Origin: Thelephora terrestris
Lineage: Eukaryota > Basidiomycota > Agaricomycetes > Thelephorales > Thelephoraceae
Reading direction: 5' to 3'
Assembly (NCBI GenBank): GCA_015956445.1
Contig: WIUZ02000003.1
Span: 1,984,001-2,048,000 of the forward strand
Length of the DNA: 64,000 nt
Both the position numbers and the translations under genes were made by a program. The notes under the pieces are model-generated. The model was not told where the DNA came from. It made no database searches and saw only the letters and a program-made list of their open reading frames with translations. Below are positions 1-64,000 of the stretch, one piece after another. How positions within the stretch are numbered: the first letter of the stretch is position 1; every line of letters begins with the position of its first letter.

Positions 1-2245
1 AGCCCGGGCGGCTTTCTTGTTCATGATGACGGGGCCCAATTGTTGATGATCACCGACGAGGACTACCTGTCGACACCCAAGCACCAAGGGTATCATACAC
101 TCTACAAAGGACCTGGTGAGACAGAGGGTTTCGAGAGAAAAATTGGCCGAACCTGGTTCCGCGGATTGAGTAGCCTCATCAATGAGAACTGTCCTGAACT
201 TCAACTTCGCCAGCCTGGGGTCTCCTGCACCGACACAGGTGCAGCAGATAACGTCAGCAGCATTGAGGATCTCCCGTTCGCACTGCTTAATCAATGTCTT
301 ATATTTCCTCTCGTCGTTGGAGCTCAACTCTCCCCGCTCGTTCTTCAATAGAATGAGTTTTTGCAACTCCACCTGCGAAGTGTTCTTCGCCACTTGTTGA
401 TGGAGGGTCAAGAACGAAACGGAGGAATCAAGGGCCTCTCGGGACTTGGCGGTGATGCGGACAACTTTCAATCCCGTGACGTGAATCTTCTCGGTGAGTT
501 GGTCCACAGCAACGTTGGATGGTGCGCAGACCAAAACAGGTCCAGGGTTCATCTTCGCCAGATGGTAGACGATGGAAGCTGAGGTGACAGTCTTTCCAGT
601 CCCTGGAGGTCCCTGGATGAGGCTGATCGGTTTCTGGAGGATGCTCTTCACGGCGTACATCTGCGAGTGGTTGAGTTCTGGGAGTCCGGGGGCTGAGAAC
701 CGTTTCGGCATCTGGGTCTTCAATGACTGTGCTTCGACTTCGTGGCCAAGCAACTTGTGGTACTGAGGGACCTGTGAGTCCTACATCTGCAACTAGGTCC
801 GGTAGAAAACTCACGATGTATGCACTAACGCTCTTCTCGTCAACGGCAAACGTCTTCATGGCCAGCTGCATACGATCAAAACTCGTAGATTTCCAAACGA
901 AGTCAACGATGAAGTTATGGGTAACTTCCGTTGGCACTCCTTCACTTTTTCGCAGCTCAAGAGCGATTTCATCGGACACATCTGGAGGGAGTCGGTCGGT
1001 CAGCTATGGATCGAGAGGTGTAGTGGTCAGACACCCACTGTTCGGTATCTTGATGACATGTCCTGCTCCTTCCCAATTCTTATGTAGCTCTCCCGCGTAC
1101 TTCAACCTCAATTCATCTCCAACCGCAAGTCTGACTTCTCCACTCTCCAATTTCGGCAACACGAACCAAGCGATCCTCTTTTGATTCAAACCCAAATCCC
1201 ATCTAACGGTGATATCAGTTTGAGTCTGAGATTCCTTGAGACGCTTGTCGTAGTCGGCTTCAATTTTCACCAAAGGTCCCATGATGTTTTGGTACTGGTA
1301 GGCATCTTCGTAACGGAGCAAGACGGGCTGGGGTTCATCGTCTACGCCAGGCTTCTCTAGATCTTCGAGCGTGGCGTTCGCATTCTCGCGCCACAAATCT
1401 TCGAGGCGGGTGATCTGCGGGAACGATATTTGTCGCGACCGGAGCTGTTCATTCTCGCTGGGTGGCTTGACGAGCCAAGACAGGAACGATCGATCGTCGA
1501 TGAGAGGAGCCCAGAGGTTCACGTTCCACGAGATATCCTTCGTGATTGACGCACAAGGTTGTCTAAAAGGAATTTAGCTTTCGAGGCCCCAGGCCTGCGA
1601 ATAGGATTATCCGCACCGACACAACAAAACCACAACCGTGTCACTCTTGGCGGGGATGAACCCAAGCATGAACACATTCTTACTGCCACAGTTGTAACAT
1701 TCGGGAACGGTATCCCCGAGTGGGCTTTCCTTGTGTAGGGTCACTTCCTTGTGTTTGGCGCGCACTAAATGGTTCACGATGTGTGAGGCGGAGGTGTTGC
1801 CACGAGAATTGCAGAACCATTTGTTGCAGACCAGACATTGAACAACAGACGCCGGACAATGGATGCCACAGTAACTGATCAGACGGTCAATGTGTGGTTA
1901 TCGAGCTGACCAGACATCTCACACTTACCTGCAGGCATGTGGCGGAAGCTCGACTTGACTGTCATCCGGTAATTCGTCCAACACATTATCAAAGTCCTCG
2001 TCAAACGCGTGTTCTATTGAACCTGGACCGGAGAGAGGGGATCGTTCCTCGATGACACCCGTGTATAAGACACGATCGTTGGCATTATCGTCGAGGGAAA
2101 GGTTTTCTAGCGATTCGATTGGAACCCGGGAAGATTGGCTGCTTGCGTCGGCATCCGTGGTGTAGACAGATGACGTGTCATCTACAATACCAATGCCACC
2201 GTACGACGATGCGGAGTCGAACTGGAAGTTGTCGAAGGAATCCAT
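1..2245 (-). CDS. UPF1: UPF1 RNA helicase, N-terminal half (cut by window edge)
   Basis: Superfamily 1 RNA helicase of nonsense-mediated mRNA decay, acting on terminating ribosomes in the cytoplasm. Exon 1 (2245 to about 1929) is an acidic Ser-rich leader. Exon 2 starts near 1874 and holds the Cys/His-rich UPF2-binding domain ([37 protein letters not shown]). The next exon, from about 1570, has [18 protein letters not shown] and YEDAYQYQN, nearly identical to human UPF1. Introns lie near 1875-1928, 1571-1620, 960-1010 and 766-810. The Walker A motif GPPGTGKT is at about 590-610 and the DEA(T) Walker B at about 160-180. The reading ends at the window edge just after the GDHQQLGPV motif, so the second RecA domain is outside. 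It is followed upstream by TEF1 on the same strand, about 300 bp away. Identification is very secure; exact splice sites are my reading. Confidence 0.96.
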
Positions 2246-2543
2246 GCCTGGACTGTGGCAGAGGAGAGCGTGAATCGTGCAAGTTAGACGCTTTTGCGGA
2301 CCACATATTTCCCACGATTGGTCATCCTGACTCGTGCGGGTTCCTTATTGGGGAAAAAGAGAGACAATTACAAGCTCAGGTGACTATAGGTAATGGTGCG
2401 GCAAATCGTAGCTAGCCGCAAACAGCGAGTGGTATTGCGATACAACAAGCGTACAACATTATGAAGCGAGAATGACCGGTACAGATGATAGAAGAGTGGA
2501 TGGACAACAGCAGAAATAAAAATGAAACCGCAGATGTACACCA

Positions 2544-4206
2544 TTACTTCTTCTTTGTGGCCTTCTCGGCAGCCTTGGTAACCTTTCCGCCCTTCTCCGT
2601 CTTCTCGACAGACTTGATGACACCAACAGCAACAGTCTGCCTCATATCACGGACAGCGAAACGACCGAGAGGAGGATACTCGTTGTAACTCTCGACACAC
2701 ATTGGCTTGCTGGGCACAAGCTTGGCGATGCAAGCATCACCGGACTTGACGAACTTGGGCGAGTTCTCCAAAGACTTTCCACTTCTCCTGTCAATCTTCT
2801 CGATCAGCTCGGCGAACTTGCAAGCGATGTGAGCAGTGTGGCAATCCAAGACGGGGGCGTAGCCAGGACCGATTTGACCGGGGTGGTTGAGAATGATGAC
2901 CTGAGCATTGAAGGAAGCGGCCTCCTTGGCAGGGTCGTTCTTTGAGTCAGAGGCAACGTTTCCACGTCGGATATCCTTGACAGAGACGTTCTTGACGTTG
3001 AATCCGACGTTGTCACCAGGCTGTCCCGACTCGAGTTGTTCGTGGTGCATTTCGACCGACTTGACTTCAGTAGTGACGTTGGTTGGGGCGAACGTTACGA
3101 CCATACCGGCCTTGATGACACCAGTTTCAACACGACCGACGGGCACCGTCCCAATACCACCGATCTTGTACACATCCTGGAGAGGGAGCCGGAGGGGCTT
3201 GTCGGAAGGACGGGTAGGGGGCTCGATGGCATCGATGGCATCCAAGAGGGTCTTGCCCTTGACAGAGCCGGACTTGTTCTCCTTGGTCCAGCCCTTGTAC
3301 CATGTCATGCTAAGCGTAGCTCGTAAACAAAGAACCGTCATCGAAACTTAAACAACAGCTTACTTGGGAGACTCTTCCAACATGTTGTCTCCGTGCCACC
3401 CAGAGATAGGGACGAAGGCGACAGTCTTAGGATTGTATCCGACCTTCTTGATGAAGTTGGAGGTTTCCTTGATAATTTCATTGAAACGGTCCTCACTCCA
3501 CTAGATAAATATGTCAGTTTCGAAATTGATAGCAGGGTGTACAGAGGATCGTACCTTAGTGGTGTCCATCTTGTTGACAGCGACGATGAGCTGCCTGACA
3601 CCAAGGGTGAAGGCAAGCAGGGCGTGCTCTCGGGTTTGACCGTCCTTTGAGATACCGGCCTCGAACTCACCAGTACCGGCGGCAATGATGAGAATGGCGC
3701 AGTCGGCCTGGGAGGTACCGGTAATCATGTTCTTGATGAAGTCACGGTGTCCAGGGGCATCAATGACCTTGGATTTGAATGAGCGTCTGTCTACCGATCC
3801 TCGATCACATCGAAAGAAAAAAACTTACGGTGACCATGTATTTTGGGGTCTCGAACTTCCAAAGGGCGATATCAATGGTGATACCACGCTCACGCTCAGC
3901 CTTGAGCTTGTCCAAGACCCATGCTAAGTTAGGGGTAGATGTTTCAGTGGAAGCTCTTATCAGCCAGATGTTGAAATCGCACTGACCGTACTTGAAGGAA
4001 CCCTTTCCAAGTTCGGCGGCTTCCTTCTCGAACTTTTCGATAGTACGCTTGTCGATACCACCGCACTTGTAGATCAAGTGACCAGTGGTGGTCGATTTTC
4101 CGGAGTCGACGTGACCGATGACTGCAAACGAGATCAACTAGGTACTGAAAATGGTAGTGCAGGTGGACTAACCGACGACGTTAACGTGAATCTTATCCTT
4201 ACCCAT
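2544..4206 (-). CDS. TEF1: Translation elongation factor EF-1 alpha
   Basis: GTPase that brings aminoacyl-tRNA to the ribosome. It begins [20 protein letters not shown]; the first intron (about 4136-4187) splits the third Val codon just before the P-loop GHVDSGKST. Further exons carry [50 protein letters not shown] and the long C-terminal exon (3310-2544) ending in a Lys-rich tail KATKKK. Introns lie near 3922-3985, 3775-3828, 3500-3555 and 3305-3362, with canonical GT-AG ends. The expected length of about 460 residues is met and no defect is visible. Upstream, a 5'-UTR intron and a CT-rich promoter are shared head-to-head with the sugar transporter that starts at 4541. Confidence 0.98.
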
Positions 4207-4215
4207 GACGGATTT

Positions 4216-4382
4216 CTAGGGTAAAAGCAGCAAAAAAGGTTAGTATCAATCGTTGATAGTGGTGAAAAGGAAGGGATCTTGAACGCGATCCTGCCGCGAG
4301 TCTGTTGCCGGAGGAAGGCATTAAGACAGCTCGGCAAAAAAGAGACCCTCTGAACACCGAGAGGGTAGAAAGATAAGCCTAC
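4216..4382 (-). other. 5'-UTR intron of TEF1
   Basis: On the minus strand a donor GTAGGC at 4382 and an acceptor CCCTAG ending at 4216 bracket about 167 bp; the start codon follows 10 bases later. Leader introns are common in highly expressed fungal TEF1 genes and often raise expression, so this is likely part of the promoter unit. Inferred from splice signals only. Confidence 0.6.
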
Positions 4383-4540
4383 CTTTTTGTGAGGAGAGGG
4401 TGGTGGATGGAGGGGAAGATGAGAGTCACAAAATTTTCTGAGCGCACCAATTTTGATCTTTGATTATCATCGGCATTTTCCGTTCCCATTCCCACGCCCC
4501 CTCCACCTCGCTCATCGCGTATCGACAGCGCCAAGGCTGC

Positions 4541-7002
4541 ATGACTGGCTCATCCTTCATACAGATAGACTCTGGCCACGATAATGAACCAGCCTCGTTA
4601 CAGGACACCCCAATACTCGGTCCGAAATGGTTCAAACTTCCTGCGCTGACCCTCGGCTTCATTGGACTCCAGGCACTATGGTCTGTGGAGATGTCATATG
4701 GTACGCCAACGAGCAAACTTCAGTCTTATAGATGTTCACCAAACCGTATCAGCCTCACCGTACCTGTTATCTCTGGGGCTATCCAAATCTCACATGGCCA
4801 TCGTGTTCATTGCAGGGCCGTTATCCGGTCTCATTGTTCAGCCTCTCGTTGGTACGGTGACATCCTCATCGTTTGACCGCCTTCCCACTCAAGGTTTAAA
4901 CACAGGTGTGCTTGCTGACAATTCAAAGTCAAGATTTGGAAGGCGACGGCCATTCATGATCGGCGGTGCAATCTTAACCGCAGCCGCAACCGTCCTGTTT
5001 GGTTTTGCGCGGCCAGTAGCGGGCGCGTTCTCCGAGGAGGGATCCGGGCTGGTGTGTACCTCAGTTGCGCGCGTCGTTGATGAAGACCACTTCATTGCGC
5101 ATATAGTACAGGACTCTGTCGATATGGTTAGCGGTATTCGCCATCTACGTCATGGATTTCTCAATAAACGCAGGCACGTGTCGTGCGGGCTCCTGATGAG
5201 TTTTGTGCGCTGAAATCTTTTCCTTGCAACACACAGTACAAGCCGTTGATAGGGCATTGATTGTTGATGTGTTGCCGACCGGATTGCAACCCGCTGGTAA
5301 CGCCTGGGCTGCTACTATGCTTGGTGCTGGCAGTGTTTCCGGATTTTTTGTGTTAGTTTCTGTTTATTCTTTGTATGGACGCTTTCAAAACAGTAGATCG
5401 CAGGGGGTACATCGACCTTCCGCACCTCTTTCCTTGGTTAGGAGGAACACAACTCGAGGTCCTGGTTATCTTCACCTGTTTCTTCCTTCTCTCAACCCAC
5501 GCCATGACTGCTTGGTGTGTAAAGGAGGAGCCTTTTACTGACTTGTGGGTGATCACGCCTGCAACTGGAATCTCTCTAATCTTCGCCAGAGATCCGGAAA
5601 ACTCGGAAAAGAAGAGTTTCCGGACAGAGTTGCGGAGCATCTGGGAGAACGCGTTAACCCTTCCCAAAACCATCAGGTCCATCGTGAGTTTTTGAGGGCT
5701 GCCGGGTTTGTCCACCTTACTAATGTTCACCCTTCAGTTTATGATTCAATTCTTGTAAGTACACCCTGTGCCGTCTGACCTTCGGGTTCTGACAGATCGA
5801 AGTGCCTGGATTGGATGGTTCCCAGTACTGTTCTACTCAACTGTCTATGTCGGAGATATCTACAAGTCCGGGTTGCCTGACTCGGTTGACCCTGGGTCGG
5901 ATGAAGTGGATGCGGAAGCTACTCGCCTTGGCACAAGAGCCCTGTTCTGGAGTGCATGCATCAGCCTATTCTGCAACTTTGCTCTACCATTCTTGGTATC
6001 CCAAACCGCGAAGCGTAGAACGATCGGAGACTTATTCCGAGCGGAAGACGGAGCGTTCAAACGGATTTCTCGCAAGTTCCAGATAAGCCTTCCGATGCTT
6101 TGGGCCTTGAGTCACGCCCTCTTCTCTCTTTGTATGTTCAGCACATTGTGAGTTTCCCATTATGACGGACTCTGTCCCTGATCGACTCATGGTTTTTACT
6201 TCTAGCTTCGTTACGAGTACATTTGGCGCCACTGTGCTGATATCTCTCACCGGAATCGCGTGGGCCGTCACCCAATGGGCTCCATTCTCTCTCGTACGTC
6301 GGCTGCCGCGGTATGGGGATCTCTAACCGATAGCGAATTATCTAGCTCGGTGAAGCCATACATTCGGAGTCCGCTGCGCACAACTACGAAGGTGAGGAGA
6401 CCATTCGGCTCGCCGATGCTCGTTCAGGCGTCAACAACAATGGTTATGTGCTCGCCAACACGGACGGCGACGAAGGCGAGGTTGAGGAGGAAGACGAGGA
6501 GCAACAACTAGTCCAATCAGAGGTAGAGGGGCCTTCCCCGACACAACACCGCGCCAACGACCTCAGCGCGAAGGCCGGCGCGATCTTGGTTTGTCTACCG
6601 AACTCTCCCATCGCCGCAAAGCCCTAATGAAATACCCCCATCAGGGATTGCACAATATCTGCGTCGTTATACCTCAGTTCATGGTCACGGGAATGTCGTC
6701 GATCATCTTCGCCTTCCTCGACCCAGACAAGTCAGTAATCCATCATGGAAAAGTTCCGAATGCACCCGCTTCTACACCCCCAATGAACGGTACGGTATCG
6801 ACCGAAGACGCCAATGACTTCTTTGCACGGGCAGAAGGTGATGGAGGCTCAGGGGGTACCATCGGCATTATCTTCAAGTAAGCTTGATCCTGGAATCTTT
6901 CGTCCCCTCGTCTAATATCACCTCTCAAGGATTTCCAGCGTATTCTCTACCATTGCCTTCATACTTGCCCTGCGATTGGCAAAAGATTTAAAACGGAGAT
7001 GA
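4541..7002 (+). CDS. Sucrose/alpha-glucoside:H+ symporter, GPH/SLC45 family
   Basis: Twelve-helix plasma-membrane transporter related to plant SUC/SUT, animal SLC45 and fission yeast Sut1; the likely substrates are sucrose or maltose. The start at 4541 gives a short soluble tail followed by helix 1 (LGFIGLQALWSVEMSY). After an intron come SPYLLSLGLSKSHMAIVFIAGPLSG, the loop ADNSKSRFGRRRPFMIGG (the family's RxGRRRP signature), VDRALIVDVLPTGLQPAGNAWAA and later WFPVLFYSTVYVGDIY. A long hydrophilic loop (about 6350-6580) separates the last helices, which run through PQFMVTGMSSIIFAFLDPDK to LALRLAKDLKRR and stop at 7000-7002. At least seven short introns are needed; one (about 5174-5236) appears to use a GC donor. 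No break is visible. It is divergent from TEF1 with only about 330 bp between start codons. Confidence 0.88.
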
Positions 7003-7086
7003 ATGATAGATAATATTACTTGACTTTACAATACTTGTTGGATTATTTGGTACTGCCGCCAATTGTTTCATGTACAAAGTGAATTG

Positions 7087-8797
7087 TTATTGTCTGTCAT
7101 GTTGTCCTGCCTTCCACGGCAGCTTGCGTGGAGGTTCAGGGGAGGCACGCATGATGGTTCCACTTCCGAGACACCAATCTCCATCCCAGAGGGCTGCGAT
7201 TTGGCCCACAGCGGCTGCCTTTTGTGGTTCGCTAAAGTAGATTTCTATGTGGGTAACATGACGCCTGTAGCCCGTCAGCAACGAGTGAGAAAATACGAAG
7301 CTAGCAGACAGTCACCTCTTCACTGTACAGGGGACCGGGTCCATCCGATGTCTAAACTGCAACAGGCAATTGAAACCCATTCGAGTGTCGATTTCCGGTG
7401 GCGCCGAATCAGCCCAGATCCACTTCCAGTCCTTGCATGTCAAATTGAGCTTGTACAGATGCGGGTTTTCGCTGTTTTGGGTAGGCAAAGAGTCGTAATC
7501 AGAACGACGCAGGATGGGTAAACGTGCTCACGAGCCGTTCACAACATAGATTGCATTCTGTGCTTTGCCTTTCGCAGCGACGAATTCCCGTTCCATTCTC
7601 CCCGATAATCCGATTCTTTGCCCGATTGTATACGACCACAATCCATCGTGAGTTCCGATGATTCTCCCTGTTTCGAGGTCGCATATTGGGCCAGGCTTTG
7701 GTTTCAGATAATTCACTGTAGGTAGATACCCAGTGTGAGAGCGAATGTGAGGAGCGTAGAGCAGATGTGAACTCACCTAGGAAATCGTTGAACCTTCGTC
7801 TCTGTCCCACGAAGCAAATTCCCATGCTTTCGCGCCTCTTAGCTGTTGGCAGACCAGCTGATTCTGCGATCTTTCTAACCTCTGCCTTTGTCAGTTCACC
7901 AAGTGGAAATAGGGCTCGTTCTAAGCCTTCTTCTGGGATCGCAGACAGGTAGTAGTTCTGGTCTTTTGTTGGATCCAACGAACGGAGGAGTTGTGGCCGC
8001 GGCATCGAAGAACCTGGAGGTGTCTTCCATCCCTTTCTTGCGTAGTGACCTAGACCGTAATTGGCGACTCAGCTATGCAGAAGGGTGGATTTGAGCATGG
8101 AAGCATACCCGTCGCTAACCACTCTCCATCGTTCGCCAGGTGGTTCATCAACGCACCAAACTTGACTTCCCTGTGGAAAAGGCTCAGTCAGTACCAAACC
8201 GTATTGCGCTATGCACAAGGACCTAACCTGTTGCACCATACATCCGGGTTCGGAGTGTCACCAGCTTCCCACACTCTCAACGAAGGCTGGAATACATTGT
8301 TCCAGTATTCTTTCGTGAGGTCAACCTTTCGTTGCGTCAGGGGGAACAGGATTAAGATAATACCTCCGCCGCGGTGCACATACCATCCGACAAGGAATTC
8401 CGAGATTTTTAGACACCAACCGTACATCCTCCCAATCTTTCTCCCATTCGCATCCCGTGTCGGTACCAGATTCGTCTCTTGCATCCCAGTTCCGCATGAA
8501 TAGCCCAGTAACGTCATAACCCTACTGCCAACAACACTGCTCAGAGGATGTAAAGGCAGAGGTGACGCGCAAAGCAGCAGACCTGGTCCACCATCAACTT
8601 TGCGGTTACTGAGGAATCGACACCGCCTGACATGGCTACCACCACTGAACCAGTCGTGCGTTAGCGGATGGAATGCTCCGAATTTCGGCGCGCTTGCCTT
8701 TGTCACCCTTCTCTGGGTGCAATTTCCGCCCAGTAGCTGTGGTGATAAAACGTTTAGCAAAACTGCGCGTCGGAGGACGGACGAGCAGACGGTGCAT
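7087..8797 (-). CDS. SLM3: Mitochondrial tRNA 2-thiouridylase (MnmA/TRMU/Slm3 family)
   Basis: Transfers sulfur to U34 of mitochondrial tRNAs for Lys, Glu and Gln. From the ATG at 8797 the protein begins [17 protein letters not shown], Arg-rich and nearly free of acids, a good mitochondrial presequence. A 60-odd bp intron ending in TTCAG is followed by [15 protein letters not shown], the PP-loop ATP-binding motif. Later exons carry [25 protein letters not shown] (the catalytic Cys), [30 protein letters not shown] (the second active-site Cys) and [14 protein letters not shown]. The last exon has [28 protein letters not shown], the usual beta-barrel end, and a short basic tail stopping at 7087. 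Both active cysteines are present, so the gene looks functional. It is convergent with the transporter (85 bp apart). Confidence 0.92.
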
Positions 8798-10509
8798 TGG
8801 TCAAGGAGAAGTCTGAAGAACGGACCAAGGCGTGATCCGCATTCGAATTCGATCAATCGCTTCGGAAAGCTCAACGCCGTCACGGTCAACGCCAGCATAA
8901 ACTACAATGTTACTCAAGTACCCCACCCAATGCGCGTGCGCTCCTAATCGGACAGGCTGACGATCTTCCCCGTGCCTGTGACCCCAACTCTGGGCCTGCT
9001 CCCCCCGGCCGAAGTTCAAGGAATCTGTGTGGGGAAAGGCGCACGGTGTTGATTCCGGATTTCATGCCCGAGAACAAGACATGGAGGATCGTTTAAATAA
9101 TTTTCTCATCCGTGGTGGCGGCCCTCCCTCCAACACTTGGGGTATGGAAATTCCCAACACCCTACCTGCCGCCTGTACTCACATAGCAAACAGATCATGG
9201 TCCGCGCCGAGTACTTCAACAGCGGGACGATCAACTCCGTCAATAAGTGAACGTGATAGAGATGTAACCACCAGGAATCATGGGTTGGTCTGGCCACTCT
9301 CCTATGCATGTTCACGACGTTCACGTTTCCGTAGTCAACCGTTTCTTGAGCGTTCAGTCTCCCGCAAAGAATGCGGTCTCTAGTACTCGTACAACAATCG
9401 TTGTGGAACGCCCTCCAGGACAGTGACCAACTGTGCCATTGATCCAACTGGTTTTGAGGCCGAAGTCGTTAAACCAACTCGGTCAATCCAGGGGCCTTGC
9501 TACGCGCTTTCATCTCTTCAAACCCATACGGTTTCTCTGATCCCAGTACCCTTATGGAGCCAGATGACAGTCTTGGACTACCCGCTCCATGGCAGCTCCG
9601 TGACAGTTACGGAGACCGCTTCGAAACAGGCCTCCAAATTGCAGATGCGCCAGCTGCTTACGCAGGGGCGAAGCATTTGGCTAGTCCGTACCCATCGTCA
9701 CGATACAAATGCGAATATCTCCTATGAAATCTACATCCGGAAGAAGAGAACAGCCATTGTATCTGCAGCTGCCAGAACGGATCAGCATAGCCGAGACGAA
9801 CGAATCAGGCTCGTGTCCGAGTCGGTTGTTACCTGGTCGTTACCAGTACAGTGTCCTCGATCCATCAGGTGCCTGGCGATGACTTTGTGGTCTTCTTTCA
9901 ACCCCTCGCGCACTGTCGCCCTCTGTCCTCACGTTTCAGTTTACACAGAACAGGATGGAACGCAATATGAACATAGCCAGTTTACGCAACGCCGACAAGT
10001 TGAAGCTCTCCCAAAGTACTCGCAGTCGCTATGTTGACCGGCATTAATGAGCCAAACCGTCTGCGTGTATGTGCCAGCCCCCAGATCCTGTTGTGTCTTC
10101 GTTACATGTACAATGCGTGACCAATCCCAAACCCTGATTTGCGCTGATCAAGATCAAAAACTCCTCCACATTCAAGGTCAAAGTCACACAAACCAGTGCT
10201 CATGATTGAGACGCAAAACGCCCGGGCGAGTGTAGAATAGCTTTGGTAGCGCGGCCCGACGACCTGTATTTGTTCGCGTGTTCTGAGATCACTCCGCCTA
10301 CTTGGCACGATCATCACGTCTGACCAAATCTCCCCGTCAGAAATACAACGATGCAAGGCAATGCATCACAAGATTGAAGGTAGTCAAGTTCCTCCCCGTG
10401 CGCTCATGCGAACCCCATGCGTATGGACGGATACGTGTCACGCGCCGCCCGAATCAAAAGCCGCGAGGTGAACGCACCTGGCTCCTTAGACTTTCCCTTC
10501 CTGTCCGCC
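8798..10509. other. Unassigned interval upstream of the PH-CNH gene
   Basis: Several short open frames occur on the plus strand (for example 9497-9727, rich in Ser, Pro and Asp) but none resembles a known domain. They could be a 5' part of the PH-CNH gene, whose relatives have long disordered N-termini, or noncoding sequence. I looked in particular for a Rho-GEF catalytic (DH) domain here and did not find one. Confidence 0.4.
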
Positions 10510-13109
10510 ATGAGCGTCTTTGCCAACAAACCTTTCTCTCGTCTCTGGAATGGAAAATCCAAGCCAGACATCTACCCACGCACTGCAGATTTCGCCGGAG
10601 ATGCCGCTCCTCCGTTCACCGAACTCGCGGAATCGGGGTTGGGACGGGTGCCTGCTTCGGAAGAATTGGCGAGGATTTTGTGTTACAATTCTAAGATTAC
10701 GTTCAAAGACTCAGAGTTTGTGGTGCGTGTATATGTTATCGCTGCTTTTTGAGCCCTTCGTGGTGAGATCACCGTTGATTCTTGTATGGCTTTAGGATCT
10801 GGATCTGACTCACGAAAGACGACGCCTTATATGCGCTGGACGCTTATTCCGTACCGACTCAACTTTCGAGCGGAAAGGCATGTACGAACTTTTTGTACTG
10901 CTGTTCGATAACTATCGTACGTCTTGGGGCTCCTGGTCGTTCCTATCAATGGATCGCTTGGGCTGAGCGCGTTCCTCGCAGTTGTGATAACCAACATCGT
11001 TGGGACAGGTCCGAACCTCACATTCCAGGTTTGCAAACGAGTAGGGCCATGAGACTTTTCCTGCTTCTGGTCGTGCTAATCTTGGGTACGGGGATAGCCG
11101 ATCCCACTCGATCTTCTGCGGGTCGAGACATATGCCCCTCCAAGTCGAAAGAGAACTATCAGTGGGAGGAACGGTACCAACACATTTCCACCAGAATCCT
11201 GGGACATCGCCCCTCCGTCTGGGGACTTTCGCGAAATGCTTCCCCTCGTCATCTACCACGACGGTCGCTTGGGAGGCACTACGCGACTCTACGCAGAAAC
11301 CGAAGGCGTGCAATCGACGTGGAAATCAAAACTGGACGAAGCCATTCTCTTTAGACAGAAGTCGAGTCAGGTGTTTGAAGTGAGCGTCGTCGCGAGGGAG
11401 GAGTTCCTCACGATGGGTACCAGCAGGGGTTTGCATACGTACCCGCCTGGGGATCGACCAATGGGGGGGTCGATAACTTGTGCTATTCCGTTCTGTGGGT
11501 GTGATTTTCCAGGCTTCGCTTCGTGTTTTTGACCATGATTTATCACACGCCAGCAACACATGATGGGCGCACTTTACTGGCCATTGGGTGTGTGGAAGGT
11601 TTATGGATCGGGATCGGGAAGGACCTTCGGTGTGGGTCCTTCCGATATTCTGTGATCACGGTCGAGAAATTGACGAAGGCTCCTAGCTTTTCGTTGGGTG
11701 CTCCGCCTCCCCGTCCAGCAGTGTATTGTAAACGGGGAATATGGTCTCATTCTCATCCGTTCCAACGGGGTATGTACGACTCTGCACAATACCCCCTTAG
11801 CCTCGTTCACAGTTCTCTACATAGGAGCTGCACGTCTTCGACTTGGAAGAATCAGTGCCGAAGTCAACTGGCCGTGCGTTAACGTTCCGCCCCAAGATCC
11901 TTGAGATTAAAGGGAAGGTGGATTTTTTCCGAGCGGGGAAACTGAATGGCGAGATGTATATCGTTGCCGCGGTGAAGAAGCATGTGAGCGGCACATCATC
12001 GGTCCCAAGCTCAAGAACTGTGGTTCTGATTCACCCCGTATGCAGTTGGATACCATATTCCATGTCTGGGAAGCTGCTATGACGATGGGTCCTGATGGCC
12101 CTTTACCAGATCCTCAAAAATTCCGGCTCGTTCACGTACGTCTCAGTTCGCATCGGCACCAATTTTATGCCTAATCGAACCTTCCCTGAACCAACAGACA
12201 TTTTTTCTACCCGCGGAATGTACCGAGATCGTCTTCCTCAGAACAAAACTCTGCGTTCTACATAACAACGGCTTCAATTTGATCAAGTTACCAGAGTGCG
12301 ACATTTCCCCCTTTTTTTTCAGACGCGGGCTTACGCGATTCCCTCCTTCCTCCCCCCGTTAGGATGTCGGTCGCGGGTATCCCCCAGGTGGGAGACAAAA
12401 ACGTTTCGGAATGCAAGAAGGTCCTGAAACGGTGTTCGTCTGCTCGACCGATTTCCATGACGAGGATCGAACCGGAGGTCTTCTTCCTGTGTTACGATAG
12501 TGAGCAATGCTTATTCTATACCCCTCCCTCTCCTTTTTCCTCGTTAACATACGAATGATACCAGAATTCGGATTATACGTTGACAGGTACGGAGTACCCC
12601 TCCAAGGCCGTGAAATTGTAGAATGGGAAGGCCAGGCATGTCACGCATCGTTCCGGTTCCCATACCTCCTCTTGTTTTCACCCGCTTTTGTGGAAATTCG
12701 GAACCTGGTTCACGGGCGCTTGATTCAAATAATCCGAGCTGATGTTGCCGTCGGAAACCTCGGTGGTAGTGGCTGCGGCGGAGGACCGATAAGGTGTCTG
12801 TGGGATGGAAGAGGGGGAGGCAGGAATGCCAACTATGATCCAGAGTTTGGTTACGTTGGTGGTGGTGATTATGGTTCTGGGTCCGGTGACGGCGTCCACG
12901 GTGATGTTGACGGGCCGGAGTTACCTACCGTCCTTGGGGCGGTCGATATACCTATACCCACGACGACGGACGAGTGGGGGGCTCAGTCGAGCTCATCGTC
13001 GGTCGTGATGCAGCAGTGCGTTTTCACGTTGTTTTCGCCTGTGCCGCCTCCGTATTCTCCTCACGTCGAGGAGCCGACTGTACCCTACGACGCTGATTCT
13101 ATAATTTAA
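10510..13109 (+). CDS. RhoGEF-like PH and citron-homology (CNH) protein, no DH domain seen
   Basis: Resembles the C-terminal half of fungal Rom1/Rom2-type Rho guanine-nucleotide exchange factors. The PH domain starts with CYNSKITFKDSEFV, continues after an intron with DLDLTHERRRLICAGRLFR and ELFVLLFDNY, and then PIPLDLLRVETYAPPSRKR and MLPLVIYHDGRLGGTTRLYAE. The CNH propeller follows: DGRTLLAIGCVEGLWIGIGKD, VNGEYGLILIRSNG, TEIVFLRTKLCVLHNNGFNL, DSEFGLYVDRYGVPLQGREI, SFRFPYLLLFSPAFVEIR. The end is Ser/Pro-rich and stops at 13107-13109. Around ten small introns are implied. In true Rom2 homologues a DH domain precedes the PH domain; nothing like it is visible upstream, so exchange activity is doubtful. 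The start codon is uncertain (10417 or 10510). It may be a truncated paralogue. Confidence 0.75.
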
Positions 13110-14422
13110 ATTCGATATAGGCCTCTGTACCTTTTCTTTGTGAATCCCTCGGCGTTAACCAGGTCGGAATTTTCTCCTGCAAAGGGCCCTGATCATCGCT
13201 GGGGGAAGTGAAGACACTTATCGTTGTGTGACGAACGTGGATGGGCGGGAAAAATCTCAGTTCTCTGGTTCACTGCTCGCAATCCTCGTTGAGCTCTGAT
13301 GTGGTGCCGGAACTCAACAGGGTAAGCACTGAAAACCACTGGCACCGAACAATGATGCGGTGTTAGGAACGGTCACATACACATTTTCGGCCTCGGTCAG
13401 CGCAGTACTGATCTGTGCCACTGAACAGACAAGTCAACAGCATCATTGTTCGTAAGTTTAAGTGTCCTACTGCTGCGATTCTGACCTTGGGTCAGATTTT
13501 GGGGCTCAGTGTTCGATATTCAGAATATTCAACGCCAGGGTCCGCTCGAAGAGGCGCTTGCTCTCCCCATCACAGTTGATTTCAACCGAACATTTACATG
13601 CACCGCACCCACTCCTATTCACCTGTGCAATCACCCCGTCATCGATGCAGTCCGGAACCCTCTTCAGCATGCACTCTACGTTGTCAAACCATAAGAAGGG
13701 TCGTTTCACACTCCAGACCTACCTGGACACCCCGTTGCGTGCAGAACCCTTCGAGATGAATCATTGACGTCTCACAAGCACAGGCCATTGAATGGTTGGC
13801 CGCTAATTAAGATGTTCCCTGGTGCTTGCGCCCGTTCACTCGAAGAATGTGCCGAGGGGGAGGGGGGCGGCCCGGTGGTCTGCCGCATCCACAACCCAAA
13901 GACTTTACCGGATACACCGCTCGCACTCGGGCGATTTTTTGCTGTGCCCTCTGAGGATCCTGTTCACGGAACCCTGACGTCTAGATTCTTCTCGCCGGCC
14001 GGGTGACCCATAGTGGGTAGTCGGCCATACGGCCCATGGCAGATAACATCAATGACGAATGTAGTTCTCCGGAACCACGAGCTCCCTAATGTATTGCGCA
14101 TACGCGGTGAAGGTGCGTCACCGCTCTCCTATTCATTCCGCATGGCCGATGTATTGACGTTGAAGTCATCAATGACGGCGAGAAGCCGTTTGTTCTCAGG
14201 CCCAGGTGTCCGTCGTTCAGTGTTAAACGTTGACCCCGCGGGCTGCGACCGACCTCTTTTCTCATTGGGTAGGATGCGCACTCTTAAGTCAGAGGAGTTG
14301 ATCATAACTGGTGATATTCACATACGTAGATCACAGGGGTTGGGGTGTCTATTTAAGCCTACCACCGACTGCCTCTATGACTTCTCCGACCTCCTACCCT
14401 GGTCATATCAACGACCCCAAGG
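13110..14422. other. Intergenic; distal part is a duplicated esterase promoter
   Basis: No convincing gene in 13110-13980. From about 14100 to 14422 the sequence matches the region upstream of the intact esterase at 31475 (for example the shared stretches near 14170 and 31290, and near 14330 and 31370), including a TATTTAAG box at 14350-14357 that corresponds to 31400-31407. This shows that promoter and gene were duplicated together. Confidence 0.6.
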
Positions 14423-14936
14423 ATGTTGCTCAACATGCTCGTGCTTCTTGGGACCTTCCTCCAGGTTGGTGTTCACGCCGCGGCGATCTCAAACAAACGT
14501 GACGGAGGCCCCGTGGTCACTCTGAGTTATGCAACGTTCGAGGGAGCTTCGTCGGGTGGAGTAGACTCTCGGGTGAGAGTGCACTAACTTGTGACTCTTT
14601 CAATCTAGTGTGGAAGCGCGACAAGAACATACTCTACCTTGGGTCTGTTCACACCGCTGACCTCGCTGAGGTGTATGGTATCACGGGTGATGATCACCTT
14701 GGCACGGATGCCCTCAGTGCGTCCATTTCCATACTTACACGATCCCTGCGATTGACGAGGATTGCATCAGTCAACTTCATCAATCATCAGGACCCCAACT
14801 ACCCGAAGGGTTCCACGGCATCGAGCCTACTGTCGAAGATCGCTTGGCCAAAATACACTGTCGACAGCAAGCAGATGTTGTTGTTCAGCGACAACGCCAC
14901 TGAAGAGTACACCACTATTCCCGACACCTACCGCGC
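14423..14936 (+). pseudogene. Carboxylesterase type B pseudogene, 5' piece
   Basis: Begins with MLLNMLVLLGTFLQVGVHA, a signal peptide nearly identical to that of the intact copy at 31475, then KRDGGPVVTLSYATFEGASS. At about 14568 the sequence jumps directly to the last intron and C-terminal exons of the family (WKRDKNILYLGSVH, then INHQDPNYPKGS and TVDSKQMLLFSDNATEEY). About 1.9 kb that hold the oxyanion hole, the nucleophile Ser and the catalytic Glu are therefore missing. The reading is then cut at TYRA by the 15.6-kb transposon; its 3' remnant is at 30539. Non-functional with two independent lesions. Confidence 0.93.
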
Positions 14937-15557
14937 TATGCTGTTCGGATTGTACAAAAATTAATCACGGCGATAATCGCGTGTTTTCACCAAAATTTCC
15001 CAGAGTTTCGTGGCATAAATCGCCATTGTCGACACTCTCCGTGAATGTCGTCAAGGATCGCTCGGATTGACGACAATCATTTCTTATCTCCGACTGTCGT
15101 TCACATATGCCGAGGACTTGCGATAATTGAATCAGACTTCCGTAACTCTGTCTGACTCACGGAATTCTATGCGGATTTCCGAAAGTCGGAAATTTTCGAC
15201 GACATTCCCTTTCCAAAAATTCAATAGTCACTATACCATTTGCGCGACTACATTACACTACGATTTTTTTTGTAATCGACTATGGTAGACTACGATTTTC
15301 CAACTGTCCTTATGGTTTTAGTAAAACTCTTTGGGAGTTTCACTTAGGCCGAGTAATATAAACTCCCAGTGGAAGTGTAAAATAATTCCTCACCTCCCCT
15401 GGGCTTGGGGCGGGTTTTACTATTTCCTGGGTGTATGTTATGTTATTCAGATATGTTATGTTTTGCCCATATGTTATGTTTTGACCATATGTCATATTTT
15501 CCCCATATGTTATGTTTTTTCCATATGTTTTTCCCCCCATATGTTATGTTTTTTCCG
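14937..15557 (+). repeat. Left terminal inverted repeat of the Ulp1-DDE transposon
   Basis: Mirror of 29918-30538 with no length difference. It contains smaller internal symmetries (around 15060-15110 and 15170-15210) and ends in a run of ATATGTTATGTTTT-type units that grades into the 18-bp satellite array. The near-perfect identity of the two ends suggests a recent insertion. Confidence 0.9.
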
Positions 15558-15680
15558 TATGTTATTTTTTCCAAATATGTTATTTTTTCCAAATATGTTA
15601 TTTTTTCCAAATATGTTATTTTTTCCAAATATGTTATTTTTCCAAATGTTATTTTTTTCCAAATGTTATTTTTTTTCCAA
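15558..15680 (+). repeat. 18-bp satellite array, left
   Basis: About five units of TATGTTATTTTTTCCAAA, then shorter variants. The same unit forms about ten copies at 29737-29915 and about nine at 21203-21353. At the right end of the transposon the array runs straight into TACTGTACCC..ACAACCAAAGCGGCA; on the left that junction is displaced to 21355. Confidence 0.85.
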
Positions 15681-17046
15681 ATACAGTAATTTCCAAATAC
15701 AGTAATTTCCAAATATGTTATTTTTCCAAATGTTATTTTTTTCCAAATGTTATTTTTTTCCAAATGTTATTTTTTTCCAAATGTTATTTTTTTTTTCCAA
15801 ATACAGTAATTTCCAAATACAGTAATTTCCAAATACAGTAATTTCCAAATACAGTAATTTCCAAATACAGTAATTTCCAAATACAGTAATTTCTAAATAC
15901 AGTAATTTCCAAATACAGTAATTTCCAAATACAGTAATTTCCAAATACAGTAATTTCCAAATACAGTAATTTCTAAATACCGTAATTTTAAAATACAGTA
16001 ATTTTCTAAAATTGTAATGTCCTTTATTCCAATGGTATGCATTCAAAAAAATCCTTTGCCTTTTCCACAACATAAAAGAATATGGTTCTGTTTGTAGTCA
16101 TGACCTAACCTAACCTAAACCTAACATATCGTAAACATAACATAACATTACAAAAATGTAATGTAAACCTAACCTAATGTGACATAACATCAACCTGACG
16201 TAAAGTGATGTAAAATAACGTAACATAATATAACATAATGTGATTTAAGCTAAGCTAATCTAACCTAACCTAACCTAACCTCATGCAGTCCACCTAACCG
16301 GAACTAAACCTGCATTGACTTTAGCCTACATAACTTTATCTTATCTCATCTGACCTAACCTCAACCTGACTTAACGTAACCTGGCCCAATTTCACCTGAT
16401 CATGTCCTGTTCAACCTCATCCTATGTGACCCATTTTACCCTCATCCAGCCTTATTCTAGAAGGACCTGACCCAACTTCACTGGTATGTGACCTGGGTTA
16501 TGGAAACACATTGTGGACCACACCCCATATTCTGCACCCACCCACCACTCAGGTGCACCTACCCTGCTGGACCTACAAGTTGGTGACCCATAAGTCAATG
16601 GACCTATAAGTCCATGGCCCACACCTATAAACGCATACGAGGCAGACTTGTCTGTCACCCATCACACCCACAGACCACTCTCACTCCATATTCCATGCCA
16701 GACTACTAGTTCACAACCACCTGGTTGGAGCCATAAATCCATAGGTGTCACGAACACGTGACATAGTGCGGAAAATCACACAAGTAATTCAAGATATTGG
16801 TTCTATTCATCGCCATAATAAAAGTACAAAGAGAGCCACAACAAGAATTAAACTAGGAGAAAAGGGGGCTCTTGACAAGCGCACCCCGAAGTGGAAATGC
16901 ACCAATGTGCAAAGTGGAGCGGATGATACACGCTCTGTGGACAGTACATATACTCTCTCGATACCGGATCCACCCAACACTCTCGACAACCTAGCACATC
17001 ATGATCTAACCCCTCACGCATCTCCTGTCGCACGCTCTCCAACCCA

Positions 17047-17718
17047 TCATTCACCAACTCGGACCCATACTTGTCCTGCAGCTTCACTATCTCCAGCTTC
17101 AGCCACATGCGAACTTGGCGAGCCTGGCTTGACGGGTGACACTGCTGTCCAGAACGAGTCATCGGACTCTTGCGCAGCTTCTTTGACGACCTCTCCACCA
17201 TCTGAGGAGCTGGAGCAGGACTCCAGGGAGGGGATTGAGGGAGAGGAACCCCCCGATCCCAGCGGAGTTGGAGGGACGACGGGGGAGGACTGAGGGGGGT
17301 CGGTGCAGTATGCTCCCCAACACTGGTGCCCGAAATATCGGAAGAGAGATGCCTGGAAAGGTCCCCAATGTTCCAGAGCAAAGTGAGAAAAGTCTTCATT
17401 AAGACTATTGATGATCATGTACATGAGGTCCACTCGTTGTTCCAACTTCAAGATCCTACGCTCCCTCTCTCGCTCCATGGCATCCAGCAAGAGGGAAGCC
17501 CCAGGAGGCCACGTAATTGTGCGGTTGGGGTCGTCGTATCCCGCCTGCTCCCAGAACTGTGGAGGAGCCTGATGGGCAGTCAAGAACTCCACGGCAACTC
17601 TGTTGTCATGGGCAATGTTGGCGGGGGTGTCGTACAGATGCTGTTCGATGTCGAAAGGGGTGGCGGCCTCATAAGGAGAGACGGAGACGAAAGGGGTAGC
17701 AGCACTGTTGAGGGACAT
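17047..17718 (-). CDS. Antisense reading frame in LTR-like unit, family 1
   Basis: Open frame on the strand opposite to the LTR promoter. It begins MSLNSAATPFVSVSPYEAA at 17718 and has a likely coiled-coil stretch (LLLDAMERERERRILKLEQR) and a Pro/Ser-rich end. A TATTTAGG box lies about 95 bases upstream on the same strand. Its position, near the outer end of the long U3 and antisense to the LTR, is the same as for the frame in family 2 (26250-27990). No recognised domain; part of a retroelement fossil. Confidence 0.4.
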   Translation of the reverse strand: MSLNSAATPFVSVSPYEAATPFDIEQHLYDTPANIAHDNRVAVEFLTAHQAPPQFWEQAGYDDPNRTITWPPGASLLLDAMERERERRILKLEQRVDLMYMIINSLNEDFSHFALEHWGPFQASLFRYFGHQCWGAYCTDPPQSSPVVPPTPLGSGGSSPSIPSLESCSSSSDGGEVVKEAAQESDDSFWTAVSPVKPGSPSSHVAEAGDSEAAGQVWVRVGE

Positions 17719-19499
17719 GATTTCGAAGATAGGTTGAGAGGGAATTGTTGTAGAATTGGTGGGAGTGGAAAAGAGACGATGAAGGGAAAAGACCAAGGAA
17801 CCCCATCGCCTAAATACATTCAGATCAATGGGACGCCTGAAAAGGCAACAACAATGCATCATTGTTCATTATTATCCCAAAGGGGATAAACGAACCCTCA
17901 GCCCCAATCGATCTCATCAATTTTGGAGAAACCCCCATTGATCTGGAGAAATCCCCATCACTCCTCTGTTGCTACCATGAAACCTGAGAATTCCCCATCA
18001 ATCATGGGAAATCCCCACTGTCCTTCTATTGCTACCACGAAACATGAGAAATCCCCATTGTACTCCTATTGACTCGTTCCCTATTGTTCCCCTAATTGTA
18101 GTTACCATCGATCGTCCTAAGTCCCACTTCCCTGACTCCGATACCCTGCCCTAAACTACGCACAGACCATGTTGACTCACATTGTCACAACATTGAAACT
18201 CCCAGTCTCCGATTCCTTCCTATTGGTCGTTCGACCCCATTGAGTTCCGGACTCTTCTTGGCCTCACAACTGCCTCGAGGCAACCTTCACCCTGATCACC
18301 AGACCGCCTCTATTGTTCCTCGGACGTTCTTCCCCGCTTCACATCTCCTCTCGGGAACCCTGTTTCGAATCCTCACGTTCTTCCATCTGCCACCCGCTAT
18401 CCGACCCTCCGGAACTCTGATATCCCCGACGCCTCGTTCCCCTCGCCTTTCATCCTCGTTTCGACCCTCATTCTAACCCTTCGCCACCGCTATCTATCGA
18501 TATCAATTCCTCCCGTTATCGATCTCCGGTTATCCCCTTGTTCTACGCTCTCGTCCCCACGATTCCTTATCGATCGGAACTTCCTGGTCAATCGATCAGT
18601 TCCATTCCCCGCGCCGTTCCGTTTGCCGGGCGTTCGCCTCCATTGCTATCTTCCGCTCTTGATTCCTGTTCCCCTGCGTCTTCTCCTGTATGACACGGCT
18701 TCCTCTCGTGCCGTCGTCACCCCTTCGTCATCGTCCCTGTAGTTACTCAGCCTTCGTCGTCGTTCCCCCCTAGTAGTTACCCCTCTTACCAAGTTCCTTT
18801 TAGTTTCGCTTTTCCGTTCCCCTTCTCTCTCACAGACTATCTCGACACTGCTTATTTAGGAGATTCTTCGGTTTCCTTTATATACTGTGTCTTAGATAGC
18901 CTGGAATGCATTGACTTAGATCCCCCAGTTCAGTTCCAGTCTGAGTTCTCCAGTTCCCCAGTTCACTCTCCAGTTTCTCAAGTCGAAGTTCTCGGCTTCT
19001 CTGTGTCTTATCGCTTGCTCCTACCAAAGCATACCGCAGCTACTTTACGACTTCGCGGTGATTCTCTATCGCAACTCTCCGCAACCTTGGTTCCTACCCC
19101 CCTCTGCTTTGTCTCAAATCTTGCGCTTTACTCTAGTCGTCGCGGTCTTCCCCGGCGATTCTTTGGACATCTGCGGGCATCTCTGAACAGATCTTCTGTT
19201 CCGGTGGTCGTACAGAACCCAACACTCAACCAGTACCCACCTCAACTGCTTGTCCACTCTTTCTAGGGTATCCGACTACCCGGAGTGTTCAGCTAGTTCA
19301 ACGTTTGACTCATTGTATGATTACTAATCATGTAGAGGGTTGGGTATATAAGGAAGAGCGTTCACTCCTTTCTTTTCCCCATTCTCAATCTCTTCTGTAC
19401 TCCTCTACCAACTGCTCAATAAACAAAGTAAGCTGAGGAATTCTCCTCACGCCTTACTCTTCATCTGACTCATTCAAGCAGGAATTCTCCTGCCAGTGT

Positions 19500-20141
19500 A
19501 TGTTCAGTGCTCCTAACCCCTTCCCTTCTACCAGTCCCATCCAGCGCCCGGTCATACCTGACACTAGGCGTTCCATCTGGGAGTATAAACTCATCAGGAG
19601 TCTCCAGCTTAATAGGACCTCCGGTCTATTAGCTCATCACCCTTATTACCACCCCTTCTCTGCTCTCGACGCCAGAGTAACTACTCCCCCATTCCTGCTC
19701 GGAGCTGATCATCAGTTCCTTTGGAAATCTGATCTTACTGAGAGCGTGCTCACCACTGTCTACTTCAGTATCAGTCCTTCCTTCTATTTCCCTACTCCTC
19801 GTGTTCACCTTACCACCAACGTTCACACTCACCGTCCAGCTATCATTGTCCTTTGGTGGGATATCCCTACTGATCTACCTCTCCCGGCTATAGAATATCT
19901 TACCAGCTTCGAAGAACTCAGCGGTCAAGACTTCGAGCTGTTCATTCAACACCTGGTTGAATTCTGCAGCGATTACAACTCGCCCATCCATCCTTATCAA
20001 TTTGAGTCTCCACTCGCGCTTGATATCCCTCCTCCTCTAGTTTCCACTCCAGGAACCCCCTTCTCCAAACACTGTCCCGACACTCCGTATTCCGCTAATC
20101 CTCTAGCGCCCCATAAACAGGAAGCAGGCCTTCAACCCTGA
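19500..20141 (+). CDS. Sense reading frame in the 3' part of the family-1 LTR-like unit
   Basis: Open frame of 213 codons whose stop overlaps the terminal CCCTGACA. It starts 150 bases behind the TATATAAG box. The product would be Pro/Ser/Thr-rich (MFSAPNPFPSTSPIQRPVIP) with no known domain. It may be a chance frame in a CT-rich region. Confidence 0.3.
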   Translation: MFSAPNPFPSTSPIQRPVIPDTRRSIWEYKLIRSLQLNRTSGLLAHHPYYHPFSALDARVTTPPFLLGADHQFLWKSDLTESVLTTVYFSISPSFYFPTPRVHLTTNVHTHRPAIIVLWWDIPTDLPLPAIEYLTSFEELSGQDFELFIQHLVEFCSDYNSPIHPYQFESPLALDIPPPLVSTPGTPFSKHCPDTPYSANPLAPHKQEAGLQP

Positions 20142-21354
20142 CAATAGGCCCACAAATCTATGAACCTGTAACCAGGTAGTGTACACCTGCCTTCAGCCTT
20201 TTGGTCAAGGTTGAGTTGTGGCCCATGGTCTGGCATGGAATATGGAGTGAGAGTGGTCTGTGGGTGTGATGGGTGACAGACAAGTCTGCCTCGTATGCGT
20301 TTATAGGTGTGGGCCATGGACTTATAGGTCCATTGACTTATGGGTCACCAACTTGTAGGTCCAGCAGGGTAGGTGCACCTGAGTGGTGGGTGGGTGCAGA
20401 ATATGGGGTGTGGTCCACAATGTGTTTCCATAACCCAGGTCACATACCAGTGAAGTTGGGTCAGGTCCTTCTAGAATAAGGCTGGATGAGGGTAAAATGG
20501 GTCACATAGGATGAGGTTGAACAGGACATGATCAGGTGAAATTGGGCCAGGTTACGTTAAGTCAGGTTGAGGTTAGGTCAGATGAGATAAGATAAAGTTA
20601 TGTAGGCTAAAGTCAATGCAGGTTTAGTTCCGGTTAGGTGGACTGCATGAGGTTAGGTTAGGTTAGGTTAGATTAGCTTAGCTTAAATCACATTATGTTA
20701 TATTATGTTACGTTATTTTACATCACTTTACGTCAGGTTGATGTTATGTCACATTAGGTTAGGTTTACATTACATTTTTGTAATGTTATGTTATGTTTAC
20801 GATATGTTAGGTTTAGGTTAGGTTAGGTCATGACTACAAACAGAACCATATTCTTTTATGTTGTGGAAAAGGTAAAGGATTTTTTTGAATGCATACCATT
20901 GGAATAAAGGACATTACAATTTTAGAAAATTACTGTATTTTAAAATTACGGTATTTAGAAATTACTGTATTTGGAAATTACTGTATTTGGAAATTACGGT
21001 ATTTAGAAATTACTGTATTTGGAAATTACTGTATTTGGAAATTACGGTATTTGGAAATTACTGTATTTGGAAATTACTGTATTTGGAAATTACTGTATTT
21101 GGAAATTACTGTATTTGGAAATTACTGTATTTGGAAATTACTGTATTTGGAAATTACTGTATTTGGAAAAAAAATAACATTTGGAAAAAAATAACATTTG
21201 GAAAAATAACATATTTGGAAAAAATAACATATTTGGAAAAAATAACATATTTGGAAAAAATAACATATTTGGAAAAAATAACATATTTGGAAAAAATAAC
21301 ATATTTGGAAAAATAACATATTTGGAAAAAATAACATATTTGGAAAAAATAACA

Positions 21355-21866
21355 TACTGTAACCGCACGACCAAAGCGGCAATGGCAATTGCCGGGGGCA
21401 CTGACAAGCGCCCGTGTACCTGCCGGCAATTTTCGCGCTGACAGTTGACCCTGGGGGCTGCCGGCAAACCTGGTGATGACGATCCGGGTTGCCGGCAATT
21501 TTTTTGATGGGGACCCGCGAGCGCCGGAAGGACTGCGGGTTCTGGGGCCACGTCAGCGGCATCAATAACCGCTCGTGACGCGGCCTCCAGTTCCAGCGGG
21601 TAAAAAGGCTGTCGCATGGATGGGTCTGGCAGTTACTTGGCTGCCAGGCCATAATTTGCTTAATTTCAGGCAATAATAAATATATGTAGTGTATATTAGA
21701 TACATAGAAGTGCAATGAAACAATTAATAGGCCCAGGGCTACATTTTTAACATACAGAGCTGGAGTTTCCGCCGCACAATTGGCAGGCATGTTCTTATCT
21801 TGATCGCCCTTCTTTCTCTCTCACTCAACCCATCCACATCTTGTCTCATTCATTTGCCCACTGTGC
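21355..21866. other. GC-rich subterminal segment of the transposon
   Basis: Starts with TACTGTAACCGCACGACC..AAAGCGGCA, an imperfect inverted match to 29710-29737 at the other end of the element, so it is the inner limit of the original left TIR. It contains several copies of TGCCGGCAA (21372, 21419, 21460 and 21489 regions); related GGCCGGCAAACCTAGTGATGAC is found at about 29683. No gene seen. Confidence 0.6.
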
Positions 21867-22400
21867 TTGACCCTGGAACTTGACTTGGGGCTTTATCTAC
21901 TGGCTCTGGACCACTTCTGTTGTACTAGCTTCAGATTCTGCTCTCACCTGCTTCACCACATCAAGTTGGAAGCGTCCTCTCAGCTCCACCCTCTCCCATC
22001 CTATTGCTGGATTGTGCTTGACTGTGGTACTTGTTTTGAGGCTTTGATAACTGATGTTTGCCTGATTCTGTTATCCCAGCTCAGGTTCCCCTCTCACCTG
22101 CTGTACCACAGTGGTGGAACTGTCCTCTCAGCCTCATCTTCTCCCACCCTGCTGCTGGTTGGGCTTGACTCTGGTACTTGTTTGGAGGTCTTGATCATTT
22201 GTGTTGACCTGATTCTCTTACACCAGCTTAGGTTTTTCTCCTACTGCTTTCACCACATCAAGTTGGAGGTGCCCCCAGCCTTATCCAGTTGCTGATTGTA
22301 CTTGACCTTGGTATGTGCTTGTGAGGCTTTGACCATTGAAACTGGCCTGATTCAGTTACACTAGGTCCTTCTTCCCACTCTCTTCACCACTCCTATCCCC
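21866..22400 (+). repeat. Tandem repeat (~137-151 bp unit) upstream of the transposase gene
   Basis: Four diverged units begin with CTTGAC at about 21866, 22017, 22164 and 22301. Each contains a CTTG-A-T-TGG-ACTTG opening, a CACCTGCT/CACCACA middle and a CTCTCAGC end. The last is shortened and runs to within about 20 bp of the ATG at 22422. It could be the promoter or a transposase-binding region. Confidence 0.7.
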
Positions 22401-22421
22401 CTTCTACATTCTCTCTTCAAG

Positions 22422-24876
22422 ATGTCATCCCCAATTGATTTGACAGAGGAATTAGAAGACCAGCTTCCACCTGATGTCCTAAACAACTGGCTCCCCATCA
22501 GGGACAAATCTGTTTTCCACCTTTTTACATTCAACCAATATCCAGCCAACAAAACCGGTTATGCAATGCCTCTGGACTTTGCCCCTGTGCTACATGAAGA
22601 AGTTATCATGGACTTCGACTACACCACACTTCCCCAACTAAGCCTTCCTGTTGATTCTTCAGTCAGAGAAGCTTATCACACAGCGATTAAATCCGCCAAA
22701 CACCCAGTCCATTCAATTACCCTTGTACCACATCCTGGACCCGGAGACCCAGTCACTCTGCCTACCTGGGTCTTCCACTACTGGAGGGAGATAGAGCTAG
22801 CAGCATCATACCGAGAGCAGTGGAAGACTGCCCTAGTATGGTTGCAGTCATACTCAGACTCACCAGTGACAGGGAACTGCTGTCAGGAGCTCTTGATGGC
22901 GCTCTCCTTCTTCCCCTGGTCTGGCAACAACGCATCCATCAAAGACATCACCTCCCTCCTTTCAGAGGACCCACCAAAGTCCTACCTCAGTGATTTCCAT
23001 ATCAACTACATGATTGGACAAATTTCAGACCAGCATCAAACCTTTCGTGGGCTAGAGTTTTCCGGACGTCATATCCTCACAACTTCATATGTCCTTGCAA
23101 CCATCACAACATTCTATGGCAATAGACGTACACCTGTTAAGGACGGGAACCTTCTTTGGTACCAACTTATGGGGATTGAGAACCAGATCATACAGGGGAA
23201 GGTTGACAGTGTTGGTGGGGTCCTCCACCTTCCACTACACTGGGTCTCAGTCGTTTTCGACTTCCAAAAATGGTGCATCCTCTATGGTGACTCACTTAGC
23301 CAGCCATTGCCAACCACACAGCATACTGCATTTACCCGCTGGATCAAACACCTCAGGAGTAGATCTAATTTGGATGCAGTTCCTGTCCCAGTCCACATAC
23401 TACCCACTGGATGCCAGGATGATGTTGCTTCATGTGGGCTTTTTGCGTTGAATGCTATTCGCCATCGTTACCTGGACCATCCACTACTGGCTTCCGACCT
23501 GATTTCTCTAGTCCATAATCGGATGGAGATTACATTAGATCTCCTCCACACAAATATGGTATGACTTTCTTTAGTATAATATTATGCTCAAACTAATGAA
23601 CCCAACAGACTGCCAAGATGGACAATGATATTGTTGTCACAGATTTTGACTTCCTCTCTCTCCCAACTTTTTTTCCACCTGCCACTCAGCCACAACCCCA
23701 TGATAGTGGATCCCAATTACCACTAGACTATCCTCTCTACCCACCTCCTCCTATCACCTACTCTGCTGGTTACACCCAGGATGCCTTTGCCTGTGACGAT
23801 CCTGAGTGGCCAACTGCAATGGAAATTACCCCAGCAGAACCACACATCCTCCACAGCAATGATTTTTCTACCCCTGGTCACTCTGACTCAGACATGGCTT
23901 ATCCCCCCTCCTCTGCTGTGCACTCAGAACTGAATTCTGCAGCAGCTTCAGAATCTGATTTCCCATCTGCGGTGGTTTCAGAGCCTGATCTCCTATCTGT
24001 GGTAGCTTCAGAGCCTGATCTCCCATCTGTGGTAGCTTCAGACCCTGAACTTCTAGCTCCACCTAGAATCAAGCAACCCAGGCTCCAGACACAATCTGGG
24101 ATCCACAACTTCTTTCGAGTTTTGTCTGAAGATGAGGCACAGGCTATGCGGGCAAAGCGGAAAAGGGCTGACTCTACAGGAGAATTTGATCCAGTGGAGC
24201 ACTGGAATAGAAAGCAGGAGAAGAAGCTCATTCAAAAACGAGAGCGAGATCGTATCCATCAGCAGAACCATCGGTTGAAGCTTAAGAAGATTGAGATTAG
24301 GGATGGTGTCAGGGACAGTGATGGAGAGTTGATCAAGGTAAGTCAATCTTTGAGTGTTTGCTTTATATGATAGAGACTTCACCATCTCTTAGACCATGAC
24401 AAAATCCAACCAGGAAGTCCAGCCTCCAGCTCGTGCTGATGTTGCTGCCATCTCACACCCCAGAAAAGCGGTTGTGGCAAATTTAAAGCAACAGAAGGCA
24501 AAAAAAGCTGGTAAGGTCTACAAATCAACCAAGGAAGAATCTACCCCTCCCATATACATCAACTGGAAATCCCCAGCCTTCTTTCCTTTCTTTGATGTTG
24601 TTGTAACACGGAAAGTCAATGGCAAACATCTCTGGGACCACTTTCAGTGCCGAGACTCCTTTGTCATGAAGTTCTTACGGATGGATATGAAGTGGTCACT
24701 CCGCCGCGCAACTCGCCCTGGAAAGAAGATCCCCAATGACATCCTACAAATCCTCACAGACACATTCCTACGGTTTTCCTGGTCAATCTCCAAGTTCCAC
24801 ATCAAAGCTGTATTTGTGGTCAACTCTGATCAGACTCTGGTCTACTTCTCAGCTGAGTCTAAGAAGACCTATGATC
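22422..24876 (+). CDS. Ulp1-like protease-DDE_1 transposase, 5' part
   Basis: Exon 1 (22422 to about 23562) encodes about 380 residues with a C48/Ulp1-like cysteine-protease core: LPLHWVSVVFD (His), WCILYGDS (Asp), TGCQDDVASCGLFALNAIRH (Gln and nucleophile Cys). Splicing of a 50-bp intron (GTATGA...CAACAG, about 23563-23609) joins it in frame to exon 2 (TAKMDNDIVVTDFDF), which has four short SEPDL-type repeats (ASEPDLPSVV) and a very basic stretch (RAKRKRADSTGE to QNHRLKLKKIEI). A second intron (about 24340-24393) leads to exon 3, a DDE_1 N-terminal region with a helix-turn-helix-like part and the first catalytic Asp (VVNSDQTLVYFS). The frame is cut after TYD by the LTR-like unit at 24877; it resumes at 28179. 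Confidence 0.82.
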
Positions 24877-27800
24877 TGTCAGGGCCACTCTACCCCAACA
24901 ACTACCAGTTCACTGAGCCGACTCCGCAGAGTACTCACTAGTCCAACTAGTTTGAGAGAGAACGATCACGTCTCTTTTCTTCCGGTAGGTTGTCCGAGGT
25001 CACTACAAGTCAGGTCGAAATCCTAAAGAGAAACCCAACCTAAACCGCACTTCGTTCGGTTTAACAAACAAGGGTTGATCCCTACAACAGGATTTGATGA
25101 CTCCACCAGTTGATCGACTGGACGCTCGAGGTGTTCTAATATGACTGCTGGGAGTCTATAGTTACGAGGCGCAGTTGACGCGCAGAGCGGGAGGGAGAGC
25201 AGATGGGATGTCTTGGATCAAACAAGAAACTCTGACTTGTCCTTAACTGCAACTGGGCTGAGAAGGGCAGAGGATTTCCTGAGGTAACAAAACTAAGGTA
25301 CTACGATACAGCCACAGTTGCTACTTATACTAAAGGAGTGGCCATGACGTCAATACCCTAATATACCCTTATCAAGTCCAGAACAAAGGGAGATAAGGAG
25401 TGTGAGAACGCTAAGTAAGGGAAGCGAACAAAGATGACGCGTGGGAGAATAAAGACAAAGGGCCTTACTAGCGTGTGAAGGATTGCATAAAAGATAAGGA
25501 ATGTCCGCATGAAACATAGGGGTGAAGATAACACTAGTCCTAAAAGAAAAAGGGGCATGGGTCATGAAAGTTCGTACCTGGGGATCACACCCAAGGGTCA
25601 GGTGGCAATCTCCCTTTACATAGTTGTACCAGCGGATTCGGGAGTAGAGCCATGCAAACATCCCTTGTTGTCTGTAGGCGGTAACAGCATCACGGACTAG
25701 TGGCAACCTCAACGTACGTCCGAACATGAGGAGGTCGAGCCTAGACTCATGGGACATGAGGGATTACAGATTCGCCGGCGTTTCACGCTAACGGCTACTC
25801 CACATTCGCTGAGCTAAACAAAAGGAGTCTAAGGCACTCCTTCCGAATAACGGCGATTCCTTTCTCCAGTTAGGAGACTGTGATGTGACTGTCCACGTGT
25901 GTGATCAGGGTCCAGGGTTGATCGTAATCGTAAAGTCATGAGGGGTCGTAAAAGGGGTTCGTGATGTCATGAAGGGGTCATCAGGGTCTTGAGACCTATT
26001 TTTAGTGCGCGCGCGTTCTAGGCGTTCCGGAACGAAGTTCTTCCAAGGCCGTCCCGCGGGCCGAGGTGTCAGCTTGATGTAGTAAGCCAACGATGATGTA
26101 CAGGGGCGGAAGTTGATGTGACCCGGACCAATGAGGTTCGTCGAGGTAGGTCACGTGAAGGATCACCGATCTAGGCTATAAGAAGGACGTCTTCTTGGAG
26201 CCATCCTTGATCAGCAACACCAGCAACTTCCCCATCATCTTACCAAAACATGTCCTTCCCCAACAACCATACCTACAAAGTCGCCAATGGTATCTCCACC
26301 ATTTCTCGCATCAACCGTCGTGCCGCCACTCGCAAGACCTACGCCTGTGCAGCTAGGACTCCCTATATCACGGATGACCAGGTTTGGGGGAGACCTAGAG
26401 CTTTTGAGTGCTAGCACTAACGCCTTCCTCTAGGTAGAGGTTCGTTCTTTCGGGCGTTGATGTCCAGCTAACGGCTTCTAGATCTTGGAGGTCATCACGG
26501 AAGTGGACACCGAACGTCTCAGGGAGACGATGCCTCATTTGATGGGGTTGACCTGGGATGACGAGCTCTGGGTCCGTACAATCATCGCCGAGAAGGTGGC
26601 CTTCCGAATGAGGGGTAGGTTCGGGGAGCTGGAGCATCCGATCAAGAAGGAGCTCTGGTACACCCTGCAGAGGGGAATCTACGATCAGGACCTATTGGAG
26701 CACGGAGCAACCGTTCCTCGGGCCGTTTGCCATGCCACTGCCGCCACGTCGTTGTTGTGGTCGCTCGTTCGAGAGGGGGAAAGCCGGGTAGGTTTTCCGT
26801 CTGAATATTCGAGTATGACTCTCGACTAATCAGACTGCCTAGGTGGAACGATTGGAGCGGGAGGTGAAGGAAGCGAAGGCAGACGTCCTTCGTTTGTCGG
26901 CGGAAGGTCTTCAGATGAAGGAGACCTTGGCAGCCTTTCAACAGGGAACGAACGAAGCGTTGGAGGCAATGGTAGCCAATCATCAAGAGTTGATCGCCGG
27001 GTTGAAGGTTAGGGATAACAACATCAAGGGGGCTTTGGCCAGGAGGGATGAAAAGGTAGCTTTCCTCATCTCGAAGACGAAATGAGGGAAGCTGACACTT
27101 CTTCTAGACCGAGGAACTAGAGAACGTGGTGGCCGTATTGACAGCGCAGGTTGAGTCCTTACAGGACAAGACCTGCAACTGCAAGGAGGGTCCCAAGTTG
27201 GTTGGTCAGGGGACCGCCGATGTTCCGTTCGAGTTGGAGTACGCCGACGAGGTGGTACTCCCATCGCCTAACCCGTCGTCCTATGCGACGCCTCCAATCG
27301 AGAACGCGGTTCCCGTTCCGACTCCTGGTCCGGCTTCCACTCTGGCCGCTTCCGACAAGGAGAACTGTGGGCGCTGCGTCTTGCAGCCAATCCATCAGTT
27401 GGTGAAGATCGAGGATGAGGTCATGGAGGTGGACCGAGCCGAGGATGCTCCGAGGGTCGCCGAGGTACGTCCGGTGACTAAGGGGCAACGTTGCAAACGC
27501 TCTCGACGCCGTCCTGCTCATCGCATGGCTCCCTCGGCTAACCCTTATCCTCGACCAGTTGAGTCGGATGGTGACCTCTCTGGTCGAGGTGAGGAGCGAG
27601 GATTCCGATATCGGGTCCACCGTCCTTACCGACAGGTCGAGTCCGAGATCCAACTCCGACACCAGCTTCGCCTCGCAAGACAGGATCCCACCCAGGGGTC
27701 CGATGAGGGAGACGGAGGGTCGCTTGCCGACTACGTCGATAGTGCTGCCGAGCAGTCACCCGGTGATGGAGATGTGGGACCAGGTGTTCCGCAGTTCGGT

Positions 27801-28173
27801 GACATCTGGGAGGCTGATCGGTCCGCTCGAAGGCATCTCTTCTTATCGGCTTGAACTAGTCGTTCAGCTGAGTGCTGAAGATGGTGACGCCATGTTCGGG
27901 GAGGTCCTAGCGAGGAGGGGCCAGCACTACGATCTCCGAGATGGACGTTTGATGACCTTCAGGCCTGCCGTAGATAGAGTCGACTTTTGATGGGATTGGG
28001 ATAGCACTTGTATAGCTCGTTGTGGATTCGCTGGGAATAGTACGCGCGTGTGTGTGTTTCGAATGATTGGTGTGAAGGATAAGGAGAGTGAATCATTCAA
28101 ACATAAGAATTGGTAAGAAGAGTTTGAAGAAAGAGCGTGTTATAAAAAGTTTAAAAATACCATGTTCCTGACA
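24877..28173 (-). mobile_element. Solo-LTR-like unit, family 2, copy 1 (fossil, 3,297 bp)
   Basis: Bounded by TGTCAGGGCC on the left and GTTCCTGACA on the right, with the 5-bp target duplication TGATC (24872-24876 and 28174-28178). The same 3,297-bp unit occurs at 58912-62208 with a different duplication. It has TG...CA ends and no second LTR or gag-pol inside. In the minus direction a TATAAG box (25329-25325) is followed by about 450 bp to the end, as in an LTR with a very long U3. A spliced antisense gene lies in the U3. It looks recent, since the two copies differ by only a few percent. It inserted in the transposase gene of the DNA transposon. Confidence 0.75.
26250..27990 (+). CDS. Antisense coiled-coil gene in LTR-like unit, copy 1
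   Basis: A TATAAG box at 26177 precedes the ATG at 26250 (MSFPNNHTYKVANGISTISR). The region reads as several exons separated by short GT-AG introns (for example about 26381-26481). It includes LTWDDELWVRTIIAEKVAF, a predicted coiled coil (VERLEREVKEAKADVLRLSA, then MKETLAAFQQ), a second helical stretch (ENVVAVLTAQVESLQDKTC) and a long acidic/Pro-rich linker. Two overlapping frames stay open near the 3' end (27126-27854 and 27559-27990), so the true terminus is unclear. No known domain. The same gene is present in copy 2 with few differences. It belongs to a retroelement-like unit. Confidence 0.6.
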
Positions 28174-28178
28174 TGATC

Positions 28179-29273
28179 CCATTGGAAGCAAACAGGTCGA
28201 GGTAGTTGGCCTAGATGAGCGGCGTGGATTTACACTCATGGTGGGAGTCTCAATGAGTGGAGAAGTAATTCCATTCCAGGCTATCTACCGTGGGCGGTCA
28301 CCGGCTTCCCTCCCTTCACCCTCTGCTCCTGGATACAAGAAAGCTACTCAAGAGCTCAAGTTTCAGTTTGAATACTCTAGAACTGATAACCACTGGTCAA
28401 CAATCAGGACGATGAAGAGCTATGTTACTGATATCCTTGCACCATACTTCGAATCCCACAGAAAGCAGCTCAAGCTCCCCAACCAAATATGTATTTGGCA
28501 AATCGACTGCTGGTCAGTCCACAGATCCCTTGAGTTCCGGAGCTGGATGGACGTAGCATATCTGTGGATTCGCATTCACTTTGTTCCAGCCAATTGCACT
28601 GGCTTGTTTCAGCCATGTGATGTTGGAATCCAGCGAATACTCAAGTTAGCAATCAAGCGATCTGCTCTCAGTGACATTGTGGACCACACCATGGTTCAGC
28701 TGAACTCAGGCATCACACCTGACCAGATTGCCTTTGATAAGCGAATGGGGGTGGTTCGGGATCGTTCAGTGATGTGGTTGATCAATGGGTATATGGCTAT
28801 TAACAATCCAGAAATTATTCAAAAGGTACCCTTAATGCAATTATACATTTAGAGCACTTACTCATTTCATCTTCTAGGCTTTCAGGCTCTGTTCAACTGG
28901 AGAAGAGGACTTCAACCTCTCATATGACTCTTTAACAAGTGAAGAGGCAGAGGTGGCACTTGTAGAACGGATGAAACATCAAGAGTTCATGGACACACTT
29001 CAAAAACCAGAGGCTATTGGGATGGAAGATGACAATGGCAATCTTCCTAACAATCAGGAAGATAATCCCATCATATGTGATGAAATTGACTCATCTAGGA
29101 CTATGGCAGAGGAGATAGCCAATTTTATGGCTGTTGGTGTAGCAGATGAGATCTCAGAGAAAGATGAGGTATGTGTTGGAACAGACCTATCACAATTCAT
29201 TGGGCATGAGTTCTCTGTACAAAATGCCACAACAGCGTGGATGAGTTGGGATGCAAAGGGAGCTTCTATGTAG
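28179..29273 (+). CDS. Ulp1-like protease-DDE_1 transposase, 3' part
   Basis: Continues the DDE_1 domain in the same frame as exon 3: KQVEVVGLDERRGFTLMVGV, GEVIPFQAIYRGRSPASLPS, then the second catalytic Asp in ICIWQIDCWSVHRSLEFRSW and the third in NCTGLFQPCDVGIQRILK. All three acidic residues of the pogo-like DDE/D triad are therefore present across the gene. An intron (about 28827-28877) leads to a last acidic exon stopping at 29271-29273. Removing the LTR-like unit with one duplication copy leaves the frame uninterrupted, so its insertion is the only visible lesion. Confidence 0.85.
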
Positions 29274-29389
29274 GTCAAGCAGTAGCAAGTAAGATATGAT
29301 TTGTCCCTCATGTAACTAGTAATGAAAGGGTTGTGGAACTTGCAATCACAAGTAATGGATGTTAAAACCCTAGGACAGGGGAAAAAATT

Positions 29390-29700
29390 GAGCGCATGGA
29401 TGATAAGACTCTGTGGGGGTGGAAAACCCAAAAATTACCAATCACAGGATCTTATGGGGGCAAAATGACGATCACAGGGTCCTATGGGGTAGAAAAACCA
29501 AAAACTACCGATGACAAGGCCCTATGGGGCAGAAAAACCAAAAATTACTGATGACGACGCCCTACGGGGTGGCAAAACCAAAAATGACCGATGACGACAC
29601 CCTATGGGGCGGCAAAACCAAAACTGACTGACAAAAAAATTTATGGGGGCGGCAGAACCAGCAATGACGGCAAAATGATGAGGGCCGGCAAACCTAGTGA
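29390..29700 (+). repeat. Minisatellite downstream of the transposase gene
   Basis: About six units of roughly 45-50 bp built on CCTATGGGG-GGCAAAACCAAAAATTACCGATGAC, with progressive variation, between the transposase stop and the right satellite array. Confidence 0.65.
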
Positions 29701-29736
29701 TGACCGCTGACTGCCGCTTTGGTTGTGTGGGTACAG

Positions 29737-29915
29737 TATTTGGAAAAATAACATATTTGGAAAAAATAACATATTTGGAAAAAATAACATATTTGGAAAA
29801 AATAACATATTTGGAAAAAATAACATATTTGGAAAAAATAACATATTTGGAAAAAATAACATATTTGGAAAAAATAACATATTTGGAAAAAATAACATAT
29901 TTGGAAAAAATAACA
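29737..29915 (-). repeat. 18-bp satellite array, right
   Basis: About ten near-perfect AACATATTTGGAAAAAAT units that join the right terminal inverted repeat; counterpart of the array at 15558 and 21203. Confidence 0.88.
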
Positions 29916-29917
29916 TA

Positions 29918-30538
29918 CGGAAAAAACATAACATATGGGGGGAAAAACATATGGAAAAAACATAACATATGGGGAAAATATGACATATGGTCAAAACATA
30001 ACATATGGGCAAAACATAACATATCTGAATAACATAACATACACCCAGGAAATAGTAAAACCCGCCCCAAGCCCAGGGGAGGTGAGGAATTATTTTACAC
30101 TTCCACTGGGAGTTTATATTACTCGGCCTAAGTGAAACTCCCAAAGAGTTTTACTAAAACCATAAGGACAGTTGGAAAATCGTAGTCTACCATAGTCGAT
30201 TACAAAAAAAATCGTAGTGTAATGTAGTCGCGCAAATGGTATAGTGACTATTGAATTTTTGGAAAGGGAATGTCGTCGAAAATTTCCGACTTTCGGAAAT
30301 CCGCATAGAATTCCGTGAGTCAGACAGAGTTACGGAAGTCTGATTCAATTATCGCAAGTCCTCGGCATATGTGAACGACAGTCGGAGATAAGAAATGATT
30401 GTCGTCAATCCGAGCGATCCTTGACGACATTCACGGAGAGTGTCGACAATGGCGATTTATGCCACGAAACTCTGGGAAATTTTGGTGAAAACACGCGATT
30501 ATCGCCGTGATTAATTTTTGTACAATCCGAACAGCATA
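29918..30538 (-). repeat. Right terminal inverted repeat of the Ulp1-DDE transposon
   Basis: Inverted copy of 14937-15557; ends ...CCGAACAGCATA at 30538, directly before the CCGCGC target duplication. Confidence 0.9.
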
Positions 30539-30593
30539 CCGCGCCGCTGCTATCGATACCATCATGGAGGTACAAGCGGCTTTGGGACAGTGA
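30539..30593 (+). pseudogene. Carboxylesterase pseudogene, 3' remnant
   Basis: Carries on exactly where 14936 stopped, with the CCGCGC target duplication, and reads DTIMEVQAALGQ then stop, like 33880-33930. The following 130 bp (to about 30725) match the 3' flank of the intact copy at 33931-34070, which proves this was one gene before the insertion. Confidence 0.92.
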
Positions 30594-31474
30594 AACTTTC
30601 TTCTCTTTCTCTCAAATTTTCGAACGGGTTTACCCCCATCAGCGGTCGGACATCTGCGTTTTCCATTCACGATCTGTTTCCCACGGGAAATTTTGATACA
30701 CAGACTATCCGGATCTCAAGCAATATACGGTTTCTGGTGTATATGCGTACTTCCAGATATCTGCGGTTGACTTTGAAGGACTTCCGCCTCCAACGCTAGG
30801 TGAGGTTTGAATGGCCCTGGAGTCAGTCCTTGTGCGAGTGACAAACCGATCGGTTTCTAACTCGCGAAGGCATTCTGCAAGGGCATTTACTCTCGTGCAT
30901 CTGAAGTTCACCGTTTCGAGATTACTTTTTGCGATTCAAAGTTCATTGTGTGAACACTGCAGGATCAACAGCTCCCGGAGCATCTTTCCCAAATATAACG
31001 GGGAAAATAAGCCGAAAGGACCCCATCCGCCGGTTAAACCGTGCCGGAACGGACCAGGGCAAACGCCCAGTGTGCGTGTAAGAGGGCTCGATACGCATGG
31101 ATGTGATCACCTGTTGGAAAGGCCGTGGTGTCAGTGGGAGGGTTGAATTCCCGACTCAAACTCCGGAGACAAAAATTGCGAGTGTGGGAAGATCTCACCG
31201 TTTTACACTGCGCACGGCTTTCACGAGCTCCCTCGTGTATTCCGCATACTCGGTGACACATGGCCGATGTGTTGTCTGAGTCATCAATGGCGGCGAGAAG
31301 CCGCTTGTTCTCAGCCCCAGCCCCCCTTTTCTCATCGGGTCAGAGAAGTTGATCATAAATGTTGATGGTCACATACGTGGATCATAGGGGTTGGAATGTT
31401 TATTTAAGCCTACCACCGACTGCCTCTATGGCTTCTCCGACCTCCTACCCCTGGTCATATCAACGACCCCAAGG
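30594..31474. other. Pseudogene 3' flank and promoter of the intact esterase
   Basis: 30594-30725 is the former 3' flank of the broken esterase. 30725-31200 holds no gene I can support. About 31200-31474 is the esterase promoter, similar to 14100-14422, with TATTTAAG at 31400-31407, about 70 bp before the ATG. Confidence 0.6.
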
Positions 31475-33930
31475 ATGTTGCTCAAGGTGCTCGTACTTCT
31501 CGGGACCCTCCTCCAGGCTGGCGTTTACGCCGCAGCGATTTCAAACAAACGTGACGGAGGCCCCGTGGTTGGTCTAAGTTATGCAACGTTCCAGGGAGCT
31601 TCGTCGGGTGGGGTAGAGAGTTTCTTGGGCATTCCCTATGCCCAACCTCCAGTCGGGAACCTCCGATTTCGTCGTCCTCAACCCCCACTTCCTTCGTCCG
31701 ATACCAAACTCGTGAGTGATCTTGTAGTACATTGCGGAGATTTCCCGGTGATCTTTGTCTTTGATTGCTTCCCTTCTTTCTGTCAGGCCACAACATATGG
31801 AGATGCTTGTCTCCAACAGAGCTATACACTACCTATTGTTTCGGGCATCAATTACACTGTACTGGCCGGATTTTCCACAAAGGCCAATGCCTCTGAAGAC
31901 TGTACGTGCCTTTTTGTTGACGTTTGAATTGGCACGATCGTAAGACAAACTTTGATCACAAATTCAATCTTGCAGGTCTGTACGCAAATGTGGTCCGCCC
32001 TGCCGGTGTCACAGAACAAAGCAAACTCCCGGTTGTCGTTGTGAGTACTTGACCTGTGCGGTCTGTGATATCCTAGTGGTCTCTGAACTAGTATTGCAAG
32101 TGGGTCTATGGCGGTGCTTTCGCTGTTGGTGACGGATCTACCTATGATGGCACCACCGTCGTACAACGTTCGGTCCAGCTTGGGGAACCGGTCATCTATG
32201 TAAACTTCAACTACCGTTTGAATGCTTTTGGTTTCCTCGGCGGAAAAGAGGCTCTAGCGGGAGGAGCTGCGAATATCGGCTTATACGATCGTGAGTGTCA
32301 CCTCCATAATCAAGGTCTCTGACCGTTCCTCCTTCGGCCTCGCTGACAGATGAATCACGGTTTTACAGAAAGGTTCTTCCTGGACTGGGTCAAGACTTAT
32401 ATCTCCAAGTTCGGTGGTGATCCGAACCAGATTACCGCGTGAGTTTGGTTCAGCGTAGCTACTGCGTCGCCACTGACCGCCCGCATTGCGCGCTCCGCAC
32501 AGATGGGGTCAGAGCGCAGGGGCTCTCTCAGTCAGCATCCACATTCTCACGAACCCCACGAACCCTCCCTTTAATGCCGCTATCCTGGTACGCGTTCGCG
32601 AATCCGAAAGCCAGTTTTTTCACCGCTGACAGCCTTGATTCGTAGCATTCAAATTATGCGGGCGCGATCTTCAAGACCGATAGCCAGAAATTCCAAGCCA
32701 TCTACGATCAATTGGTTCAGTTCACCAGATGTAACTCAGCCCTGGACACCTTGGAATGTCTCCGAGCTGTCCCATATGCCACCCTTGCAGATGCCGTCAA
32801 CAATACACCCTCATTCTTGTCTCCTAATGGATTGGATCTGACCTGGGTCCCCAGCATCGACGGAGAATTCCTACAGAAGTCTCTGAGTGACTACCTTAAT
32901 GAGGGATCCTATGCTAGGATACCGGTTCTGGGTGGTCAGGTTGATGATGAAGGAACGTGAGTCCGGTCCTCACTTCTCCCAGGCCTCGTGAAGATGTGAT
33001 GTTCAATGGTTACTCTGTTATTTTTCTAGATTCTTCTCTCTTAACAACAGCCAGTCGATCACGTGGGTTCTCTAGCACGCTTACCAACTGACCACACCGT
33101 TTCACACTTTCCTTTTGTAGCACTGATGCCGAAGTCAAAGCCTTCATGAAGGCACACCTCTTCCTTGGAGCTACCGATGCTCAAGTCGACCTGTTGGCCA
33201 GCAAGTATTCCCAGGATCCTGCTGCAGTGAGCTACTCTACCCGAGCTCTCGAAACCTCCTTCCGACTGAGTTCTCCTAGGGCTCTCCATTTGGTACCGGA
33301 AACCTCAGTGATTTCACGTGAGCCCAATCACTCCTCTCATACTGACAGTTTGGGGTTGATACATCTAAACCACAGTCCTGAATTCAAGCGCCTGGCCGCT
33401 ATTCAGGGTGACACGGTCATGCAATCAGGTCGTCGTCTCGCGTTCTCCAAGTGGGCCACTACCCAGAACATTTGGTCATTCCGTTCGTCCCCCCGCTTTC
33501 AAACGGTCGTTTTCTGGGCGAATGCACTAACTTGCGACTTTTTCAACTTAGTGTGGAAGCGTGACAAGAACATACTCTACCTTGGGTCTGTCCACGGTGC
33601 TGACCTCGCTGAGCTGTACGATATCACTGGTGGTGATCACCTTGGCGCGGATGCTGTCGGTGCGTCCATTTTCCTTCTTTTATATGATCCCCGCGATTGA
33701 CGAGGATCACATCAGTCAACTTCATCAATCATCAGGACCCCAACTACTCGAAGGATTCCACGGCCTCGAGCGTGCTGTCGAAGATCGCTTGGCCAAAATA
33801 CACCGTCGACAGCAAGCAGATGTTGCTGTTCAGCGACAACGCCACGGAAGAGTACACCACTATTCCCGACACATACCGCGCCGATGCTATCGATACCATC
33901 ATGGAGGTACAAGCGGCTTTGGGACAGTGA
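31475..33930 (+). CDS. Secreted carboxylesterase/lipase type B
   Basis: Alpha/beta-hydrolase of the cholinesterase/carboxylesterase family, probably secreted and acting on lipid or xenobiotic esters. The signal peptide is MLLKVLVLLGTLLQAGVYA. Then come the family start FLGIPYAQPPVGNLRFRRPQP, the oxyanion-hole region WVYGGAF, FNYRLNAFGFLGG and the nucleophile elbow AWGQSAGALS (GQSAG instead of the usual GESAG). The acid is in GGQVDDEGT and the catalytic His in LYLGSVHGADLAELY. The end IDTIMEVQAALGQ stops at 33928-33930. About ten short introns with good GT-AG ends are needed. All catalytic residues are present. Paralogues lie at 14423 (dead) and 53072 (intact, opposite strand). Confidence 0.9.
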
Positions 33931-34461
33931 AAACGTTCTTTTCTTTCTTATCAATTGTCGAACGTGTTTACCTCCATCGGCGGTCGGACGTCTGCGTTTT
34001 CTGTTCACGAATTGTTACCCACGAGAACTTTTTGACACACGTACTGTCAGAATTCCAAGTAATATTTGATTGGATGTAGTACTCGCCGATTTGCCTGCCT
34101 GCTGTAAAACTCTACAATCGTGAGGCATAGGGTATAAACTGTTTTCCAAGATACCAGAAAACAGGATGCATCAGAACCTATTATGAATTGCGCGCCGAGC
34201 GATATAACCCACAGTACTTACATGCCGCGTTTCAGTACCGTCAAAACATCAACAGATGTTTTAATCTTTTGGAAGGAGGTTTACTGAAACACCAATACTT
34301 ACTTGCTATACGCGGAAGACTTCTGGGAGGAGCGTGGGTACACTTTTCAAATACGGGACGGTAAGTGGCCCGTGCGTGCCAGCGCCCACCCTGGGCTCGC
34401 CCCGAAGGATCAGACCATCACCGTGCATGTTTCACCCCCTCCACTTCCACCGGATAAACCG
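33931..34461. other. Esterase 3' flank and NLR upstream region
   Basis: 33931-34070 is the esterase 3' flank (repeated at 30594). The frame of the NLR is open upstream to 34303, so an alternative start there is possible. Nothing else seen. Confidence 0.5.
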
Positions 34462-37400
34462 ATGCTTTCGCTCAGAAAGTTCATCAAACGTACAACCTCA
34501 GGCCTGCTTGGAGACTCACCTACGACAGCCGCTGGTCATCCGGAGGCACCGGTTCCCAACACCAGAGGCGAACGAGATCGTCCTTATCAGGAGCTGAACG
34601 CAGATCGACCTGATTCGATTGCAATCTTGGGTGGGGAAGAATCGACATATGCTGTTCGCGGTATCGAACAAGGAGACCGCCATACTAGTGAGTGGTATTA
34701 AGCTCCGCCATCTCTGGTGGTCATCCGGAACCTCGTTTTTCGCCCATTAGGAGGAAGCAGCGGCCATATGAGACAGGAAGATGAGCCGGCGGTGGAATCA
34801 GAAAGTACGTGTCAATATCGCTGCGTCGTTCGTATTCCCAGAACGCCCACCAGTTCCGGAACAGGGCCCCAGTTATACGACGCTTGGGGCCCTTGACATT
34901 CCCACTGATGTCGAAGAGGCTGCGGGCGAATACGCCTCCCTCAAATCTCTCCAAAGACTCATTTCTGCTGTGTACGCCAATCACCAAGTTAGCTCATGTC
35001 TCCCTACTGGAGATCTCGCTTTGATAGACCACTCTGTAGGAATCCGTCGCTGCCAGGAACAGGGTTGAAGGGATCCTCTCGCGTGTAGCCTCGCTGGACA
35101 AACAGTCTGCGACCCAGTCAGATGACGAGTCAGAGCAGGAGGGTAGGGATGATGTGATACGGTATGATGTGATCCTCCTTCACACCCAATGCTGACTCCC
35201 TTCTAGCGAGCTCAAGCACACTGAGAAACAATTGCGGTCGTTATCTAAGGAGCCGACGCCGCAGTGGCTTATCGAATATGGTGGAGATATCTTCGGGCCT
35301 CTCGAGCGTCTGCGAGAGGCGATCATCCGCTATCAGGTCTGTTCGTGGGATGTTGCTTTCTTCAGCGTTAACAAAGGCGGCAGGTGCGACAAATGGAAAT
35401 CTGTCAAGAAAAAGAAAGTCATAAGTTGATTGTGGGTGTTCCATATTACTTATGGACCAACGAATTAACCTCTCTCTGCAGATCTCAGGTTGGAATGTCT
35501 CCCCCTTCCGCGTTTTCGATGAAAACTGCTTAAAGATTCCCTCTAACCTCCAACAGGTGAATCTGCTGTTCTCGACAAACTTCCCTACGCACAGCGAGCC
35601 GAGTATCGACATGGTGACCGTGACCATTGTCTCGAGGGAACTCATAGCACCATTCTGGACGACATCGAAAGTTGGACCCGCGAACCTCAAGGGCGTCCTG
35701 TGTACTGGTTGAACGGGCTCGCAGGGACGGGGAAGACTACTATTGCTCAGACAGTTGCGGAGAGGTTCTTTGCAGACGGAAAGCTCGGTGCCTCCTTCTT
35801 CTGTTCGCGAGACTCGGAGAGCCGGAGGAACCTCCATATCATCTTTCCCACAATAGCTGTCCAACTCGCGCGGAGGCACGCCGAATTTCGATCGATCCTT
35901 GTACCCTTGGTGTGCTCGGATCCATTAATCGCCCACCAATCCCTGTATGCCCAGATGGAGAAGCTGATAGTCCAGCCCCTCTTGAAATCTGCCATCTCGA
36001 CAGTGATCGTGATCGATGCATTGAGCGAATGCGAAGACGACGAACCCGCTTCGGCAATCCTTGACGTCCTTGCTCGACTTATGGTTCAGATCCCCAAAGT
36101 CAAGTTCGTCATTACCAGTCGTCCGGAGCCGCGCATTATAACGGCTTCAGTCTCCCACCGTTGCGCGACGCAACGCGAGTTTATACCCTCCAGGTCAATG
36201 AAAATCAAGTCAAACGCGACATACGACTGTTCTACAAACACAATCTCGCAGAAATTAGCCGTCGATACGGATTGGGCGACTGGCCGACCGAAAAACAGCT
36301 GGGCCTGCTTTGTGATCGTGCGGAAGGACTATTTGTCTATGCCGCGATTACCATCAAGTTCATCGGTCCAGAGAACGAGGACCCTAAGGCGCGGCTGGAT
36401 CGGCTCATACAGTCAGGGGGAAGTGTATCCGAGGAGAAGGATAAACCAAAGCCGAGCACGATACTCGATTCGCTCTACATGTCAATCCTTGACGGGGCCT
36501 TCGGTGGCGACGACCCAGCGAATGATTCCGTGATCCGGTCCGTTCTTGGAGCTCTGGCCCTCGCCACAAATCCCCTTTCCCCATCTACCATCGCTGCACT
36601 GCTGGATTTTGATATTGAAGACGTATCCGCCCTCCTGTCATCGGTGCACTCGCTCCTTATCCTCCCGGAGGATATCAATCAACCTGTTCGGCCTTTCCAC
36701 AAGTCCTTTCACGAATTCATCGTCGATGCAGCCCGGTGCACAAATCCAAGATTTTGCGTCTCCCCTCCTGATCAACACACGGAACTTTTGGCTGGCTGTC
36801 TCAGGCTAATGAAGACACGGCTCCGGCAGAACATGTGCGGGCTCCAAGGTGGGGTTATCAACGCAGAAGTCACGAACCTGAAGGAGAGGGCCGAACAGTA
36901 CATAGGGGGGGCGTTGGAGTACGCATGTAGATCGTGGCACAAGCATCTCGGATCAACCCAGAAGTCCAAAATCGCACCCGTCCTGCACGATTCTCTGGAG
37001 AAAGACATCTTGTTCTTGCTGGAAGAAAAGTTTTTGTTCTGGCTGGAAGCACTGAGCGTCTTCAGTGCCACAAGGGAAGCGGTCGACGCATTGAAAACGG
37101 CAGAAAAATGGTTGGACGTACGTTGTTTTTCATTGTTTATTGTTTTCCAGAAGTTGATTGGGCTGGATCTAGTCATCGCGGACTCTCGACCTTGCTGGAG
37201 ATTACCTTCGTTTTGTCCTCACATTTTTCGGCGTCATCAGCGCGTCCGCACCACACATCTACATCTCTGCACTCCCCCTATCCCCCAAAAAGTCACTTGT
37301 GCGCCAGCTTTATTATGAGCGATGCGTGGACCGCCCATTAGTGAGGGTTGTGCGTGGGTTACCGAGCTCGTGGGATCCGATCCTTGCGACGGCGTATCAT

Positions 37401-39140
37401 GAAGACTTTCGCGGTGTAGCCACGTGGTCCCCATCCGGCAGGCTCATAGCTATCGCCAAATCTACAACGATAGAAATCCTTGACGCAGCAACTCTCGAGC
37501 GACTTATCACCTTCAACTCCCCCCAAAACACTATACACCGACAGCTTTGTTTCTCCCCAGAAGACCGTGTTTTAACCCAATTTTATCGAGGGAAGCTCAC
37601 CAGCTGGGACCTCCGGACAGGTAGTCCATTCGGTACCGCCTCCTCTGAAGAGTGGAATGCGCGTCTTGAAGACTCCTTCTCATTTACTTATTCTAAGGAT
37701 GGAAGGATACTTGCGGTTTCAGGTATTTCGTCCCGGTACCCCTCCCTCATCGACACCTATGATCTCCTCTTTGGGACCCACACACGTTCTTGTCGTGCTC
37801 CGGAAAGACGCCTTGTCACCCCGATTTGGACTGAGGGTGAATACCTTCGTTTTGTCACCGTGAAGCAAGGGGCCATCACCATATGGGAAGCCGCGTTTAC
37901 CTCAGTACACACACCGAAATCGATTGAATCTTTGCCTGCACCGGACGAGATCGCCGATGCAAAGGATGAAAATTGGCTGTTCCTCCCCGCTCGCTCCCTA
38001 CTCGCTTTTACCGCCCGAGGTATGGTTTTGGTCTGGGATGCCCAAGCCCCCAGGTTCCTTCTGAAACCTCGGTCCACCCCAACCTCGCGTATCCCCAATG
38101 TCTGCAAGATGTCGTTCTCCTCCGATGGTCGTGTCTTCGCGCATACGACCGCTGATCAAGAAGTTCACGTTTGGAAGGAGGCCCCCGCGGGCTATGTTCT
38201 TCACCAAAAACTTGCATTCCCCCCTGGGCAGACAGATCCGCTTCTCTCCCCGGATGGGGAGTCAATCATCGCCGCGGGTCGCCCTACAATTCATCTATGG
38301 CACACGAAAGATAAAATTCTCTTCTCCCCCAGTGTTTCGGTTCGGGGAGATGGAGGAAGGTTCATTATATCCTTTTCCCCAAACGCAGCGTTGGCAGCAT
38401 CCGCAAGCTTTGGGGGACACATAGTCAAAATTCTCGATCTCCAGTCCGGTGCTCTGAGGTTAACCATCGACGCGGATATGGAGGTTCGTTGCCTTGGGTT
38501 GACAGAGAGCACTGTCGCTATTGCCGGTAGGGGAGAGATTGCCACTTGGAAAATACCTGAGGAGAACCGTGTCGACGCCAGGGTAGGCACCAAACATAAA
38601 GTTCACACCATTTCGCTCGATCCTTCAGGCGTGGCCTTTCCAGATCCAAGGTCGATATCCCGTGATTTCAGCCGCATTGCCACCGTGGTGTATTCAAAGG
38701 CTTGTTCGGACACGGGGCATTTGGAGACGGGGGTTTCGCAGTCACTTATCCCTCGTCTGCAAATCCATGACATGTCTAACGGAAAACGGCTTGCGTGTAT
38801 CAATGTACCCCACTTACCGGAATGGGTCGCACTGGATGAGGGTAAGGTGTGGTGCAAGGATAGGAAGGATCCTGTGGAAGGGTGGACAATCATCGAGGGC
38901 AGCAAACCTGGCGTCGAAAAGATTCCAGAGAAAATTCCGAGCCCGCAAGCATTTCCCTGGGAGTCGCACTTTGGTTATGAAGTTATCGATGAGTGGGTAT
39001 TCAGCCCCACCAAGAAGCGACTTCTGTGGTTGCCGCATAATTGGAGGTCGCGGGAGGAGTCCAAGACGTGGAATGGGCGGTTTCTTGGGTTGGGACACGG
39101 CGGGTTACCAGAGGTTGTCATCTTGGAGTTCTTAGACTGA
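34462..39140 (+). CDS. NACHT-WD40 NLR-like receptor (one apparent frameshift)
   Basis: STAND NTPase of the type expanded in mushrooms, thought to act in non-self recognition or cell death. It starts MLSLRKFIKRTTSGLL; N-terminal exons give SLKSLQRLISAVYANHQ. The NACHT begins near 35600: VYWLNGLAGTGKTTIAQTVA (Walker A), LGASFFCSRDSESRRNL, STVIVIDALSECEDDEP (Walker B), VKFVITSRPEPRI (sensor). After that motif the frame shifts by one base at about 36141-36143 (a G seems lost) before GFSLPPLRDATRV, with no plausible intron. The rest is open: ISRRYG, PFHKSFHEFIVDA, and after an intron (about 37119-37172) APHIYISALPLSPKKSLVRQ. Then a beta-propeller of WD-like repeats (ATWSPSGRLIAIA, ISFSPNAALAAS) stops at 39138-39140. 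It is either a young pseudogene or a base error. Confidence 0.82.
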
Positions 39141-40499
39141 CCCAGTGAGCAGAGTTTTATTCCACTTTTCATATGCGCTTGCTTTCGATCAGTTCTCTGT
39201 TATAGTCTCGTTCAAGTTTCTTGGTGGCATTGTGCACTCCTTCGCAGTCTCCACTAGTACTTAGCCCGGGTGTAGGCGAGTCGCACTATCCTGCTGTACA
39301 CACACATGCCCACATGTACATTACAGTTGTATCCCCATCTGGTACTATAGAATAGATGCTCTTCGCCTCAAGTAGTCTAATAATGCTCTCGCAGTCACAG
39401 GAACGCAGGCTGAAGTCCATCATGTATGTGGTGAAATCGAGAGACTTCGGGAGCGATCAACCCAAGCTCGCTCGTCCCCTTCATCCAGAACAGCTTTTTA
39501 CAAGGCGAAGCCGAGAATGTTTTCGAAATTTGCTTGCGGAAGATCAGCAAGCTTCACGAGGGAGGTCTCGAGCTGATGGCGAGCCATTGAAAATATTACT
39601 CGCTCCGCAGTTGTCTGATCCTCTCGTCGTCAGCTTGTGCCAAGGTGAGTTCTACTTAACCAACCTCGGGCGGGAGGGCGCTCACCCGACTAAATGAACG
39701 CTTTGAACGGGAGTCACATTCTCTGGGAAAGCCTCAGGGTCCTACCGTCACTGCGCCTCACATTCAGTGAAATTTGCTGAGATTACAAATGGGCTATCGG
39801 TGCGCGCCGCTGAACATGCCGGACGCAATACGTATCCGATAGGCGATACCGCGGGGTGTTCTCCCCGCGCAAGAAATGAATTATTTCCGCAGTAGCTTAT
39901 GGCTTCGCAATCACCAACATGAGGGAAACGAAGAGGGATTCCGGGATCATTCCAACGCTCATTCATAAAGGCTTAGTGCATGTTACTTATTATATGAGAT
40001 AACAGTTTCCCAGAGTTTCCTAGGCCGGCCCAGAATATGTATCTACTACTATGTAAACCTGATGAACGGCGCCGGGCTAAGCTCGAATAAAACATAACGT
40101 TACGATTTTTTGGGAAGATACATCAGCTACCTTCCCTCCTGTCAACCCGACCAAGGTGATGCTGACAACGTATACTCTAGGGAGAGGGGGGTGCCCTTAG
40201 AGTTCACTGCCCCTTGAGGTTTATATCTAATCGATATCGGATTTGGACTGAGGTTGATCTGCCCGTTATGTAAGGAGCGCTGAAGCGCTGACCCGCGCTT
40301 GATGATCGGAGTTCTCCACAAAGTTCGGACCATCCTTCCGTGGTTAACGCCATCAAAGAAACATTCAACGCCAATGTGGAGGCAACAAAGCGTTACTGTC
40401 TCCCCTCTCCTCCTTCCCCCCTTCCCCAACTGGGCTGTTAATTAAAATCCACTCCAAGTGCCCTATTTTCTTGCAAGACCTACGCGCTCACGACGACCC
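39141..40499. other. Intergenic, no supported gene
   Basis: One short plus-strand frame (39356-39697) with no recognisable domain, and an AT-rich stretch around 39990-40120. I cannot support a gene here. Confidence 0.4.
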
Positions 40500-43400
40500 A
40501 TGGAGGGCGGTATAAAGGATGAGAGCAAAAAGGAGTCTCCGCTAGGGCAAATCGACCCGGAGTGGTGTGTTTAACGTACTCCTGCTTCGCCCGCATTGCT
40601 GACCGCCCAGTGAACGTAGTATCCGAGAAGCTCTCAAGACGTTCTTCAAACCCGCCAAGGCCAATGATCCTCAAGTCGACTTCTACACCATTTACAAAAA
40701 GGAAGCGAACGAATACGATACGGACTACATCAAGAAGTACGAGGAGGACCTCACTACAACTCTGCTATTTGTGTGTCACCTGTTATATCCACTCACCAAA
40801 AATCTCACCTGGTGTTGTAGGCGGGCCTGTTCTCCGCCGTTAATTCGGTCTTCGTTATCGACGTCTATTCAAAGCTTCAGCCGAACCCAAATGCCCAATC
40901 AACGGCCCTACTCCATGCCATCCTTCTCACCCTCAATCATTCCGCAATCCCAGATGAAACCTTTCTCGTCTCAACCACTCAAAAGGACTATCCCCCCGAG
41001 GTCGTCGCCGCTACTTGTCTCTTGTATGCGAGCCTTCTGCTTTCGCTGTTGGCCGCGTTCGGTGCGATGTTGGGGAAGCAGTGGCTGGATCGATACTTTC
41101 GGCATGCCGGAGGGTCGATGATCGAGCGTTCCGGAGACCGTCAACGCAAATGCGACGGGCTCATAGAAGGGAAATTCCACTTTTTTATCGAGGCCCTTCC
41201 GGTGATGCTTCAGATCGCTCTTCTTTTCCTTGTCTGTGGCCTTTACACATACATGGCGTCCATCAACACCTCCGCCGCATTCACACTCATCACCCTAGTT
41301 GGTCTTGGTGCTTTGTTTTACCTCGTGGTCCTCATCGCCGGTACAGTTTGGAACGACTGCCCGTTTCAAACGCCGGCCTCGGACCTGCTGCGATTTGTGG
41401 GTAAGAAGCTCCGCCCCCACTTTGTCACCCTATGGAGAACAATTTGGCCCAAAAGATACCGTAACTGGATCCGCATCCCGCAGTTAGGGCAGAATGCACC
41501 CCATCATCGTCATCAAGGACCAGATCAGTTAACAATCCGCGAGGATTTACGCCTCCATAGCTCCTGGTTTACGCCGGACAGATTGAAAACCTTTCGGTTA
41601 AACAATGCTAACAACGCCCGGTGTGTATCTTGGATCCTTAGGTACATCACCGACCCAGAGGCCCGCGACGCTGCCATTCGACTCGCTGGAATCATTTGGT
41701 GGTTCGAGGATGGAATCAAAGTAAAACCACTTTACAAATCAATCGTCTCCACCTTCCGCACATGTTTTGGTTCCAATATGGAGCTGTTTCCAAAAATGAG
41801 GGACAGGGCGTACTACTCCGGACAGGCAATTTTGTGGATCTACACTCTTGCAGTGTGTAAATCCATGGAAGACATGTTCCCCCTCCCAACCTCAAATTAC
41901 ACAACCCCAGAATCCGACCCTGACCTCACACAGCTTCTTTCAGTCTTCCAACGGAAGGGTCACAGACTTGTCACCAAGGCCCTGCTCCACGTCGACGAAG
42001 CGTACACACCCCTCCACTCACAATGGATTTCGAGGATACTATTGCACCTGTCTTGGCCCTCCCACGCCGTGACTTTGGCTCGCTTCGATCACCCGGACCT
42101 TTTCAAGTTGCACTTGCGGAATGTTAAGCCCAGCACCCCCTTGGATGCGGTGTTCAACCGTCTCCTAATGTGCTGCAACCTGCTTGGTACAACTGTCGGG
42201 GACGAGGTGCTGAAAATTGAGGATAAATCGTATGGCGCCTCTCGCCCTTTTCCGCTAAGTTACTCATACCGCAGTTCACTAGCGATCGCATGACGCAGGT
42301 ACTGGCTCACGTGTCTAAAACAATCGTTTCAGCTTTGGATAACCCCCACCTTCAACTCCCGCATATTCAGGAAGTGCTGTACATCCTGACCAAGTTGGAA
42401 ACCTCCTCCCAGGAACTGACAGAAGTGGCATATGGATTGTGTACCGTGATCTGGAAAAACCGTCACAATCCCATGTGGGAGCCACTTCTCCTTCTCTCCT
42501 TGGAAGCCGGTTTCCGTAACGTTCGTTCATTGGATTCATGGACCTCTTGCAAATTGACTCGCACCGAATTCCACCGGGAATGGACGGAAAAAATTCTCAA
42601 CCACAACAACGTCGACTCGGAAGCGATCACAGATCTTGCTTATGTTACGTATATGGTCGAGGGTCGCCGACGAGCGCTTCGCATCTGTACCAAGTTCATC
42701 GATGAGAAAGCAGGACCTTTCACCCCGAGGCTGCGAAAACTTTTCTCTGCCTGTGTTGAGTTCAGCGGTTGTGGGGTGTTCAAAATAGTGGGGGGAGAGA
42801 AGCGCTTTGTTGAATTGCTGAGTTCCCTGCCCATTGTCATAGAGGACCTGATCTTCCCATCCCAAACCACCGAATGGACCGCGATACTCCTCACTATCAT
42901 CAAATCCCCTATGGATTTTGGACCTTTGGCCATCCAGTTCTGGGAATTACTGGCTGAGCTCGCAACATCAGGGACCTCGGACTGTGCTGAAGAATACGAC
43001 TCAGGGGTCACGGAATACCTCGTCAGAGGCACAGAATGGGACAAGCTCGAGTGCTGGATGGGTTTCTTCTGGATGGCATGCTTTCCGGGACCTGTTGACA
43101 TGGCGACCGACTTCGACTTCGTAATGACGACGTTGTTCGTGGAACGGCCTGGCGCTGACAAGAAACTCGATCACTGGATGGGGGAGTGGAGCGAAAAATG
43201 CGGAGAGGGCGTACCAAAGTCTTACACACAAACCCGCGACCGAGCGTTAGGCCGTTTGAAGCGGTGAGTACCACTTCCCAAAGTTCATCGAACACGTTCG
43301 GAAAAAATCTCACTTGGGAGTTCCTACTCACAACTGTCAGGCCGACCTCACCACGGAACGAAGGAACTTCCCATTCTTTACCCGCCATCCGGATGTCATT

Positions 43401-43636
43401 GCCTGGGGACGCCACATCGGCAGAGGTCGTCTGCTCATTGGTATGTTTGTTCGCGCTCGTACATTCTATAGTTTCGACTCTCATCAAACAACCATCCTCA
43501 CTACACGTTCGTGCAGACTTTCAGCGTGTCGAGACCGCACACACCACTCCAGGTGAGCGTTGTATTTTAATCGGCGTCCGTTCGACACACTCACACCAAC
43601 GCAATTTTAACAGGCAGGAGAAGGAGGAGAGGGTAG
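40500..43636 (+). CDS. DUF6535 membrane protein
   Basis: Family restricted to Agaricomycetes, function unknown. It begins MEGGIKDESKKESPLGQIDP; after two introns (about 40563-40618 and 40769-40819) the DUF6535 core appears: YKKEANEYDTDYIKKYEEDL, AGLFSAVNSVFVIDVYSKLQ, then helices in AATCLLYASLLLSLLAAFGA, the signature MLGKQWLDRYFRHAGG, ALPVMLQIALLFLVCGLYTY and LITLVGLGALFYLVVLIAG. The long cytosolic part is helical. A 47-bp intron near 42220-42266 joins LKIEDKS to FTSDRMTQVLAHVSKT. The C-terminal exons (FPFFTRHPDVIAWGRHIG) fit if the acceptor at about 43359 is used, and the stop is then at 43634-43636. About 850 residues. No break seen. Confidence 0.82.
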
Positions 43637-43996
43637 TGGTGGATAGGGGAGAGGGTGAAAGGAGGTATGTTCTGAGGGCATTCCGATGTAAGAACGGAGA
43701 AAAAGCGAGCTCGGCTTTGCCAATGTGAGGGGTACGCTCATACAAACCATTCACGAGACAGGCAGAGGTAGTAGACGTACGAATCAGCGGACATCATCCG
43801 AGCGCTTCTGCAGTCACCAGTTTGATATAGTCACCGGAGCGCAGGAACAACCAACATTAAAGTTGGGTGAAAATCACCGACAGTTTTCCTCATGGATTGA
43901 ACTGTACTTGGAATCATGCACGACCGATATTCATTTCACATGCGAACGTAAGAACAGTTGTGTTTTATTCCCAAGCCCTTACCCTGCGCAGGCTAT

Positions 43997-45599
43997 TCAC
44001 GGCTTGAACTGATACTTCCCCTCCCTCTCAACCGCTTCAAACTCAATCTTGGCCAGCTCAGTGCCGGTGGAGTTGTCCTCCAACTTGCATTCCACTTTAT
44101 CCCCTGGCTTCACTTGACCGACGCCGGAGGGTGTACCGGTAAGGATCACGTCGCCCGTCTGCAGTAAAGGTCAGCGAAGAAGCCCGACGTTGATGGAAAC
44201 GCAAGAGTTGCGGTATAAGACCGTGCGCGACGGACGTTCGGCGGGGTGTCCCCACGCACATTCAACTCAGGGTGGGGAGGATGTAGAAAGGACGAAAACT
44301 AGAAGGGAACAAAGACTGACCTCGAGGGTCATGATCGAGGACACATGCTCGATCAATGCGGGAATCTTGAACATCATATCGGAGGTAGACCCATTTTGCT
44401 TCACCTCGCCGTTTATCTACAGCGCCCCCAAACACATTGGCCAGTGCCAATTACGAGGACAATAAGGGAACCAAGATCAGAGGGTGTGCATGCATAGCCG
44501 AGTACGAAGAGGACCAAGAGTCAGTTTCCCGCAAGAACCGATGAGCGAGACGCGAGCCAAGGAATTTAGGAAGTAATGATGGGTAGAGCACCCAGTGTAC
44601 CAAGATGAGCCAATTCAGGGGGTGATATGGTGCCAGGAGCGTAGCCAAGGATACGGGTGCCAAGGGAAGTGAGTTGAGGTGTGTCGAACAGGACGGTGGG
44701 ATGATCAGGGACAATTTTTTCCAGATGGACGAGAATGAAAAGGGTGGAAGAAAACCGTTAGCGAAGATATGAGCAGAGGAGAAGGGAACCCAATGAAGCC
44801 CTGTTCTTGTTTTGGCGAAGTGTTTTCTCACCTTGAGCGACAGTTGGAGATTATCATAGTCAACGACGGCGTCCTTGGGAATAAATTCTCTGCACGTCAT
44901 TTGTTCCCGCGGCATCAAATCCGATCATCGATGACACCCGCGTGGTAACAGGAAAATGCCAAGGTTTGGACCAGCCACAAAGGGAAAGGATTGCAAATGG
45001 AACGCCGAGAGTTGACGAAGAGGCATATGTGAGTCAACTGATTGAAGAAGAGCGAGAAGGGAGGACTGACCCGATGGGAGTGAAGGTGTCCATGCCTTTG
45101 GCGGCTGTCCAAGGGAGACTTTTAGACTTTGCGACGTCTTGGACGTTCCTCGCCGTCATGTCAACTGCGAGGGCTGGAAAACATGAGAACGTGCGGGGGG
45201 ATCCGGGAACGAGTTTGGATACTGACTATAGCCGGCAACGTGATTCAGGGCGTCTTCTTGGGAAATATCGGCACCAGGTGCTCCGATCACGAGGCCAAGT
45301 TCGACTGGGGGGGCTGTTGTAACTCAAGAAAAGAATAAGAGAAAGAAAGGGACCTTCATGGTGAGCCAAGACGCCCCGAGGAATCTGTAGCTTTGCTCCC
45401 GGTGCTTGGGACGGTAAATAGGAAGACGTCGGCTTGAGGAAGAAGAAGGGTTCTTTCGGAATGGCGTTGTTGAGTTCCTTGACATGGTCGAGGTAGTTCC
45501 GACCGATGGCAACAATCTTTGGTGGATGTAAGCCCAGAGACAGAAGCATGCAAAGAGATAAACCTTTTTCCCGTGCCTTAGAAATTGAGCAGCAGACAT
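43997..45599 (-). CDS. Fumarylacetoacetate hydrolase-family protein (FAHD1-like)
   Basis: FAHD1-type acylpyruvate hydrolase / oxaloacetate decarboxylase, usually mitochondrial. Exon 1 is [12 protein letters not shown]; a ~50-bp intron is followed by [20 protein letters not shown] and [14 protein letters not shown], the family's substrate-loop motif, then [12 protein letters not shown] with the metal-binding Glu region. Middle exons lie between 45330 and 44340 with unusually many small introns. [12 protein letters not shown] is readable near 44850, and the last exon encodes [39 protein letters not shown] and stops at 43997. Length about 230-240 residues, normal for FAHD1. Splice sites in the middle are not fully resolved. 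Confidence 0.88.
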
Positions 45600-45791
45600 T
45601 TGAAACGACGACACGAGGGAGAGAGACGGGTTAGATCACGTGAGAATCGACAGAGATTCTTGAGTTTACGAATGTTCTTGGCATCGATGTCTTGGAATGA
45701 GGGCTCTACTTGGCCAAGTCCTCTCGTCCGTTGTTCCTCCAGTGGTAGAAAAATGAGTTCCCACTGAATCTTTTCTTCGCCAACTCTCCCC

Positions 45792-46334
45792 ATGAGTTTC
45801 GTCTCTCTCCCCCTCTCTCTCCTCCTCGCCTCTTTCATCTTCCCCGTCTACTCTGAGTCCGTTTCCGTCTCCTCTTCTCCTGCGTCCGAGCTAACGCGTC
45901 CACAGTGCGTTAGGCCAAACCGATGGTTCTCCTGATGGCCATTTAGGAACGACCTGGGAAGTCGTCGTAGCAGTATCTCTCGGTCGGTCATCCGCCTCTG
46001 TATGTGCTGTCAAATCCTCATTTCCTCTGTTGCAGGTCTTCTGCTCTTCATTGCAGCAACCACAATCACAATTCTCATAATACGTCAACGGAGACGGCAG
46101 CTCAAGCAGCTGAAACAGCCTGATTTCACTTATGCTTCACGTCCGACTCCGCCGGCCTTTGCACCATCCATGCCTTATGGCCTTTCAAGGGTACGTCCTT
46201 CATCTAATATGCATCTTACCTGGCCTCAAACCTGTCCCCACTAATTATAGCCTAGTTCCGTGTACCAACCTCGGGATAAACACGGCCGGCATGGCTCTCC
46301 TGATCGGGCTAGTCGGCTCAGGGAGACGGTTTGA
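45792..46334 (+). CDS. Small single-pass membrane protein
   Basis: The N-terminal signal peptide MSFVSLPLSLLLASFIFPVYS is joined, if the intron from 45845-45904 (branch GCTAACG, acceptor CCACAG) is removed, to DALGQTDGSPDGHLGTTWE. A second intron (about 45975-46035) then creates one continuous helix VVVAGLLLFIAATTITILII followed by RQRRRQLKQLKQ, a typical stop-transfer. A third intron (about 46192-46251) leads to a basic cytosolic tail ending RASRLRETV at 46334. The layout is that of a type I membrane protein of about 110 residues, like those common in Agaricomycetes. The assignment rests on architecture, not homology; the first donor (GTCCGT) is weak. Head-to-head with the FAHD1 gene (about 190 bp). 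Confidence 0.5.
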
Positions 46335-46850
46335 TCGATGGGGCCGATGGAGGATAAGACTGTCTTTGCTGTGTATATAATTTATGATACTCTCGCTTTG
46401 TATGTGCTTTTACCCAACGTCTCTTCTGCTTTTTGATCCTTGTTCACCACTACCGATCCCGTCTGAATCGACACTACGTCTTGGCTTGTGTGACAGTGCC
46501 CGTTGCGGTATAGAATTCATAAATGTTGATTAAAGTAATGTATAGGTTGTGTCGATGATGGTGGATGCCAGCATGCCGCACAATTCGAAGGCCTTGGCGT
46601 AGCACATTCTCATGCCGGGGTGCCGGCCCCAATCGATGGGGAAAGCCGAGATCACCACGCGGATGTGGGGCGTCCGTCGCACGTGATCTGCTATACAAGA
46701 AGACTTTTTTCCTCCAGGATCTGACTCGGGTCTGTGTTTGTACATCCCTCTGTGCTAAAGACAGAGTCGCTCCCTGCTCTCTCTCTCTCCATCTCTTTAC
46801 GAGACGACCGCGCTCCGTCTCTGTTCTTTCTTTTCTGTCCAAACAAAAAG
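46335..46850. other. ILV2 upstream region
   Basis: No gene. CT-rich tracts at 46740-46830 (CTCTCTCTCTCCATCTC) directly before the ILV2 start are typical of fungal promoters. Confidence 0.5.
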
Positions 46851-49154
46851 ATGATGCAACGTACCGCTGCGTCAAAAAAGGTCCCTCTCGTCCGTTTTAG
46901 GTCGACAACTGTAGGGACTTCCTCCATTGTCGAGGCAAAATCGAGAGTTCTTGAGCATGCAAGGAACATCTCTCGTACCAGCATCAAGAATGCTCAGCCT
47001 GCACCGAACGTGTATGTCTTGTTCTCTTCTGCTATATTCACGGAGCCCTGCTAACTTTTGACTCGTTCAGGCGACCAACATCAGCACCGATCTTCCCGAC
47101 CCGTAACAACATCCCCTACCAAGCCCCTTCTTTGGCCCAAGAGCAAAACCTCGACCACTCGTTCATCGGCAAAACCGGCGGCGAGATCTTCCACGAGATG
47201 ATGCTCAGGCACCGCGTCAAACACATCTTCGGATACCCGGGCGGCGCAATCCTACCCGTCTTTGACGCCATCTACAACTCTCCCCACTTCAAATTCATCC
47301 TCCCTCGACATGAACAGGGTGCAGGCCACATGGCCGAGGGCTATGCACGTGTGTCCGGAAAACCAGGTGTTGTGCTCGTCACCTCCGGACCGGGAGCTAC
47401 GAACGTCGTTACTGCCATGCAAGACGCCCTCAGTGATGGCGTCCCCCTCGTCGTCTTCACTGGCCAGGTCGCCACCTCAGCGATCGGATCTGATGCTTTC
47501 CAAGAGGCCGATGTCATTGGTATCTCAAGAAGTTGCACAAAATGGAACGTTATGGTCAAGGATATCGCCGAACTCCCTCGGAGAATCAACGAAGCGTTCA
47601 AGATCGCTACCTCAGGACGTCCCGGTCCCGTTTTGGTCGATCTCCCCAAGGATATAACCGCAGGTGTCCTCCGTACGCCCCTCCCTTTCAAGGCTACCAC
47701 CCCCGGACGGCCCTTGGGCCTCCCGAAAAACCCTTTACGGTCCGAGGACGGCGTTGCGATCGACATGCTTGCGATCAAACAGGCAGCGGATATGATTAAC
47801 GCAGCCCAGCGACCGATCATTTACGCGGGGAACGGTGTCTTGTCTTCTCCCCTCGGCCCTCCTCTCCTCGCCAAGCTGTCGGAAATCGGAAACATTCCTG
47901 TAACTACCACCCTCCAAGGCTTGGGTGCCTTCGATGAGTCCTCGGAGCGCTCCCTGCATATGCTCGGCATGCACGGTTCCGCCTATGCCAACCTTTCCAT
48001 TCAGAATGCGGACGTGATCATCGCCCTCGGTGCTCGGTTCGACGACCGCGTTACGGGTAAAGTCGATACCTTCGCCCCTGCTGCACGAGCCGCTGCTATT
48101 TCGGGTCGCGGAGGTATCATCCACTTCGAGATCCTGCCGAAGAACGTGAACAAGGTTGTAGAGGCTCAGATCCCCATTCTCGGAGACGTCGTCGCTGGCC
48201 TGAACGCCCTCGTGCCCCTGATCCGGTCTCCCGATTCCAACGGAATGACCGGAGCTAGGGACAGCTGGTTGAATGAAATCAAGGAGTGGAAGAGCAAGTA
48301 CCCGTTCACGTATGAGCCTTCGAAACCGGGGAACGATATGAAGCCTCAGGAGGTTATTGAGGAGATGGATAGGCAGTTGAGCAAGGATGAGAAGAGGAAG
48401 GCGGATACCGTCATTACGACCGGTGTGGGTCAGCATCAGATGTGGGCCGCTCAGCATTATAGGTGGAAGGTTCCCAGGAGTATGGTGACCAGCGGCGGTC
48501 TCGGCGTACGTTTTCTCGAACTTGCCTGTTCTTTGCACTGCGTTACTGACGTACGATGGATCTTGCTGTAGACCATGGGCTTCGGTTTGCCGGCGGCTGT
48601 CGGGGCGAAGGTCGCCGCTCCACACAAGACCGTCATCGATGTCGACGGGGACGCCAGTTTCAGCATGACCGCTATGGAGCTCCAGACTGCTAGCCAGTTC
48701 AACATCGGGGTGAAGGTCTTGGTGTTCAACAACAGGTTCCAGGGAATGGTTCTCCAATGGCAAGGTGAGTTACGATCTGCGTTCCGTTCCTTCCGTTCAC
48801 CCTCTGATCTCTCAACCGCCTTCAGACCTGTTCTACGAGGCTAGGTATTCCCACACGGAGATGTCGAATCCGGACTTTATCCTCCTCGCTCAGGCTATGG
48901 GCGTGCACGCGATCAGGTGTGAGAAGTTTGAGGACCTGCCGGCGAAGATGAAGGAGTTCTTGGACTACAGGGGCGATAGACCCGTCCTGATGGAGTGTTT
49001 GGTCGAGACGAACGAACATGTGTTCCCGATGGTAAGTCCTCGGATATGGTCAACCGTTTTCAAAAGGTACTGACGGGAGACGATTCAGGTTCCTGCTGGC
49101 AAGGCTTTGCATGAGCAGATCTTGCACAAGTCGTTGAGGACGCCGACAGAGTGA
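46851..49154 (+). CDS. ILV2: Acetolactate synthase catalytic subunit, mitochondrial
   Basis: ThDP-dependent first common enzyme of valine, leucine and isoleucine synthesis. Exon 1 (MMQRTAASKKVPLVRFRSTT) is a basic presequence. After an intron (about 47013-47070) the catalytic exon has KTGGEIFHEMMLRHRVKHIF, FGYPGGAILPVFDAI, the catalytic Glu in LPRHEQGAGHMAEGYAR, TSGPGATNVVTAMQDAL, DAFQEADVIGISRSCTKWNV and GARFDDRVTGK. After two more introns come DVDGDASFSMTAMELQTASQ (ThDP/Mg motif) and NNRFQGMVLQWQ, whose Trp is the conserved inhibitor-site residue. The last exon ends LHKSLRTPTE (stop 49152-49154). About 690 residues, complete. The loop GQVATSAIGSDAF has Ala where plants and yeast have Pro. 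Confidence 0.96.
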
Positions 49155-50136
49155 AGGAGGGATCGGACGACGGGGGGGCTTTTTATTTCCTTTCATTCGG
49201 GACTGTGATTTCGTTCGGATCTTTGGTTTTTCTGTATATCCATCTACTCTCCCCACCCTTTCCTATCAGCACCCGCCATTTTCTTACCCCACAGGGAGGC
49301 GCGGTTTGGTTCCTCGCCCTTGCTTTCCGTCCAATCCTCGACGCGGGACTTGAGGGCCTTCCAAGTCCTCGAGGTCTCTTATCCCCCAACCCATCCAGCC
49401 TCAAGACATTGACACGCCACTGTTGCCGCTCATAACACGGCCCTAACAAAACCACGATGCGTTGCGCAGTCGAGAGTGATATATATAGACGTGCATATAC
49501 TTTGCTTTTTCATCCAGGTCTTCTTGCGTTGTTTTGGATTATTTACTTAGTGGTTGGTTGCACCCCGGGGAGTTGCTGCCTGGGGACTTGAGGCAAAAAA
49601 TGGACAAACCATATAAATCCAAGTCACGGTCCGAATCCGATCCGAGTCGAGTCGAGAGCCACCTTTTTCGTCGAGTGAGACTTCTCCCCCTTATGGATCC
49701 GAAGGCAACAGAGGGCCACTCTTGGGGCGAATCGAGTGCTGTGAAAAGGCGAGTAAATTCTACCGGGGGATACACTGTGTGCACGATCAATGATATCTGG
49801 GCCGGGAGATCATCATCAGATACTGAGCCAGTTTCAAACGAGCCTCGCCCGTTACGGCTCGTGCTACGAGATTCAAACTCACGTATCGCGGCGTCCGCTC
49901 TCTTTGAGGACTCTGACGTTTGAGGCACAGGCCTGGAGGTCCAGGGTTTCTACGATGTATTGAACGGTGTACCCGAAAACAATGACAGGATGGTACCAAG
50001 TGCCTTACGGACGTAAATGGTTTTATGTAAGCAAATATACCGCAGAAAAGAAAGCAGAGAGGCGAGTGAAAAGGTGGGAGGGTGGTGAATGGCGTGGACG
50101 TTCGATTGTTGAAGCTACAAGTATATGACTCAAGTG
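49155..50136. other. Intergenic between ILV2 and the FunK1 gene
   Basis: Overlapping frames on both strands at 49534-49928 are mirror frames without domain similarity. Convergent 3' ends; I see no gene. Confidence 0.45.
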
Positions 50137-52814
50137 TCAGCATGCAGGCACACAGGTCGGGGTCGTAAGCGGAAGCGGAATCGCTTTGGAATCGTAGCGG
50201 ATGATGAGCCCTTCAAGTTCTCCAGATAGCCGACGGACTGGTTCGATGAAGGAAGAGTAGTCGATGTGACCCGCCAACGTTTCGTCGTCGAATGGGGCGA
50301 TTTCAGCGGCGGAGCCTCCGAGGCCTTGCTGCTCCTCTAGCTCATCCATATGCGTGGACTTGAGCGAGAAACCTCTTTTGAATCTAGATTGAAGGGAACG
50401 CAACCATGCACGAAAGTCCTTGAAGCATGGGGACAACTCGATGGGCTTTGGAAGTGTAAAGAAGGTCCACTTTTGGTCTCCAAGTAGGTCGTAGTCCTGT
50501 TGGTTAAACCAGCCCTGATACGGACGGCAACCCCCTCGCATGACCATCTGCAATGGTCCCGTTGTGGACCCTTTCTCATTAGCCAACTTATGGCGCCCGC
50601 ACGTCAGCAACATGACATAGAAGAGCGATTCCAGGTCGTGTCGGTAAAGGTGAGTGGCGCTCGCTCCCGTCAGCAACTCATGAGCCATATATGGAGGCGT
50701 TCCGGTCCGCTGCTGCGACGTTTTGCTATAGTCCTTTTTGAGGTCCTTCGTCCACGACGAAAGGTCATAGTCGGTTAGCACCCCATAGACTCTCCGACTC
50801 GGTTTCCCTTCCGCGTCAGGTTCCTCGCTAATACGACACATGATGTTGTTCGGGCTAGGGTCGCGATGAAGGATCCCAGGGTGATCGTGGAGCCAACGGT
50901 GAACTAGGATGGTGTAAGTGGACGGTACTAGTAGCCGAGAAGCAAAGGGGGCACGCACCACACGCGACATCAACGAAAACCTGTCCAATTTCCTTCACAT
51001 TCCCCAGCGACTTCAGAGGGTGCAGCTCTTCCTGAACGATAATCCGGAGGGCACGCCGCTCATACACAAACTTGCCGTCCGCGGCGAACGTGGCGTCCTC
51101 GAATAGATTCGCGACCGACTCAAAGGTTGAGTCCGTGCCGAAATTGATGTCGCCTGCCCACCAGATCTTGGGGAGGTGCTTGGCTGCCCATGTCGATTCC
51201 TCCTTCTTCGCCTCCTCGATCGCCTTGTTCACGAACTCGTTCTCTGAATCCCGGGTGTAACTCGGCCAGCTGACCTTGACGACTAGCTTTTCCCCCGGCC
51301 ATTTTTCGGAGGTTGCCCTTAGCACCACCGTAGACCGCCCGATAATCGCCGGTTCGCGTGAGATGACATCGCCCAGGGTCAGAGTGAACCCTTTCTTCGG
51401 TTCTTTAACCTTGATTTGCAGCTCGTTCTGATTCTGAATGGCCCTGTCGTCCGACGAAATATTGGTGTCTTTCACTAGTTCGGCGTTGCCTTCTGCGAAG
51501 GTATGCAGAATCCCATTTTGGTCTAACGAAAGGCAGTGAAAGGCGATGATGACGGCGATGAACTGGTCCAACCCGGGGGCCGTGGAAATGTTTATCGCCG
51601 AGGAGACTAGGATGACCGAGCGGTTGGCGTGATACAACTGCAAACGGTCGCGGTCGACAAGGCAGACGGTAGCGTGGGAACGAAGCAGAGGGACGGAGAA
51701 CATCTCCAAAAGATAGCTGCCGATTTGGACTGCCGGACTAGCTTGTGTTTGGGGTTCCGGCGTTGACACAGAAGAACCTGGGTCGTCTTCAGATATCGGA
51801 GGCAAGTTGGATTGCGTCCTGGCTTTCTTTGACGTCTGTTGATGGCTTGTATGCGATTCCCCAGATCGCCGCTTTTTAGACGAAGTGGAGTCGGAACCAG
51901 TCGTGGGCGTAGTAGGTACAACAAACTTGTGCGGACTTTGAGGCGCGTGTTTCGAGAGCGGATCGATCTCTGTCCCCCAATTCAGTGGTGTCCCGCCAGA
52001 GAGAACTCGATACGTGCTTACCATCAATGATCAGCCTTGGTATATGATCTCCATCGCATATGGCGGTGTGATGCGATTTGACTTCGAGGACGTGAAGCGC
52101 GTTAGCCCAGTGGAATTCCTTTGGGGGTTGAAGTTCCCCGCTAGTCTGGCTATCCTTGGTGGCCTGAAAATTCTTGTGGAGGACAACCAGGTCAGGTGAG
52201 ATGTCGGCCCTGTTGATGATGCGGTCGCTGACCTGGTAGTACTGGGGAGTCCCGGAGATGCCGTCAAACTCGGACGCAGACACGACGTCGAGAACAGCGT
52301 GTGCGGTATCCATCAACGGCTTGTAGAATGGTTTCTCCGTAAAACCGGGCGCTTGGCATTGCTCACAGTACTCTCCGTAGCTTTTGCTGAACTCCTCGTT
52401 CGCCTTGACTGCTTCGATAGCCGGTCCCCATAGGGTCTTCCAGTCGCGAGGAACGTGTAGAGCAGACTGCAAGAAGATCTCGAAATCAACAAAGACTCGG
52501 CTTTTGAGATCCTCGTGGATGTAGTCGTCATAGTCGTCGCACTTGTAGCCCTCGACCCGGTCCGTATCGCCTTTTTGTCTCTCACGAGCGGATGTCCCAC
52601 AGTTGCTGGGGGTGTTGCTTGATACATTGTCATAGCAGGTGACACTGGGATCGCGTTTCGGTTTCAGTGTCCTGAAGGGGAGATGATTTGACTGAGCCAC
52701 CGAACGTGGCGGTGTGGTAGACATGGGGAGGTTGGAAGGGATGGGTGAAAAGCATGGATCTGCGCGACGCACCTTGTATAGCTCGACAAACAGGCAAAAG
52801 TCTACGAGAGCCAT
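50137..52814 (-). CDS. FunK1 protein kinase
   Basis: Fungus-specific kinase family expanded in mushrooms. The N-terminal exon (from MALVDFCLFVELYKVRRADP) carries the family's upstream region (WANALHVLEVKSHH). A ~50-bp intron splits IIDE/IDPLSKHAPQ at about 52020-51970. A basic Ser-rich linker follows (SSKKRRSGESHTSHQQTSKK). The kinase lobe shows LVVKVSWPSYTRDSENEFVN; after an intron near 50965-50910 come HPGILHRDPSPNNIM (HRD loop with Asn), LTDYDLSSW (DFG-equivalent DYD, usual DFD in FunK1), RTGTPPYMAHELLTG (APE-equivalent) and HDLESLFYVMLL. About 850 residues, stop at 50137. No break visible; likely active. Confidence 0.9.
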
Positions 52815-53071
52815 GCGTGGATAGTTCTCGGGGTCACCCAGAGGGTCAGCGAGCGTGACAAGAACTTAACCGTGGGATGGTGGCGATCGACGGATCGGAT
52901 ACGTTCATCAATGTTCAACGTTGATTTGATGTCCAAATGCGTGCACACAATGTCACGGGTTCAACACGGTCTGGGCGATTTATTGCGAAACGACTTCGGT
53001 ACTCAAGTACCACTGAATGCAGACACTTCTTTAGGAAAATGACTCGAAAATTGGAAGAGAAGTCCCCTTTT
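52815..53071. other. Short gap between the FunK1 gene and an esterase
   Basis: FunK1 promoter and esterase 3' flank; no other feature. Confidence 0.4.
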
Positions 53072-55578
53072 TCACTGCCCCAAAGCCGTTTGAACCTTGA
53101 TGATGGCGGCGATAGCATCTGCGCGGTAAGTATCAGGAGCGGTGGTGTACTCTTCCGTGGCGTTGTCGCTGAACAGAAACATTTTCTTGCTGTCGAGGTC
53201 ATATTTGGGCCAAGCGATGTTAGACAATACGCTCGCGGCTGTGGAGCCTTCCGGATGGTTAGGGTCCTGATGGTTAACGAAGTTGACTGGTGTGATCCTT
53301 GTCAATCGCAGAGGCCGCACAAACAAAGGGGGGGGAGGGGGGAACGGACACATACCTGTGGCATCCGTGCCAAGGTGATCACCCGTGAGGCCGTACATCT
53401 CGGGAAGCTCGCCACCATGAACGGACCCAAGGTAGAGTGAGTGCTTGTTGCGCTTCCACACTAGATCGTAGAAGTCACAAGTCAGCGCGCTCCCACGCGG
53501 AAGGCAACCCGGTTTAATCGTGGAGGGACGAACAGAATGACCAAACGTTCTAGGTAACAGCCCACTTCGAGAACGCGGACCGACGACCGGACTGGAAGTG
53601 GAGATCGCCCTGGATGGCAGCCAGGCGCTTGAATTCGGGGCTGTTGGGTAGACGTGTCAGCCTCCTGTAAGTCGAAACAACTGGTTGGCCTCACGTCAAA
53701 GCGCTGCGATTCCCGGTATCGAATGGAGAACCCTAAACAACCCAGTCTGAAGGTGTTTTCGAGCGGTCATGTGAAGGAACTCACTGCAGCAGGATCCTGA
53801 GGGTACTTGTCGGCCGCAGAATTGACTTGAGCATCAGTAGCTCCTAGGTAGAGGCCTGCCTTCAAGAATGCCTTGAGGTCGGCATCAGTGCTTTAAAATA
53901 AATTTTGAGACTGTGTGGTTGGGTAGTAGTTCTGCAAGAGGACCCACGTAATCGACTGGTCGTCAAGAGTGAAGAAGCTAAAATGACAGCCTGAGCATCG
54001 GCCAAGACACCATCACGACATCTGGGAAGAGTAGGAACTGGACTCACGTTCCTTCGTCATCAACCTGACCACCCAGGATAGGAACCCTAGCATAGCAGCA
54101 TCCCTCGTTGATATATTGTTTCGTAGTCTTTTGGATCAGTTCTCCGTCCACGCTAATGGCCCAAGTCAAATCCAATCCGTTGAGAGACAAGAAGGATGGG
54201 GTTGTGTTGACAGCATCTGCAAGGGTGGCATACGGAGCAGCTCGGAGGCATTTCAAAGTGTCCGGAGCTGAAGCACATCCGGTGAACTGAACCAATTGAT
54301 CGTAAGTCGCTTGGTAGTTCTAGCTATCGATCTTGTAAGTAACAGATGTATAACTTGAATGCTACGAATTGTGTTAGACTCTTAGCAGCACCAAATCGGA
54401 ATTTCGGATTCGCAAGCGCTTACCAGAATAGCGGCCTTGAAGGGAGGGCTGGCGGGGTTCGTGAGGATGTGGGCGATGATCGACTGTGACCCCGCACTCT
54501 GGCCCCAGCTGCACGGAACGCGCAATATAAGTGATGACCGAATCAATCAGCGGTGACGCGGCGGGTCCGCTGAATTAAACTCACGCGGTAACTTGGTTTG
54601 GATCGCCACCGAACTTGGAAATATAAGCCTTGACCCAGTCCAGGAAGAATTTTTCTGTCGAACCCGCAGATCATCGACGCATCAGTTGCCGAGACCGAAA
54701 GAACCAACAGGAGTGGTAGTCAGAAGCCATGAAAGTGTGTTGATTGAGGTGAAACTCACGATCGTACAAGCCGATGTTCGCGGCTCCTCCAGCTAGCGCC
54801 TCTTTCCCACCGAGGAAACCGAAAGCATTCAAGCGGTAGTTGAAGTTCACGTAGATGACTGGTTCCCCAAGCTCAACAGAACGTTGTACGACGGTGCTGC
54901 CATCATAGGAGGATCCGTCACCAATAGCGAAAGCCCCGCCGTAGAACCACTTATAATGATGTTTCAGAGTCTATCGGGGCCTCATCTAGGATTGCCCAGG
55001 TACTCACGACGACAACCGGGAGGTTACTTTGTTCTGTGACGCCGGCAGGGCGAACCACGTTTGCGTAAAGGCCTGTAACATCGGGTTTCTCGTCAGATTT
55101 CGTCTCACGTTCGCGCCATTCAAACGGTAACAAAAAAACTCGTACAGTCTTCAGACGCGTTGGCTTTCGGGCGAAATCTGGCCAATATGGTGTAGTTGAT
55201 GCCCGGAATATGAGGAGGAGTATGTTCCTGTGGGAAACAGGCGTTTCCGTACGTCGTGGCCTGACAGAAACAAGAAAGGAAACCGAGGTCAGATATCCGG
55301 GTCGAATCTTCGCAACAGAGCACAAGATCACTCACGAGCTTGGTACCGGATAACGAAAGTGGGGGTTGAGGCCGACGGAATCGGAGGTCACCGACTGGAG
55401 GCTGGGCGTAAGGAATGCCCAAGAAAGTCTCTAGCCCACCCGTCGAAGCCCCTTCGAACGTTGCATAACTCAGATTGACGACGGGACCCCCGCCACGTTT
55501 ACTCGAAGCTGCTACGGCGTAAACGCCAACCTGGAGGAACTTGAAGGTCCCGAGAAGTACAAGCGAGTTGAACAACAT
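53072..55578 (-). CDS. Secreted carboxylesterase/lipase type B (paralogue)
   Basis: Begins MLFNSLVLLGTFKFLQVGVY (signal peptide) and KRGGGPVVNLSYATFEGAST, then FLGIPYAQPPVGDLRFRRPQ. Later exons encode FNYRLNAFGFLGGKEALAGG (about 54800-54860), the nucleophile in WGQSAGSQSIIAHILTNP near 54500, GGQVDDEGT near 54050, LYLGSVHGGELPEMYGLTG (His) near 53400 and the end IAAIIKVQTALGQ at 53072. Intron positions agree with the copy at 31475. The catalytic set is complete. Compared with that copy it has a slightly longer signal region and no clear TATTTAAG box (a CTACTTAAG variant at about 55646). Probably an older duplicate on the opposite strand. Confidence 0.9.
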
Positions 55579-56741
55579 CCTTGATGTCGTCGATATGACC
55601 AGGGTAGGAGGGTATGGATGCCACAGAAACAGCCAGCACGCCGGCTTAAGTAGGCATCCTAATGCCCGTACCTATCTCGGTCCATATTGGGATTACTGGG
55701 GTGCAGTTAACCCCTCCGACTCAGGAGCGCATGCCTGACCCAGTGAGAAAAGAGGCGGTGGCAGTCCCCAGGTCAGTACTGAGAAACGATGGGGCTTGGA
55801 ACAAAGAACTCCCTCGCCGACTCCGATGCCGATACCTCGATTGTAAAGAATGATGGAATTGGGAATGCGGAAACAACTGCGCATAAGTTTCGGAAGCTTT
55901 GGCACTGGCAGGGGCCGCGCGTGGAGCGTCACGCGGCGTTTTCCTGGAAGCCGCACGTGACGCTCATTTTTCGGGGATCAATCTCGGATCAATCTTCAAA
56001 TCTCCCCAGTGAGAAGCTCGAGCAGCACTGGCCGGGGTCGTTGAGGAACGCTAACCATATATATGAAATTCCCGGGACGTTAGTACCGGGTCTTGTAGAA
56101 CAGAATTATAAGCGCCACCGCCAACGGCAGGATTTCACGGTTCGTTTGTCACAAGTAACATCAGTCACAGTCACGGCCTCTTTTATTTTTCCCAAACAGA
56201 ATTACAAGCGCCACTGCCAACAACAGGATTTCTCGGTTCGTTTGTCACAAGTAACATCAGTCACGGGCACGTCCTCCTTTTGCGTTATTAGCCGCATTGC
56301 CAGATTTCGGGTCCTCTCCTCTCGAGTCACTGATCCTCTCTTTTCCTCTCCTGCGGTCTGTCTTTCGCAGATGGCTGCAATCAATCTACACGGTTTCCTC
56401 GACCAAAGTTGCGTTCGCATCTCCTTCGACCCCTCCCAGCTGTGGTGGTAAGGCTTGTTAACTTCAGCCTGATAAGTGGTGCAAATGGTCGTGTTGTTCT
56501 GGCCGATGAACTGGTTGTAGGCATTTGCACGATGGCCACTGGTAGCAGCCGGCAGCCAGGCTGGGACCCACCTTCCAAATGGGGCTAATGGTTTGAGGTC
56601 AGCCTCTGTGCTCACCGACAACTGACCACTGCCCCCCCCATAAATAGTGACATGTAGGCCATATATATATATATTTGATATTTTTCTTGGTTCTTCGACG
56701 CCCTTCCCAATGCGAGCGCGAGTAGCAACCGTGCGAAATAT
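55579..56741. other. Unassigned; contains a 96-bp tandem duplication
   Basis: No gene supported. A tandem duplication (56101-56196 and 56197-56275) is described separately. A plus-strand frame (55789-56451) runs through it, without known domains. Confidence 0.4.
56101..56275 (+). repeat. Tandem duplication, 96-bp period
   Basis: CAGAATTATAAGCGCCAC... at 56101 is repeated at 56197 with a few changes; the shared core is TTCGTTTGTCACAAGTAACA followed by TCAGTCAC. Confidence 0.8.
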
Positions 56742-57580
56742 CACTGGGGGCAAGGGGTCACTTACCCAGCGATTACATTGTGATTACATTGTGATTTTTT
56801 AGACAATGTGTCCAGCCTGTGGCCAGGAGGTACATGCTGAGTTCTTTTACAAAGTACCCATCAATGTGACCACAATGTGGCCAGTGGATCCATCTTGATC
56901 ACTTTTACAAAGTACCCATCAATTCGATCACAATGTGCCCTGTGGGTCCATGCAGGATACATTGTAAAAGTATCCATCAAAGTGGCCACTGGGCACTTTG
57001 TAAAAGAAACCCCTGGGTTCTTTCACAATTTTGCTTACAATGTGTCCAGCATACACCTGAGCCACTCATTCAAAGTTCTTTCATAAAGTATCCAGTAATG
57101 TGTCCACGAAGTATTCAACCAGATATTCAGTGGTTTCTTTGAGAGTTTGTTGTGAAATCCAACCACATTGAGAGTTCATTGTGAAAACATTAAGAAGAAC
57201 CTCCTGGGGACATTGTGGTCACATTGCTGGTTACTTTTTGAAAGAACTCTCAATGAGTGGCTCAGGCACCCAGTAGGATAAATTGTAAACAATATTGTGA
57301 AAGAAAACCCTGGTTTCTTTCACAAAGTGCCCAGTGGCCACTTTGATGGATACTTTTACAATGTATCCTGCATGGACCTACAGGGCACATTGTGATCGAA
57401 TTGATGGGTACTTTGTAAAAGTGATAAAGATGGACCCACTGGCCACATTGTGGTCACATTGATGGGTACTTTGTAAAAGAACTCAGCATGTACCTCCTGG
57501 CCACAGGCTGGACACATTGTCTAAAAATCACAATGTAATCACAATGTAATCGCTGGGTAAGTGACCCCTTGCCCCCAGTG
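56742..57580. mobile_element. CACTG-ended foldback MITE (839 bp)
   Basis: Starts CACTGGGGGCAAGGGGTCA and ends with its inverse, flanked by TAT on both sides (56739-56741 and 57581-57583). Almost the whole sequence is a palindrome: for example ACATGCTGAGTTCTTTTACA near 56840 pairs with the stretch near 57475, and the GATCACAATGTGCCC region near 56930 pairs with that near 57390. No coding capacity. CACTG ends and a 3-bp duplication suggest a non-autonomous CACTA/EnSpm relative. Confidence 0.82.
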
Positions 57581-58911
57581 TATGGACTTCGTTAGTGATG
57601 GCGCGACCACATCCCGCGATCAGGCGGGAATCCCAGGCGCCTCTTTCCCTGATGGGTTCCCTCCTTGGATTTCTGCGTAGGGAACGTTCCTGCCCATCCC
57701 CAGGGTGGTTTCCTGTACCCAGCAAAGCGTCGCGACCGTGGGAATGGCACCCCACGCCACAATTGGTTCGGATTCCCCCGATCAAGCTGATCTCGGTTCC
57801 GCGTGCTGCAACTGCATTTCCCCTCTCACCCCTTCCCCTCACCATCTACGTGGCTACCGTCCTCGGGCTGTCCGTCCCGCCAGCTCGCGATGACGTGGAA
57901 CCCATTTCCCCCAACTCCCAGACCGATCAGGTCGTCCGAATGTTAGATCAAGTGAGTAATCTACCTTCCCTCTCAGGAAAGTTTTCCGCTTATCAGGTTC
58001 CCCTCGAATGGGCATCCCCTACCCAAGGGCGACTGGGATGTTCCATCGCCAACCACTGATTGGTCGACGCCCACCCTCTCGTCCCAATCGATGCGCGCAC
58101 CCTCCTATTTGGCAATCATCTGTCCCCTTCCTGCTCGGTAAGTTTTTACCACGTTTCGCGATGGGTAACGACCCTCCCATCCTCACGTGCGCTTTGTAGA
58201 TGCTGCTCTGCCGTCGGTCGACGCCCAGTGAGCCTCCCGCCTTGCGCTCCCTCCCTGCTCGACTTGGAGACTCCCTTTCCCTTTCCCTCCCTTTCCCTTT
58301 CCATAACAACCCTCCCACCCTCACGTGCGCTTTGTAGACGCTGCTCTGCCGTCGGTCGACGCCCGGTAAGCCTCCCGCCTTGCGCTCCCTCCCTGCTCTG
58401 CTTGGAAACTCCATTTCCCCTTCCGTAACGACCCTCATATCTTCGCGTGCGCTTTGTAGACGCTGCTCTGCCGCCGGTCGACGCCTGGTCAGCCTCCAGC
58501 CTTGCGCTCCCTCCCTGCTCAGCTTGGCAACTCCCTTTCCGTTCTGTTTCCTTATTGACGTCCCGCCTCCCGCTCGCTTCTTGTTCTGCTTGGCAACTCC
58601 TTTGCCTTTCCGGTCCCTTTTCCTATCCACGTTCTGCCGAAAGAAGATCGCCTCTCCCTATTTCTCCGCACGCTGCTCTGCGTCGATTGGTTGATGCTGG
58701 CACATCCTGACACCCGACAACCGCTCGTCTCTTGCTCTGTTTGGTAAGCCCTTTCCCGTATCGCTTGCATCGCCGTTTATCGTGTTTACGGTCAGCAACA
58801 GGACTTCCCTGCATTCTCAGGCGCCTCTCTCATGCCCCAGTTCCATTGGTTCTCGTTTTTCCCGATACGTACTTCTTTGTGCATTTCCCTTCCCATTTTG
58901 TCGATCTCTTT
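57581..58911. other. Unassigned C/T-rich interval with tandem repeats
   Basis: A plus-strand frame at 57595-58059 shows no known domain. The rest is CT-rich with the tandem repeat at 58181-58550. I cannot support a gene. Confidence 0.4.
58181..58550 (+). repeat. Tandem repeat, ~120-138 bp unit, three copies plus traces
   Basis: Units begin CACGTGCGCTTTGTAGA (about 58184, 58322) or CGCGTGCGCTTTGTAGA (58445) and each contains GCTGCTCTGCCGTCGGTCGA and TTGCGCTCCCTCCCTGCTC. Partial, diverged units follow at 58556-58620 and 58670. Confidence 0.8.
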
Positions 58912-61900
58912 TGTCAGGAACATGGTATTTTTAAACTTTTTATAACACGCTCTTTCTTCGAACTCTTCTTACCAATTCTTATGTTTTGAATGCTTCACAC
59001 TCCTTATCCTTCACCCCAATCATTCGAAACACACACACGCGCGTACTATTCCCAGCGAATCCACAACGAGCTATACTAGTGCTATCCTACGTCCTCAAAA
59101 GTCGACTCTATCTACGGCAGGCCTGAAGGTCACCAAACGTCCATCGCGGAGATCGTAGTGCTGGCCCCTCCTCGCTAGGACCTCCCCGAACATGGCGTCA
59201 CCATCTTCGGCACTCAGCTGAACGACCAGTTCAAGCCGATAGGAAGAGACTCCTTCGAGCGGACCGATCAGCCTCCCAGATGTCACCGAACTGCGGAACA
59301 CCTGATCCCACATCTCCATCACCGGGTGACTGCTCGACAGCACTATCGACGTAGTCGGCAAGCAACCCTCCGTCTCCCTCGTCGGACCCCTGGGTGGGAT
59401 CCTGTCTTGCGAGGCGAAGCTGGTGTCGGAGTTGGATCTCAGACTCGACCTGTCGGTAAGGACGGTGGACCCGATATCGGAATCCTCGCTCCTCACCTCG
59501 ACCAGAGAGGTCACCATCCGACTCAACTGGTCGAGGGTAGGGATTAGCCGATGGAGCCATGCGATGAGCAGGACGGCGTCGAGAGCGTTTGCATCGTTGC
59601 CCCTTAGTCACCGGACGTACCTCGGCCACCCTCGGAGCATCTTCGGCTCGGTCAACCTCCATGACCTCATCCTCGATCTTCACCAACTGATGGATCGGCT
59701 GCAAGACGCAACGCCCACAGTTCTCCTTGTCGGAAGCGGCCAAGGTGGAAGCCGGACCTGGAGTCGGAACGGGAACCGCGTTCTCGATCGGAGGCGTCGC
59801 ATAGGACGACGGGTTAGGCGATGGGAGTACCACCTCGTCGGCGTACTCCAACTCGAATGGAACATCGGCGGTCCCCTCACCAACCAATTTGGGACCCTCC
59901 TTGCAGTTGCAGGTCTTGTCCTGCAAGGACTCGACCTGCGCTGTCAACACAGCCACTACGTTCTCGAGTTCTTCGGTCTAAGAAATGTCAGCTTTCATCA
60001 TTTTAAGCAATGATGAAAGCAGCATTACCTTTTCATCCCTCCTGGCCAACGCTCCCTTGATGTTATTGTCCCTAACCTTCAACCCGGCGATCAACTCCTG
60101 ATGGTTGGCGACCATTGCCTCCAACGCCTCGTTCGTCCCCTGTTGAAAGGCCGCCAAGGTCTCCTTCATCTGAAGACCCTCGGCCGATAGACGAAGGACG
60201 TCTGCCTTCGCCTCCTTCACCTCGCGCTCCAAACGTTCAACCTAGGCAGTTTGATTAGTCGAGAGTCATACTCGAATATTCAAACGGAGAACCTACTTTG
60301 CTCTCCCCCTCCCGAACGAGCGACCACAACAACGACGTGGCGGCAGTGGCATGGCGGACGGCCCGAGGAACGGTTGCCCCGTGCTCCAATAGGTCTTGAT
60401 CGTAGATTCCCCTTTGCAGGGTATACCAGAGCTCCTTCTTGATCGAATGCTCCAGCTCCCCGAACCTACCCCTCATCTGGAAGGCCACCTTCTCGGCGAT
60501 GATCGTGCGGACCCAGAGCTCATCATCCCAGGTCAACCCCATCAAATGAGGCATCGTCTCCCTGAGACGTTCGGCGTCCACTTCCGTGACGACCTCCAAG
60601 ATCTAGAAGCCGTTAGTTTGACATCAAACGCCCAAAGAACGTTCCTCTACCTAGAGGAAGGCGTTAGTGCGAACACACGAAGCTCTAGGTCTCCCCCATA
60701 CCTGGTCATCCGTGGTATAGGGAGTCCCAGCCGCACAGGCATAGGTCTTGCGAGCGGCGGCACGACGGTCGATGCGAGAGATGGTAGAGATACCATTGGC
60801 GACTTTGTAGGTATGGTTGTTGGGGAAGGACATGTTTGGTAAGATGATGGGGAAGTTGCTGGTGTTGCTGATCAAGGATGGCTCCAAGAAGACGTCCTTC
60901 TTATAGCCTAGATCGGTGATCCTTCACGTGACCTACCTCGACGAACCTCATTGGTCCGGGTCACATCAACTTCCGCCCCTGTACCATCATCGTTGGCTTA
61001 CTACATCAAGCTGACACCTCGGCCCGCGGGACGGCCTTGGAAGAACTTCGTTCCGGAACGCCTAGAACGCGCGCGCACTAAAAATAGGTCTCAAGACCCT
61101 GATGACCCCTTTATGACATCACGAACCCCTTTTACGACCCCTCATGACTTTACGATTACGATCAACCCTGGACCCTGATCACACACGTGGACAGTCACAT
61201 CACAGTCTCCTAACCGGAGGAAGGACTCGCCGCTATTCGGAAGCATCGCCCTAGGATTCTTCTGGTTAGCCCAGCGCATGTGGAGTAGCCGTTAGCGTGA
61301 AACGCCGGCGAATCTGTAATCCCTCATGTCCCATGAGTCTAGGCCCGACCTCCTCATGTTCGGACGTACGTTGAGGTTGCCACTAGTCCGTGATGCTGTT
61401 ACCGCCTACAGACAACAAGGGATGTTGAATGTCTCTACTCCCGAATCCAGCTGGCAGAGGCCATGTAAAGGGAGATTGACACCTGGCCCTTGGGTGAGAT
61501 CCCCAGGTACGAACTTTCACGACCCCATGCTCCTATTTCCATTTGGACTAGTGTTATCTTTACCCCTATGTTTCATGCGGACATTCCTTATCTTTTATGC
61601 AATCCTTCACACGCTAGTAAGGCCCTTTGTCTTTTATTCTCCCACGCGTCACCTTTGTTCGCTTCCCTTACTTAGCGTTCACACACTCCTTATCTCCCTT
61701 TGTTCGGACTTGATAAGGGTATATTAGGGTATTGACGTCATGGCCACTCCTTTAGTATAAGTAGCAACTGTGGCTGTATCGTAGTACCTTAGTTTTGTTA
61801 CCTCAGGAAATCCTCTGCCCTTCTCAGCCCAGTTGCAGTTAAGGACAAGTCAGAGTTTCTTGTTTGATCCAAGACATCCCCATCTGCTCTCCCTCCCGCT

Positions 61901-62208
61901 CTGCGCGTCAACTGCGCCTCGTAACTATAGACTCTCAGCAGTCATATTAGAACACCTCGAGCGTCCAGTCGATCAACTGGTGGAGTCATCAATCCTGTTG
62001 TAGGGATCAACCCTTGCTTGTTAAACCGAACGAAGTACGGTTTAGGTTGGGTTTCTCTTTAGGATTTCGACCTGACTTGTAGTGACCTCGGACAACCTAC
62101 CGGAAGAATAGAGACGTGATCGTTCTCTCACAAGCTAGTTGGACTAGTGAGTACTCTGCGGAGTCGGCTCAGTGCACTGGTAGTTGTTGGGGTAGAGTGG
62201 CCCTGACA
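58912..62208 (+). mobile_element. Solo-LTR-like unit, family 2, copy 2 (fossil, 3,297 bp)
   Basis: Inverse copy of 24877-28173 with exactly the same length, TGTCAGGAAC to CCCTGACA, and the 5-bp target duplication TCTTT (58907-58911 and 62209-62213). In the plus direction it has a ~2.8-kb U3, TATAA at 61756 and about 450 bp to the end. The antisense coiled-coil gene is retained. The small number of differences from copy 1 points to recent activity of the family. No internal retroelement genes, so a solo LTR is the best reading. Confidence 0.78.
59095..60833 (-). CDS. Antisense coiled-coil gene in LTR-like unit, copy 2
   Basis: Same layout as 26250-27990: MSFPNNHTYKVANGISTISR at 60833, the coiled-coil exon EVKEAKADVLRLSAEGLQMK near 60230, the linker exon at 59956-59231 and a terminal exon ending RPAVDRVDF. 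A TATAAG box lies about 70 bases before the ATG. Function unknown. Treated as part of a retroelement-like fossil. Confidence 0.6.
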
Positions 62209-62213
62209 TCTTT

Positions 62214-63818
62214 CAGCTGTCGCGTCCCACGTGAGCAGACCCGTTGAACTGCTACTATCCGGGTGGAGTCAGGACACGACCAGAATAGCAGAAGTGGGGG
62301 TGAGGGGTTGCCGGTTGTGCAGAGGTCGGGAAGGGGAGAGAAGCTAGACAGAGGAGAGGGAACCACGATAGGTCGCGACGTTGTCGGGACGAGAAGGGAA
62401 AACTCTGTACTAGCAAACTCCTGCTAGACGATGACGATGGACTAGGGGGCTAGTGGACGATGGGCTAGTAGGCTAGGGGGCTATTGGAACTATGAGGCTA
62501 GTGGACTCAATGTCAGAGCAAGGAGCTGGAGGTTTTCGATGATCAGGTCGTTCAGGCGGAAGGGAGAAGAGGTGTGAAGAGGCCCGGGGGTTTCTTGTTC
62601 GTTCAACTAGCTAGTACAGGGTATTTATAGGTAAAGACAGTGCGATCTACGCGAAAGAGATGGGAAAAGTAGCAAACGAATGGAGAAACGGTGGGAGAAT
62701 AAGAACAGGTAGATAGAAGGGGATAAACGAGAGTCTGATGCAGGGTAGGGCGACCAACGGTTCATCGGGAGGCCGGAACGAGGCTGGGACAGGTCTTACC
62801 GAGAGGATGGACACTGGGGGCAAGGGGTCAAATACCCAGTGGGTACATGCTGAATACATTGTGATCACAGTCAACAAGTGATCACAATGTGCCCAGTGGG
62901 GAAAATTTGAATACATTCAAAATGTGCCCAGCCATGTGTATCCAATGTGCCCACTGGGCACATTTTGATTGTGATCACAATGTACCCATCAATGTGATCT
63001 CAATGTACCCACTGGGGACATTTTGATTGTGATCAGAATGTGCCCATCAATGTGATCTCAATGTGCCCAGTGGGGACATTTTGATTGCAATCACAATGTA
63101 CCCCACCTCGTTCTCACGGAATCGTCCCCTAAGTAGGGGGTGCTGAGGTGTAGGGTATCGCTCCCTAAATAGGCTAATTTTTCGCCGTACCTCAGACCTG
63201 CGGTCACCCTTTAGAAAATCCCCAAAATGGAAACTTTTTTATATCCATTTTTGTAAATGCCTCCCGAAAATCCCAGGACACCCCGAGTCGAACTACACGT
63301 GACAATCCTTAATTAAAATTTACCGTGAGAGCGAACCGGTGGGGCTTGCCAGCTGAGAAATGGAATTCGTGGAGATATATTGTGTGATGGGGCCAGCGGG
63401 ACGCGAGGGACGTCCGGTCGCGTTCTAACGCGTCGAATAACCCAAGACATCCAAAAACACGAGGGCCTGAGCTGTGGTTACAACCCAGCTACCCAACCGC
63501 AATCCAGGCTCATGCTTGATGCGTGACGGGGCCAGCTGGACGTGAGGGCGTTCAGTCGCGTTCTAACGCGTCGAATGGCCCAGGACATGTGTATTTTAAT
63601 CAGCCGGTCTGTGTCTACACATTAAATATCTAGTCTTATAGCATCCACGATAGATATCGGCACTTGGCAATCGATAACGATAATCGATAATCGATGACAG
63701 CCACCGACGCGTGTCATGTGACTGCCAGGTTTCTCGCGGAGCCCTACCCACCCAGCACCCACCCCTCTCGTCGACATTCCTTGCACACCACGTGTACTCA
63801 TCGCCTCCTCGTCCCACC
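62214..63818. other. Repeat-rich interval without a supported gene
   Basis: Holds the partial CACTG element (62812-63104) and a degenerate duplication: GGGGCCAGC-GGACG-GAG followed by TCGCGTTCTAACGCGTCGAA at about 63392-63440 and again at 63529-63577. No coding region seen. Confidence 0.45.
62812..63104. mobile_element. Partial CACTG element
   Basis: Begins with the same CACTGGGGGCAAGGGGTCA as 56742, then has CACAATGTGCCCAGTGGGG-type repeats of roughly 50-60 bp. The opposite end is not found, so it is truncated or has lost its second arm. Confidence 0.65.
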
Positions 63819-64000
63819 ATGCCCAAACATGTGGGTCGGAAATCTCGAGTGGTATCACGGTCAGTGATCATCAACCAGCCGTCAGGATCCAGATTCACCA
63901 GCAATGGCCCAATGACGCGACACAATATGACCGCGATGGCTGCCGAGAGAGAATGGAGCAGAAAGAGGCATCTTGAACAGGTTTCGGGTGAGTCTCGCAC
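63819..64000 (+). CDS. Possible first exon, runs off the window
   Basis: An ATG in a strong context (CCCACCATGCCC) opens a frame MPKHVGRKSRVVSRSV..., basic and uninterrupted to the window end; a GGGTGAGT that could be a donor lies at 63987. No homology recognised. The longer minus-strand frame over the same region (63596-64000) has no features in its favour. Confidence 0.35.
   Translation, partial: MPKHVGRKSRVVSRSVIINQPSGSRFTSNGPMTRHNMTAMAAEREWSRKRHLEQVSGESR

Follow-up and report, generated by a model that had tools for sequence, protein, structure and literature searches.

On balance we favour the view that the element at positions 14937-30538 of the Thelephora terrestris sequence analysed here is an Agaricomycete cut-and-paste transposon of about 6.5 kb, with one gene joining a Ulp1-like peptidase to a DDE_1 transposase and a target-site duplication of about 6 bp, and that two events enlarged it to 15.6 kb. 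More tentatively, and with somewhat less than even confidence, we propose that it stands for a fungal lineage in which a DDE_1 (pogo-type) transposase carries an N-terminal Ulp1-like SUMO peptidase and is associated with 6-bp duplications and TA..TA ends. The window, that is, the whole stretch of DNA analysed, comprises 64,000 nt of contig WIUZ02000003.1 (1,984,001-2,048,000, forward strand), and all coordinates are window positions. The element is described from a single copy and a single insertion within this window, where no further ends of the 14937-30538 element were found within 4 mismatches per 20 bp.

The outer ends of the element pair perfectly over 705 bp, with no mismatch and no indel (14937-15641 versus 29834-30538). 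An earlier, sequence-only reading of this DNA had described terminal inverted repeats (TIRs) of about 620 bp without an indel; the perfection stands, and the length has to be revised to the measured 705 bp. The termini are TATGC..GCATA or, read symmetrically, TATGCTG..CAGCATA, that is, TA..TA. The features that define the ends are the following:

14937..15641, + strand: left TIR, beginning with TATGCTGTTCGG; its inner portion is an 18-bp tandem array; perfect against the right TIR
29834..30538, - strand: right TIR, 705 bp, perfect
29737..30041, - strand: 18-bp tandem array (TATTTGGAAAAAATAACA), right subterminal, about 17 copies
21354..21381, + strand: inner edge of the original left TIR, 28 bp, pairing with 29712-29739
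29712..29739, - strand: inner edge of the original right TIR, pairing with 21354-21381

Nesting accounts for the 15.6-kb size, which is misleading. Other insertions make up more than half of the span, and the element without both internal blocks measures about 6.5 kb. The blocks and their parts are:

15557..21353, no strand assigned: inverted-repeat block, inserted or rearranged, 5.7-5.8 kb; left edge ambiguous in the 18-bp array (15557-15642)
15557..16703, + strand: left arm of this block, array plus 681 bp of unique sequence
20228..21357, - strand: right arm of this block, pairing with the left arm
24877..28173, + strand: 3297-bp insertion TGTCAGG..CCTGACA (TG..CA), splitting the transposase gene
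24872..24876, + strand: left TGATC duplication of the 3.3-kb insertion
28174..28178, + strand: right TGATC duplication of the 3.3-kb insertion

A second copy of the 3297-bp insertion, flanked by an AAAGA duplication, lies at 58912-62208 on the - strand. The left subterminal array is broken by the inverted-repeat block, whose arms are near-identical, with 1 mismatch in the 681 bp of their unique part; ORFs of at least 170 aa in this block gave no Pfam match above the curated cut-off. The divergence between arms (0/705 in the outer TIRs and 1/681 in the unique part of the inner arms; Fisher p 0.49) gives no order of events. The probable source of the block is a related non-autonomous element. 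It is a serious possibility, although one we hold below even, that the whole left 6.4 kb (14937-21353) is such a related non-autonomous element missing its last 500 bp, which faulty gap repair joined to the autonomous element at ATA/CTGTA without the insertion of any separate element. Three observations point this way: the 18-bp array is common to the block and the element's own TIR, the terminal unique part of the TIR is missing from the right end of the block, and a flanking duplication was not seen around it. However, the duplication of an ordinary insertion would also be hidden inside a tandem array. An origin by gap repair is compatible with the 6.5-kb transposon that we favour.

The gene was reconstructed as four predicted exons, the third of which is divided by the 3.3-kb insertion:

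22422..23558, + strand: predicted exon 1, Ulp1-like peptidase (PF02902), with motifs HW, GD, Q and SCG in order
23609..24337, + strand: predicted exon 2, linker and basic region, with QSGIHNFF at 24092-24115
24393..24876, + strand: predicted exon 3, first part, N-terminal part of the transposase; presumed first catalytic Asp at codon 24828
28179..28825, + strand: remainder of predicted exon 3, with DDE_1 (PF03184); codons 28505 and 28619 encode the presumed second and third catalytic Asp
28878..29273, + strand: predicted exon 4, with the stop codon

We assume catalytic roles for the HW, GD, Q and SCG motifs, and we take QSGIHNFF to be a PIP-box-like motif. The 3.3-kb insertion excepted, one frame runs from 22422 to 29273 across the four exons (continuity over the insertion was counted by eye), and the three predicted introns, of 50, 55 and 52 nt, are GT..AG with all joins in phase. 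Because the introns are in phase, the protease and the transposase would most simply be one fused protein, not two genes. Pfam bore out both domains that had been read from the sequence, the Ulp1-like protease (PF02902, 4.4e-7, the match spanning only profile positions 90-188 of 217) and the pogo-like DDE_1 transposase (PF03184, 3.1e-9, 37.1 bits against a cut-off of 22). Both exceed the curated cut-offs, and they are the only families to do so among the element's ORFs of at least 170 aa (15 of 15 searched).

Exon 2 and the first part of exon 3 gave no CENP-B_N or HTH_Tnp_Tc5 Pfam match at E up to 10, where divergence could hide one, and the N-terminal part of the transposase gave no Pfam match whatever at this threshold. 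AlphaFold, run on exon 1 as a single sequence without an alignment, returned a mean pLDDT of 32, too low for the model to be used. A PDB sequence search with exon 1 yielded three matches, none significant (RNase H2 subunit C at 0.38 and 0.43, SENP2 at 0.75 over residues 268-295), and one with the DDE_1 piece yielded none; NCBIfam gave weak, unrelated matches only (best E 0.026) and PHROGs a single match at 0.088. Points against the favoured reading are the partial Ulp1 match, the N-terminal part of the transposase with its lack of a Pfam match, and the fold and PDB results for exon 1. In viral contigs no relatives turned up for two exon pieces or the DDE_1 ORF, nor for two degenerate motifs of the transposase or the 30 bp at the start of the TIR; one of the scans produced 14 pattern matches, of which tblastn supported none. 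Two loci in genome contigs (L001 and L002) were rejected as chance matches, with stops near the motif and a best tblastn E of 0.089 over five query pieces.

We also rejected the possibility that the DDE_1 gene is a transposon of its own, with its own TIRs, nested in the element. Between the flanks of the gene (21354-22421 versus 29274-29740), the best inverted match is the 28-bp inner TIR edge on either side, with an ungapped score of 19, against 10 for the runner-up and a maximum of 14 over 60 shuffles. Since no other inverted match in the flanks rises above the shuffles, there is no mark of the gene having arrived as a nested element by itself.

The target of the insertion is an esterase-like coding end, and esterase-like paralogues in the window provide empty sites for comparison:

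14931..14936, + strand: left target-site duplication CCGCGC; alternatives are 7 bp, ACCGCGC, from 14930 and 8 bp, TACCGCGC, from 14929
30539..30544, + strand: right target-site duplication CCGCGC; alternatives start at 30538 or 30537
33876..33881, + strand: paralogous empty site 1, one CCGCGC
53121..53126, - strand: paralogous empty site 2, one CCGCGC

Both paralogous sites in the window (2/2) carry CCGCGC once; the first lies within the empty-site paralogue already recognised at 33870-33930, which is thus confirmed and joined by a second. An exact 6-bp CCGCGC duplication had been claimed as well. CCGCGC is indeed present at both ends, but the duplication may be longer, as the repeat extends to the 8 bp TACCGCGC at 14929-14936 and 30537-30544. 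The length of the duplication follows from the choice of ends: TATG..CATA gives 6 bp, TATG..CAGCAT gives 7 and TATG..CAGCA gives 8. We favour 6 bp as the most symmetric reading, and a duplication of 7 or 8 bp would also fit the sequence; the figure is preferred because the ends are then symmetric, the 8-bp flank repeat alone allowing 6, 7 or 8. A TA-only duplication, in which the left end would equal six target bases by chance (1 in 4096), was rejected as very unlikely, though not impossible.

In our preferred scenario, the element would have landed close to the end of an esterase-like paralogue that has decayed, duplicating 6 bp (or 7 or 8). The transposase may bind the long TIRs, with the 18-bp subterminal repeats as probable further binding sites; it would cut at the TA..TA ends and join these to the target, the two strands of which are offset by about 6 bp. 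The Ulp1 part would presumably act on a host or transposase target by stripping it of SUMO, and a tie to PCNA could come from the PIP-like motif. Two events would have enlarged the span, one bringing the inverted-repeat block with its 18-bp array and the other the 3.3-kb TG..CA element that splits the transposase gene. The present copy should not encode a functional transposase and should be mobile only with the help of another copy.

Does this element belong to a known superfamily? The length of the target duplication is generally taken as a superfamily mark. The catalytic domain resembles that of pogo elements (Fot, Tigger, Lemi and others), being of the DDE_1 type with 37 residues between the presumed second and third catalytic Asp. 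Pogo elements have a DD29-56D spacing, and some of those in insects have TIRs of 392-856 bp (PMC7386202). However, their duplications are TA, TAA or TAAA and their total length is 1.2-5.2 kb (PMC7386202), against a repeat of 6-8 bp here and about 6.5 kb after subtracting both blocks. A CENP-B_N/HTH_Tnp_Tc5 DNA-binding domain is listed for pogo-derived proteins (Table 1 of PMC7386202); a Ulp1 domain, N-terminal in the element described here, is not mentioned in the main text of that article. Ulp1 domains in DNA transposons have been described in Ginger1 and in Mutator-like elements, and are fused to the transposase in Ginger1 (PMC2836005). Our element is similar to Ginger1 in having Ulp1 on a DNA transposon, with a predicted fusion to the transposase, but Ginger1 combines a Gypsy-type integrase, a C-terminal Ulp1 or OTU and a 4-bp CCGG/CCGT duplication (PMC2836005), where we find DDE_1, an N-terminal Ulp1 and a repeat of 6-8 bp.

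The sequence-only reading could name no superfamily. This has to be qualified, as TA..TA termini with a 6-bp duplication are published marks of IS3EU/GingerRoot, although the visible transposase is of the pogo type and not of the IS3EU type. If the ends are symmetric, the termini are TA..TA, as in IS3EU (and mostly in GingerRoot), and the duplication is the 6-bp CCGCGC, within a repeated flank of 8 bp at one insertion. IS3EU-type ends may then have been moved in trans by an integrase-like transposase encoded by another copy, with the Ulp1-DDE_1 gene as a passenger or a captured gene, which we regard as unlikely. IS3EU termini are always TA..TA and the duplications usually 6 bp (PMC10045372), consistent with TATGC..GCATA here; the TET-carrying IS3EU of a rust fungus has TAYGG..CCRTA with 6 bp (PMC12730594), from which our element departs at the fifth base. 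In fungi, IS3EU-type elements are of kilobase scale and bear extra genes, and Styx of Zymoseptoria is related to them (PMC10045372, PMC12730594, PMC10853768). However, IS3EU/GingerRoot transposases are of the IS3/retroviral-integrase type, and none of the 15 ORFs of at least 170 aa has an rve-type Pfam match (which a non-autonomous copy could lack) or an alpha-kinase or TET/JBP match. The sole transposase match is DDE_1, the original TIR edges frame the DDE_1 gene directly, and the main support for movement in trans would be gone if the duplication were truly 8 bp.

Duplications of 8 bp, combined with ends that are not quite equal, would recall KDZ or hAT elements; in our opinion they are improbable. 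TACCGCGC is exactly repeated on both sides, and 8 bp is known for Zisupton and a Dileera-lineage element and is usual in hAT (PMC12730594). Yet this requires ends TATGCTG..CAGCA, unequal by two bases though the perfect TIR runs through them, and no hAT- or KDZ-type Pfam match was obtained in the 15 ORFs of at least 170 aa. The element differs from KDZ elements (Zisupton, Dileera, Kyakuja) in having no KDZ-type transposase match in these ORFs, while its repeat of 6-8 bp, with 6 favoured, leaves room for the 8 bp reported for Zisupton and a Dileera-lineage element. Dada elements have 6-7-bp duplications and insert into small-RNA genes; the length of the duplication may fit, but the target here is an esterase-like coding end.

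The span had first been described as one 15.6-kb transposon, which the TIRs and the duplication do bracket entirely, but a single intact element of this size is hardly tenable and is contradicted by two blocks inside it, each with a repeat structure of its own. One is the 5.7-5.8-kb inverted-repeat block; the other is the 3.3-kb insertion, which is flanked by a 5-bp duplication, recurs once more in the window and splits the transposase gene. Polinton/Maverick elements are large, with long TIRs and an adenain-like (Ulp1-related) protease, and carry genes for DNA polymerase B, integrase, ATPase and capsid. A Polinton, the least credible reading, would account for the size, the TIRs and the protease, and 6 bp is the duplication length in print for Polintons (PMC10045372), but this reading was rejected, as none of those four genes was matched in the 15 ORFs of at least 170 aa and the size stems from nesting.

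We thus read the element, from its sequence, as a putative member of a fungal DDE_1 lineage with a fused Ulp1 and longer duplications, seen here as a single, now dead copy. If this is true, a pogo-type catalytic core can shift from TA targeting to a 6-bp stagger, converging on IS3EU-like ends. A pogo-type transposase with IS3EU ends would imply either that insertion chemistry truly changed within the IS630-Tc1-mariner group or that the element is a hybrid between two superfamilies. The link of SUMO or ubiquitin proteases with transposition is unexplained, and a SUMO-protease domain fused to a transposase of this kind would be one more instance of it.

The putative DNA transposon at 14937-30538 lies inside one of three esterase-like paralogues.

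Features of the element and of related copies in the window
14141-14936; 31259-34065; 53069-55611: three esterase-like paralogues
14937-15641: left terminal inverted repeat (TIR), 705 bp, perfect match to the right TIR
29834-30538: right TIR, 705 bp, perfect match to the left TIR
15557-16703 and 20228-21357: inverted pair, arms of the first internal block, 95.8% over 1154 nt
22422-23558; 23609-24337; 24393-24876/28179-28825; 28878-29273: four predicted exons
24092-24115: QSGIHNFF, PIP-box-like motif in the transposase linker
24877-28173: second internal block, 3297 bp, start TGTCAGG, end CCTGACA, flanked by TGATC
62208-58912, reverse: second copy of this 3.3-kb element, duplication AAAGA

The long TIRs claimed by the sequence-only reading are solid, and pair perfectly over 705 bp. 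CCGCGC abuts the span on either side, and is found once at the equivalent place in both other paralogues (33876-33881, forward; 53121-53126, reverse). The flanks are part of the repeated esterase-like unit: within the window, 14577-14936 matches 33520-33881 (89.5%), 30535-30726 corresponds to 33872-34065 (84.5%), and for 14570-14936 there is a match of 74% in the third, reverse copy (53499-53121). The Pfam scan found COesterase (PF00135) at 31388-31927, and no match in the C-terminal stretches of these units. The first paralogue apparently lacks its middle, and the transposon lies near its end. The window also holds domain matches to DUF6535 (40821-42290) and to the fungal kinase family PF17667 (50140-52030), both typical of Agaricomycetes, in line with the host group named in the sequence-only reading. 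The 839 nt at 56742-57580 contain 58-bp tandem units and form a long imperfect palindrome (85.7% when compared with the reverse complement), in appearance a repeat of the foldback or MITE type; related units occur at 62812-63103.

The length of 15.6 kb is a composite, an artefact of nesting: two internal blocks inflate what had been taken for a single transposon of that size, and about 6.5 kb is left without them (6513 or 6598 bp, depending on the left edge chosen). The inverted pair of the first block shows that the left side has an extra 5.7-5.8 kb between the left TIR and the element interior. The element resumes at 21354 with ATACTGTAACCGCACGACCAAAGCGGCA, the mirror of the right TIR inner edge at 29712-29739 (ungapped score 19; best of 60 shuffles, 14). 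The unique arm of the block has one mismatch in 681 bp. Since its array of 18-bp tandem repeats is shared with the element's own TIR, block and element are probably related rather than foreign to each other. No exact placement of its left edge is possible within the array, no duplication is visible by eye around it, and its ORFs of at least 170 aa have no Pfam match above the curated cut-off. The block (15557-21357) has array ends of the form TATG..CATA, and TAACC-type short repeats lie inside it at about 16103-16281.

The second block interrupts the transposase gene: upstream of it lies the codon of the presumed first catalytic Asp (24828), downstream that of the presumed second (28505). Its two copies differ by 150 substitutions and 28 gap columns, and their ends and 5-bp duplications (TGATC, AAAGA) resemble those of LTR elements. 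A complete LTR retrotransposon is ruled out because no long direct repeat, and hence no internal LTR pair, was found inside; a solo LTR is one possible identity for the block, a non-autonomous derivative another. Its four scanned ORFs have no Pfam match.

The predicted introns of the interrupted gene (50, 55 and 52 nt, GT..AG) are all in phase, and a single product is predicted, made of a Ulp1-like peptidase, a linker and a DDE_1 transposase. Both domains had been named before and are borne out: the peptidase (PF02902, 4.4e-7) has the motifs HW, GD, Q and SCG in that order, and the transposase (PF03184, 3.1e-9) has NSDQT, QIDCW and QPCDVG, with 37 residues between its last two Asp. They are the only Pfam matches above curated cut-offs in all 15 ORFs of at least 170 aa of the element; only some of the shorter ORFs were included, and a gene that is short or split by introns may have been missed. 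The linker motif QSGIHNFF, which fits the PCNA-interaction motif, could link the predicted protein to PCNA.

Is the target duplication 6 bp long, as first proposed? CCGCGC is indeed present on both sides, but the exact repeat flanking this one insertion, TACCGCGC, is 8 bp long. Symmetric ends, TATG..CATA, give a duplication of 6 bp, in which case the TA just before it in the target is identical to the element end by chance; ends that differ by one or two bases give 7 or 8 bp. From this single insertion we would put the length between 6 and 8 bp, and the symmetry of the ends favours 6.

In the published descriptions, IS3EU elements always have TA..TA ends and usually 6-bp duplications (PMC10045372), TET-carrying IS3EU of rust fungi have TAYGG..CCRTA and 6-bp duplications (PMC12730594), and the IS3EU-related Styx of Zymoseptoria has 6-bp duplications too (PMC10853768). 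If the duplication is 6 bp, the ends of our element fit this description save for the fifth base, which would suit a non-autonomous IS3EU shell carrying a passenger DDE_1 gene. This origin is rather unlikely, as the transposase is not that of IS3EU. The DDE_1 domain is common to the element and to the pogo superfamily, whereas pogo elements are reported with TA, TAA or TAAA duplications and lengths of 1.2-5.2 kb, against 6-8 bp and about 6.5 kb here, and TIRs of 392-856 bp are reported for some insect elements only (PMC7386202). Ulp1 domains are recorded in Ginger1 and Mutator-like transposons (PMC2836005); PMC9674265, on Marasmius oreades, and PMC7325037, in the sections available, have no bearing on the element's identity. 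Among the literature matches listed, judged mostly by title or abstract opening and covering few subscription journals, there was no recognisable description of a Ulp1-DDE_1 fusion or of a DDE_1 lineage with 6-bp duplications.

An element with an 8-bp duplication would agree with the exact flanking repeat, but it is improbable, as its ends would be unequal where symmetry favours 6. A TA-only duplication is very unlikely: the element would have to start with CCGCGCTATG, its first six bases being those of the target by chance. We lean slightly towards a DDE_1 lineage with 6-bp duplications, seen here in one copy. For this copy the mixed identity is real: its ends are IS3EU-like, its transposase is of the pogo type, and transposase and SUMO-type peptidase apparently form one fused protein.
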